64,000 bases of DNA, taken from the NCBI GenBank assembly GCA_951799445.1, contig OX637294.1, forward strand, positions 19,369,452 through 19,433,451, written 5' to 3'. Of the stretch, positions 1 through 64,000 are shown one piece after another; position 1 is the stretch's first letter; each line of letters opens with the position of its first letter. The notes beneath the pieces are model-generated. The model saw only the letters and a program-made list of their open reading frames with translations, did no database searches and was not told where the DNA came from. Both the position numbers and the translations under genes were made by a program. Source of the stretch: Pseudisothecium myosuroides (lineage: Eukaryota; Streptophyta; Bryopsida; Hypnales; Lembophyllaceae).

Positions 1-377
1 GAAATCTGGAGGACCCCTTGGTCCTATAGGAATTAAAGTCTGAAATACAAGATAGTCCAAGTAACTTTCACATAGCAAATCCAAATGAAATGAATAAAAG
101 CTTTTCATGTAGAAAAAAAATATAATCTATGAGATTATTTTTTTTAATATTCAAAATTTTGAATTTTTTTTAGTGCCCAATCTCCCTTTTGAGTTTATTT
201 GGGCATAACTTTTATTCCCAAGCATCAATTTTAAAAAAAAAATTATATTTCCACAAAACTAATTCATTTTTCTATCTTCAAAAAAAGTTTCAAAAATTAG
301 GACAAAAATTAAGACCGTATGTACTTGCCCAAAATCCAATTTGTTCCCTAAGGGGACAACGCTCCTTTAGGGGTTAA
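1..377. mobile_element. Truncated copy of the TTAA-flanked DNA element (right half)
   Basis: From about position 60 to 373 the sequence is a diverged match to the right half of the fuller copies at 1474-2390 and 41103-42024. It shares the stretch 'gggcataacttttattccc', the run of 'tatcttcaaaaaaagtttcaaaa', and the final TTTAGGGG followed by TTAA at 374-377. The left half is missing. No ORF of substance is present; the 62-codon reading frame inside it is not conserved between copies. Non-autonomous and decayed. Confidence 0.6.
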
Positions 378-1125
378 AAGAAATCAAACCTTGTACTAAT
401 TATATGTACTAAGACATGCACTATTGGATTGAAAAATTCACATAAACTATAAAACTGTCAAAAAATTATTTTTATTTTTGAATATTAATGATCTTTATTT
501 GTCTACATGGCAAAAATAAATGTGAGCTTGAATGAATAGTACTTTACTTCAACTCAATGCCAAATATACAAAAGATGCCATTTTGTAAGTTGCAAGCAAA
601 ATTGGGCTTCCACGCTTTTGAAGGATTGACCACTTTATTCTTGTAGACTTGTCAAAAAATATTAAAAATTATAGACTACGTGATTACCTCAAGTTCCACA
701 TCAGATTGCAAATTTCTAATTTTTTCTTTCAATTTTTCTTCAAAAATATTTTTTTATTTCCTACAATTGCACAACTGAATGATGTGCCTTAATCCTCTAG
801 AAAATCCACCTTTCTAATGCAATACTTGAAAGTGATATTTTTTCTAGTTCCATTGTCTTACAAGTCAAATGACCCCAAAATTGATGAAGTTAATAACAAA
901 CTTAAGATAAATGCAAAGCAAATGGTTATATAATTTTCCAAGGCTCTAGTATATACTATATTTATTAAATTGAGACTTTGTATGAATTTAGGACTTCATG
1001 GACTTTAAGGTTACTCCAACCTTGAACACCTTAAATATAATATATTTAGAATTTTTAATATGACAAACAACTTCTAAAGGCTTGTATTAAAATTATGTGT
1101 ATTGCAAATATATAGTGAGATTATG

Positions 1126-1337
1126 TTAACCCTTGAAGGGCCTCAAAGCTCGTTGCATGATATTTGATTTATAGAATTTAGTGGTATTTGGTTAAAAAAA
1201 CATTACAAAGTAAATTAATAATCATAATAGTACATAAACAAAAATGTATCACAATGCATATATTAAATCACAATTGAAGAGTTATAAGGCTAAATATGGA
1301 TTGTGTAGAAGGACCCCAAGGGTCTTTCAAGGGTTAA
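1126..1337. mobile_element. Short TTAA-flanked MITE (about 204 bp)
   Basis: TTAA at 1126-1129 is followed by CCCTTGAAGGGCC, and the other end reads TTTCAAGGG then TTAA at 1334-1337. The ends are therefore inverted repeats flanked by a TTAA duplication, the hallmark of piggyBac-type transposition. The interior is AT-rich with no coding potential. Confidence 0.6.
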
Positions 1338-1469
1338 CTTCAGATTGAAGAGGACTCAATCATTAGAGAGAATCCGAGGCCTCTAGAAGGCTGCTCTACA
1401 CCCTCCGAGGACCTTGAAGTTTAGTTTTTTTTGGCTTAGGGACAATTGGTTAGGGGCTTCAAAACCGAG

Positions 1470-2394
1470 TTCACCCCTAAATGCCCAAGGCATTTTTTGG
1501 CTCTGAAACCACAGAGAACTGCCATTTTTGCTCTAATCACTCAAGAAATCCAAAAAAACATTTTTCTTAAAATCTAACCGTAGGATCTTGTACTTCACTT
1601 GTCTTAGATTATGTGATAAAAATTTCATGAAGTTTGACCGTACAAATTGGAAGATATTAGCATTTGAAGTTGGAAAAAGAAGTTTTTTTGAACTGTGGCT
1701 TGCAATTTCAAATGACTTTGACGGCCATTTGTGGATGTTTTTTGCACTACACACCGTAAAGTTAAAAATTTTTATGTTGAAAATTTGAGTTGAGAGTCAA
1801 GGGAAAAAAAATTCAGAATGTCAAAACTTGATTTTCACATATAAAAAAATTGTTAAGTAGAAACAAGTCCAAAATTAAACAAAACACTAAACCGTTAATA
1901 GCTCTTAGGTGGAATTAAAACACCATAATCCCAACGGTGGGATTGTTGTTGGCTTGTTGCAAACAAACTTAACCTTATCAAAAAAAAGTTTGAAAAAATT
2001 TGAAGATTGCATTCCAAAATGAATTCTACAAGTTGTTTTTTGAAAAAGATGCTCAAATTGCCCGAAAAACAAGATTGTCCATAGCTTTCTCATTTTGAGT
2101 CCAAATAGAATGAATCAAAGCTTCAAATGTAGAAAACAACATGATCTTTTGGGGGGGGGGGGGGAGAAATCAATTTTTTTAAGTTTTTTTTTGCCCGACA
2201 AACTGTTTTTTTGACTTCAGGTGGCATAACTTTTGCCCCTATGCACCGATTGAAAAAAATATATTTTTAGAAAGCTAATGTGATTTCCTATCTTCAAAGA
2301 AAGTTTCAAAAAATTAGGTCAAAATTTGAGGTCACACAAGCTTGCCCAAAATCTTAAGTGTCCTTTGAGGGGACTTTGGGCATTTAGGGATTAA
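1470..2394. mobile_element. TTAA-type DNA element, about 0.92 kb, copy 1
   Basis: The left end reads CACCCCTAAATGCCCAAGGC (the flank has decayed from TTAA to TTCA at 1470-1473). The right end reads GGGCATTTAGGG followed by TTAA at 2391-2394. Its interior aligns along its whole length with 41103-42024. A 14-G homopolymer lies at 2151-2164. The short ORFs on either strand are not shared with the other copy, so this is a non-autonomous element. Confidence 0.7.
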
Positions 2395-3109
2395 AGTGTA
2401 CAATATTCAAGGTTAAGATACTTTAATGCATCTTAACTCTGATTATTGAATACCTTGCATTTTAACTAAGTTTTGGAAAAAAAATGCAAATCTAAAATAG
2501 TCCAATGAGCATTTACCACCAAAATTTTATTTTAATGGGAATGTAATGAACTCATTTCATTAATATTTCATGAAATCAAGAGTGAGAAGAGAAGCTCTTT
2601 ATAGAAGTTGGGTAGTAAAAGCGAACACAATCCATTAGAGAAAATTTGGGGTGAGAATAGGGCCCTTGAGATCTCTAATGAAGTTACTTAAAGGTCACTC
2701 ATACCTTGATTTAGAAGGCAAAATCAAGATAAGCATGTCATCATGAAGTACCTCATTGTTATCATTACAGGCCAAGAATGCATAAGTTTGAGTTTTAGGT
2801 GGCGCCAAAGCTTGGCTGGCTACTAGATCTTGATCATGGTTTTGAAAAACATGGCGCTAAAGCTGAGATGGAGGGCAGTTTAACAAGGGAAGAATATGGG
2901 GGTTAAGTTTTGAGCTGAGTGGCAGCGTCCTTTTACTTGTCTGCTTCTTCAGCAGATTCAACAACCAAGTTAGTGTGTGGAGAGTGGAAGGTAGGCCATC
3001 ATGTTTTTGTGAGCTGGAAATGGAGACCAATCTTAGTTTGATTCCATATTCACCCTAAATTAGCATTGGAGTTAAAACTGCTCTTTGTAAATGCCCAAAG
3101 TGACTACAT

Positions 3110-3641
3110 AAAATAGTAAAATTAGGTTGCGTTAACAATTAGGTTGTCTTGCTCCAAGGAAGATACTTTACAAGCCATCAATGTCAATAAATACTTCTAC
3201 AATCAAACTTCCCTTATTGCATAGAAACGGTGGAAATTTTTTTAGCTACATGCACATAAAGAAGCTTAAGTGCCAAAATTTAATTAATTAAACATACTCA
3301 TGAAGTATAGTAATTGTACTTGATTGGTTCAAATAAGTTATTCAACTAAAAAAGCTAGTGATGTATGACACAATCACCTCCATTAATGCTTTGTGAAGTA
3401 GACTTTATGCACATAAGGAGTATGCAAATATAGAACTACAGTTAATTATGCAAGTAGGGAATTCGCATTATGAGAGGTTTCATTGTACATATATTCTTAT
3501 TTATACACATGGAGGTTTATAAGTCCCAATTATAACAATATCTAATTCAAAAGTAGTGCACTCTTGTACAATAACATCAAATATTTATATAGTGTTAAAT
3601 GTCAAGAAACCAGTCTGGGGCAACCTAATTTTACTATTTTG
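3110..3641. mobile_element. TIR element (AAATAGTAAAATTAGGTTGC ends), copy 1
   Basis: AAATAGTAAAATTAGGTTGC at 3111-3130 is repeated inverted as GCAACCTAATTTTACTATTT near 3620-3640. The interior is non-coding. A shorter, opposite-orientation relative lies at 22041-22289 in the last intron of the COX6b gene. No transposase is visible, so the superfamily is not assigned. Confidence 0.65.
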
Positions 3642-4479
3642 TGTATATATTGTATATAGGCCTCAGATTTATAGTCCCTAATTCATGCTAAGTGGAGCTC
3701 TAATTTTTGATGTATTAGTTGCTATTGTAGTATTGTTCCTTTCAAGTTTACACAGACCTTTAAATATTTGGCTATTTTTAGTTCAATCTTTTATGAAGCT
3801 CATGTATAATGTATTTAGTGAAGTGCTACAAGTATGGACAATTTCATTAAAATGGCAGTATTCCGAGTGCCACTTTGATGGCGTGCCATTTTCACCATCT
3901 AGGATTGGTATAGATTTCAGAATAGCTGTTCTAAATTATTTTCATGCCATTTAAAACAAATATCGCCATTTTAACGAAATTGCCCATAAGTGTGACTACC
4001 CAATTTTTAGTATCAAGAAAGATTAGGCAAATACTTCTATAGCTAGCTAGTTTCATCTCATTCGGTAATAATATTGCAAGGGTGTCAACCTGAATCCAAT
4101 TTGACTAATTAGTAAACATGAAGTAAGTTATATGGACTCAATTAGTCGATACAGACTTTATTGGATAAAGCAAAATAATTTACATGGTGAAATCCAAACC
4201 TAATCACGCATTAAATCCAAATTATCACTCTCCTAAACAAACCCAAATAATAACCCAAAATTCAATTTTATGGTCAAAATTAGAGAAACGCAGAAGTTCA
4301 GCCATAATAAAAAACTGCAATAACGGTTACAGCAATTCAATCATATTGTTAGAAAATTGCAAACTTCCTAAATCAAATGTAAATCCCATCATTGACAAGT
4401 ATGAGTGTGGGTTGTGCCTTGAGATTAGTGTACTTGAGCAGTATAGTTTACCCCTCTTGTCGTGGTCACAGTAAGTTAT

Positions 4480-4890
4480 CCATTGAGCACGCAGGATCCT
4501 ATTGGGCCTTTGGTGGAGGGAAAAGCAATGTCACAGTGGCCCATGCCATGTCAAATTTGTTCTTGAACTCACTTAAAAGCTAATTGTAATTTAGAAGAGA
4601 GGGCCCAATAGCCACCCCAAATTCTTTCTAATGTATGTGGGATATGTAAATTGGGCTCACCGCTCACAGTTAAGTTAAAACATAAGAATTGTGTTAAGTG
4701 TAGAATTTCAGATCACATTTAAGTATAGTATAATATTTTTTTTTCAAAAAACTTTGAGCTAATAAAAATTATAGAATCAAGCTAAATTTCATCTCCAAAA
4801 ATCCGTTTGAGGTTTTGAGTCTTTAACTAAAAGTTATGGACAAATTTCAAAGAGGATTTTAAGTCTCCGACTAAAAATTATAATCTTGCC
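4480..4890. repeat. Dispersed repeat related to the arms of the 61.2-62.7 kb foldback element
   Basis: Shares 'gtgggatatg(t/c)aaatt', 'cacagttaagt', 'caaaaaactttgagctaataaaa', 'tccgtttgag' and 'aaaagttatggacaaattt' in the same order as 19000-19320 and both arms of 61740-62280. It is non-coding and diverged. Confidence 0.6.
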
Positions 4891-5222
4891 CCTATTTGAA
4901 GCCATGTCTAGGGTTAAATCTAAACCTATACTAGCTAATTTGGGGCCTCTAATTGCAAATACGAATTCATAATTTAAAAAAATAATAATACATGAAAAAT
5001 AAAAAAATTCTTGCGTTTTCCCTGAGGATAAAATTCCTGCGTTTTCACCTTGCAGGGCCTACTTTGTGGGACGGGTTTAACATCCTGCTTTCTATTTTTT
5101 GCTCTTGCCACTTCAGTGTCCGGCCTCAGGGCTTGGCTCTCTCTCTCTCTTTAATGCAAAGGTTCTTCCATTTGTTGTTAAAAAAAAAATAAGAAGTCAG
5201 AACCTGCAGTCCCAGCCACTTC

Positions 5223-5346
5223 CCAGCCACTGACTTTTTTTTTTTTTTTTTTTTAAACACATGGACAATTTCCATTGATAGAGGAAACAGTACAATGAAC
5301 CGAGGGAGCAAGTCCCCGGCGGAAAATATTTCCAGCCACTGACTTT
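5223..5346 (-). mobile_element. Very short 5'-truncated LINE insertion with 15-bp TSD
   Basis: The repeat CCAGCCACTGACTTT occurs at 5223-5237 and again at 5332-5346. Between them lies a poly-T run followed by sequence matching the 3' end of the LINE at 27266 (poly-T, then AAACACATGGACAATTTCC, then ATTGATAGAGG). This is the structure of a target-primed LINE insertion on the minus strand that copied only about 94 bp. Confidence 0.8.
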
Positions 5347-5559
5347 CTGCAGTAGCGACTAGCGAGGGAGACCTAGTCGGGTGATGTGTTGATGCATTTG
5401 CAAGGAAACTCCGTAATGGTAGGCACCAAGCTTTCGATTTCCTCAAGCCCGCCTTATTTAGTCTCTTATTGCTGGGTCCGCGCGCGCCTTGGTTGAGTTG
5501 GTATACATGTTTCGGAGCGGACGCGGTCACGCTTGCTCGTGCAAGCATGGCCCGCACAT

Positions 5560-6159
5560 GCATCGATAGCCATCGTCATGAGGGAGGAGCTAGAACTTGA
5601 TCTGATCGAGCCGGTGACAATATGTTGCAGATGAATATTTTGGTCGGTTGATGTCCATGTTTAATTTATCGTTGTGGCGTGATCGAAGCTAGTTAAGGTG
5701 GAAGATCCAGAATCGATCTCGATCACTAGCTAGCGCGTGCAGTTTGTTTCGATCTCAAGCTTAACAAGCCTGATAAGTGTGAGTTTTCGACCACCGGCCA
5801 ATGTGGACCATTATATTGTTGTCGATCATGATCATTTCATGTGCTGTGTGTGCGGAGCTTGGATGGAATTGAGTTAGTTTCGTGCTCTGAGTTTGGATGT
5901 GCTGATTTAGTTTTTGTCGGTAGTATATGCTTTCTGTCGGCAAGGATTTCTTGGATTTTTGGTGAGGATCTAGCGCCTTAGGCGGAGTGGCGATGGATTT
6001 TCAGATCAGTTTTTAAGTGGGACTCCTTTGGTATGGTGATTACAATTTTCTGTTGAGATTTTTTCTTCTCTGAATCTTAGGTGCGAGCAGGAGGATGCTA
6101 GGATCAGTCTAACTGTACGAACCGCTCTTTTCGCAGTGGCGTTAGTGGAAGGTTTGAGG
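5560..6159 (+). promoter_or_regulatory. Upstream region / possible 5' UTR of the kinase gene
   Basis: This stretch has a higher GC content than the flanking intergenic DNA and no repeat signature. A possible splice acceptor (TTTTCGCAG) ends at 6136, 24 bp before the ATG at 6160, so a 5' UTR intron or an earlier exon is possible. No TATA box or other element could be assigned with confidence. Confidence 0.3.
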
Positions 6160-9100
6160 ATGGAGAACGGGCTGATGCTGAGAGATGATGTCACTAGGGT
6201 CCGCCATTTCCGGGGCCTACAGGACGAAATCTCGAGGGAAATGCGACTCATTCCATCGAGCAAACTCCCACCGGTAAAGAAGCTGAATAATCACAAGATC
6301 TTTCTGGCAAGGCTGAGAGCTAGAGGCGCCACGACGGTAGTTTACTGCGTGGAGGAAATCCGTCTCTTCAATGGTGACAAGCACGAAACCACCCGGTTTA
6401 GCTTCCACTCCTCATACTGCAGCACCATGGAAAATGAGCGGAGACTTATCGGGGAAAACCACGACATACGCATGGAGGTAAGTCCTTGTCCGAACACATC
6501 AAATTTTAGCCTGTATCCTCACTAATATTATTAAGTTCTCTTTGATTAATCGGCGGTGCGCTCAGGATGTACCAGGCGCGGTACCGGACTTTCCTCCACA
6601 TTGGTGTTTTGCCGTGAAACTACGCAGTCTAGAGCCATCACAAGTTTTGAAAAGTAGCGAACTGATGCAAGTTGAGCAGGTCTTCAAAGCTACTAATGGA
6701 GGTTCAATTTTTTTGTGATTCAGGGGGTAGTCTAGTGTCAGTTGTACGTTCTTTCTTTGAAAATTCGTAAAATATTGCATTTAGTGTCACAACATTGCAA
6801 TGCGACTTTGGGTTGTATGTCTTTTAGAATTGATAATGAAATCACCACACAAAAAAACACAGAAAAAGTGTCACTTATCTTGGCTCTCGTTCATTGTTGA
6901 AGGTGATACAAGCTTTAACAGACGGTACTTCCAAAGTGAAGACGGTCTCCTTCATTCCCGGCGGAGTGGATCACATCCGACACACGGCGGACGTCCTGCC
7001 AAAGCGTTGGCAAGAGGAGTTGGACACGTTTTGTGCGGCTTTGGGCAACCTCGATTGCCGGAACTCCCACCTTCGCCATGTCCACTTTGAGACGAAGCTG
7101 TGCACGGGCCTCAACATTGACCAGTTGCTACAGTCGTCACTCGAGGAAATTTCTCTTCCCGACTTGAAGGAGAAGTGGTGGAGGGACTTTGCAGCCAGGC
7201 TAGCGAGGAATCAAACATTGCGCGTGGTGACAGTGCCATATGACAGGGAGAAAATGAACACGTTCTTACAAACTCCATCATCCATACGACAAGGAGGTGC
7301 GATCTTTACAATCCCCTCAAATCATGTGTTCTATTCCCAGTTCAAAATACCAAAGTGGACGTGTTCTAATTGTGTAGCTAGATGCATGGCAGTTTCTGAT
7401 TTGCTACGAACAGGCCAGGCTTACGTGCACTCTATGGAGAAATGGTCCAATAGATGGTAACGACACAGAGTTTACCACTTAATTAAGAGGACGGTGATTA
7501 TCTGTGATTCATTTGCTCCCTCATATAAATCGATGAGAGCTGTCAAGAGCTAACTAATTAAAGAGAGAAACGAGCAAATTACAACATTATGGAATTTCTT
7601 GATTAGTGTTTATATTTTCCTCTCTCACTGTTAACTTTTTTGCTGCATGTGCAGAGCCCATCTCGGAGTCTTGGACAACGTGCAACCAGACGATGAAAAC
7701 GCTCTGCATTTCCTTACCGCACGACTTCAGAGCCCATGACGAAGCCGACGCGGAGGCGATGGCGTCTACGCTGTACCGGGCCATCTCTGTGTCGACCTTC
7801 GTGATCGAGTATTCCCCCCCGGAGCAACCGCCGAAGCTCCTCGCATTTGCGAAATGTCTTCGGCAGGCTTTGGTGCGGGCGACGAACGTGAGCGTGCTGC
7901 ACTTGCTGGTGCCGTTTCGGGGCCCGGAACTCCGCGAACACATTCTGTCGGTGCAGGAGCTCACATGTTTGATTTTGGTTTTAGATTTCTGCGGGAAGAA
8001 TGATCTGAATGCCGCCAAGAACATGATTCGAGATAGTCCAAAGCTGGAGGTTTTTGGACTTCGGCGTCAGGATCCGAAGAGGAAGCTGAGCTTCTTGAAA
8101 CGACGTCTGCTGTCTCAGGAGATCACCAAGGCGGACATCGTCATGTTTCTGGGGCACGATAGGTTTGACGAGACTCGCCTGCGGACCCTGTCACTCCGAG
8201 GCTGGGATTTGGTGGATGGGGAAACGGTTTCAGCAGCCTTGGATGACCGCTTGGAGGCACAGCCAAATCTGTATATCGACTTGACCGGCACGGGCCTTCT
8301 GTTGAAGAACAAGCGCGCTGCTCACGTAGTGCCGGAGGTCAGTTCCGAGAGCGGAAGATCGACGACCACGGGCTTCTCGTCCTCGCACAATACTTCCCAA
8401 GCAGGTACTTGAAAATCAACTTCTTTCCCATAAATGTTTACATGTTTTGAATTTTTTTTTCTATTTTCATGGAGATCATTGTTGTTTGTAATTACTCAAA
8501 CATCGAAACCCGACCTCTACCTATTTGGACGCTTAGATAGGTCCATTCCAGTCCTTGTTTTCTGAGTTTTGTGCACTGCAATTAATGTCACCATTTTCGC
8601 GCTTTGAATAGTACCAACTTAACGAAGTTTCCAACCATTTTCTCATAATGGTTTTCATATGACGATAATATCTCGACTTGATGGTGTTCAGGTAATAATG
8701 GCAGCGTGTACCTGTCGGCCATATCACGCATGTCGGGCAAGGCGCTCTCGACCGGCGCCAGCACGAGCGGAAGCTCGTTCTATGACAGAAGAAACCCGAT
8801 TTCCGAGCATGACGAACTTGGCTCCCACATTGACGCGGGGCCGGGCTCTGTCTGGGCAGCAACACCGCAACACCAGTCGTTGCCACTGCAGCAGCAGGAC
8901 CAACAACAACAGCAACATCCCGGGCCGCAGCGAGGTCCCCCTATGCACTTCTCCATTTTCTCATTCGACCAATTGCAGGAGGCCACCGGTAACTTCGACC
9001 CCGGCGCCGTGATCGGCCGGGGCGGGTTCGGACAGGTACAGTCAAATTGGCACATGCAGTGATTCTGTTTTTGACAGATTTGGACACAATATTATTGAAT

Positions 9101-12100
9101 GGGCTCTTTTAACGGAGGAAAATGCGAATAAATCTTGGTAGATTTCCCGGGAAGTTTGTTGTAAATTTCCAGAAACTGTACTGTAGCTCTCAACCTATAT
9201 CTTTCCAAATTGAGAAGCCCCGACTGAGTAAATTCGTGGATCCTCCCTGTTTCTGATCGCCAACTGTGAGCAAAACGTTAATTTCGTTAAATTGGCGTAT
9301 TCCATTACTTTGGCGCCTTTCAGGCAGTGCGGCCTGAAACGTATTTCTATACCTGTCCTGGTTTTTAGTTTCTTGCATTGTATAGATTTGGGTAACTCTA
9401 ACTAAATTAAATTGACGTTACTGTGGATGCAGCGGCAATTCCGCGACTCTGGCACGATTCAGAGCGTGCGTTCTAAAATGGAAGTCTATTCATGTCCTAG
9501 TTTTGAGACCTTTTGGTACGAATGTCACAATTTCTGGCGCACAGAACCACGTCAATGTAACAAAACTGGGACACTCTTTAGGTACGGTCGCTCGAGATCT
9601 AGGGTCCCTTCGATCTCAAGCTTGATCTGGCGCCCTGGTGCAGGTGTACTTCGGGGAGCTGATAACGCCGGACAATGGCTTGCGGGAAGTCGCAGTGAAG
9701 GATCTGAATCTGGAGGGCGTGAACTGGCAGCGCGTGGTGAAATCGTTTGAGACGGAGGTGCGGACGCTGGGGCATCTTCACCACAAGAACCTGGTGCGGC
9801 TGCTGGGCTACTGCACTCACGACCGGCGTCACCTGCTGGTGTACGAGTTCATGCCGAACTCGTCGCTGGACCGCTGGATCTTCCGGGACGGCAAGGAGGA
9901 GTTCAAGCTGCCCTGGAGGACGCGCGTGAGCATCGCGGTGGGCGTGGCGCGTGGGCTGACCTATTTGCACATCGACTGCAACCAGACCATCATTCACTTG
10001 GATATCAAGCCACAGAACATTCTGTTGGACGGACAAATGGTCCCCAAACTGGCGGACTTCGGCATCGCTAAGCTCGTGGTGGACACGGAACGGAATCTGG
10101 TATGACTCTCCTACGACCCTTCTCTCCGATGTATCGAAATTCTGGTTCACTCGTTCATTTTTCTCTGAAGTTCTGGTGCTCTGATACACTTTTTTTTCTC
10201 TGGAAATCTGTAAGTCTCGTAAACATCAATTTCATTTAATTGGAGATATTCCACAAACCAGAATTTGTGCATATACCTTCCCGAAGGTCTAATTTTAATA
10301 GGCAAAAAACTAGGGTAGGTATAGATTTTGGTTTCAAATTGTGTGACTGGAACTGCGCCAAAGTAATAGAATATGATCAATACGTCAATTTAACAAAATT
10401 GACGTTCATACAATTTTATGTGAAAATTTGGTTAGTCCTCTCATACGTTAAAATTAATTGTAAAGTGAGAGGAAACTAGGGTTTCTTTCCAGGCTTAGAG
10501 TAGCAAAAAACAAAGGTTTCTTTTGATTTTCACTCCTAATTTGGCTTTCACCAATGAGAACTCACAAACATTTAGCATGTGGAAAAAAGGACTGTAACTC
10601 CGGATAAGAATCTTGAGTTTAGAGCTTACTTCTATAAGGACATTGGGGATGATAGAGAATCCTTCTTTGTAAGACAAAAGTGCATATGTTCATCCTTGGA
10701 ATTATGTGTGAAAAGGGGAGGTCTTGTACAGTAGTTTGATCTCCAATGAGTGCTTTTGGGTTTTTTAAAGTCGATGATTCACACTATACCAAAAAGGATG
10801 ATTTCCATAGTGACCAATCCAATCTTATAGGGTTAACTCAAGACCAAATGGTGCATTTATTGTCGGGAACACATTTCAAAATTAGCTTGCAACTGCAGAC
10901 CGGTTTTCTTTCACTTAACGTTTAACTCTATTGTCACTGAATATCTGGTAAGTCTCTTAGATTTTTCTCTGGAAATCTGTAAGTCTAGTACGTTCTCTCT
11001 GAACACCTGGTTGCTCTTACAATTTTTCTCCGGAAATATCTCATACGCTTCTCTCTGAAAATTTGGTAAGTCTATTAGATTTTCCACTGAGAATCTGGCT
11101 CTCTTGTACATTTTTCTCCAATATTCTGGTACTCTCATTTATGCTTCTCCATAAACTTACATACTCTCATTCATATTTCTCCTGTTGTATTTTTTTACCT
11201 TCATTGAAATTTCCTAAATGATTTCTTCACCAACAGTAGCAGCAACCACTGTTGGCCATTCAGGCACTTCGAGGTTCAGTCCGTCTCGGTGTACATTTCA
11301 AGACTTGAAAGTGTTAAAAATGTGCAGAATGTTTTTTTTTGCAGGCAACAGTGACCCGAGCACAAGGGACAGAATGTTACATGGCCCCTGAAATCTACCA
11401 AAGTAACTGTGTGTCACCCCAGAGTGATGTCTTCAGCTTTGGGCTTCTGCTTATGGAGATCGTGAGGGGGAAAAAGAATTCTAACATGCCACGAGGAGAT
11501 GAAGGTGATTCTCATCTGACCTTTCCTTTCTGGGCGAGAAAGCAGTTCCGAACTGGCCAATTCATGGTAGCATACGAACAGCTCTCGGCTCCCGTCGTCT
11601 CTCCATTGATCCCCGAATATCAAGAAGAAGAAGCCCAGAGGATGCTGTGCATTGCGATTGCTTGCATTAATGTAAGTCGATGCTCACTTTACTCACAATC
11701 TGTGCTTGCTATATAGAAATCATGAGAAAAATGGGTTCAGGAATGTTGTTTGTGGATGTCTCCATGCGAACTTGATGAGAGTGATAAGTTGGATTGTCAG
11801 CCATTGTTACACTGGTTTCTTACAAAACCTGCTTGATGTGTGCCTAAAGCATTCATAGTATCAAGTTAGCATGCTTTTGTGACTCAGAATTTGCTTGATA
11901 CTAGTTCAGTGCCGTTAGCCCAGGAAGCCCAACGGCTTACGCCTTATGCACTGTAAGCTGTTTTGTGCATGTAGGTCATAGTATACGGGGACTTGTTTTT
12001 CTTTCCAATTTTATTTTTAAAAATCGACTGTTTGTACTTGCTATATTCGGCACTGACATTCAAGCCTACGATTGATGCAGAGGCAGTTCAGTTACTACAT

Positions 12101-12281
12101 TGAAATACTTGATGCTAATATTTTGGATGGATGCTTTGATGTTCAGGAAGATATGGTTATGAGGCCAGATATGAGGACTGTGTTGCATATGCTGGAGGGG
12201 CGGGAGCCCGTGCCAGACCCAAGTCAAAGTAGACCCACTGTCAGCTATGATTTCAGGTTTTATGAATCAAATGTAAGATAG
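6160..12281 (+). CDS. LRR-like / protein kinase fusion, non-RD Ser/Thr kinase (8 exons)
   Basis: Splicing at consensus GT-AG sites with matching phases gives exons 6160-6477, 6566-6679, 6903-7296, 7655-8404, 8692-9035, 9644-10099, 11345-11671 and 12147-12281, about 945 residues. Residues 1 to about 500 are unrecognised but contain repeated short strand patterns resembling LRRs (LRHVHF, LEEISLPDL, LRVVTVP, TLSLRGWDL). A Ser/Gln-rich linker follows. The kinase starts near residue 630: Gly loop IGRGGFGQ spanning an exon junction, VAVK lysine, HLDIKPQN catalytic loop, DFG, MAPE and a C-terminal RPDM. The loop has Leu where RD kinases have Arg, a trait of many plant immune-type receptor kinases. 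No signal peptide or transmembrane segment is seen, so the product looks cytoplasmic. The start ATG is the first in the exon and could lie further upstream. The last exon could alternatively begin at 12081 with the same phase; 12147 restores the usual C-(I/V)-x-E-D spacing. The role is inferred only as signalling. Confidence 0.85.
10613..10836. mobile_element. TTAA-type MITE in kinase intron 6
   Basis: Matches 20765-20985 in the same direction and 22970-23192 inverted (shared 'gacaaaagtgc' versus 'gacagaagtgc', and 'ccaatgagtgcttttg'). The right end is ATAGGG plus TTAA at 10833-10836. The left boundary is decayed and approximate. Confidence 0.55.
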
Positions 12282-13057
12282 GAAATAATACAGTATGTAC
12301 CAGTAGTACTCGATGTTGTATACTAGTTTGAATTACTCCTGTTCATATCCAATTTTGACCCAATATCATGTAAAGTAGGTTGTCAGGTCACAGCTCCTAT
12401 GCTAGAGGGGGCCACAGTTTCTATGTTTCAAGTTCGTCATTAGAATGCACAGGACCATGTGGATTAGTTTGAATAAGGGGAATAAAAACGTGAACTCACT
12501 TGCTGAGGGTGGTATCAGAACTCTATGAGGGGGCCACTACTTTACAGGATAGAAGTTTAGCATTGTGCCCCACTTTGGTAACACACCTCCAAAGCTTGGA
12601 GCAGGGATTGCTAAGGCCCAGCACCCCTAATTTTATACAATAGTAAAGAGAGATTTTCAGTCCAGATGTCAGGAGTGCCAAAAGGTTTAAGGAGTACAAA
12701 TGTTGACCAAAGTAACATCACTCACAAAGGAAAGCATGATTTGGCAAACCTTTCAAGAAAAAAATGTGCTACAATAGAAAGACTAATGTACTGAACGATG
12801 AATGCTTCATACCATGATCGTGTCATGTTACAAAAACAGCATCCACCCTAGAGTTCTGGAGAAACACGAGGGCTCCAATAGATGCCCCCAGAACAGATTA
12901 CCGCCTAAGTCAGCAATTCCGCAGCAACAACCAGGTAGCAAAAGTGGTCCACGAAATCTTAATCTCCATAGGGCTGAACGAAATTATACAAGGGCCCAAA
13001 AGGGGGTACCACCTTTGGTATGTACTGTACAAACCGCAAAGTTTGTTTGTAGGCTCC
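12282..13057. other. Intergenic between convergent genes
   Basis: The kinase gene (+) and the VPS2 gene (-) converge here, so this stretch should hold both 3' UTRs. The open frame at 12802-13182 on the plus strand overlaps the VPS2 last exon and has no recognisable domain. No repeat was seen. Confidence 0.5.
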
Positions 13058-16000
13058 TCAACCACTCCGTAAGGCTGCTAACCTCGACTCCAGGTCATCA
13101 ATCCCCGAACTGCAGAGTATCAACATTGAAATGCCATAGAAATCAAGGTATGCTCTTCATAACAGGTAGAAAGTTGCAATGATGCCAGAACTACGACTCA
13201 GTTCTGTCACACATAAAAGACGGGTCCACAATGTTAAGCAAAGATATTACAAAAACTGATTGCCTTTGTGCCAGACATCTGCTTCGAAGGAGTTGAAAGT
13301 GATCCATGCATTTGTAGAAATGGAATAGAAGTGATGGATTTCTTTAAGTTTAAAAGAAAAGAAACGGATTTAAAAGTAAGATTTAAATGTGCGGAGCATT
13401 ATTTTCTACTCCGTACTAGTTGTACTTGTGTTCACATACAGAGAAAGAACAGCATACTCCAATATAGTAGATAAAGACTTGCTAAGATTGTTCATACCTG
13501 GAGGCTGCTTTGACACCTGATTTGCCTGCCATTCTTCCCTTTGGAGCGGAGGACATCTACAAAACAAATTCAAACAAAAGACCAAAAGTTCGATCAGATG
13601 GTACCCCGACATAAACACGAGATGATCAAGTCACCGTGTTGTAAGGGAAACACATGCAAACAACATATTCAAACAAGAATTCACTGGGGTCTTGATAATC
13701 ATTTGCAACTCTTGGCCATATTTGAAATCAGAAATTTCAACAAAGGACACTAATTTCCGTGTCAAATACAATCATAAGCAACGAGATTCACAATTAGACA
13801 AAAGTACAAACAGTTTGGAGATTCATACCTGAGCTGAAATATCAACGCCAATTTCATCCAGGATCTGGATAAAACATAGTCAACAGAAAGGTCAGTTCCG
13901 AATATCTATCTCAAACATACTACACAAAAATAAAAGCACATACTGTGTGATGAACTAATTATAATGAAGTCTTTTTGAATCGAAGCTATAAGTTCCTATA
14001 AAAATTTTGTACTAAATTTGAAACTTGCAACAAAAAGGGATACAATATGTTTGCTACAATTTGGTACCTGAAACATTAGAAAACTTATTCCAAGAAGAAT
14101 GTTATTGTAACATGTAAAAATGATAAAGCTTTCTGTAACCCATGCTATTTGCACTTTTCTGCGAAGTAAACCAAATAAAGCCAGGACAGGGTAGCGCAAT
14201 CAAAACCATCAATAGATTTCAGACACAAATCTTGGTACTTCAACAGAAATTCAACAGTAAACAGTACCTGGTTGGTGAGCTCCTCAGTCTCCTCCTCAGC
14301 CTCATCGTCATCCAATGCATCGTCAATCGAATCGGACATCATTTCGGTCTGTCACAAGGAGGTGACGCGTCTTTCAAAACTGAATGCAGATTTGATTTCA
14401 TACATATCATCCCATACAATGCATACAGAAAGACCTGACGAAAATTTTGAGCATGCAAAGATGACCCATAGAACTAGTAAACTACTCAATAAAGTTGAGA
14501 TTGTTGCAGAATTCATGATGGTAACTCACAGTCATATCCATTTGAGCCGACTGCTTCTGAAACTCCTGCATAATTTTAGCCTGTTTCGCAGGCTCCATTT
14601 GCTGTCGAGACAACACCAACATATGAGATTGAATGCAGATTTGATTTCATGCACCAACATATAAAAGTTACTATCGTCTCCCAAAGTGGATTCTCTAGTG
14701 CTTTGGCATTAGTGTTTAAGGAAATGATGGAGAATACTTTGGAAATAAACAGAGAATGATACCTTGTTCATAGATGACATAGCCTTGGTAGCCCCCTTCA
14801 TAGCACTTCCTACTGCCATATTTGCATGCATAGCCTGAAATTGCAACCCCCCAAAAGCACTTGCTTTAGTCTTCCTCGAGAGAACACTTCCGACCACAGT
14901 TACAGTAACCTCTCTACTCAGCTTTACAGGTAAAAGAGTCAAAATGCCGGCATAGTACAGAAGTTCTCATGCATTGTATTATTTCAATTAATCTCTTATC
15001 CCACCTGCGTGTGAGTTGCCACTCCCCGCAGTTGCGCTTTGCTACCTTGCAGTTTCGCTATCTGCTGCCTGAGCCGAATTAACTGCCGAGCCAAAATCTT
15101 TGTTGCTGCCTACATGAACCAGGAAAAGAGCACTACAATTCTCAATTGCCACAGAACTCCGGCAGTAGGACAAGTTACCATCCCAGTATCTCGATGTGTC
15201 CAATAGCCAACTTGAAATAGCAAGAGAGGCAACATATCTGAACAGCTAGACAGCGACGAACAACGACTTGGACTAGTATAAACAAAACCTAGAAGGAAAA
15301 AAGCAGCTAAAGTACAGGATGTTATTAGTCTCTTTTAATCATTAACATACCTAAGAGTGTGAATTTGGTAACAGAGGTCAGTACAGGAGACGGGATCAGA
15401 TTCCTAATGGTTTTGTTTCCTGGACTATACATATAGAACAATACCAGACCCAGCAAGCTAGATTTGTTCTTTCCTTTCAGATTTACGCATCTAGGGACCT
15501 AGATAAAGAGATATTTTGCCATGTATCCTCTAAATTGCTCGATTCGTAATTCTGATGACATTCTGTTACAATAACTGGCGTAAAAATACAAACTTTCCGG
15601 TGCAGATTTTAGACGTGCTAATTAGGTTCATGATTGAACCTAATTCGAGGTAGAATTCGTGGATCTCACGCTAGCCTTACATTCGGAGAACATCCATTTC
15701 AATCAATAACAGCGATGAGTACAACCAAACAAAAGAACTCACATCATTTCCACCCTTAGCTGTCTTCTTTATCTCGGCCACTAGTTTCTTTTCCTGCACT
15801 CAAACAAGTCCATAAACTATAATCAGGAAAACGCTGTAAGCCGCTCCACTTTGCACAGCAGGGAACAAAGCACAAAAGATCCTGATAGATTCATATAAAA
15901 GTCTACAAAGCACAATAACCCTTCATACAAAAGAATGTGTAGGACATTGCTCAGAAACAGAGCATTCCATACCTCTAACTGTAAAGAACCAATCTCTCTG

Positions 16001-16745
16001 TCAAATCCTGTTGATTAACCAGTCAATTCCGGGCCAACTGCAGTCAGTCTTGACGTCAAGCATACATACGGTATTCAAATACACTTCAAAGCTAAAACAC
16101 AGAGCCCAGTGACTATACAGAAGCCCAAGAAGCCCACCAAGTAGGAGGAATTCGAAAAGAGAGAGAGAAAGAGGAAACCAATTTCCTTACAATGATAAAG
16201 CAGGATTCTACAGCGAAAAAACAAGTTCAGCTACCATAATAAACTAATCAAAAGGTTATCTAATAGCAGCTACAATGCACTGCATCACTGCCACAACTCA
16301 ATCAGCCCAATCCATGCTACATCTCCTTTTTTTTTGGCGAACTTTTCAATTATTCAGGACTAAAATGCTGGATATTCTACATCTTCTGCTCTGGTAGGTC
16401 AGAAGCGTGTCAAAACCATCAACGTGCACAACCCCTACTCGAGGGCACCCCATCTGCCCCAGTCGCAGAGACCTGTAGTGCAATGACAAGACAATAAGCA
16501 TCTGCCCTAAATATGTAAACAAAGGGTAGAAAAATACCTCTAGTGGCAACGGACATTTCGCGTTTACTTGCTCGGAGCACCTCTGTCAGCAACAACGAAA
16601 CAACGCACATACGATAAGCCAAAAAAATATCAACCACAACACGCTCAAGCTCGAAACGATATTCAGAACTTAACTGAAACGACTGAGACAGCACGTGCAT
16701 CTGCCCCATACCTTTGGGATCCGGCTTCTTCTTGAATATATTCAT
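13058..16745 (-). CDS. VPS2: ESCRT-III subunit VPS2/CHMP2 (plant VPS2.2/2.3 type), 11 exons
   Basis: The complete coding sequence is 213 residues. Exons read on the minus strand: 16745-16712, 16582-16538, 16007-15973, 15793-15743, 15109-15005, 14834-14763, 14601-14530, 14348-14268, 13864-13829, 13556-13498 and 13109-13058. All junctions are GT-AG and in phase. The protein starts MNIFKKKPDPKE and has the basic Snf7 helical core (SKREMSVATRG, AEIKKTAKGGND, ARQLIRLRQQIAKLQ), an acidic stretch (DDALDDDEAEEETEELTNQ), and a C-terminal MIM1-like motif DDLESRLAALR that would bind the MIT domain of VPS4. VPS2 caps ESCRT-III filaments on endosomal membranes and recruits the VPS4 ATPase during multivesicular-body sorting and membrane scission. 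The length matches the family. No disabling change is seen, so the gene looks functional. Confidence 0.96.
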
Positions 16746-18070
16746 TTTGGGAGGTGACCTCCTGAAGCCTCAATCTCTTTTACACACAAGGCCACCTCCT
16801 CACACACCTCCGCTGTCGCTCAACTCGATCCTCTACACTCCCGAAAAACAAAAAAACAAAAAAGTGTTAAAAAAATTATTAAAATTTTCAAAAACCTCTA
16901 TTGACCAAGACACACACCACGACAATCAATCAACTGAATCAGTGAATAAGTTGGAAGCTCAAGGCACACCATCCCCTGCAATGTACATTCTCTCCCCAGT
17001 ACACACACCGCGTTGGTCTCTTGACCAACACTCCACAACACCCCTGCCTTAGATTCCGTTACACTGTCTTTTTAATTCATCAAAGCTTGATTTGAGGTTA
17101 AAAGAGAAACCTCCGACAAGAGAGAACCCGTCATCAAAATCGTAACCCTAAATTCGGAACACCATCGCAACCGACACTTTACCGACATCCTTTTCGATTG
17201 ACCAATAAAAGAGCTAATCAATCAATCAACCAAACTGATGAAGCATCCAAAAACATCACCAAAAACATCACAAACTCGTTTGCAGAAGTTAGGAACTCAG
17301 TCACTTCCCCAGAAACGCTCCAACAAACCTAAACAATCACAATGCTCGAACCTGTGCGAAACTCTGGCGCTACTATTCCAAAAAAAACACTGCTTCTCCT
17401 TCTCCTCCTCTTTCTCCTGCTGCTGCTGCTCTTCCTGCTCGTGCTCGTGCTTCTGCTTCTGCTGCTGCTCCGTCTTCTTTGCCGCCGCTTTGCTCGCCAG
17501 TTCAAACCCAAGCTCCAAACGTTACCTCCATGGACGAAAACGCGGCATCTCCGTCCAAGGCTTGAACTCTGCAAGTTTGAATGGCCGCACAAATTGGGCT
17601 TCAAACGGGTCGGGTATGAGCAGCCTATTGCTGCTCTCTCCTCGCAATTCCGCCCTTGTGAACCTATAACGGGATTATTTCAGAACAACTCTGTACATGG
17701 CAGGTACATGAGGTCGGAATTGGAATTTGGATGGTAATAGTTTGTTTTAACTCTGGAACAATGGATTGAGCGGTATAAGGCAGGGTGTTCTTTTTGGTTT
17801 TAGGAGAAGTGCTGAAGTGGCAACATATGAGAAAATGATGTAGCAAAATATTTTAGTATTCATCTATATTTTGGATAAAACTATCTTTTCATCCACATAT
17901 TTGGATGAATTTCATTTAAAATTGGCAATTTCATCTATTTATTTTTTATAAATGGAGCAATTTGGTATTATCATCCAATTTTTCTTCAAATTTTTCCTGT
18001 AGGCTTGATGCAGCCTATTTTCTTGAAGGCATTTGGGCCTTATAAGGCCCAAAAAAAAAACACTGGTATA
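16746..18070. other. Upstream region of VPS2; low-complexity purine/pyrimidine tract
   Basis: Contains the VPS2 promoter/5' UTR (minus strand) and a pyrimidine-rich tract at about 17395-17480 that reads as poly-Leu on the plus strand and as an E/Q/K-rich frame (MELGFELASKAAAKK...) on the minus strand. The missing first exon of the COX6b gene may lie between here and 20650, but I could not identify it. Confidence 0.4.
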
Positions 18071-18071
18071 A

Positions 18072-18373
18072 TGTAGTCGACTCTAAAAGCGAACATGTTC
18101 TAAGAGCAAACATGACACAAAGGTACATTTTGCTTTCTTCAATGTACTAATAGTGTACATTTCAAGAGGTGGTCGCTTTTAGTGACCACTACATTTCAAC
18201 TTCAAAAATTTGTAACTATTTCTACAAAGGTCCAAAAAATATGAAACGACTTGGTTAGATGCCAATTCCATTTTCTTCCTATGAAAATTAATCGAAAATT
18301 GTTTTAAGGAGTTTAGCTTCTCCCAAAAGACAATCAACTCTTAAATGGTCGCATTAAGAGCCGACTACCTATT
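18072..18373. mobile_element. MITE (GTAGTC-GCTCTAAAAGCG ends), copy 1
   Basis: The left end GTAGTCGACTCTAAAAGCG and right end CGCATTAAGAGCCGACTAC are inverted repeats. The interior (GAACATG, GGTGGTCGCTTTTAGTGACC, ATGAAACGACTTGG) matches 20990-21284 directly and 53403-53707 inverted. It is non-coding. Confidence 0.7.
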
Positions 18374-18437
18374 GTTCTGTTTGACATATTTTGGCATGTC
18401 CAGACAAGTGCCTCCAAAATAATTCAATTTATTATTA

Positions 18438-18689
18438 TTGTTCCCCCAAATAATTGTCCTAAAAGACAAATGGATGATTTTCAAGATTACTATAGAAACA
18501 TATAATGCACCTGTTGATCCAAAACTTAAATCATTTTTGGCAAAGTACCTTGGTGATAGGTCTAGTCCTTTCATGGTTAAGTTTTGGAGGAGTACATCAA
18601 TAAGGATGTACTCCAACTGTGAATTGCATTATAAGTTGATTTACATATATGGAGTCCAAATTACAATTAGAAGATCTCCTTCCATGTGA
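18438..18689 (+). pseudogene. Unrecognised decayed coding fragment
   Basis: This 83-codon open frame has amino-acid composition that looks protein-like (KWMIFKITIETYN, FLAKYLGDRSSPFMVKF) in an AT-rich region where chance ORFs are usually lysine/asparagine/leucine-biased. I do not recognise a family. It may be a scrap of a transposon protein or gene. No splice context was resolved. Confidence 0.25.
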
Positions 18690-18999
18690 AACAAAATCAT
18701 ATTTTTTTTGAAAAGATTGAATTATGTTTTTAGGACATAATATTCAATAGCAATCAGCAATATTGCCCTCTCTTCAATATAATGATGTAGAATATTTCAC
18801 TATCATTGGTAACTAAAAGAATGTGTGTCAAGAAGTGTTAGAAAATTGATTAGCAATCAATTGGGTCACAATTGTACACTAAAATAAGTTCCACTATACT
18901 TTAAGAGGAAATTTTAAAAAAATCAACATTCACTTCTTTACTAATGAATTGAGCAAATACTTCACAATTGCTTTAAGAGTCATTTACATTTTGTGTTCA

Positions 19000-19320
19000 C
19001 AATGGAGAAGACAAGTTCTTTATATGCATGTAAGGCAGTAGGAGGTAAGACAACCCATGTGGGATATGCAAATTAGAATTTGTAGGAGCTCAACTACCCA
19101 TAGTTAAGTCAAATGAAGGAATTATTTTTGAAGTAAAATTTCAAACTTCATTTAGCCATAGTAGAGTAATTTTTTTCAAAAAAATTGAATTCAAAAAAGT
19201 TGAAAAATCATATTAAATTTCATATCCAAAAATCTGTTTGAGATTTTGAGCCTCCAATCAAAAGTTATGGACAAATCTCAAAAAGGGGTTGGAAAGGACA
19301 TTTCTTTGCATTGACATTTT
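19000..19320. repeat. Dispersed repeat, second copy of the 4480-4890 family
   Basis: Shares 'acaacccatgtgggatatgc', 'atagttaagtc', 'aatccgtttgagattttgag'-like text and 'aaaagttatggacaaat' with 4480-4890 and with both arms of the foldback element at 61245-62748. Confidence 0.6.
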
Positions 19321-20650
19321 CAAACATCCTCCTTGAATTTCGTCTGTAATTTTTGAGGTGTGCAAATGAAGTTTGATTAATGTTTTAGTGTCCACAATTA
19401 TAGAGTTATATATTTTTGTATGTAAAACTATCAACAAATGTCACCTCAATGTAATTGTTTTAGAAAAATATTGTAGTCATTTTAGATGAGTAAGATATCC
19501 ATTATGGATTCACTTTCTTTTTTTTCTTTTGTAACCTAGTAGCTTTAGGGCAAACTACTTCATACTAAATTAATTTGTACTTTGTCAAAAAAACATAATC
19601 CACTTTTTGTTATTTTGTATACTATTATTTCAAAGAGTAAGTAATAACGAATACTTCCTCAATCCCCCAAGGGATAAATAAAATAATTGTGGACGCAATA
19701 GAAGGGCTTACAATATTGTGTTCCCCATGTCCCCTTCATGCAATTTGGGAATTGAACATGATTTTATAGTCATAGTTGATCTATTTCTTGTTCAAAATAT
19801 TCAGAATCCAAGCATCGTATGCTTAAGATGTGAAGGGATAGATGGGAGAATTCTCAACACAAGCCAAGCTAAATGATACATTCAAAGATCTTTATTCCAA
19901 CCTCATTTGTATCTCTCCATAACTATTGCTTGTGTTGTGAACGACCTTCATGCTTACCTCTATCATTTTGGAGCCCGATCATTTGTGAAGTAAATTTTTA
20001 GCCAAGGAAAATATGCTTGTAAGTGTGACTAATTTGAATTTGTTAAAATTTGTATTGCTTATAGCATTTTCTTCTCTTATTTCAAATTGCTTGATTTGAA
20101 GTAGCACAGTTATACATGAAAAGGATATTAAAATCATTAGTGTGAAGTGCAGGATGAGGAATGTCAACCAGCAAAAAAAGGCATCACGGTATCAAATTTT
20201 GCAATTCATACTTTTGATCATACACCTAATTGTCTTTCCAAAGTTGTTCAACAAATAATCTCCAACATTACTTTATTGTAGCTCTTTGCATATTAGTTCT
20301 ATAAACCTTTGTAAATTTTCTGAGTTGTTTATATTAGCAGTGAGTGGTTTCATATATAATTTCTAATCACATCTAAAAACCCATTCTGACTATAATCCTT
20401 GGCTTGGTTTTAGTATTTGGGTTTCTTTCTTAGTCTGCTTATTCAAAAATTGAATTTATAAAAGACTAGTCGTGTAAAATTCAACCTAGTAACAATGCTT
20501 ATTTTGTTACATAAAGATGTGATTTGCAAATTAGTTGCGCAATATCTACTCCATAAGGCTTCATTCTATGTTCCATGTTTATTTACCACCTATCAAAGTG
20601 AACGAATTCATATGTAGCATCTGTATTAGGCATTTGAAAAATCTTTGCAG
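19321..20650. other. Non-coding, probably part of COX6b intron 1
   Basis: AT-rich sequence without recognisable genes or structured repeats. Because the first COX6b exon was not found, this is either intron 1 or upstream intergenic DNA. Confidence 0.4.
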
Positions 20651-22969
20651 GCCGATGATTTGAAAACTGCTCCAATGGATTACCGCTTCCCAGCTACCAA
20701 CCAAGCCAAACACTGCTACTACAGCTACAACGAATTTCACAAGTATGTTTTGAATCATGCTTAACCCGTAAACGTCGAAGCGGACATTTTGTGGTCGATG
20801 AATGACAAGAGAATCTTCTGTGTAGGACAGAAGTGCAACTATTCATCTTCCAAATTTTGTGGGGTAAGGGAAGATCGTCTACAATAGTTTGACTTCCAAT
20901 GAGTGCTTTTGCATTATTTTAATCCAACAATTCACATAGTGACAAAACAGTTGATTTCTATGGTTATGAGCCCGTCGTTCAAGGGTTAAGGTAAGTCTGC
21001 TCTAAAAGCACCCGTGCTCTAAAAGCGAACATGACACAGAGGCACATTTTGCTTTCTTCAACGTACCAAAAGTGTACACTTAAAGAAGTGGTCGCTTTTA
21101 GTGACCATTGCATTTCAACTTCAATAACTCGGAATTAATTCCATGAAGGTCCAAAAAATATGAAACAACTTGGGTTCGATGCCAATTCCATTTTTCTTCC
21201 TAGAAAAATTTCCTGAAAATTGTTCCACTTCCCCCAAAAGGCAATAAGCTCTTCGCTGGTCGCTTTAAGAGCAGACTACCCTGTTTCTCTACAATAGAAT
21301 TTTGCAAAGTTCTTATGCTCATTACGAATAGCAATGCTTTAGCACTCAGTTTGCTTGACGTATTTTGGCCCACCGACCTATTGAACCTTTTTTTTTTTTT
21401 TTTTTTGAACAAATGGGAAACCCACTGCATTAAAAAACCAAGGAACAACAGCCAAGCCACGAAGGCTGGACACAAGAGCAAAACAAAGTAAGCTCAGAAA
21501 GAAACCTCAAAGAAACCCACTAAATGAAGGAGCACTCTGGAGGGCGTACCCTGTTCCAAAATACATCCTTATCACCAGTCCTACTAGCCAGGACAGGTGA
21601 TTGAAGCCAAATACTCTCAAACCTAGTGTGGAATCTATCAGACAGGTGAGGTTGATGACGCGCTCCGTACTGAGTCTTAAGCTGCGCCGCTCGCCCTGCA
21701 TCTAAAAGAGCGTCCCACAAAGCTTGTTGCCCATTGCCTAGTGGCCAAGGAGCGTTAGCGAAAACCTTACTATTGCGTGAAATCCATATGATCCAGAGGG
21801 CTTGGCCTCGAAGTAGAGTCCATATGGTCCTACCTATTGAACCTTTGGTGCACACAATGGAACATTTTCTCATAATCCAACTTCCTCTTTTAAGGCTGTT
21901 TTGACAATGAATGCCGAAGTGGTGAATGTGCAACTGCAGATGTGCTGCAGAGAAGGGAGAAGATGCTAAGGATTGCCAGAAGTATGCAAGGTTCTATCGT
22001 TCCCTATGTCCTGGAGAATGGGTAAGCTTATAACATCTACACAAAATGGTCTAATTAGGTTGCCCCATACTAATTTCTTGACATTCCACACTATATAAAT
22101 ATTTATTGTTATTGTTCAAGAATGCACTACTTTTGAATTAAATATTGTTGTAATTGGGACTCATGAACCTCCATGTATACACACAGAAATATCTATAGAA
22201 GTATTTGTTGACTTTGATAACTTGTAAAGTAACTTTTGGGGGGTAAGGCAACCTAATTGTTAAGGCAATCTAATTTCACTATTTTGTGTAGCTGTGGAGG
22301 AAACTTTTGTCAAGACTTGTCTAAACTAAAATTTAGAAGCCCACGCCGTGCACTCTTAACATCTACCAAAAAACTCCAATCCCTTGTAACTTTTGCATGC
22401 GAATATCCAAATGATGCATTCTATGGTGCATTAAAATCTCCTTTCATTTGCCAATCAGATTATATAAATATATATGATCAATGTATGATAGAAATTGTGC
22501 TCAATAGATAAATTGGCGCTTCTAGGTGTCTCTACCGTATATACAATATTAATGCTTAGCAACAACTTTTGATTTTGAAATATGTGAAACTGAGCAATGT
22601 GATTACAAGTGAATTTTATATTAATTGATATATGCACACAACACATTCTATGTCATATAAGGTAAACTACCCCATTCTAGGCCAAATGGGAGCAAGCCCA
22701 TTGTGGGCAAAACTATTTTAGTGGTGTACATTTCAAAACACTTCAATATACACCACTAACATAATTTTGCCCTCAATGGGCCGGGCAATGGGCTTGCTCC
22801 CACTTGACTTAAAAAGGGATAGTTTACCTTACAAGCAAAATGCAACTATTTGTTGTACGTAGTGATTTGAAGTAGCCCATATCATGCACTGACTTGTAGG
22901 AAAAATCAAATGTAGGTTGAAAAATGGAATGAAGAAAGAGCCAATGGTACTTTCCCAGGCCGTTATTAA
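20651..22969 (+). CDS. COX6B: Cytochrome c oxidase subunit 6b (5' exon not found)
   Basis: Three exons join in phase: 20651-20742, 21940-22021 and 22916-22969. They encode the conserved core: DLKTAPMDYRFPATNQ, then a CX9C helix (C-YYSYNEFHK-C), then a CX10C helix (C-QKYARFYRSL-C) followed by PGEW and VEKWNEERANGTFPG. This CX9C/CX10C pair is the coiled-coil-helix fold of the subunit, which lies on the intermembrane-space face of mitochondrial complex IV and bridges the two monomers of the dimer. The exon at 20651 opens in phase 0 after a TTTGCAG acceptor with no ATG, so at least one upstream exon is missing from my reading. The introns carry a TTAA MITE, a second MITE, a LINE insertion and two further inverted-repeat elements. 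The stop codon TAA overlaps a transposon target site. The coding exons are intact. Confidence 0.93.
20761..20989. mobile_element. TTAA-type MITE in COX6b intron
   Basis: TTAA (20761-20764) followed by CCCGTAAACG at the left; CGTTCAAGGG followed by TTAA (20986-20989) at the right. It begins 18 bp after the exon end at 20742. Relatives are at 10613-10836 and, inverted, at 22966-23196. Confidence 0.75.
20990..21284. mobile_element. MITE (GTCTGCTCTAAAAGC ends), copy 2
   Basis: Left end GGTAAGTCTGCTCTAAAAGC and right end GCTTTAAGAGCAGACTACC are inverted repeats. It directly abuts the TTAA element ending at 20989. The interior matches copy 1 at 18072-18373. Confidence 0.75.
21376..21846 (-). mobile_element. 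5'-truncated LINE insertion in COX6b intron, 15-bp TSD
   Basis: ACCTATTGAACCTTT occurs at 21376-21390 and 21832-21846. Between them, on the minus strand, is the C-terminal end of a plant LINE ORF2 (WTLLRGQALWIIWISRNSKVF, the tail of the zinc-binding reverse-transcriptase domain) followed by a 3' UTR and poly-A (poly-T on plus). Only about 441 bp were copied. It lies in the intron between the CX9C and CX10C exons and opposes the gene, so it should be spliced out. Confidence 0.85.
22041..22289. mobile_element. TIR element copy 2, in COX6b last intron
   Basis: Ends ACAAAATGGTCTAATTAGG and, inverted, CTAATTTCACTATTTTGTG. The interior is a shortened, reverse-oriented relative of 3110-3641 (shared 'tgacatt', 'atataaatattt', 'caagaatgcactacttttga'). 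Confidence 0.6.
22659..22836. mobile_element. Palindromic MITE in COX6b last intron
   Basis: TAAGGTAAACTACCCCATT on the left is mirrored by GGGATAGTTTACCTTA on the right. The inner arms also pair (GGGAGCAAGCCCATTG with CAATGGGCTTGCTCCC). Almost the whole 178 bp can fold into one hairpin. Confidence 0.7.
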
Positions 22970-23196
22970 CCCTAGAAGGACGAGTTGGTCATCATGGAAG
23001 TCATCTTTTTGGATACAGTAAGAATCATTTGCTTAAAAAATGCCAAAAGCACTCATTGGAGGATAAATTATTGTGCAAGACCTCTTCTTTTCACAACAAA
23101 ATCCCAAGGATGAACATCTACACTTTTGTCTTACATAGAAGGATTTTTTGCCATCCATCAAACACTTGGTATCCGCAGAGACGTTAAAGGGTTTAA
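22966..23196. mobile_element. TTAA-type MITE inserted at the COX6b stop codon
   Basis: The left TTAA is 22966-22969, and TAA at 22967-22969 is the COX6b stop codon. CCCTAGAAGGACG follows. The right end is TAAAGGG then TTTAA (TTAA at 23193-23196). The interior is the inverse of 20765-20985 (AATGCCAAAAGCACTCATTGG here). The COX6b 3' UTR therefore starts inside a transposon. Confidence 0.7.
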
Positions 23197-26100
23197 AAAA
23201 GCATACAAGTGCTATGGTAATTCAAAGAACAAGTAATTGGCAATCTATCTCTCATGGATTTTTTCACTCCATGGGGCCCAATTTGTTAAAATCTTGATAC
23301 TCTCCAAATGGAGGAGCCAATAAGTGGCTTGTAAGAAGTCAATTATTACATGTTTATTATTAAAATGGATCATTTTCATCTAATTTTTGTGTATAACTTT
23401 GTTTGTGGTATAACCACATGATTGCGTTAACTTCAATTCAAATTAGTGAGTTTTTATATTCTTTGGGATACTGTGTTAAAAAAAATGATATACTTGTATA
23501 ATATAATTTAACACTCTTGGCATTTTAGTTTTAGAACTTGAATTTTTATTTACTAATATTTTTTATTTACACTTGAGCAAAAACAAAAAAATGAAGTTTT
23601 TAATGTCTAGTTTCTAATATGTTTGAATTTTTATTTTATATTTTTCCAAGAATGATATTTTATTGTAGCTTAAAGTTGGCACTTGACAAATACATTAGCA
23701 AAAAAGTGGAAAACTATATGAGTTCAACCAAATGGTGCATTTTGTTCCTTGGATCTAATGATTATACTTTTCAAGAGGTAATATAGGGTTTACAAAATCA
23801 TAAAAGAGCATATTTTTGAAATATTTTAGAATAATTTCATTTTAAGGCCATTACTTATAGCTAGGGTACTATATAATACCTCTATGATACACGTGTGTTA
23901 TAGATTTTAATGTACTATATGTACCCCCTCAAGAGTTGATAGTCTATAATTTATTTTTTAAATATACAATGACACAAAATTTGGTTCAAATAATGGTGTT
24001 AATCCTATAAGGACCAAGGAGTAGTTTAGATTTCCAAAATTATGAAGATGTATCATAAAACACTACTCAAAATAAGAATTTATTGATAATTCTCAAACAA
24101 TAGTTGTAAAACATGATCATTTTTATACGGTTAGATCAACTATTATATTAACCATTACTTTTCAACTAAATAAAAAATAAAAAATAAAAAAATTATTTAT
24201 AAAGTTGATTGTAGATTGAATGTTTGTGTTTTGAAGGGTTTTTTTTTTACTTTTTTTTTTATTCAAAACATTTGTGAAGGTTTTCTTTTAACTAAAACCT
24301 ACCAATACCCCTTGAGTTATAGGATGTTTGCAAAGCAAAGACTTCAAAATTTATATCTAGTACAAATGTTAAAGAACTAACACAAGAATGTTGAAGAAAA
24401 TTAATGGATAAAAAAATGCATTTTTGTGTGCTTGAGATGTGTTTACACTCATCCAATGTTCAAAATTTGAATGCATGTCTAATCATTAAGGGTTGATGTA
24501 TATCTATGATGAATTTTTTTTTAAATTATGTGAATTTTGTAATTGATATAATTTTTCTTTAATTTTTCTTCAAAAATTTATGGTTATTTCAAATCTTTAC
24601 AAAAGAAATAATTTTTTTTTAAGAACTATGGAAGAAATGTGATTTAACTTTGGAAACAAATTGAAAAAATACTACGTAATATATAGAGGCTAAATGAAAG
24701 ATTCAATGTGAAGGATTTTAAAGTTTGACTACAAAGGTATAGGCACTATTTCTTTATACATTTATAGAGAGATTGCTAAACAAAGATATGACATGCAATA
24801 TCTAAAATTTACACCCAAAGTACACCAATTTAAGTTAGAGATACTTAATTCCAACATCTTTAGAGCTTTGTGTTGGTTTCCTTTTAAAATAATTATAAGT
24901 TTGTATTTAAAGGTTTTATATTGGGAAGCTAAAATGCCTAGCATCATTTGGTAAATATCTACTATGGAGTATGTAACTAAAAATTGCACTTCAAAATTAA
25001 CATTATAATTTCAATAGCAGTACAATTAAGGTAATTGATTTTTGGTTCTTAATTGTATAATTATATGTATTTAGAAACATTAGAATTTATGTAAGAAAAT
25101 TAAACCTCATAATCATTGAACAAATACATATTTCTTTTGCAATTTTATATGGAAGGAATTTATTGTTCTTGTAAATGAATTTGCTTTGAGACACATCGAT
25201 ACATTAATTAATGGTGTACATTGGACCCAATTTAGCACGGGGAGAACCTTCTTTGTCTAGTACATACCTCAAGTCATGCCCTTCAATATCAAATTTACAA
25301 AGAGCAACCACTGTCTCATCATCCAATCAACTATGCATTTTTTTTTATTTAAACAATATTCCCTCTTTCCCACTAAAAACCTCTAAATCAGGCACAATTC
25401 TTGTCCCACTAAAAAGCTCCGTTTTTATGATTTTGACCGTTGAGTAAGCGTTGGCCTTGTTGAACGACCTTGTGGAGGCAAGTCAAGAGCTTGTTTTTGT
25501 CCATATGAAGTACCTTGCACTTGTTCTGCCTCTTTAAAAAATAACTTGTAGGATTCATTTCTGAATGCAAATTTTCAAATTTTTCAAATATTTTTTTTGG
25601 CATGGTTTAGTTTACTTGATAGAACAATCTCACCATTGGGATTAGAGATTTTAATTCCATCTGAAATATATGAATATTTTAGATTTTTTGTCTATCTCAT
25701 ACCTACTTCTACTTAATAATTTTTTTTTAAATGATAATTAATTTTTTCTTAATTTTTTTCCCCTAGACACTCAACGCAATTCTCCACTACAAAGATTTAA
25801 AGCTCAAAACTCTATAGTGCAAAAATTTTAATTTAAAAATGTTCAAAGTCAAAAAAATTGTCCTGCAATGTGCTGAAAAACTCGTTTTTTTCACTTTAAA
25901 CGCAGATATCTTGCAATTTTGAAATTTTTTCCACACACTCTCATACTAGTTAGATGTAAGATCCTATAGTTCAATGTGAAAAAAAAACAATTTTCAATTT
26001 TTCATACTCTTTGCTATAGATATGGCAGTTTTGAGTGTTTTTTGGCAGAAAAAAGGCCTTAATCTTTACGGGTTAAGAGTCAAACCTCGATTAGAGCTAG

Positions 26101-26886
26101 GGACAAATCCATCTTTTACTATGTGAACTCTCCCTCACTACTTTAACACTGAAAAGATAATGCAAGCCCCATGGACATTTTGAAAGTCAAATCTTGAATT
26201 TTCACATAGTTCTTGGTTTTAAGTGATTTTAATCTTAACTAAGAGAATGTAGCTACATTAATCTATTTTTTTATTCCATTTTATTTTTTTCCAAAATTGT
26301 TAGAATTATAATTTTTGTAACACTTTGAAGATAGCATCTTGAAAGCTCAAAATATACCACTTTTGAACTTTTTCTTTCGAATTTCTCCAGGTGTGAGCCC
26401 AAGGAGTGCATCAATTACACCATGATGTTTGTCACTATTATTTTCACTTTTTTTGTAAAAATGTCATACTATTTAAATCATTTTTGTAATTTTTATGATC
26501 TGTACAGAAATTTTATAAAGAATCATATAAAATTCCATTTGATGTTTTTAATTATGAAAAAATGAGGTTAAATTTTAGACATCTGTTACTACACGTGAAA
26601 AATATCAAAATTTTGAAATGTATATTTTAATGTAGAAATCTAATGAGGTTTGACCAAGCCTAGACATAAAATTTCCTTCAAGGATTAAGCTTTCCTTGGC
26701 ACAACAGGTGTTTAAACGTTCCAAAACAATTCCATACTGGTTTGCCATTTATTAAAAAAAAAAAATTAAAAAAAAAAAAATCCCATACCAATTTCAGATT
26801 CTCACCCACTTTGATTTTCTTTCTCAACTCAGAATTGATTTGCTTCCCTATGCAAGTACCTGACATTTAAAGCACTCTCACTCTGA
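23197..26886. other. Long AT-rich intergenic stretch with one inverted TTAA-element remnant
   Basis: No gene was recognised. From about 25430 to 26072, ending in GGCCTTAATCTTTACGGG plus TTAA at 26073-26076, the sequence resembles the 0.92-kb TTAA element in reverse orientation, heavily diverged. The rest is AT-rich DNA with homopolymer tracts. Confidence 0.45.
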
Positions 26887-27251
26887 CATTAGAGAAAATC
26901 TGGGCCCTCCGGAGGGCTGCTCCACAGTCCTCCGGAGGACCCTGAAATTTACTTTTTTTTTGCAAAAAAAACAGTTTTTCCCCTATTTCCGCGCAGCAGT
27001 TTCTGCTGCGACAGTGGCGCAGGAAACGAAATATATGACTAAAAAAAAAAAAAATTTTTTTTTTTTTTGTTGTTAAACAAATTTAAAAAAAATTTTAAAA
27101 AAAGAAATTCCGATTTCTGACCGTTTCGGCGAGCAGTCAGCCAAGCTGACTGCTCACCGAGGGCCAGTTCTACAGTGACAGGCCAAGCATTTTAGTAGCT
27201 TAGCATGTCACTGCGGAGCAACCCTCCGGAGGGCTGATTTTTTCTCTAATG
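26887..27251. mobile_element. CATTAGAG-type TIR MITE, copy 1
   Basis: The left end CATTAGAGAAAATCTGGGCC continues CTCCGGAGGG, and the right end CCCTCCGGAGGG continues CTGATTTTTTCTCTAATG: long inverted repeats that themselves contain the palindrome CCCTCCGGAGGG. The interior has GC-rich hairpins (CGCAGCAGTTTCTGCTGCG) and AGTCAGCCAAGCTGACT. It is non-coding. Confidence 0.8.
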
Positions 27252-27415
27252 ATTAGGTTTTTGAATTTTTTTTTTTTTTTTTGAAACACCCGGACGATTT
27301 TCATTAATGGGGAAAAGGTACAGCAAACCAGAGGCAAACACCTCGGCGAGAATTTTTACATTTTTAGACAACAAACGGAGAACAGAAACCAGGCCCAAGA
27401 CCCACCATTAGAGAA

Positions 27416-27770
27416 AATCTGGGCCCTCCTGAGGGTTGCTCCACAACCCTCCGAGGGACCCTAAAATTTATTTATTTTTTCCAAAAAAATTAGTTTTTCC
27501 CCTATTTCCGTGCAGCAAAAACTACTACAACAATGGCGCAGCCGCGCAGGAACCAAAAACTACGAGTAAAAAAAAAAAAAAAATTATTTTATTTTTATTT
27601 TTAATCTTTAAAAAATTATTAAAAAATTTTAAAAATAAAAAATAAAAAATAAAAATTGCGAAAGCTGACTGCTCACCGCAGCAGTCAGCTTGGTGTGACA
27701 AACCAAGCTTTTAATAGCTTGGTTTGTCACATTCTAGCAGCCCTCTAGAGAGTTCAGTTTTTCTCTAATG
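27416..27770. mobile_element. CATTAGAG-type TIR MITE, copy 2, nested in the LINE
   Basis: The left end CATTAGAGAAAATCTGGGCC and right end GTTTTTCTCTAATG match copy 1. The interior shares TTTTTCCCCTATTTCCG and the CAGTCAGCTTGG hairpin. It separates the LINE 3' UTR from its coding part. Confidence 0.78.
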
Positions 27771-28785
27771 AGAACAGATCAAAGCCAGCTCAACTAAACT
27801 ACCCCATTTGGGGAAGAGCAAGCTGCCACCTCATATCAAGCTGATCATGAGTACCGAAGAACTTGGATTGAAGCCAAGTGTTGTCGAAGCGTCTGAGGAA
27901 TACCTTGGTCTTGTTCGGATATTGTTCACATAGCTTGGCAGTTTTCAACCACGCCACCTGCCCATGGTCCGTGAAAGCCTCCTAGAGAGCTTTCTCTATT
28001 TTGTTGGTGGGCCATGGGGAGTTACTGAAACAAGTAGCATTCCGATCAAGCCAGGTAATCCACATGACCGAGCCTCGGCAGAGTGCCTCGGAGAGGCCCC
28101 TTTCCTAAACCTTCTCGGTAATTTGGATCCGAGGACGCAATGCTGCCAGTCCAGTAGTCGCCATCGATTGGCAACCTTGGGGGTACGTAGGGCCATATGC
28201 AGCACCGTAAACGCGAACAGCCATGCGTGCCGAGTTTTGTCACACTGGTGGAAGCGGTGAATTAGTATTTCTTCCTAGTTAGCGTTACAACTCGTATAAG
28301 TGGCGTCGATATTGGGCGCAACGATCTTCCTCCAGCTGTGGACCGCCAAGGCTCTGTGAAAGACTGATCACAGAAAACCCGCATCCTTCTGTGGGCGCGC
28401 GTTGGACCAAACCTCCTGCCATCTTGGCTAGAACCCAGGTTGCACCGAACCGCGCCATTTCTCCTCAATCGATCTAGAGAGCTTAGTGCGATCTGTCAGC
28501 ATCGTCTGCCCAAGTTTGGCAGAGTACAGATGGAGCGGGCTTGAGTCCTCCCATGAGGCCATGACCACCTCTTGGAATCAAATACCAGATCCCTGAGGGT
28601 CCCAGCAAACAGGGCCGGACTAGTAAGTGGCTTGATTATCTGCAGTCTCATGATCCACCCAATTATCGCCATCTCGGTGGTTGGGCTTACCGCCCGATGT
28701 GGTCTCAGGGACATGGACGGAGTGCCAATGTTGAATTTGGGAATCGCCGCAGGAAGAATCATCAAAATGCAGCCTTCAACGAAAT

Positions 28786-29704
28786 GGGGTCGGGTCAAAT
28801 CACACTCAAAGGTACCAGAAAAGGGGTCAAACGCATTGAAATTTGCAATGTATTTTCTTTGAAGCTATTATTTTTTAAGGCTAATCTATTAAATTTAGTC
28901 ATTTTAGTCCTTTTTAACTAGTAGTTCAAGTCATATTAAGACTAATGTTTTTTAATTTATAGATAAATCTAAATTTATCTACTAAAGTTTCAATTGAGGT
29001 TTAGATATCAGCCTGTCAGTTTTTTTAATGGTAGAAAAGGAGTCTAATTTCTAATGAATAATATTGTGATTGAATTCAAAAAAATCATGTGTATAAATAT
29101 TCATAAGAGAAAATAGAAAAGGACTCTTTTGCTATAATTTTAATATTTTTTCATTTTCTATAATATTCAGAAGTAAAAACATGTGAACGTCTTTTTTAAT
29201 ATAAAAATTAATCCAAATGATGATTGTGATAGAACAAAAAATGTTTATATTATTCACATTGAGGGTCCTATGAAATCTATTTTTGGAATTGAATGTTTAA
29301 TTTTTTTTAAAGATTAAATCAAGAATTTGTCAAAAATAAATAAATTGATTAAAAAATTACATTATTTTTAGTTCAAAATTTAATCACTATATATTCTTTT
29401 TGATAGTTGTATGTTTTGAAAGTTAAAAAAATTTGGATTAAAAAATCTACTTAAAATGCTATACTATAATAAAGACACTAAATTTAGCCTTAAAATTGAT
29501 GATTTATGTCTTTAGAAAGATTTTTTATATGAAATTTTTTCTTCATCCCTTTAAAGGGATGCATTGCTATATTGTTCATCCATAATTTTTTTTAAATAAT
29601 GACAACATCAAAGTAATTGAGAGCTTCAAAAGTTTAGAAAAGGACTCAAGTCCTGTCCTACAAAAGTAATCCCAATGGTACCTTTGAGTGTGGTTTGACC
29701 CGGT
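28786..29704. repeat. AT-rich block bounded by about 28-bp inverted repeats inside the LINE
   Basis: GGTCAAATCACACTCAAAGG followed by TACCA (28793 onward) is repeated inverted as TGGTACC plus TTTGAGTGTGGTTTGACC (to about 29700). The roughly 850 bp between are AT-rich and non-coding, unlike the LINE on both sides, which fits an inserted TIR element. Exact ends and target duplication are not clear. Confidence 0.45.
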
Positions 29705-30936
29705 CGGAATTGGACACTGGTCTGAAACACCAAGCTAGGCAGCGGGTTTATTGCTTTATCGAATAGGCCGAGAAATTCGCCATCCTTGGTAATATAGCGC
29801 TGCTCTGTGATTAGGAGAATCCAAGCAATTAGAGTGGAATTGATCAACTTGTCATATGCCTGGCGCTCTTCTTGCAGCAGCCCATACATCCCTTGAGCTT
29901 GTTCCCCTGTGAAGAATGTGAGAGAATTCGAGTCCCAGATGTGTCGGAACTGCCACATGCCATTTTTCATCAAATCAGCTGCTCTCTCCAAGGAGAAACC
30001 ATGAGAGCCCCCCAAGAAGAAGGTTGTCCACCAGATCGGTGACATGAGAACCTCCTTGCAGTTACTAGGCGTAATCGGGATGATGTATTTGACCATCAGC
30101 CGCCAGGCTTGTACGATATGGTTCCATACTTTGGAACCTTTGGTGAACCTGAACTTACGGATGACAGACCCCTGAATTGTGGCAGGCCATGAACCTTCCG
30201 TTGCCGGTCTAAACTGGATTAGTTTATGACGTAATAGGATCTGCAAGTTTGAAAAGCTTGAGAGCAGAGCCTTGTTCTACATCCACTGTTTTAGCGTCGA
30301 TTCCAAATGGAGCTTCTAAAAGCTTGGAGAGTTGCTGCTCCACAGCACACGGACAATCCGTTAGCACAAGCCATTGAGGTGTTGCTTTCGAAGAGACCCA
30401 ATACGAAAGGCTTTTGGGCTAGTTGATTTGTAACCCTGTGGCTTCACCATATCTATCTATGAGACCAAAAAGACGCCTAAAAATCCTTTCCTCTCCTACG
30501 ATCGTGAAGTTGACATCATCAGCGTACTAACTAATTAATTGTTTCTGGTCCACTACTGGAAGACTAATTCCTGCGATTTCCCCCTTCAACTGCAAATCTT
30601 TTGCTGCAACATTTAGAGCCTCCCCCACGAAGAGGAACAAATACGGCGCCAAAGGACACTCTTGGCGCATGCCTCTCATAAGCGAGAAGGAATCGGATTC
30701 TATTCCGTTGATGCAGACTATAGCTTCTGCTTGGACAAAGAGCGTCCTAATCATGTGCACAAAACAGGTGGGAAGACCCATTTTGACCAAAACTCGGAAG
30801 AGGAATGGCAGATGCACTGTGTCATAGGCCTTTTGAAAGTCTAGTTTCATCATAAGTCATAACCATATCCTGGTCGGAGGCCTTGGCCCACGCTATCGTC
30901 TCGTGTGACAGAAGCACATTGTCTAGGATAAATCTT

Positions 30937-30986
30937 CATTAGGAGGAAAATCAGGCCTCCATAAGGCCCCGAGATCCGTCACTACC

Positions 30987-31021
<35 letters not shown>

Positions 31022-31287
31022 ATCCCTTTTCCTATGTGGCTGATGATCCTCCACCTAGGATTGCTGATATGTAAAGAGTTTTTAATTTTTTTGGACTCCA
31101 TCTTCATCATTTTGCATGTCATAAAGATAGAGTACAAAAAATAAAAAATAAAAAAAATCTTGTTGACTGCTGCTGACTGCTGCTGACTGCTGCAGTCTGA
31201 AAATTTTAGCTGATTTGGGCACATTTGGATTGATTTTAGTTTAACAAAGGGAAGGGGCCTTTTGGAGGCCTCATTTCTCTCCTAATG
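30937..31287. mobile_element. CATTAG-type TIR MITE, copy 3, nested in the LINE RT
   Basis: Left end CATTAGGAGGAAAATCAGGC (continuing CTCC) and right end GGAGGCC (continuing TCATTTCTCTCCTAATG) are inverted repeats. It contains a 31-A run at 30988-31018 and CTGCTGACTGCTGACTGC-like triplicates. It splits the LINE reverse transcriptase between fingers and palm. Confidence 0.7.
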
Positions 31288-34200
31288 TGTAGGTATGAAC
31301 AATGAAAGCCGTTTGGTCTGTGCTTATAACGTCAGCCAGTAGAGGCTATAATCATTTTTGAAGGGCCTTGGCAAGCACCTTATAGGCCACATTAAGTAAA
31401 CTTATCGGTCTCCAATTGCTTAGTTCTTCTCGGGAGCCCCCTTTGTGCAGAAGGGCGATGGTACCCCTATTCATACCTGGAGGGAGAGCACCCTGTAGAA
31501 AGGATTGCTTGATCATTAAAGTGAACTCCACACCTATCAGTGGCCAAAACTTTTTATAGAACTCAATTATAACTCCTTCTGGACCTGGGCACTTATTTGG
31601 GGCCATGGCCTCGACAGCAAGGCGTAATTCCTCCTCCGTTATGACCTGTCCTAACACCTCTTTGGAATCTGCGGGAATGTTATTGGGGAGGAGGCCAATA
31701 AACTCTTCCATCGCCACATCACGCTCTGGGTTGTCAGCTTCAGCAGAGTACAAGTTGCCATAAAAGGTAGAACAGACCCTACCCAGACCAGCTTGATCCT
31801 CCATTAGACTACCTTGACTGTCCCGGAGCTTGTTGATCGCAGAGGAGGAGGATTTTTCACGCACCGCTTTGAAGAATTCCGTTGAAAGCATGTCACCTTT
31901 AAACTTCCATCGAATGCGAGCCCTTACCCTGATCCCCTGAATTTTATGAGTTTCCACCCCCTGGACCTGGAGCGTAGCAGCGTTGTGATTGCTTTGGATC
32001 AACGGATCATTAGGGTCGGTATGGAGTGCGGTTGTAGCTTGCGAGAGGAGGCCTCTAGCAGCTGTCTCTTCCTCCCGAAGGTCCTGCGCTTTACGCCGGC
32101 AAAAGGCCCGGTGTACTCTAAAAATGGCCTTGATTTTCCCAAAGAAGGAGGCAGACGGTGGAGTGGAAGCCCAAGTTTTCTCTATGAGCGGCCTAGCTGC
32201 GTCTAGTCAGCACGCATTCATCTTCCATCTGCTGGCCCTAGCAACTGATGATGCAAACTCAATAGTAGCCGACACAGGAGCGTAATCAGACTAGCCACTA
32301 TCACTACAAATGACGTAGTTGAGTAACTTACGACTAGCGTGACCTAAATTGTTCTTACACAGGTAAACCCGATTGAGGCGGGCCAAGATCCGATGCCCAT
32401 CATCTCGAAAATCGTCCTAAGAAAAAGGCAAACTGCCCGTGGATCTTGGCAAGTCTTCGACGTTCAGGTGACGTTTGAGGTCAGCAAACAAAGCCCGTTC
32501 TCTATTGGGAAGAAGGCAACCGCACGCGTTTGTTTTGTCCTGGCGGGATTCCACCATATTGAAATCTCCCGCCAAGACCCACCTGTTGGATGAGGGAAGT
32601 TCCCGGATGAGAGCCTCCCAGAACAAGTAGCGGGATTGGGAGTCATTGGGAGCGTACACATTAACTATACCTAAGTCACCTCCTGGGATGCCTTTTAGAG
32701 TTATCCATAGTGCTCTGTTTTCCATCACAATCCCTTAGGCGGAGACTAAATTGGCTAATTTTGGAGATACTAAGGTTGTGATGCCCCCTCGCCCGGCACC
32801 AGATCCTAGGGGATCATTGTTGTAACCAACACTCGCTGGGGCTGTCCATGATGAAGCTTGGCTCCACAATTGTTTGCCCAGAGCATCAGCGTCCTTGTTC
32901 CTCAACTTATGTTCTTGGACGAGCAGGATGTCTAATTGGGGCAGGATCTGAATATAATTCCAAAGTAAGGCAATGGAGGTTTTATTGGTAAGCCTTCTAA
33001 CGTTATAAGATAAAAGTTGTACAATCATAATCGATGATTTGAGGAGGAGGTCCTAGGAGCGGGGCCCTCTGCGCTGCGAAGATAATAAGAAGATTGGTAG
33101 CCCCAGGAGTCATACCCAGTCGGGATAGCGGACGCTGGAGGAAATGTGAGTGGAGAAGTGAGTGCCCTGGCGGCAACGCGAGCACCCCTCACCGAGATAG
33201 TCGCGCCTGCCGCATACAGGGGGGGAAAGTCACCTCCTTGAGCTGGCGGAGGCGGGGTAAGAATGATTTCCTGGGTTGGCCTGTAGCGGTCCGCCGTGAG
33301 CTGATGACGAGCCCTGTTTGCTCGAGCATTGTCACGTACTTCGGCCTAGTGAATTTTCCTAGGAGGGGGGCATTGTGCCTCGTGCATTGTGCATCTTCAA
33401 ATGCTTCTTATTCTTGAGGAGACGAGCTTATTTCGTCCTCATGTTGAAAATCCTCTTTTGAATATGCAGTTGCTGCTGGACGGTCTTATCCCTAGTAGCT
33501 TGAGGGTGAAGCTAGCCGGTTCCAACAAAATTTCTCTGGACCTGGATAGGCCTATTGTATGAGGTTCCTCCATTGGGAAAACCGCTCTCTTCTGAGCTCG
33601 CGCCATGGCCGGGCCACTGCTAAGGCGTGATGACTTTGGGGACGCTAGCGACGCTAGTGTGGGAGAGACGGGGCTATGCTTGCACTCGCCGGTTCCATTG
33701 AAGCTAAAATTTCTTCCTCAATGAGATGGGCCATATACATCTCAATCTCTGATTCCAGAGCCATGTCCACATCCTCATTTGTGGAAGGGCTATCATTGAT
33801 GCCTGAAATATGTAGCGGATTGTCAGACGGCAATAAGGGGAGGCTAAAGGAAGAGCCTTGCTCTCAGATGGGGCCCTGAAAGTCGCAGGAGCGCAGACAG
33901 CCTGAGGCGGGGCAGGATGAGTGTGGGCCGTCTGGACCGAAAAACCTATGGCCACACTGGGTGCGACACCCTCAGATCGAGGAAGCGGGCACGCTAACGC
34001 ATTCAAGGGGGCTGGGCCCGTGATTGAAATCTCAATATCCATGTCTATTGGGCCCGTGGGGTCGATGGCTTCAGCGGCTAGCTTGGGGATGTTGGTGGGG
34101 CTCCTGTGAGACCGGCGGATCGCCGTGCTCTTACTTTCTTGCCTTACAACTCGGATAAAGCCCTCCGCATCTTGACTTGGCCGGCAAGTCGCAAGGGAAC

Positions 34201-34899
34201 GAGACTTGGCTCTTCTTGTTTGTTTCTGCACCTTCTTTGAGCTCGGACTGGTTCGTGGATGCATCCGCTGCTCACGTTGGCTCGTCCCAACTGTAAGACT
34301 AGATGGACTTGAGGGTGTTTTAAGTAAACCTTTGCTAGGGCAATCTTCTTCCTTGTGGGGAGGCCGGGCACACAGTCTACAATCCGGGACCTCCTCTTCG
34401 ATTCATTAGTAATTTCAGAGAACTGCCCTGCTACATTGGCCACCTCTATTTTTGAAACGTACCCTCCAGCAGGGTCAATGGCAACACAAAATCTGGGGTC
34501 GCCCAATGCCGACGCGTTGAGGTCTTCCTCCAGAACTGTACCAACAGCTCCAGCAATAACTTGGGCACCATGTTGGTAAAACTCGAGCGGCATGTTCTTC
34601 AGGTAAATCCATCTTGAAATCGCAACTCCAGCTGGGTGGTGTGGGCGCTAGATTACCCACACTTGGTAATAGAGCGAACACCGACCAGGTTCTATGCCTT
34701 TATCCACTTTTTTAATATATGTGGGTGTTGTGAGCGCGGTCCACTGTGCCTTCCAAGCAATGGATCTTTTTTGCTAAGGTTTCCTAAGTGTCGTGGATGG
34801 CAGCGAATAATTAGAATGCATGTAGTAACTCACAAGTTAACTGCAATGCTCAGGGATGATGGTGAAATTCTAAATCTCTAACTATCTATCCTATGTCGA

Positions 34900-36090
34900 G
34901 GGTAGACTGGGTAGTTGGCATCATTTCTAACGTCCCTCACTATGTGAAAAGGGGAACCCCTATGTTCCTTCCATGAACCTCTAAGACTATCTTGGATTTT
35001 TAAAGCTCCACTTAGTACCCCTAAAGTTCCAACTTCTAAATGTAACTCTAGATTTTACTTCTTTAACTTGATTCTAAATATTAACTACCGACTTTTACTC
35101 TATGTTTTGACTTTTGACTCTAGGTTTTTATTCCTAAATTAACTCTAAAATTTACCCTTGAATTTTAACTCTATGTTTTAACTTTTAACTCTAAGTTTTT
35201 ACTCCTAAATTAACTCTAAACTCTACCCTTGAATTTGAACTCTAGGTTTTAGCTTTTAACTCTAGTTTTTTACTCCTAAATTAACTCTAATATTTATCCT
35301 TGAATTTTAACTCTAGGTTTTAGCTTTTAACTCTAGGTTTTAACTTTTAACTCTAAGTTTTTACTCGTAAATTAACTCTAAAATCTACCCTTGAATTTTA
35401 ACTCTAGGTTTTTACTCCTAAGTTAACTCTAAAATTCACCCTCAAATTCTAACTCTAGGTTTTAATTTTTCACTCTAGGTTTTATTTCTCAAATTGATCC
35501 CAAGTTTTGACTTCTAGGTTTGATTCTACTTCTAACGTTTACTTCTACTTTGAACTTTGATTTTACTATCTAATTTTTATTCCAAATTTTAACTCCTAAA
35601 TTTTACCCTAGCTTTCTTTTCTAAACTACCCTAAGGTTTCACTGGAAATTTTAACCCCCTTAGTTAGACTTTCAAATTAATTCTATTTTTTAACTTTCCA
35701 AAGTTAACTCTAGATTTTTACCTTAGAAGTTTAACTTTTACAATTAGATTGTAACTTGACTCTAGTTCTAACCGCTAATTAATCCCTAATTTTAATCCTA
35801 AATTCTCTTTCTACCCTAATTCCCTAAGTTCCATCCATGATTCTTTTTGGATGAATTTTACTCAAAATTCCTCCGTCCTACCCCCTACCGCTTCACTTAG
35901 CCTAACGAAGTCAATTTAAAGCCAAATCCTAAGTGTAATATGTTTTTGGAAACCTCTATCCCTAATCTATAACTTTTGAATCTAAACTTCTAATTTGCAC
36001 TAATCTCGGATGCTAATCACGCTCTAAGGGCTGATTAGGAAAATAAATGCTAATTAGGGAGAAACATCAAAGATTAAATCAAAAACTCAC
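34900..36090. repeat. Degenerate minisatellite, roughly 70-bp unit
   Basis: From about 35030 to 35480 the text cycles through AACTCTAGGTTTTA, CTTTTAACTCTAAGTTTTT, ACTCCTAAATTAACTCTAAA and ACCCTTGAATTTTA with a period near 70 bp. Flanks out to 35800 have shorter, irregular copies of the same words. It is pyrimidine-skewed on the plus strand and non-coding. Confidence 0.65.
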
Positions 36091-36091
36091 C

Positions 36092-36153
36092 TCTTCACTA
36101 CCGGTTTCGGAAATAACCTCGTCCACGTCCACGTGTACGTCCTCATGCTCCAT
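36092..36153 (-). other. Possible short acidic first exon
   Basis: On the minus strand an ATG at 36153 opens 21 acidic codons (MEHEDVHVDVDEVISETGSE and one more Glu) ending exactly at a GTGAGT donor at 36091. This looks like a first coding exon. A following exon was not found; the next 1.2 kb is minisatellite and then LINE. It may be a transposon or a gene whose other exons are lost. Confidence 0.25.
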
Positions 36154-36870
36154 AGTAGTCTTTGGTTTTGTTTTGAATTTTCTCCAAGCTCACCGCTTAT
36201 TTAGAAAATATTACAATTTTTGATGATCTAAACTCCCTCTTTCCCTTCCTCCTTTCTTTTCTTTCTTCCTCTTTCTTCTACACTAGCACTATTCCACCTA
36301 AGCTTTTATGAGTCTTACACTATAGTTTCAAACTCCAAGAAGGGTTTAAATGTTCTTCCTACCCTCTTACACAACTTTGCTTTGTGTCATCCTAATCCTC
36401 TTCCCATCGGTCACTATGAATTCTCAAGATTTCTTTTCCTAAGCCTACCTACTCCTAACCTAGGCTACTATTTATCGTCTCTCACCTTTCTTACCTACTT
36501 CTTCTCCTCCTTTCCTAATCTCCTTCCATTGTGTGTAGGTGTGAGTGGTGAGAGGAACAATTTTGTGTGTAGGTACGGTGGTGTTCCGCTCTCTTCTCCC
36601 TCCTCCCTTTTGTATTTTTTGCCCTAATCCTACTTCAACCCCACTTAGCACAAAATTAGTCCAGCATGCTTTTGGTTTGGTTTGTCTTTGTTTGTGTTCT
36701 GGTTTGAGAAAACCAAAAATCAAAAAAAAAAAAAAGAATCAAAAAATTGGGGAGGAGCCCGAATGGCCCCAGCCTCCCCTGCTGTATCGAGAGCCTGCTG
36801 GCCTTCTCGGCTGGCTGGTTGGGGGGTCGGCACAATTTAATTAATTAATTTTTTTAATTAATTTTTTTTT
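36154..36870. other. Non-coding, no gene recognised
   Basis: Pyrimidine-rich sequence (runs of CTTTCTTCC) with short overlapping ORFs at 36382-36844 that have no recognisable domain. Confidence 0.4.
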
Positions 36871-36876
36871 ATACGC

Positions 36877-37100
36877 TGGTTCTGATTGTTGGCTGGCTGT
36901 TATGCTAGTTCTGATTGTTGGCTGGCGTATGCTGGTTCTGATGTGGGCTGGGCGTATGCTAGTTCTGATGTGGGCTGGGCGTATGCTAGCTCTGGAAAAA
37001 GTGGATTTTTGACTAAGGCTAAATAAAAAGACTAGATTCTTGACTAAGGCTAAATAAAAAGACTAGATTCTTGACTAAGGCTAAAAAGACTAGATTCTTG
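36877..37100. repeat. Two small adjacent tandem arrays
   Basis: First, about five copies of a GGTTCTGATGTGGGCTGG/GCGTATGCTA unit (about 29-35 bp) at 36877-36995. Second, three copies of GACTAAGGCTAAATAAAAAG/ACTAGATTCTT (about 33 bp) at 37010-37100. Confidence 0.75.
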
Positions 37101-37317
37101 CTAACCTAGGGGGGAATAGAACTTTGGGGGGGTGCTAAACCCACTAAGATTTTTGGGATACAACTAACTAAATAAAACTTTGGGGAACAACTAAACTCTC
37201 TAAACTTTGGGAAATGACTAAACTTCACTAAATGCAAAGGAACCTACATATCTTGGAAGCTAAACTCTGGAGGTTTCCACAAAGGTCTTGGAAACTAGAC
37301 TTTGGATCTAAACACGG

Positions 37318-37750
37318 GGGAGGTGCAAAGCTTCGCCGTTAAATTGGTTTTAACACCAACTTTAGGACTTCTTGACACCCCGGGGATTCAAAGCTCCGCC
37401 GTCTATACTTTTAACACACGTTTTAGGACTTCTACTTCGTCACTCGTTCAAAGCTTCGCCGTTTCCAAGGGGGGGCCACACAATGAGAGAGACTTTAGAA
37501 GAGGGAAAAAACTAAACTTTCAAAGAAAACACACACGAGTTCAAAGCTTCGCCGTTTCCAAGGGGGGTCCACACAATGAGAGAGACTTTAGAAGAGGGAA
37601 AAAACTAAACTTTTAAAGAAAATACACACAAGTTCAAAGCTTCGCCGTCCCGGAGAGGGGTCCACTCAACAAGGAGAAGATTAAAAGAAGGTTTGGGATA
37701 AACTTTAGCAAAACATATACAAGGAGGTTCAAAGCTTCGCCGTCCCGGAG
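37318..37750. repeat. Irregular tandem array with recurring TTCAAAGCTTCGCCGT motif
   Basis: The 16-mer or a close variant occurs at about 37323, 37387, 37446, 37539, 37632 and 37728, spaced 60-95 bp. Two units at 37446-37538 and 37539-37631 are nearly identical for about 93 bp (shared CCACACAATGAGAGAGACTT). Diverged single motifs (AAAGCTTTGCCGT) recur at about 42488 and 42566. The spacers are purine-rich. No protein is plausible. Confidence 0.8.
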
Positions 37751-39620
37751 GGGGGTCCACTCAACAAAGAGAAGGTTAGAAGAGGGTGTAAGAAAAAAAT
37801 ACAAAGAGAAAACACAGAAGTTAGACCACGTGGCAACACAAAGCTCACACGCTAAAGGACCCCCAAAGTAGCATCGCCAAGGTACGGTGGGGGGTGACTT
37901 TAGGATTAGTGTAAGATACAAAATGACTCTTAAAACTTCACAAGTTAGACCACAACACGTACAAGAGAGAGAGAGGCTCTCCACTTACAATAAGGTACCA
38001 AAACTTCGCAAAAGAGTACACAAAACAAGGTAGAAGGACCCCCAAGGACCTTCAAAGCTTGAAAATAAGCAACAATGGAGCCAAAAGTGCTCCGAAAACA
38101 CCATAGAGGTTTTTGGCTTCAAACGCCAAAATATCCAAAACAAATTGGACCCACGGATCCAAAACAAGAATTAGGGGTGTTCTAGAGAGAGAAATGGGGC
38201 TCTTATATAGGTTTCCAAGGGCTCACCCCTCCCTCTAGAGTTGTAAGGTAACCTTATCAACGAGGATTTTCATCCTCATCTTCAAAGATTTTCATTCTAA
38301 ATCCTAAAAATCTACTTCTACCATCTATGCTGGACCAACATCCTAACTTTTGGAGATTAGCTCCAATCGCCGAACGGATTGCGCTGTTGGATCCAGATCG
38401 CCGTGTTTAGTCCTAGTTCACCCTTTTCCCCGTCCCGAGGCCAAAAATCCATCGTAGGCTAATTTAGTTTAAAAACCAAATCGTGGTAAAATCCTAGATC
38501 TTGGGGGTCTCCTATTTTGAGAAATGTGAATAGCCTAGGGTCTCCGGTAGGTGCGAGAGAGTCGGGAAGGACTTTTGGTTGACTTCGTTTCGCCATCGTA
38601 TGGTCCCGGAATGCCGGTCAACGTGGCGGGGACCCCGCCACGTGGTTAATTCCCGAGGAATCTCGCCGGTTCGGGTACTTGCCGCTATCGGAATGTCGTG
38701 AAACTTCACGGACCGCATTATTAACATAAAACAAGCTAGTCTAATTTTTAGTGAGATTTTATTGTAACCTGGGTAATTTCCATGAAATTCCCGTTGGAGG
38801 TTAGGAGGGTTGACCACCCGGAAAAGGTTCTTCTGCAAGTCGGAAGATGCCGGGATTTTTCACGTGACCTCTCAGGGAGTTGCATGAAAGAAGTGCGGGT
38901 GTGCTTCCGTACCTGGCACGATTGGTCAATGGAGATTAAAACTGGCCATCTCCTTGAATTAGCGACGGTGCGGGAATCTTCTGCAGGTGGAGGAATCTTG
39001 GCGAACCGATTTCGCCGTTGGACTCCTAGCATGAGATTCTTCCTAAAACACCGTCCTTGGGTTGTAGATTCCTCCTCGGTCTCGGTCTTGCGTTAGTGGG
39101 GCTCCTGCATGCTAACAATCGGGATTTTGGGAATTCGTCGACCTAATGGGGAATTCTAAATCTAACTCTAAGACCCGACCTAGTGGCCTCGCTGCGGATC
39201 CCTCAGATCGACCTAGCCATGAATTGCCACATTCATGGTGGGATTTAGCCCTTTTGAGGCTGTGTGACTCAAATCCTCCAAATCTAACCTTTTCGTTATT
39301 TCTATATTATTTTTAGGCAAGGTTTGGGGGGATTCTAAGTAAAACACAAATCTAGACCAAATACTATAATGGGTATGACACAACCCTATTTTGGTTCTAC
39401 ACTCTTTTTATAGTTTTTTGTATACTTTTATCAACTTTAAATTGCAAATTTTCAAAAAAATAATTCTACGAGTCCCAAGTGACAAATTGGGAGCTCACAG
39501 GTGGCTAGGATTAAAAGCGGGCAACCATCGTTGAAACAGAATTGTACCCGCTTTGAGGTGACATGGTGTCAGTGAGAGCATTTATTTTACCAGCTCAAGC
39601 GTGTCGAGTTTGATGTAGAA
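37750..39620. repeat. Large non-coding repeat, diverged relative at 42.4-44.2 kb
   Basis: Ordered similarities link this block to 42440-44160 in the same orientation: 'taacttttggaga...agctc' then '...attgcgc', and 'tagtgagattttattgtaacctgggtaatttc' beside 'tagtgcaattttatcatagcttggataatttc'. A weak tRNA-primer-like TGGTGTCAGTGAGAGC follows CA at 39564. Together these could be remnants of one retroelement's long terminal or leader sequence. No pol-type gene lies between them. Confidence 0.45.
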
Positions 39621-40041
39621 GAAACCCCCATCAGCTTCACGATACATGTAAAACTATCCTGGCACGAATCTTGTCCTCCAATTCACGAAGCCAGCTGGAA
39701 TTACTAATTGAGGGCGGGAGAGAGGTAGCAAACCTGGCCATTACGACGTACTGTCGTAGGTAGGCTGCTTCCTTACGCAAACTCACCATGTCTAGAGATG
39801 AGGCGGGGACCTTCACGCACTCGCGGATCAATGTCCCATTAGGGTTTCGGGAGGTTCCTTCAGGGAGACCTGCGGCAACGCTTGACTTGGAGCTGCACGC
39901 AGCTACCTCCTGGAACGGTTGCTTGAGATCGGCTGCTGCCACGCAGCGCCAACTCCCTGCATTTGCTTGTGTTGCGGCCGCTTTCATTCTAGCCGCATGT
40001 GGATCGCTATGGAGAGCCGCCTTGTAATCGCCGCTCGACAT
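39589..40041 (-). pseudogene. Unrecognised GC-rich coding sequence with one frameshift
   Basis: On the minus strand an ATG at 40041 opens 134 codons (MSSGDYKAALHSDPHAARMK at the start; RQYVVMARFATSLPP and WLRELEDKIRARIVLHV later). The frame closes at 39637, but a neighbouring frame continues with EADGGFFYIKLDTLELVK and a stop at about 39589, so one base has probably been lost or gained near 39645. GC content is clearly above its surroundings. I do not recognise the family. It could be a captured gene fragment or a transposon-encoded protein. Confidence 0.4.
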
Positions 40042-40725
40042 TTGCCAATTACTTAGTCTTAACCTAATCTGAGCTTAACGACACTAAGTTTGGATTATCA
40101 AACCTAATTGTTTGATTATCAACCGCATGCTGAGAAATGTGAACGCAAACTGTAGTCAAGTATAGCAGTGATGGGATTTGCGAAGTGATGGCATAACCTG
40201 TGAGATTTTAGCACGAAGTTTCAAACGCGGCGGAGCCGCCTTGCTCCTACTCTCACCATCTCAGGTTTTTGAATTTTGAAAATTGATTTTGAAACTGAAT
40301 GGATTTTCAAAACTGATTTCTGAAAAACTGAATTTTCAAAACTGGATGGATTAAAAGATTTTGTATGGATGGTATGTGACCTAGGATGGTCTAGTTAGAA
40401 CTCTGTTTTTTCAAATGATAAGGGCCACTTTACACTACCTGCGAAGGTCGAGAGTTCGTCGGCCTCCCCTAGATTTCAAGATACCTGGAATTCGGCCTTT
40501 CAACCCTTTGCATTAGGCGGCACAGTCCAAAGTTTGTCGCCAAAAAATTGCCTACGTGGCTGCCAAATGTCTACATGGCAATGGATCCAAACTTTTTGGC
40601 CGACCCAAACTCTAATCAAGAGTCCATCAAATTTTTTTCACAAAATGTCAGAAATGACAAGATTGTAGCCGTTAATTAGACTAGAAGGGTTGTTTTGCAG
40701 TAGTTTCCAATTATTTGTTATTTGT

Positions 40726-42185
40726 TACTACCTCCGTCCCCAAATGATCTTCTTGTTAGACAAAGTGTTCCGGATTAAGGCTAAAAACAACATTTAAAAA
40801 AAAATTGCGCTATAAATTGGATTTAGGATTCTTCTTACTTCCTCAAAATTTTGAGTTTCAAAGCCTTTTTTTAAAAGTGCAGTTTAGGAGTATTGAAAAC
40901 TAGAATTTTTTGAACATTTTCAAGGAGCACTGGTAGGCACTTAATTGTCGAGTGTGAGGTCATCATTTTGTAGGCATTTAGTATGAACCTGAGACCATGT
41001 GTGGACATCTATTCCAACTCCCAAAGTTTCATCTCCTTCAATCAGGCAATATTCAAAGAGATGCAAAAAATAAGAATGAATAATGTTGATTGACCCCTTT
41101 AACCCCTAAAGGCCCAAGGCATTCTCTGGTCCAAAACCACTAAAAATTGCCATTTCTGCTGCGATCACTTCCTCAACCAATTTTTTTTCTTCAAAATCTA
41201 ACCATAGGTTCTTGTACTTCATTTGTCTCAAATCATGTGGTAAAAATTTCATGAAGTTTGACCATGCGGATTGAAAGATATTAGCATTTGAAGTTGGAAA
41301 AAGAAGTTATTTGGAACTCTAGATTGCAATTTCAGATGACTTTGACGGCCATTTGTGGATTTTTTAACACTACACACCATAAAGTTAAAAATTTTGTATG
41401 TTGAACATTTGAGTTGAGAGTTGGGAAAAAAAATTCCAGAATGTCAAAACTTGATTTTCACATATAAAAAAATTGTTAAGTAGACGTAGGTCCAAAATTG
41501 AACAAAACACTAAATCTTCAATAGCTCTTAGATGGAATTAAAAAACCATAATCCCAACAGCAGGATTGTTCTTGCAAACAAACTTAACCTTTTCAAAAAA
41601 AAATTTGAATCGTTTTGAAAATTGCATTAAAAAATTAATTTTATAAGTTGTTTTTTGAAGAAGACGCTTACATTGCCCGAAAATCAAGATTGTCCATAAC
41701 TTTCTCATTTTTAGTCCAAATAGAATGAATCAAAGATTCAAATGTAGACAAAAACATAATCTTTGAGGAAGAAATTAAAAATTAAAAAAATAATTTTTTT
41801 TGTGTTTTTTTTTTCTGCCCAGCAAACTGCTTTTTTGACTTTGGGTGGCATAACTTTTGCTCCTGGAGTCCTGGGCACTAATTTAGAAAATATTATATTT
41901 TTAGAAAGCTAATGTGATTTCCTATCTTCAAAAAAAGTTTCAAAAAATCAAGTCGAAATTTCAGGTCGCACGATCTTGCCCGAAATCCCAAGTGTCCCCC
42001 GAGGGGACTTTGGGCCTTTAGGGGTTAATCATTTGATTTGTCTTTTAATTGATGATTTCATAGTTGGAGGGGGAACTACTACTCAAAGTTGTTTTGTTGG
42101 TCCCCAAAAGCAATCAAAAGTCAAATTTGACCAATTCACAAGTCACAGACTGCAATAGGAAGATCATTTTGGGACAGAGGGAGTA
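40726..42185. mobile_element. Stowaway/mariner-like element with TA duplication
   Basis: The left end CTACCTCCGTCCCCAAATGA (continuing TCTTC) starts at 40728. The right end GAAGATCATTTTGGGACAGA (continuing GGGAG) ends at 42183. TA flanks both sides (40726-40727 and 42184-42185). CTCCCTCCGTCCCAAAAT-type termini plus TA duplication are diagnostic of plant Stowaway/mariner elements. Most of the length is a later TTAA-type insertion at 41099-42028. No transposase ORF remains. Confidence 0.85.
41099..42028. mobile_element. TTAA-type DNA element, 0.92 kb, best-preserved copy, nested
   Basis: TTAA (41099-41102) then CCCCTAAAGGCCCAAGGC at the left; TTGGGCCTTTAGGGG then TTAA (42025-42028) at the right. 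The 922-bp body aligns throughout with 1474-2390 and partly with 44567-45500, 60-373 and (inverted) 25430-26072. TTAA duplications and ends starting CCC are the piggyBac signature. No transposase is encoded. Confidence 0.8.
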
Positions 42186-44160
42186 TTTGTTATTTGTTGC
42201 CATTAGGGTTTGAAACCTAGTCTCCACTATTGCAATGGGGAGGCTTCACACTATGGCCGGCCAAAGGCTCCAATTCCTTTATTTTATTGCCTATTTATTG
42301 CTCATTGCTTTGGCTCTAGACTTTCTTTTTTACGGCAAGGCTGTAATACTCTATTGGTACTAGGTCATTTGACCTTGACCAAATTGAGACTTGAAGCTAA
42401 AAACACACACTTGAAATAGACGCTAGACTTGGAACTTGATGGGATGTGGGATGTAACCTAAAGCTTGATTTTTAAGACATTTAGAGGGACAAAGCTTTGC
42501 CGTTCTATAGAATTGGATATTTACGACTAACAAAAACTAAAGGTAAGGAATTTTCTACACTTCTAAGTCAAAGCTTTGCCGTCATGAAGGGTGCAACAAA
42601 AAAAAAGACTAAGACCAAGAAGAGGGATGACTTTACAATGTAGGAAATGTTATCCTCAAAGTCAAGCTTCACTATTAATTAGGAATAAAACATAAAATGT
42701 GTAAAAGATGTACAGAAACTTTGAATTGGACCAAAATTTTGCATGTCTAAGGGGAATTCTTAAGAATTTGGGTTACCACACAAGAAGCTTGTGCAAAAAA
42801 AAACAAGTACAAGACAAACAAATGTGAGATTCTAAAGATTTCCAACTAACAACATTGCCGAGATTTGGTTGGAATCCTTTAGCATTGGTACTTGCCTCAA
42901 ATTTTAAATAAAAAATTAGTGGATACAAACCACAAAACATTAGACTAGAGGAAAAGTCACAATGATTGAAGGAATTCCCAAGTCCTTTAAAGAGTGCACC
43001 AAAAAACACTATAAAATAAACGAAAGTGTTTGAAAAACATCACCTTGAGTCTTTGACACAAATTGGCCAAATTAGCCAAAAAAAACACTAAAGAACAAGG
43101 TACAACATTAGAAAAAAGGGTGGTTTGAGGAAAAGAGGTGGTTCACTTTTACACTGTGCCTCAAGGCCTCACCCCCTTGTCTTACCCCATGATGTTTAGT
43201 GTTTAATCGCTAATCACTGAAAAAAGTCAAAATTATTGTTGGACTATCCCATGTGAAAGTCAAATTTGACATAAATAAAGTCATTTAAAAAAATGTCACA
43301 TATCATCTTGTGAATGGTGCAAGGTGACGTGGACCCTCAAGAATTTGACATAGAAATCTAATTTTAGCACCTGATTACCGAATTAGACCTTTTTGTACGA
43401 TTAACTCTAACTTTTGGAGAAAAGCTCTGAATGCCAAATAAATTGCGCCATTAGCCTAAATTACCCTTAGAAACCCTCCATACCTCTTCAATGGTCATTT
43501 GGACTCATAATGTCAAACAAATTGTGAAAATAAAGAATTGTAACATTTGAGATGAAGGAATTTATACTTTTTGAAGATTTTGATTTGCCTCGGGGATTGA
43601 AAGGGTTTTTTGGAGACTGAAAAGATTCTTCTTTGGCTTCATTTGGATGTTGTATGCTCCAAAGATTCTAGTCAACACCTCAAATTTGTTTTAAATTTGC
43701 TAAATTTTTTTGGGGTTGTCCATTCGGGACTTTGCCAATGTTGAAATGCATTGAAACTTGTTGGGGTATTTTATTTCTACTAAAAAATTCTACTTTAATT
43801 TTAGTGCAATTTTATCATAGCTTGGATAATTTCTAAGAATTTATCAAAGCTAATTATAGTATTTGAGTTTTTTTAAAACTAAATTTTATAATTCAAATAA
43901 ATTTGGAACTTTACATGTGACTTCTAGAAGGTCCTCGGTGTACACCAAGTGCAAGCTCATATTCTCACTCTACACTTTTCATGAGCAAGTTTGCTTATTG
44001 TTATCTTTTATTATATAAAGTGGATCAAAAATCTTTTGATTAGTACAAAATTTTAACAAATCAATTACACCGTTGGGCTCCTATCTCTAAGTCCAAAATG
44101 ACAACTAAGAGGCTGACCAAGAGACAAAAAAAGATCCACCTCTATTATAGGATGGACTTA
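42186..44160. repeat. Diverged second copy of the 37.3-39.6 kb non-coding repeat
   Basis: Carries AAAGCTTTGCCGT motifs near 42488 and 42566 and then the ordered similarities listed for 37750-39620. It is AT-richer and more decayed. No gene is recognised. Confidence 0.45.
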
Positions 44161-44262
44161 AAAAACTAGAAGACAATAGATTTTCTTCAAATTTGGAATA
44201 TATTCTAAATTGAGGAATTTATTTAGTTCAATTTTTTGAAAAATATGATACTATGATATTTA

Positions 44263-44264
44263 TA

Positions 44265-44332
<68 letters not shown>

Positions 44333-44360
44333 TATTATTATTATTATTATTATTATTTTC
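44263..44360. repeat. (ATT)n microsatellite
   Basis: About thirty ATT units with a single ACT interruption. The poly-Asn frame on the minus strand is an artefact of this repeat. Confidence 0.98.
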
Positions 44361-44562
44361 TATTAATAATAATATTAAAAATAATATTGGCTTAAATTTG
44401 TTATGTTTATTGTAACACATTGAATACATACCATGTATCTTTGTTTTTTAATAAAAACATTCCAAGTTTTCGAGTTTTTGTATGAATTGATAACATTGGA
44501 GGTGAGTGAAGACATGAAAATGTGTTTTGCAACAAATTGAGGCATAGAGATGTTGAACATAA

Positions 44563-45500
44563 TTGATCCCTACAGTCCCAAGACTATTTTTTGTCAAAAA
44601 ACCCTCAAAATTGTTAATTTTGTTGAGTTCACCCAAGAAAATAGAAAAAAAAAAGTTTTTTTACAATCTAACCATAGGATCTTGTACTTAACCCCTAAAC
44701 ATCACAAGGGACATTTTTAAGACCGCCATTTCTTCCAAGACTGGATTCATCAAACCTTACAATGTTTGCATCCGCACAATAGATTTTCCAAAAATTACAA
44801 ATATGCACTCGTCAGGTTGTTGGCCACAAAGTTCTACAGTGACAAATGCAGTAACCAACCCAAATTCAAGTTATGCCGCATTTTCTAGAGAGTTCTTCCA
44901 TTTAAAGGTGTTTGGTCAGTGACGCTTAGGGATTAACTTGTCTCAAATCATGTGATAAAAATTTCATGAAGTTTGACCTTACAGATTGGAGGATATTAGC
45001 ATTCAAAGTTGGAAAAAAAAATTTGAATGTTGGCTTGCAATTTCAAATGACTTTGACTTCCATTGATAGAAAAGTTCTGCACCTTAGATTTTGAATTGAA
45101 ATTTTTTTGTATTGAAGAATTGAATTGAAAGTCTAGGAATTTTTTTAAAAAAACACTTGATTTTCAATCTTTTAAAAAATCCTTAAGTAGAAGTAGGTCT
45201 AAGTTTGAAAAAAAAATACTTAGGAAAAAAATTCAGGAAAAATAATATTTTAGGAATTTAAAAAAAATAAATTATTTTGACTTTTTTCAATTTTTGTGCT
45301 ACCTGCCGAGTTCAATTCTAGACTTTTTGTGGTATAGCTTTTGCTCCCAAGCACCAATTGAAATAAAAATTATATTCCTATAAAGCTAATTATTATTTTT
45401 TAATTTAAAATAAAATAAAATATGGATAATTAGTAGAAAATTGTTATAAATATTGAAAATATATGTTCCCAAAAATTGAGGCCTAAAATAAATTAACTCC
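44563..45500. mobile_element. TTAA-type 0.92-kb element, decayed copy with nested MITE
   Basis: The left end GATCCCTACAGTCCCAAGAC at about 44565 and interior words such as 'ctaaccataggatcttgtac' and 'aaaaatttcatgaagtttga' match 41103-42024. The right end is too decayed to place exactly. It is interrupted by the 44688-44936 element. Confidence 0.6.
44688..44936. mobile_element. Nested TTAA-type MITE, about 241 bp
   Basis: TTAA (44688-44691) then CCCCTAAACATCAC; TGACGCTTAGGGA then TTAA (44933-44936). It interrupts the larger element exactly between 'cttgtac' and 'cttgtctcaaatcatgtg', which are contiguous (cttgtacttcatttgtctcaaatcatgtg) in the intact copy, so one TTAA-type element has jumped into another. 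Confidence 0.75.
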
Positions 45501-48480
45501 AAAAGTTATGTACCATGGAAATTTTCATGAAAATAATTTTTTTTGTTTAAATTGCTTGGAAAATAGTTGAAACATTCAAAAATAAATTAAAACATTAAAC
45601 AATTTAGCAACTTGATGAAAATGAGATTTCACTAAAGAATTTATAGATATTTTTAAATATCCAAAAGTGCATGCGCAACAAACCTTTTTTGCACCTATGT
45701 GGAGGACAAAGAATTTTTTCTTAGAATTTTTTAGGCAAATAGTTATAAACCTAGTAGAAGAATACAACGTCTAAGTTTCCAAGCAAAAATCATTGTTTTG
45801 GACTCATTACAATACTAAAAGCCACTCAAACCTAAAGTGTGATAATTAAAAAAATTGAATAATAGATTTTAAAATTTAAAAAAAATTACACAAAATTATG
45901 TATTGACTTAGGTAATGTATGAATTTTCAAGTGTAACAAGAAAAATCCCTAGAAACTATGTTCAATTTTGTGTTGGGCATGCAAACATGAGATACCAAAT
46001 AGAACAAGTGTTTTGTGCTTTCACCCGTGAATTGTGCTTTCATCCGTGAATTGTGGGCCACGATATTGAAAAATCATTTAATTATATGTATTTTGATATT
46101 ATAGAATAATTTCCATGCTTCCCTATTCAAGAATAATATTTTTGATTGGTTGCAACAGTCACATGAATATTTAAATTTATAAAAATTGAACCATTTGAAA
46201 AAACAAACAACCTAACTACATTCGACCAAATACATACACCATTCATGTTGTAAATCCCTTTGTCATATGTAAGCTTCATCCTCCATTCTTCTTATCACTT
46301 AATTGCTTTGTTAATTTAGGGTTTAAATGGAAGGATGTAGACAAGAAGACTCTGCCGGATTGCCGTGGAAGTTGCCCTATAGACATGGATCTATGACAAA
46401 GAACTATTGATAAATCCGCAAATAAACCTATGGCACACCCTCTCCTTTTACTCCGGCTCACAACATGTGCAATTAATCTACAATAGGATTGCAAGCAACA
46501 AGTTTGAATGTCTACTTGCATTCCAATGGCGCAAGCTAGTGGATGAATTCTTTCATATTTCTTGGAGTGCAATCAACCACAACTGCTCTAGACAAGGTAA
46601 TTTTGAGTAGTTATCTTGTTGTTTGTATATTTATTCGTCACAATTTAGAATACATTCTTCTTAATTTCAAACTACTATCATATTTTCTTGAGTGCAATTC
46701 AACTTGGTGTCTCTTATACATTTCTTACTACATGTAGTAAATTTTGCATATTATTTTCATTTGAATTAATTTTTTTGGAATTTTTAATATGAGTCTCTTT
46801 CTTGATTTGATGCATTTGAGGGGATGCACATGACCATGACTACTTTTGGCAATTGCTCTTTATCTAAATGGTGACCTAATTTTGTAGAGTTACTTTTGTG
46901 AATTTTTTTGTCTATTGACATTTGGTAGACTTGACTACAAGCAATTTGTATATTTTGAAGTGTTGTAGAATGAGTAAAAATTGAGGTGCATAGATGATTG
47001 TTGAATGAAAAGAAAAACTATACGTGAACAATTGTGCTTACAGTATTTTTTGCAAGCATTGATTGACTTGTCTGTTATTTTCTTGTTTTCTAAAGTGCAA
47101 TCAACCTCAATAGCCCTTGAAAACCACATTTCTCTTAACATTGTAAAGTTGTGGAGTTTGTTCACTTGAATATTTTTTATAATGCTCAAAAAATCTAATT
47201 TTTTATTTTAATATAGGATGTTGTGAAATGAAAAATATATGAGGATATATTTGGAATGCAAAAGAGAGTTGGAAGAGAAAAAAATGATTATTTGAATGCT
47301 TGATGATTAAAGACTTTGTATGGGTGAATGTGTTCAATTTGTGCTTCATTTTCATTTTTGTATATGTCTATTTGCTTAAGACAATATATAAGGTGAAATA
47401 TGACAGAGTGATAGAAAATTTTCACAAGTAAAGGGAAATTAGTAAATACGTTTGTAAAAAAGTTAAATCAAGAAGAAATATGTGACTTAAAGCTATTGTT
47501 ATGTTAGAAATTAGATTGTTGTTGGTACATTTTTATAGAAGGATATAGCTAAAATAAGTAAAAAAAATCCTAGTGGCATGATGAATACTTTTGTTTTTGT
47601 AAGTAGAGGACTTAATTGTCAGAAATTGGATGAAATGAATTGTATAGTTTTTGTTGAATGTCTGATTCTAAAAAGCGTCAAATGGAAAGTTGGATATAAC
47701 TTTTGTAAAAATACAACCCTATATTTGAATGGATGTATTATTAGTTGCAAGTAATAAGCTAAAAAAAATTTAGCATGCATGAGCCATCGTTGAAATGGCA
47801 AGCCACTTTTGAAGGGAATAGTGGAAGTAGATATAGTTAGTTGATTAGTTGATAAAAAGAAATGGCACAAATTTTAAATCAAAGAACCCTGAACAATGTA
47901 TGCATTCATTAGAGTTTTTTTTTGTGGAATGGTAAATTGTGCCATGTATTGTCCCTAGAAAATTCAATCTAAAGTGTGCTTAGTTTTTCAAAGTTTCTAG
48001 AATTGTGTATTGTGGTCGTACATGCTCTACTTCAAATACATTTTATTTGTTTGTTAAACTAATTTTTCAAATGTGGCATTTGTAGAGAAAACTATCTGTA
48101 AGCTAATTAGGCTTGCAGTTTGAGACTACTTCAAGAAGCTGTTTGTGGTTAATTGACAAGACTATGTAAAGTAGGAGACCAGTCAATGATATTGAAGAAA
48201 AACATATTATGATCAAAATTTAGGAATCAAATCATGAATGGAATCATTTTGAAATAATTTGAAGAGATTCTTCATCTCAAAAGAAAAGAGTAGTATTCAC
48301 ATGAACAATCAAAACAATAGATATTCCAATTTGCATGAGTTGATTGCAATTATGAAAGACTTTTTTGTGCCTTTTGAAGTACACTTAAGAAATAGCAATG
48401 ATGATATGCAAGTTTAACAACATGAGACAAGAATGCCTCCTCAAAGTCCAAAGGATATGAATGTTGTCAAAGAATGGAAC
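45501..48480. other. AT-rich intergenic; one possible exon
   Basis: Mostly non-coding. An open frame at about 46407-46600 (LLAFQWRKLVDEFFHISWSA) ends at a plausible CAAG/GTAATT donor and has a tryptophan-rich, helical look like the Sfi1-like gene downstream. It might be an upstream exon of that gene, but its phase does not fit the 48.5 kb exon directly. Confidence 0.3.
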
Positions 48481-48553
48481 TCAAGCATAATCACTTGTGT
48501 GGTAGTGATAAACTAATGATACTAATGATTTGTACATTTTGAAGACCTCCAAT

Positions 48554-51500
48554 ATGGCCAATGAGGAGGAAAGCAACATGGAAGGAGCTGACTTAAATCC
48601 ACCACCACCGCCACCAAAGTTTCCAAAAGGTCGAAAACCATCAAGTGGAACGGATATAGGATTTGAAGAAAGCACTTCTGTTTCAGAGGTTGCACCATCT
48701 GAGGTACCAATTGTTGGTGCTCTAGATTCTTCTACCATAGCGCAAGGATCAACACAAGGATCAATTCGAGAATCAACACGAGGGTCAACCTTGAAAAGGG
48801 GTAGCATGGGAGATGAACCTGATAGTAGAAGGAGGAAAACAAACAACTCAATGTCAATCTTGAAAGTTCGAGAGTCAACAACCATGGATGGAAAACCGCC
48901 TCGAAAGCAATGGGGTTCAAAACGTGTTTCCAAAGGTTTAGATGGTTTTGATTTAGATAATCCAGAAGTGAAAGAATTGTTGCGTAGATTAAAAGAAGCA
49001 GAAGAAAGCACTAGTAGTAGCAACGGCCATGCTAAGCCTATCTCTCCAAAACCTCGAGAATACCATCGCGGAATTAAGGTTGATCTAAGAAATTCTTTCA
49101 ATATATCACTTGTGCAAATGTAGCTTAATAGATTAAACTTTTTTGTCTTACATTTCATGCAATTTTGTAATATATATTATTTTGCATGAAAAATGTTTGG
49201 CCATTATTAATTTTGGAATGGGGCAGGCACTTTACAGGGCAGTACAAGAAAATGAGATGCCTATGCGAATGGCATATGAACAACTGGATGAACTTGCTGC
49301 TAATGCAGAGCGTGTCAAGTTTGCAATTGAAACTAATCGGTCTCTACTCACTCTTCAGGTACTTTATAACTACCACTATACAATGCAACGGCATTATGAA
49401 CAAAAGACTAACTAAAGCAAAGGTTACAAACAATATTTCTTATTTCATACGAATCATTTTCTTATTAGGTGAAAAAAGCCAATGAGAGAATTCTACGAGT
49501 TGCATTCATGGCTTGGACATTAGAAGTTGGATACCAGAAACATAAGAGACGGCACATGAGAAGGGCCCTTGCATGGTCAATAAGAAGTTTGGTGTCACGA
49601 GTGTTCAAAGGCTTGCGTCAAATGAAGAACATTGGCAAGAAAAGGAGGCGTTTTGAAACTTCAGTCAAAAATATTCTTCAACGTCGAAAACTAGCCTTGA
49701 CATGGTATACTCTATTGAATATGAAAATGGCATTGAAAAAATTCATAATCAAGAGAGACTCATATCAAGTGGATTTTTTGTTTATTTATTGTAAATTTGT
49801 AATGATAACAAATGATTACAGGAATGTATGGAAGAAAATGATTGCTGATATACATTGCAAGCATCAAGAAATGAAGTAAATTTACTTCTCATACTTACAA
49901 CTTACTTTTTTTCTTGTATACATGTAACACTTTAGTCTTTCAAAATATCCTAAAGCTAAGGCTATATTGTAAGTGTGCTAGGCCAATGTCGTTGCCTATG
50001 AAAAATACATTTGTATATTATATATATGGTATATTTGCCAACAAGTTTTTGTCCAAAACATTCTATGTGACATTCATAAATGAAAATGTGGATGCAATGA
50101 TTTAATCTCATCTCACTACAAATGCTAGAATAAGGCTTTAGATAAGAAGGTCTATAATAGATAAGTGGGCAAAAAATACATCATATATTATTTATAAAAT
50201 CTTTCAAAAGTATATTCTTACCACGGTGTATGCACATATGTAGGAAAGAAAAAAAGTTGCAGAAGAGTATAGACAAAAAGTTTAGAGAAGATATGGCTAA
50301 GCGTGCCATTGTAGTCATGAGACGATCACAATTACGTCGCTACTTTCACTTTTTTCAGGTTTTTCCTTAGTTGCATAACCAAAAGTAGTCATAATAATCA
50401 AGAATGCTCAAATAAAAGCTATAGAACTTTTATTCTATTAAAAGACAAAATTTTGAGCTTATTCATGATTCTAAGATTAAGAGGCTGACTTTCCACCAAA
50501 TACATAGAAAAATTGATGAAAAAGTGGGATTGCAGGAAGGAGTGGAAGCAAGGATGCAAGCACAATCATTTCTAAAACAAATATTGATCCTCCTCCTTAA
50601 AAAATGTGTTTTTCGTGCATTTGTTGCACTTAGAGATGTTGCTCAAAAAAGAAAACACAATCGAATTTTCATCAAGTAAAGCCTTAGCACTACCTAAATA
50701 AACAAATAAATCTCTACCCAATCTTCATGATGGAACTTACCTTGAGTTTTTCACAACATGTCTTTATTTTGTAATATGTGAATGTTTTGTCACTTGAGCA
50801 AGACTTAGGATATCCACATGCTTCATCCAATCATTTGATTTTGTGCAACTTTGCAAAATACAAACATTTGGTAGTATGAATGTGAATGCTAGTAGACATT
50901 TTATGCAACTAACAAATGTCATTATCGTGTAGGAGAACAGAGCCATGGTACGTAGGATGGTGCTTAAGAAATGTATTAAGGGTTGGTGGAAGTTGTTAGT
51001 TAAAAACCAGTATTTGCGTCGTTCAGCTCAAGAAAACAATTTGTTGCACTCAATGTTTAGTAAATGGTATACTTGGATCAAATATAAAAAGTACAAAAGA
51101 AGGCAATTGACTTGCAATATAAAGAAGCTAGAGCGCAAATTGGTAAATCGAATGTTTCTAGCGTTTTTGGATGTTGTTAAAGAACATAATTGTGTCCGTG
51201 GTCTTGTCACTCGACAATTGAGGAAAGCAGGTAGAAGACTTCTAAATCGGTGTTTTCAAGCTTGGATTTCTTTCATGCAGGTTTAATTTTCATTACTTTT
51301 CTATAAACTTACAAGATTAATTGTTTATGATAAACTAATCAAATTTTATAGTACATCATATATAGATATATTCCAGAGGAACAATGTAAAGTCAAATATT
51401 TAGATATGTATAGGTGGTGAACAATGGTGTAGCTTTTTTTAAGAATGTTGGGTGATTGCAAGAAATACTTGTACTATTTTATGTTATACATAGTATGCTA

Positions 51501-53372
51501 ATTTTTTTTTGGCCATAACTTTTTCATTTTGACTCCAAACGACTCAAGATTTATAGTTAAGGTACTCAAAATAATTCAATACCTAAACTAATTTTTTGCA
51601 ATTTTAAAAATACTTTATTGTCCAAAAATAGCCCCAATTTTATGCCACACTTGCCAATTTGGGGGATTATAGTACTATTTACTATCCCAAAAAAAAATTT
51701 GGAAGTGAAATGTAGAGAGGATGGTTTTCTAATAGACTTGTAGCTATTGCTTGAACAAATTCTAAAAATAGTTAATTTTATATGTGAGAAAGTCCACAAA
51801 GTGAGCTTCTTCCTACTTGCATTTCAAAACATATAGAATGTTATTTTGGTAGTTCATTTGGTGAATGCCCATCTTCATAGAGTTGTTACAAATGACCAAT
51901 TTTTATTTTATTTATTAATTTCTTTCTTATTTTTACTAATTAAAAAATTGAAATATCTATTTTCCTGAGATTTGGCACTTTTCTAGTTTTCCTACTTAGA
52001 AAATTTTCTATGATTTTCCTTCCATAGTTACCTTCACCTTAAAAAGTATATACATTGGCCATATTTTTTTTAAATTAAAAAAAAATCTAAATTTAAAGTA
52101 TTCTAGAAAACTAAGCATGAATACAATAAAAAGTAAAAACGCAACAAATTCAACTGAAGAGTTTTTTAAATTCTTGCAATCATCTTGTTCTACAAATGTT
52201 CTACAATCCAAACACATTGTTTAGATTTAAATAAGGAAGTTACAATTTAAAACTTTAGAAAGTTCTTTCGTATAGTTTCTAACATATAAAGACATCAGAT
52301 GGGAGTGCAAAAGAAGATGCACAATGTACAAAGATTTGCAAGTGCAGCTGAAAAAGAAAATGGAAAATTGCGCTCAGATAATGAAAGATTATCTACAATC
52401 ATTGACACCGGGGATTGGAATAAAGACCGTATTTCTGACTTGGTGGCAGCGCAACAAGTCCTTTCTGCAGAGCGAGTAGCTTTGACAAAACTTATTGGTC
52501 GTCTGCAACGACAACATCAACAAGCACTTGACCAACATGACCAACAAGAACACGAGATCAAACATCTAAAGGATCGGCTTCTCTCAGAGGTGAGCATATA
52601 TCTTTTACCTCAAGTGGCCGACTTTGATGTTTATACTAAATTTATTTGAAGAGCATAGAGGTGAAGAATATATGATCTAATTACTTTCCACACTAATAAT
52701 TTTATTAGTTATATATGAAAGAGAATACATAACATTGTTATCCATTTTCATGTGGGTTATAGAATAACTATTTTGAACGCAACAAACTCTTGATCAAGGG
52801 AGCGTCTAGCTTCAACACCTTGATGCGAGTCATGAAGCATGACGTACGTGAATCCTAAATATACATATGAGTACATATTAAGGGGTGTAGAATTTTCATG
52901 TCCATAGATTAGTCAATTATCATTTATAAGTACTAACACATCTCACACTCTATATGCAGATGTTGAAGAGGGAAACCACAACTCCAGAAGTTGTGTATGA
53001 AGTAAACAACATGGCCATGGATCAGGTAAAAAAGGAAAATACAATCTTTCTAAAACTCAGTTTTTTGTCATTGTTTAATAAAAAATGGATAATGGGCATA
53101 AAAATTTAAGATTATCTCACAAAGCTTTGGGATTGTTTGCATATTATAAGCAGGTGTCGGTATTTCCAGATGGAGAGCTTCATGTCAAGGCGCTCAAACA
53201 ACGCAAGGGAGGAAGATGGTCAAATACAGTACCAAATAGTGGCACCATAAGAACACCATCTGTGTTGTCAAACAAATCATTTGGAACTCCTCTTTTTTAC
53301 ACTCCAAGATCCCCTCTCAAGCCTAGAGCACCAAGTCCTCCACTATCCTACAAGAGATACTCATTCATGTAA
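48554..53372 (+). CDS. Sfi1-like W-rich helical / coiled-coil protein (10 exons)
   Basis: Exons 48554-49078, 49227-49358, 49469-49875, 50244-50358, 50536-50675, 50941-51280, 52299-52589, 52763-52843, 52960-53025 and 53154-53372 join in phase into about 771 residues. The N-terminus is low-complexity (NPPPPPPKFPKG; Ser/Arg-rich). The middle has repeated basic helices with spaced aromatic positions (AFMAWTLEVGYQKHKRRHMR; KCIKGWWKLL; MFSKWYTWIKYKKYKRR; CFQAWISFM), the pattern of Sfi1 centrin-binding repeats. Exon 7 is a coiled coil (AAEKENGKLRSDNERLS; RLQRQHQQALDQHDQQEHE). The C-terminus is Pro/Ser-rich and basic. Sfi1 proteins bind centrin at centrosomes and basal bodies, so a role in the flagellar apparatus of sperm is a reasonable inference. 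The third exon contains an odd hydrophobic stretch (VDFLFIYCKFVMI) that may be a short unrecognised intron. The start could be 48530, and further upstream exons are possible. Confidence 0.75.
51410..52240. repeat. Dispersed repeat in intron 6 of the Sfi1-like gene
   Basis: Aligns in order with 56450-57250: 'tatgctaattttttttt', 'ggctccaaa..gactcaagatt', 'cttgccaatttgggg', 'tttggaagtgaaat', 'tagacttgtagctattg'. No coding potential or clear termini were seen. Confidence 0.6.
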
Positions 53373-53402
53373 AAGAGAGTCACATTGATATGTTGTATGA
53401 TA

Positions 53403-53707
53403 AGGTAGTGTGCTCTTAAAGTGTCCATTTAAGAGTTGATTGCCTTTTGGAGGAAGCTAAAGTCGCTGAAAAAAAATTTAGTAAAGTTTTGTAGGAAGGG
53501 AAATGAAATTGGGGCATCTAATCCAAGTTGTTTCATACTTTTTGGACCTTTGTGAAATTAGTTACAAATTTTTGAAGTTGAAACGCAATGGACTAAAAGT
53601 AACCACTTCCTGAAATGTACACTGTTGGTATATTGAAAAAGAAAAATGTACCTTTGTATTGTATCATGATCACTTTTAGAGCACAATCGCTTTCAGAGTA
53701 GACTACC
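53403..53707. mobile_element. MITE copy 3 (inverted), just after the Sfi1-like stop codon
   Basis: Left end AAGGTAGTGTGCTCTTAAAG and right end GAGTAGACTACCTT are inverted repeats. The interior is the reverse complement of 18072-18373. It starts about 30 bp downstream of the stop at 53372, so it likely forms the 3' UTR. Confidence 0.7.
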
Positions 53708-53864
53708 TTAAGTTGGAATGTGTTGAAAAATCAACATGTTTGAAGTAAATATCTAAGATCTTGTGAGAAGTTAGGTTTGTTATCTCTCATTGTGAAGAGT
53801 TCACAAAATTTCATGATACATTGATTGGACTAGACCTTTGTATATAGTAATTCATTGTTATTGA

Positions 53865-54044
53865 GTACACTATAAGAAACTTGTGTTTTTGTGAATGCAT
53901 TTTAATAGATATTAGTCTTTTTTTATATTAACAACAATGTCAAACATAACATCTTGATGTTATGTTTGACATTATTGTTAATTTAAAAAAAGATTAATAT
54001 TTATTAAAATGTGTACGCAAAAATATGGATTTCTTATAGTAGTA
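53865..54044. mobile_element. Palindromic CACTA-type MITE with GTA duplication
   Basis: CACTATAAGAAA at 53868 and TTTCTTATAGTA ending 54041 are flanked by GTA on both sides (53865-53867 and 54042-54044). The centre is a near-perfect palindrome (ATGTCAAACATAACATC / GATGTTATGTTTGACAT), so the 174 bp can fold entirely. Confidence 0.75.
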
Positions 54045-56449
54045 ATTTCTTGCATTGTGAATTGTGTCAAAATTTGCTCTTTTAGAGTTGGAAACTTACT
54101 CTTAGAGTACATGAATTGTCTTGTTGCTTAAATAATGGAATTCATAAATTTGTGGAAAAGAACTATTGTAATTAACATATTTATGCTGGTTGTAGCAAGC
54201 AATGAGTTCCTTTGATGTAAAACACAAGTAGCTATGACAAAGAAATTTGTTAAATGGGAGAGGTTTGAATTAGCTTACTATTGAATCTAATTGATGGTAT
54301 AATTTTTGTGCTTTGCAAGAGTTGGTGGACCAGTATCATCATCCTTTAATTTGGTTGTTGCATTAGGTTCTTTCGTAGGTTGTAGATATTTTTGTTTTAA
54401 AACTTCAAATTCTAATACTCCAGTTGTTGTAATTGATTTTTGGTAGGATGTCTTTTGAAAAGATTATTTCATGGCATCATAATTTTCCATTTCTAATGAT
54501 CATAAAAATACAATTAAATTCTAGTTTTTTGCTATAAAAATTTGATAAAAAATTTTGTAGTTGCAATTTAAATTATAGACAAGCTCTATTTAATCTTTTT
54601 TATTTGTTTATTTTTTATATTTTCTATAATATTTTGATTGTAAAGATTGCAATGAGCAATGACTTTTGGTTTCAAATGTCGTAAACCTAGTATAAATATA
54701 ATTTCAATGGTAAAATTGTACATCAATGTGTATAAGGCTACAATATAATATAATCTTGAATTTGACATGGCTTAAGCTTGAGTCATTGATTAAAGTGTAT
54801 GCTTTTTCATGACTTTCAATACCTTTATATTTTGCATCATTCTTTGGATTTTTCATCTATAGCTTAGAATGAACAACAAGATTTCACTCATAACAATTGC
54901 ATCTCATTATTTTTCCTAAATTATGAAGTCCATTCTTTAATATAACAACAAAATCTTTTATACGTATTTTTATAGAGTTTTACATAGCAAATTTATACAT
55001 TACAAAAGTATATAAGAAGTAATTGATCCTTGTCCCTACAAAATAACACCTTAAGCAATTGCTATAATACAAAAAATTCTATGCTAGCACTTTTGGCCTT
55101 CATTTTTGTTATTCATTTTTTTATCAATGCACAAAAAATATGAATGTACGATGATATTAGCTTCTTTAATTGTTTAGTATGCAATCCACATGCTAAAAAC
55201 TTCAGCATTGTTTTGAATGGAATAAAAATCACGTACTCATTTGTTAAGTTCACTTGTAATTAGTATTTTCAATTTATTCTAGTGACAACTTTTACATCAA
55301 AATTGGGTTAGCCAATTTTTAAATGACCTAATGGTTGTCATTGAAATAAATTTGGATTGAAATTTGGATTTAAAAAAATATGAAAGTTAGAAGGGTTCAA
55401 AATATGAGAGTTGGAAGGATTCACTTTGCATCTGTAGGGTCTTAATCTTTAAAATTTCTATATTGACAAGTATGGAATTCAATGCCATATAGAATTTCAT
55501 AGACATAGACAATATTGTTAATGCCCAAAAGATGCATAGATTGCATCTTCTGAGTGCATAGTGACAAAAATGTTTCTTTTTTGTGAAAAGCAGATATAAA
55601 TAATTGAGGGGGTACATGTGTCATTTTGCTATTGATTGAAAAAATGAAATGGGTGCTTGTGAACTACCCATCTCCATTTCATATTTGTATTTTTTTGAAA
55701 GCTGTTTGAAGTGCAATCGATATGGGATATAGCTTGTTGTATATATTTTGTATATATCCATATAATTTGTATGGATATATATGTATTTTATATTTGTATT
55801 CATATTCCATAGTGCCAAACCCTAATCTTCTTGAAGGCCAAGGTCATCTCTCATGACAATGATAAACAATGATTATTTACTTTTTTAATTGAAGATCAAT
55901 GACATTGGAGAGGGGGGTATTTTTTTTGAATCAAGATCAACGGTTGTGGATTCTTTCAATCGGGGAAGGATTGTAGGAACAAGACCTGTTTGCATCTTTT
56001 AAATGAACGATTACAAGTTGGTACTTCCATCATCAATTTGATAATTGTACGCACAACTAAATTTTTCTAATTATATTCACTACAAGTATTTTTGAAGCAT
56101 AATTTTGTGTTCCAAATTAATTTTTTAGCTTTAAATGTTAGTGACTCTTCTTTTGTTTGAATGTTGGTAATATCATCATAAATGAAGAGGAAGAAGTAAA
56201 TCCATAATTTCAAGCAAAAGGGTTACAAAAAACTATGTACAAATATGTCAACAAAATACTTACAAAAATCAAGCACAAAATTTGATATGTTACAAATAAG
56301 TACCCATGTCCCCATATTTTTGTAGTTGAAAAAAATATCTTTTGATTTTGGTTTAACGCTCACATGCATTAAAAAACTCACATCTAGAGTTTGTAATACA
56401 TTAGAGATATCAATAAGATAGTTGAAACATGTTATGAAAATGATGTGTA
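54045..56449. other. AT-rich intergenic, nothing recognised
   Basis: No coding sequence, RNA gene or structured repeat could be supported in this stretch. Confidence 0.5.
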
Positions 56450-57250
56450 TACCATAAAGGATGACGAGACTAAAAATGCAAGGTAAAGGATGAATGCAAA
56501 AAACATTTATACTAGTTTTTTGTCACACATTCTATGCTGATTTTTTTTTGCCCCTAACTTTTGCATTATGGCTCCAAAAAGACTCAAGATTCATTGCTAA
56601 GATATTCATGACTATTATAAACCTTTGTATAAAGAAAAAATCATTTTTCAAAAATCATTTATTATTTAAAAATATACCTTCATTGAATGTCATACTTGTC
56701 AGTTTGGAGGAGGTTAGTACAATTTCTAGCCCCACAGCTAACAAATTTGGATGTGAAATTTGGAAGATTGATCTTCTAGTAGATTCGTAGCTATTGTTCA
56801 AAGGAATTTTTTAAATAATTAATTCTATGTTATCGAAAAGTCCACAATAAGCTTTATTTTGTTTGCTTTTTGATATATGTAAAATATTATTTTGGTGCTT
56901 CTTTCAGGTAATCTCCATAGAATTGTTACAAATTTTCCAAATTTTTGTAAAATTTTAATTATTTTTCCTTTTTTTTACAAATAAAAAACATCAAAATAAC
57001 TATTTACTTGGGATTTTACACTTTCTAATTAGTTCTCCTCCTTTCTCTTATTAGGGTGCAAACTCCTTAAGAAGTCCATATTCTTTTAAGTTAATTTTTT
57101 TTAAATTTTTAAATATTCAAGAAAAAACATGAGTACTCTAAAAACACAACAAAATTATAAATATTCCTTACAATTACTCAAAACTAGTCATTCCCAAAAC
57201 TTCAATAATAAAATCTTTCGTTGATATGTGATCTAAACATCATTTAATCA
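56450..57250. repeat. Dispersed repeat, second copy of 51410-52240
   Basis: Same orientation as the copy in the Sfi1-like intron, with ordered word matches along about 800 bp. The plus-strand open frame at 56494-56790 is not conserved in the other copy. Confidence 0.6.
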
Positions 57251-57449
57251 GCATGGCAAACTTAATTGTCATGCTATTTATTGAATACTCTTAACATCTT
57301 AGTTATTGATTCTGAATATCACTTTCACTTCTTTCTACCAAATTATTTTACATCAAACTCAAGATTCTTGATTTAAAGCTTTATAACAAAGGAAGTTACC
57401 TAACTTACCTTAGTATTAAAAGATAAGAAGTTTTTATAAACAAAAGTAG

Positions 57450-58870
57450 CATCTAAGAGCATCTGCAATGCGTCCGTCAACAGTGCCTTTATCGGCACTT
57501 TCCCGGGCAAAAAGCCATTTGTAATAAAAATCGTGCTCCAATGCAACCTCTATGGATCCCGTCATTTTCACGGTCTCGGTATGCAACCTTCCCACTCCGG
57601 CAAATTTCCAAAATTTGAAGGGCCCTTATCACGTTATTTGATGACGGGTGGCTAGAAGGCTCTATGGGGCTTTGCAAAGGTTGATTATAGACATGGTGTA
57701 GCCGAAATAGCCATATATTGGCCATTGGGGGGCTAAACTAGTGTTTTTAGACTGTTTGAGGTGTGAACGGAGTTGTTTTGGGGCACCTTTGAGGTGGTTG
57801 TAACCCTAGGCCGCCCCTTTGCTTATTCATTCTCTTCAAGTCTTGTGTGTGAAGGTTTCATGGAGTGTTAGGAAATGGTATACCTTGAAGGTTGTTTGTA
57901 GATGATGGTGGTGTTGCCAATTTACTAAATCTAAGGTTTCTCCTTGTGTACTTCAATTCTTGTGCAAGACTAGTCCTATCGAGATAAGGTAGAAGCATTT
58001 AGGAGTATTTGAGTAGCTTATTATTTGAAGAGAATGATTTAGGTGCTGATGTTAGAACACTAGAGTGGTTGGAGAGGTTGGATTTGTTGTACTTGTGTTG
58101 GAGGCGTTGGTAGTGACGTGCGGAAGCGCTGACAAATTCAAATCTTGGAGCTTTGGTATTGGAGGTGCTGATTTGGAGTTGGAGGGGCGTGGAGGGCTTA
58201 AGAGGTTGCTAAGAAGACTTAAGAAGAAGCTCTTGAGTGTAAGGATTCATGTCCAACTCGTTTCGTGCAATTCTGATGAAAATTGAGAAAGTTATGAGAG
58301 TGAATGGGATAGTCAAAACTTTTATGTGTGCTGGACCAAACTAGCAAGAGTGCTGATTTGGTGTTTTGAGACCATTATGGTGGTGATTTAGTGCTAGAAA
58401 GACCACAAATTGCGTTAGCTATCCAAAAACTGCAAAATTGTTGAAAACTATCAAAAATTGAAGAAGTTATGGCATTTTGAAGTTTGGCATCGGGGTTTGT
58501 TTTTGGAGGTGTTTTTGGTGGTAGTTGTTGATGTTTTGCAAGCGTTGATAGCTTGGCAAAACGGGAGAGACAAAGACCGGTTGACTTTTAGAAGTTACTG
58601 GATTATTTATTACGTCAATTACCGAGGTAACTTTTAGAAGTTACAAAGATAATTACTGAGATAATTTTGAAAGTTATGAGAATATTTACTAGGGTAATTT
58701 TAGAAGTTATTGGAGTAGTTACTGGGGTAATTTTGAAAGTTACCAAGAAAATTACTGAGGTAATTTTTGAATTATTTTGTAAAAAAAAAAAAAAAAAAAT
58801 TGTAGTATTTCTCCATTATATGAGGGGATGATTTTAGTTTGGGAGGTGTAGAAGATTCGACGGTTGAGAT
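57450..58870 (+). other. Probable leader / 5' part of the retroelement
   Basis: GT-rich on the plus strand and compositionally distinct from the AT-rich DNA before 57450. It may contain the 5' LTR and untranslated leader of the Gag-PR-DNMT element, but the other LTR is outside the window, so the limits cannot be fixed. The plus frame at 58065-58286 has no recognisable domain. Confidence 0.35.
58594..58768. repeat. 33-bp tandem repeat upstream of gag
   Basis: About five imperfect units of GTTACCAAGAAAATTACTGA / GGTAATTTTGAAA. A 19-A run follows at about 58781-58799. Confidence 0.75.
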
Positions 58871-58876
58871 CTGTTT

Positions 58877-60207
58877 ATGGTACAGACACGTTCCCGTGAC
58901 TACAGTACATTGGAGGAGATTGATGTTCGTGGAGAAGCCGGCGGAGACGAGCTAGCGTTGCCGCTTGTAAAGGTTGATCTACCCAATACTTGGGAGATCA
59001 GTGCCTTTGATAATATGGAGGACCATGGCGGTGGATCTGTGGTTCGGGACCGCTATTCAGGGAGAGCTGAGGGTGTGGCCTTCAATGATTGAAAGACTAG
59101 ATTTTGATCTTGGCAACGAATCCAAAGACAACGCAATGCGATGTTTAATGATTGGTGGGTCTTTGAACAACTGCCCACCCATCTTGAGTTTGAGGCGCTG
59201 CAGGCCTATGATTCTTGGTTTGAAGATTATAAGAATGAGCTTGAGGAGGTAGAGGACTATTGGGCTCGAAGGGTAGAGTTAGTTACTGCTTTGAAAGAGA
59301 GAGCTGTATTTCCAGCAGCTTAAGCTTCAAAGCCTAGTGATGGAGATGAAGACAAGGGCGAGGAAGCTACCTCAGGCCCTGATGCAGCGAGAACTGCAAG
59401 ATTCAAATCAAAGTCCACTATTAATAGCGCCGATGGGACTACATCCACATTCATCTCGCGGTTGTCTCGAGCATCGATTAAAAGCGATAGCTACGATGGG
59501 CCCTCTTCCTCAATTTGATCCTCTCTTGTTGTTCTTTGCACATTTAGAGATAGAGTTTGGCGGTATCCGTCGAGATCGCATGCGTCACATCCAAGACTTC
59601 AAGAAAGAGGTTGGAGACACTTCCCGTATTATGTATGCAAGGCTATCTAAGTTTGCCCGTGAAAGTGGAGATGCATTCATGGAGTGCCAATTGGTGGAGC
59701 TTTATATGGAAAAACAAGACAAGAAGATCCGTGACATGGCACATCCTTACATATTGTTGGCATATGGCGGACGAGCTACTTTAGCTCAAGCTTTTGCTAC
59801 TGTGGAACACTTGGATCGAGGGCTATGTGCGGAAGAGGCTGGGAGATTGTCGTCTATTATGACTTCAACAACAAGTCAGTCAAAAGTTGTTGTTGGTGGC
59901 CCTAGCAAGAGCCAAGGAACTCCCAAGGCCTCCAAGCAAATTGCTATGGCAGCTGAAGCGGGAGGTGATAGCCAATCCTCGTATGCGATGTTGGAACTGC
60001 GGATTGTTAGGCCATAGAAAAAGAGATTGCCCTATAGATACATCATGTGAGGACAAAAATGATACTACTAACAAAGGCAATGCATCTACAACAAACAAGA
60101 GGCAGCAGAAGAAGGCACAAAGCGGAGGTTCACCTCCAAAGTGTACTTATGCACCTTGTAGCCGAGTTGGTCACACAAAAGACAAATGTTGGGTGAAGAA
60201 TCCATAG
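58877..60207 (+). pseudogene. Retroelement Gag, frameshifted, with two zinc knuckles
   Basis: The reading starts with MVQTRS at 58877 and moves through three frames (58877-59092, 59141-59323, 59337-60017, then 59887-60207), so several indels have broken it. The central part has the helical, charged look of a capsid-region Gag (RHIQDFKKEVGDTSRIMYAR; ELYMEKQDKKIRDMAHPYIL). The C-terminus carries a CX2CX4HX4C knuckle (CWNCGLLGHRKRDC) at about 59990-60033 and a second variant CX4CX4HX4C motif (CTYAPCSRVGHTKDKC) at about 60142-60189. Such knuckles bind the element's RNA during particle assembly. The feature lies directly upstream of the protease and methyltransferase parts. It is not functional as it stands. 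Confidence 0.8.
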
Positions 60208-61097
60208 CTGAGACCTCAGTCCTTTACTCCACAAGCTGCTCAAGGGAGTGGATCAAATTCTGAGGGCAATAGTCTTGAGGCACGTATGGGAGAGTTGCAA
60301 AACACTCTAGCATTGCTCGTTGCAGCAACAATAAAGACCACACCAGTATCTTCTGGTTCAAAGATTGGATCAGATAGATTTGAGTATGGTGCACTTGGTG
60401 AGGTGGTTGTGGCAGTGGCTACTAGATCACAAGTTAGATTTGTGCCAGTTGCACATGTGAAAGATTAAAATTCAACCACACAAGTTAGGTCTCATGTGCG
60501 CCACTAAGAGCCTTCTAATAGCATTGGGTAGTCAAGACTACTTATGACATTTGGCTTGGCAGATGTGGTGACTAGTCCATCTATTGGAGCAATTTCTGAT
60601 AGAGAAGATTCATCTATTGAAAAAGATATGGTCAAGAATTTGGCCTTCAAATTATTGGAGGTTCCACTATTCTCTGGGATCCAATTGCAGAGTAGCAACT
60701 TTGATGCATCTGTTGTATATCATATGGCAGGAAAAATGATGCAAGGTACAATTCAAATGCCTGCCAACGTGGCCATGAGGGAGAGAAATAAGTCTTCTTT
60801 GGATGATGGTGAAGAAGGCTTAAGAAAAGATGTTGCCAAGGTAGCAGCAGAGGCTTTGCGATGTTGAAAGGGATGGCCAAAAGGGTCTCTTTTACAAGCA
60901 GAGTTTGACAGCAGTTTGACTTCAAGTGGAGAAACTGTTGGCAATGGTATTGAAGTTGCTACAAGCTATTTGGCAACATTACTTGCTCGAGCAACTCATG
61001 AGTGCTTGCAAGTCAAACCTGGAGTGGTACGATTGGCCAATTCTGGTCATGTTTTTTCTGTAGCTCGAGGTGATGCATCTCAAGTATTTCCACAAAA
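60208..61097 (+). pseudogene. Gag-protease linker, decayed
   Basis: Plus-strand frames at 60286-60468, 60544-60867 and 60916-61125 follow one another with stops and shifts between. They contain Glu/Ser-rich, soluble-looking sequence (MGELQNTLALLVAATIKT; DREDSSIEKDMVKNLAFKLL; ATSYLATLLARATHECLQVK). No known domain was recognised, but the continuity in direction and composition with Gag and protease supports a single former polyprotein. Confidence 0.5.
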
Positions 61098-62895
61098 GTA
61101 TTACTTGACATTGGTGCTCAAGTAGTTATGTTAGGAAAACTTCTAGCTCAGAGCTTTTGGCTTCTTTCTAGTGACTTGGACCCATGTCATTTTACTATAG
61201 CAACATCGCTTGGGGGCACGGAGTAGTCTATGGGGATGACAAAGCACTACTAGAGAAATCAGTGTCCGTTTCTGCAAAGTTTTTACTAAAAGAGACAGTT
61301 GATTAGGACAGCTTGATTTGGACACTTTTTAGCATACTTCTGTTGATAATGCCACATAGGATGAAGGGCCTTTGGAATGTGCCACATCAATTAAAATCAA
61401 TTACCACGTCATCAAAAATTATTATTATTATTATTTTTTAAATAATAATATTATTATTATTAACAAAAAAATTATTATTATTTGGACATGCGCCACGTAG
61501 GCAAAATCTGCCAAATAAGCAAATATGCCACGTCATCTGACACACAACGTGGAAAGCACTACCACATCATCAGACTAATTACTATAATCCAATTCATTAA
61601 AATCCCCAATTTTTTGCACTTCAAAATTTAAAATAAGATATTCAGCTCTACATTCAAAGTAATCCAATGTACACGTGGAATAGGACTTCGAATGCCGCCA
61701 ACTTTGATGAGTGAAGAGAGGAAAAGACAAGGCCTTTATAGGAATGGTGTAGTAAGAGGTGAGACAACCCATATGGGATATGCAAATTGAAGCTCAACCG
61801 TTCATAGTTAAGTCACAAGTAGAAATTGTGATAAAAGTATAATTTCAGACCTCGTTTAGGCATAGTAGATTGAGTTTTTTCAAAAAACTTTGAACTAATA
61901 AAAGTTGAAAATTCAAGTTAAGTTTCACCTCCAAAAATCCGTTTGAGATTTAGAGACTCCAGTCAAAAGTTATGAGCAAATTTCAGATAGGATGTTTGAA
62001 ATTGTTTTAAAAAATGTCCTTTCCAACCCCTCTTCGAAATTTGTCCATAACTTTTTACTGGAGTCTCTAAATCTCAAAAGGATTTTTGTAGATGAAACTT
62101 AACTTGAATTTTCAACTTTTATTAGTTCAAAGTTTTTTGAAAAAACTCAATCTACTATGCCTAAACGAGGTCTGAAATTCTATTTTCATCACAATTTCTA
62201 CTTGTGACTTAACTATGAACGGTTGAGCTTCAATTTGCATATCCCATATGGGTTGTCTCACCTCTTACCACCCCACTCCTATAAAGGCCTTGTCTTCTCC
62301 TCTCTTCACACATCAAAGTTGGTGGCATTCAAGGTTCAATTCCAAAACAACATTGGATTACTTTGAAAATAGTACTAAGTTTTCTATCCTAAATTTTGAA
62401 GTGCCAAATTTACTATGGAAACCTTACAATAATTAAATGAATTTTATTAAATTATCTGTTGATGTGGTAGTCCTATCCACGTGGTGGATCTCATGACATG
62501 GCATTTATTGTGGATTTTTAAATGATAATAATAATAATTTATTATTATTATTGTTAATATTATTATTATTATTAATAATTTTTTATGATGTTGGCTCATG
62601 TATTAAACATTTTACAATTAACAAGTTTATGCAATCTATGTTGAATTGCAAAACTAGATGCAAAATTGCCATTCTTGCAACGCGAATAGTTAGTATCAAC
62701 ACAAAACAACAGAAATTGTGTTAATTCGGGCCCCCCTCTCTAGTAGTGAAGGAGCCACTACGACTTTGGTTCAAGGTGGGCACTAATGTGTACACTCACA
62801 TCTCCTTGAGATGTCTTGTAACAGGTGCTACCAGCTATGACATTTTATTGGGGCAACAAACTATATATACCATTGGTTTTGGTCATGATTCTTAG
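61098..62895 (+). pseudogene. Retropepsin-like aspartic protease, split by a CACTA-type element
   Basis: From 61098 the frame reads VLLDIGAQVVMLGKLLAQSF; DIGA sits where retropepsins have D(T/S)GA. After LGGTE there is a TAG at 61221. The frame is then cut at 61244 by the element at 61245-62748. It resumes in the same register at 62752 with EPLRLWFKV and continues to SYDILLGQQ, which fits the C-terminal I-L-G segment of the protease fold. A TAG follows at 62893. The protease would have cleaved the polyprotein. The DTG-to-DIG change and the stops mean it is dead. Confidence 0.75.
61242..62751. mobile_element. Non-autonomous CACTA-type foldback element, 1,504 bp, AAG duplication
   Basis: CACTACTAGAGA at 61245 and its inverse CTCTAGTAGTG ending at 62748 are the termini, and AAG flanks both (61242-61244 and 62749-62751). 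CACTA ends with a 3-bp duplication are diagnostic. Nearly all of the interior is one imperfect palindrome centred near 62010: the arms at about 61375-62000 and 62020-62600 pair, including ATT-rich tracts at both outer ends. No transposase is encoded. The arms share sequence with 4480-4890 and 19000-19320. Confidence 0.85.
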
Positions 62896-62949
62896 ACTGA
62901 GGAAGCATGGTTTAGACCGGGGTAGTCACAAGGAAATGGGCGAAAAGAA

Positions 62950-64000
62950 GTGATTTCTGTCAGTTTTGGTGCTTCTGTTGGTGTGGTTGAAGGCTTGGCG
63001 GCAGTGTTTAAATGTGTTGCAGAATGGTTTACGACTGGAGATTTGCTGCTTGAGGAAAATATGTCTGCTGTAAACTCACCTCCAGAGTTTGATTTGCAAA
63101 CACAAGGCGAAATTAAGCACTTTGTAAGTCATCCCAAAGATCCTATACTACCATGAATTTCACCAAAAGATTTGGCTGAGAAATGCCATACATTGGTAGA
63201 GGGAATAGACTAGCATCTATGGCGGCCGCAATCTACTCTACCACCTTTACAACAACTTGTGAATCTTCATGATGATCCAGTAGGTATAGTTTTTGTGGAA
63301 CTTTTTGCTGTGCTTGGTACTGGTTTAACTGCAGTTTTGGAGGCGGGATTGTCCATAAGAAGTTATACGTATGTGGACAACAATATTGTGGTGAGCAGAG
63401 CTGCAAAACACCATTTGGAACAGCTAAGGAAGCAATACCCAAAGCAACTACCTGCGAGTGCTATTCAAGGGTATATGTCTCGAATTCCTTCAGACATTGC
63501 TTTGATTAGAGAAGATCTTCTGAGGTTGGGCAAAGTGGACCTTGTGATGGCTGGATGGCCTTGTCAAGGGCATACTCGAGCAAGTCCTCGCCAAGGACTC
63601 CAAGACCCATGCTCAAGTTTATTTTGGGAGCTCTTGCAGTTGTTGCATTAGTGGCAACGTAGACAAGCCACAAGTGTAGCTTATATTTTTGAAAATGTGC
63701 CTCCATTAGGAGATAATGGAGCTCGAATTCACGAGGATGTCAAGGTGGTATATCAGCACCTTGGAGAGCCAATTGTAGTAGATGCTGCAGCTCTTGGTTC
63801 TTATGCCAATCGTTTGCGGTGGAAGTGGACCAATTTGGCTCATATGCCAGGGATTTCAGCGGCATTACATTGCATCCATCGTCCAAAGGGCAGACACTTG
63901 ATGACATTTTAGAGGACGGACGATCTGTCCAAGCAGTGGTGCAAGAAGATCAGACACCATTGGCTATAGTCAATCGTGTAGGGATGCCTCGATTAGCATT
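62950..64000 (+). pseudogene. Retroelement-borne C5-cytosine DNA methyltransferase (DNMT3-like), truncated by window end
   Basis: The frame at 62950-63912 contains, in canonical order, motif I (VELFAVLGTGLTAVLEAGL at about 63295), motif IV (GWPCQGHTRA with the catalytic Cys codon at 63562-63564), motif VI (ENVP at 63691) and a motif VIII-like stretch (DAAALGSYANRLRWKWTNLA). The RxRxxWxNL pattern and GLxxxxSSLFWELL text after motif IV resemble DNMT3 rather than CMT; the unpermuted motif order argues against DRM. Enzymes of this class transfer methyl from S-adenosylmethionine to cytosine C5. In-frame stops (63154, 63211, 63649) and a frameshift near 63880, after which the text TLDDILEDGRSVQ and PLAIVNRVGMPR continues to the edge, show decay. 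The second Gly of motif I is Val. Position after Gag and protease in the same direction indicates it is part of the retroelement, not a host gene. Confidence 0.85.

Follow-up and report, generated by a model that had tools for sequence, protein, structure and literature searches.

A decayed retrotransposon copy from Pseudisothecium myosuroides joins Gag and a retropepsin to a predicted DNMT3-like cytosine methyltransferase

The window analyzed here, a 64,000-nucleotide stretch of Pseudisothecium myosuroides DNA, ends in a decayed retroelement copy that runs on the + strand from 58877 to the window's end at 64000 and encodes, in order, a Gag with two CCHC knuckles, a retropepsin, and an unpermuted DNMT3-like C5-methyltransferase. 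Gag is spread over three frames: its N-terminal part (58877..59500; frame 2, ATG at 58877) contains three in-frame stops and is 69% identical to the relative P0002 in tblastn comparisons, the capsid-like part (59481..59960; frame 3) reaches 85% identity to the same protein, and the C-terminal part with its linker (59905..61107; frame 1, five in-frame stops) again 69%. The first zinc knuckle (59989..60030; CWNCGLLGHRKRDC) was recovered by Pfam model PF00098 (zf-CCHC) with an E value of 5e-6 in one window ORF, and the second, CCHC-type knuckle (60142..60189; CTYAPCSRVGHTKDKC) is present in the consensus of the relatives. Directly before the Gag start lies a + strand tandem repeat of ~33 bp (58617..58776), possibly leader or LTR sequence. 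The stretch before Gag has no similarity to L016, a complete-looking relative described below, and a search of the window for a PBS (tRNA-Met) gave chance-level matches, none of them near the element. Searches of the window for tRNAs and Rfam families found nothing, and the coding parts of the element have no tblastx copy elsewhere in the 64 kb.

The retropepsin, called on the basis of Pfam Asp_protease_2 matches in the relatives, is split. Its first part, with the active-site motif LDIGA (61095..61244, + strand; frame 3, one stop), is 77% identical to P0002 in tblastn, and its second part, with YDILLG at 62836 followed by a spacer, occupies 62749..63213 (+ strand; frame 1, four stops). Between them lies an insertion of 1,504 bp (61245..62748) with the terminal repeats CACTACTAGAGA...TCTCTAGTAGTG, inverted arms of 380 nt, and a flanking 3-bp duplication, AAG (61242-61244 and 62749-62751). 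This is a CACTA-like nonautonomous DNA transposon, CACTA being the superfamily name that we presume for 61245-62748; related sequence recurs in the window at 4635-4860 and 19004-19356. The methyltransferase (63214..63998, + strand) is recognized by PF00145 with an E value of 2.1e-6 in one ORF and extends beyond the window's end; the domain HMM scores 343 bits on the window piece. It presents, in this order, what we take to be motifs I (63292), IV (GWPCQGH; 63553), VI (FENV; 63688), and VIII (63802), with a stop at 63649 and a change from frame 1 to frame 3 between 63801 and 63900. The stretch 62734-63900, which spans the protease tail and runs into the methyltransferase, is 78% identical to P0002 (tblastn). 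All the parts named in the original prediction (Gag, zinc knuckles, a retropepsin-like site, and motifs I, IV, VI, and VIII in one direction) were found on the + strand, far above chance. The single register that it proposed between the protease and motif VI is confined to the stretch from 62749 to about 63900, which contains five stops; it does not include the protease active site, which lies in another frame with the insertion between the protease halves.

The window copy is dead: it has accumulated 14 in-frame stops and 4 further frame changes, and its protease is interrupted by the insertion. Its stops are rich in Trp-to-stop and Gln-to-stop changes and its CpG content is low, a pattern that fits past methylation and deamination. 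The CpG value of the 5-kb flank, 0.35, is lower still, and low CpG is equally compatible with ordinary host silencing of any transposon. Elsewhere in the window, at about 6.1-11.7 kb, there is a kinase gene, for which, among the nine matches listed (E values up to 1e-40), the named ones all come from flowering plants, at 44 to 50% identity, and the others reach 57 to 62%; this places the DNA in a streptophyte, with no finer assignment.

On sequence grounds, the window methyltransferase is of the DNMT3-like class with linear motif order, as had been predicted, and this classification is upheld by profile comparison, by fold comparison, and by a small tree with 19 bacterial and phage rows. As in the catalytic domain of mammalian DNMT3A and DNMT3B, the order is linear, and these enzymes are the best PDB profile matches and, among the matches listed, the best fold matches, at an identity of only ~25%; several of the matched DNMT3 structures contain DNA. 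The fold lists comprise the best 50 matches, and the fact that DRM and CMT are not among the matches listed excludes nothing. In DRM enzymes, motifs VI-X precede I-V; the order is linear in the window and unpermuted (I-IV-VI-VIII-X) in the relatives, and DRM membership is therefore rejected. Passages of PMC5890265 describe DRM as a rearranged plant paralogue of DNMT3. In an alignment of 26 rows, motif IV is invariant at its Cys and Gln columns and motif VI at its Glu and Val columns (P0020 ends before VI), and the His, Arg, and Arg of motif VIII are conserved at 90% or more. Unlike animal DNMT3, which has PWWP and ADD companion domains (from passages of PMC12344493), the relatives scanned with Pfam showed neither.

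Database searches with the piece comprising the protease tail and the methyltransferase revealed at least 18 matching proteins with 45 to 79% identity, P0002 among them with an E value of 3.4e-199. The three protein searches each scored the ~8,000 candidates sharing most words, and such protein counts are accordingly lower bounds. A methyltransferase standing always apart from Gag and protease in other copies would have told against the original prediction; instead, the fusion is common to 18 of the 19 matched proteins, which cover 94 to 99% of the query, and 14 of these 18 align along Gag and protease as well, as Gag-PR-DNMT proteins of 1228 to 1451 aa. Five of the 14 were checked with Pfam, and in these full-length relatives no RT or integrase was detected within the Gag-PR-DNMT protein. 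One member of the family, P0024 (MARPO_0008s0049), is a protein from Marchantia polymorpha, so that the family extends to this liverwort.

The one relative that can be read beyond the Gag-PR-DNMT ORF is L016, a unit of 9.2 kb whose record belongs to a cyanobacterial MAG. It closes on itself by 127 nt, as expected from an assembly with collapsed LTRs, and its RT and RNase H precede the integrase, the Ty3/Gypsy-type order. The Gag-PR-DNMT ORF ends in UAG CAAUCA (3489-3497; TAG CAATCA in the DNA), which is a type I leaky-stop motif, and a second ORF coding for RT-RNaseH-integrase-PHD continues in frame after the UAG, its earliest Met being residue 117. Stop codon readthrough of type I in tobamoviruses uses UAG followed by CARYYA (as given in passages of PMC5382211), and in MLV an in-frame UAG separates Gag and Pol (likewise in passages of PMC5009743). 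L016 resembles the former in combining UAG and CARYYA with an in-frame downstream ORF, in this one sequence, and the latter in having its in-frame UAG before the Pol part. It is unlike both in that the stop follows a methyltransferase, which places that enzyme on the abundant, Gag side of the predicted readthrough stop. The leaky stop was read in L016 alone; for the 14 long relatives, this end is known at the protein level. In the window copy, the DNMT-RT junction, the RT, the integrase, and the 3' LTR would lie past 64000. Behind its integrase, L016 encodes a PHD finger similar to those of CHD4, UHRF1, and KDM5. A scan of viral contigs with the second ORF of L016 found no relative.

We accordingly regard the window copy as a dead LTR-type retrotransposon whose intact relatives are predicted to make a DNMT3-like enzyme together with Gag and protease and likely to methylate their own cDNA, a reading to which we assign a probability of about 60%. 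The relatives encode Gag-CCHC-PR-DNMT as one protein, and in L016, the one relative in which the continuation is visible, UAG CAAUCA ends the ORF ahead of the in-frame Pol and PHD segment. Most ribosomes would halt at the UAG and yield Gag-PR-DNMT, and a few would read through to make the Pol enzymes. The protease would then free the methyltransferase inside the particle, so that the enzyme would be present at near-capsid dosage per particle. There, cytosines of the newly made double-stranded cDNA would be methylated by it ahead of integration, and the copy would therefore arrive marked like host heterochromatin or avoid being recognized as foreign. In addition, the PHD finger might steer insertion toward particular histone H3 states. 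Two observations count against this explanation: KnitGypsy-Dnmt3, a Gypsy DNMT, gave no methylation in yeast, a result that its authors call inconclusive, and the RNA structure is not unique, with a second, non-overlapping segment of the same element at a z score of -4.85. Tentatively, and at clearly less than even odds, one might extend the reading to a widespread streptophyte lineage, land plants included, in which a DNMT3 placed before a leaky UAG is a particle component at structural dosage that marks its own cDNA before integration, while the PHD finger at the Pol end reads the chromatin of the landing site.

Rather unlikely, in our estimate, is the action of the methyltransferase in trans, on host chromatin or rival elements or to damp the element's own transposition, in place of marking cDNA. 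DNMT3-class enzymes act on chromosomal DNA, and the resemblance of the L016 PHD finger to those of chromatin proteins such as CHD4, UHRF1, and KDM5 would suit such a role. Host-wide effects in Symbiodinium and slowed retrotransposition are both discussed as possibilities in passages of PMC5890265. Nevertheless, the position beside the protease in the L016 Gag product suggests delivery into particles, and none of the six Gag-PR-DNMT relatives scanned (one of them partial) has a chromatin-reading Pfam domain. Improbable is a domain that binds RNA or DNA, or methylates RNA, as a particle component with little DNA methylation. Its precedent is that, according to passages of PMC5890265, neither KnitGypsy-Dnmt3, for which the authors call the result inconclusive, nor SymbioLINE-Dnmt, for which they raise RNA methylation, methylated DNA in yeast; against it, catalytic motifs IV, VI, and VIII are conserved, and the fold matches DNMT3 structures, several with DNA.

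We consider it very improbable that the enzyme came from a bacterium or phage and was captured apart from DNMT3. The motif patterns also pulled in phage enzymes from IMG/VR and Streptomyces enzymes, but the bacterial and phage enzymes match over 28 to 162 query residues at 30 to 64% identity, whereas the best profile and fold matches (for the fold, among those listed) are DNMT3A and DNMT3B. A tree built from 16 element sequences, a single DNMT3A fragment spanning motifs I-VIII, and the 19 bacterial and phage rows separates the bacterial and phage enzymes from those of the elements at 100/99 and keeps DNMT3A with the elements, in a sampling of one DNMT3 that is without DNMT1, CMT, DRM, and host-plant DNMT3 and carries a long-branch warning. 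A chance joint of a Gag-PR fragment with a DNMT3 gene or pseudogene of the host has negligible probability. In its favor one might cite a window copy that is broken and ends at 64000 with the full element unseen, but it is ruled out by the presence of the fusion in at least 18 separate proteins and in the complete-looking L016 unit; moreover, the alignment over 62734-63900 passes from protease to DNMT in a single frame, with no gap for splicing.

A transposon with a methylating enzyme is a paradox because DNA methylation is a main host weapon against transposons, and passages of PMC5890265 leave the role of retroelement DNMTs open. Should the enzyme be produced in Gag amounts and packaged together with the cDNA, the suggestion made there that cDNA is marked before it integrates could be tested directly in particles, and Marchantia polymorpha offers a tractable laboratory host for this element family. 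A 2019 paper bases a hypothesis on the loss of DNA-methylase-encoding transposons, which it describes as absent from land plants, "such as tracheophytes" (passages of PMC6338049); the Marchantia protein P0024 speaks against this absence for liverworts, which are non-tracheophytes.

The statement in the original prediction that retroelements with their own methyltransferase had been reported by de Mendoza and colleagues in 2018 was confirmed in passages of PMC5890265. Like KnitGypsy-Dnmt3 of Klebsormidium nitens, the present family is probably LTR Gypsy-type, with an intronless, unpermuted DNMT3-class domain within an element polyprotein. KnitGypsy-Dnmt3 has its DNMT in the Pol polyprotein ORF and DIRS-like repeats (passages of PMC5890265), whereas the DNMT of L016 belongs to the Gag-PR ORF, with a leaky-type stop before RT; the two are set apart by the published description, and none of our matches was identified as a K. 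nitens sequence. SymbioDIRS-Dnmt3 and SymbioLINE-Dnmt of dinoflagellates are likewise retroelements with their own DNMT but belong to other retroelement classes; passages of the same paper have the former methylating CG de novo in yeast and the authors regarding these as independent acquisitions.

P0025 and P0026 are single-ORF Gag-CCHC-PR-DNMT-RT-RNaseH-INT polyproteins with the same domain order, whose DNMT groups with the family and whose RT groups with L016; unlike L016, they have no stop between DNMT and RT, and no PHD pattern was found in them. P0027, P0032, and P0038 (RT-RNaseH-DNMT-INT-PHD; metagenome/ENA) have a homologous DNMT and, as in L016, a PHD finger behind the integrase; P0028 has the RT-RNaseH-DNMT-INT layout and a homologous DNMT with no PHD match. 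In contrast to the Gag-PR-DNMT family, these four have the DNMT between RNase H and integrase and form a separate clade in the DNMT, RT, and integrase trees. The first DNMT tree, which left out the partial P0020, P0043, and P0044 and also P0042 (no DNMT match), has long branches for P0040, P0037, P0031, and P0023. The DNMT tree groups P0037 with the RT-RNaseH-DNMT-INT elements, but the integrase tree groups it with L016, so either parts were exchanged or a long branch misleads; P0040 (CCHC and DNMT, without RT) falls on the RT-RNaseH-DNMT-INT side of the first DNMT tree, which speaks against a tidy correspondence between layout and clade. Since the RT and integrase trees contain one family member, L016, and no DNMT-free Ty3 element, they do not separate one capture from several. 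Among the titles listed in our search of the open-access literature, there was neither a Gag-side DNMT nor a land-plant DNMT retroelement. To the known retroelements with their own DNMT, the present analysis adds a DNMT on the Gag side of a leaky-type stop in L016 and the presence of the family in Marchantia.

The sequence from 58877 to the end of the window, on the + strand, is, judging from its coding content, a decayed retroelement, and we put the probability that it is one carrying a DNMT3-like C5-methyltransferase (DNMT) at about 95%. tblastn searches with its closest relative, the database protein P0002, recovered three Gag blocks at 58877-59500 (frame 2), 59481-59960 (frame 3) and 59905-61107 (frame 1), the leading portion of a retropepsin (PR) at 61095-61244 (frame 3; the alignment extends to 61262) and the PR remainder with the DNMT at 62734-63900 (frame 1). 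Per-block identity from Gag through the DNMT is 69-85%, and a final piece running to the window end (63801-63998, frame 3) aligns more weakly (48%). Together with two CCHC knuckles (59989-60030 and 60142-60189) and DNMT signatures at 63292, 63553, 63688 and 63802, which we take to be motifs I, IV, VI and VIII, all located on the + strand, these blocks bear out the original prediction of a Gag with zinc knuckles, a retropepsin and four methyltransferase motifs on one strand. The Pfam models zf-CCHC (E = 5e-6) and DNA_methylase (E = 2.1e-6) each matched a single window ORF, and no Gag or capsid model matched among the window ORFs scanned. Element parts downstream of the DNMT fall beyond the window end.

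This copy is unable to make a whole version of any of its proteins. It has four frame changes, and the aligned blocks contain 15 stops, of which that at 61251 falls in an insert, leaving 14 in the element. At these, P0002 has Trp (six), Gln (four), Arg (one, a TGA) or another residue (three); by the codon table, 11 of the 14 could each have arisen from one C-to-T or G-to-A substitution. The observed/expected CpG ratios of the two coding parts of the element are 0.47 and 0.42, against 0.91 for a kinase gene (6.1-11.7 kb), 0.60 for the first 57 kb of the window and 0.35 for the 5-kb flank, so CpG depletion is not peculiar to the element. The protease is interrupted by a 1,504-bp insertion (61245-62748) whose 12-nt terminal repeats (CACTACTAGAGA/TCTCTAGTAGTG), long inverted arms (380 nt) and 3-bp duplication (AAG) fit a non-autonomous DNA transposon, presumably CACTA-like. 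A related core sequence occurs twice more in the window (4635-4860 and 19004-19356).

Elsewhere in the window, the receptor-like kinase gene (6160-11713) is spread over several ORFs, two of them without a Pfam match; its kinase part is ~57-62% identical to the database proteins P0049, P0051 and P0053, which also have its N-terminal part in common. The gene indicates a streptophyte host. Tandem-repeat arrays (35093-35483 and 36875-37822) have units of ~20 to 160 bp, and ORFs on the - strand at 29629-34647 look by eye like LINE remnants, none of the four scanned having a Pfam match. Upstream of the element lies a ~550-bp direct repeat pair (51450-51997 and 56488-57043), 70% identical and ~5 kb apart.

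A query of the protease tail plus DNMT (~8,000 candidates scored) matched at least 19 proteins. Eighteen of these (P0002-P0019) align over 94-99% of the query at 45-79% identity, and 14 of the 18 exceed 1200 aa; a chance joint of a retroelement piece and a methyltransferase is rejected, given that these 18 match across both parts. The nineteenth, P0020 from Closterium sp. NIES-54, covers 27% of the query and also has a protease motif and methyltransferase motifs I and IV. Pfam scans of six of the 18 (P0002, P0003, P0006, P0008, P0009 and P0016) found DNA_methylase and a retropepsin-type match in all six, with the Asp_protease_2 cut-off exceeded in three, and no reverse transcriptase (RT), RNase H or integrase in any of the six.

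With P0016 as the query, at least 38 proteins were recovered, itself included, among them the Marchantia polymorpha hypothetical protein MARPO_0008s0049 (P0024). The latter combines a Pfam-detected methyltransferase with motifs I, IV, VI and VIII, a protease motif and, by eye, Gag-like sequence, and on these sequence features is a land-plant case of a retroelement DNMT. In the relevant part of PMC6338049, DNA-methylase transposons are stated to be absent from land plants, such as tracheophytes. The five Marchantia methyltransferases counted in the pertinent section of PMC5784723 are of the MET, CMT and DRM classes, based on genes known from Arabidopsis, and so apparently do not include P0024.

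The organization beyond the DNMT is provided by L016 (CADCWO010000201.1, 9285 bp), which emerged from a scan of prokaryotic genome contigs. Its best segment is 53% identical to P0008 residues 50-687, and although filed under a Synechococcales cyanobacterium MAG, it is probably a mis-binned eukaryote contig. The contig begins and ends with the same 127 nt, a pattern expected when an assembly graph loops through a repeat, and we accordingly treat the 9158-bp unit as complete. ORF1, from an ATG at 8609 near one end and continuing from the other end to 3491, codes for Gag-CCHC-CCHC-PR-DNMT; ORF2 (3492-6635) codes for RT, RNase H, integrase and a PHD finger resembling those of CHD4, UHRF1 and KDM5. 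The two share one frame across AAG TAG CAA TCA, and in this one sequence the stop context matches the type I readthrough motif of plant viruses, described in the relevant part of PMC5382211 as UAG then CARYYA. The first Met of ORF2 is residue 117, shortly ahead of the RT match at 128. The RNA 3' of the stop has unusually strong structure (z -5.8), and a sliding-window control run on fewer shuffles ranks it lowest of 109 windows (-5.0). A non-overlapping L016 window reaches -4.85, so the structure adds a little to the case. On balance, we favor stop readthrough as a fairly probable property of this family.

Three DNMT-bearing element layouts occur among the relatives. The first, that of the window element's family, is Gag-PR-DNMT, stop, RT-RNaseH-INT-PHD, with the stop and Pol known from L016 alone; the second is a single Gag-PR-DNMT-RT-RNaseH-INT ORF (P0025 and P0026); the third is RT-RNaseH-DNMT-INT-PHD (P0027, whose cluster represents 196 sequences, P0032 and P0038, and P0028 without a PHD match). 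A DNMT tree of 41 rows places the first two layouts and Marchantia on one side (26 rows, support 98/97), with the window copy and P0002 paired at 100/99, and the third on the other (15 rows), including P0040, which sits on a long branch and combines CCHC with DNMT but lacks RT. The main split recurs in the RT tree (100/100) and in the integrase tree. Exceptions in the latter are P0037, which the DNMT tree puts with layout 3, and P0043, both of which group with L016. As the RT and integrase trees show this split, the DNMT has for the most part been coinherited with its elements. It may have shifted position within its polyprotein, been exchanged or been captured on two occasions.

Under the readthrough arrangement, the UAG would halt most translation to yield Gag-PR-DNMT, while a few per cent would pass it to yield Pol. 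The methyltransferase could thereby be packed into particles at near-capsid dosage and methylate the cDNA ahead of integration, which we tentatively advance as a possible main role. The sections of de Mendoza 2018 (PMC5890265) that bear on this propose cDNA methylation for DIRS elements and report that the SymbioDIRS DNMT3 methylates CG in yeast, the Gypsy retroelement DNMT giving a negative, inconclusive result. They also describe the retroelement DNMTs of Klebsormidium and Symbiodinium, in agreement with the charophyte and dinoflagellate precedent originally cited; a 2025 paper (PMC12344493) mentions "LTR Copia and DIRS" elements with DNMT3. The Klebsormidium DNMT lies in the Pol ORF, whereas that of L016 lies in the Gag-PR ORF. 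Relative to what those sections of PMC5890265 describe, the novelty is a DNMT on the Gag side of the stop, a position that would suit cDNA methylation because enzyme dosage would track the capsid rather than the polymerase.
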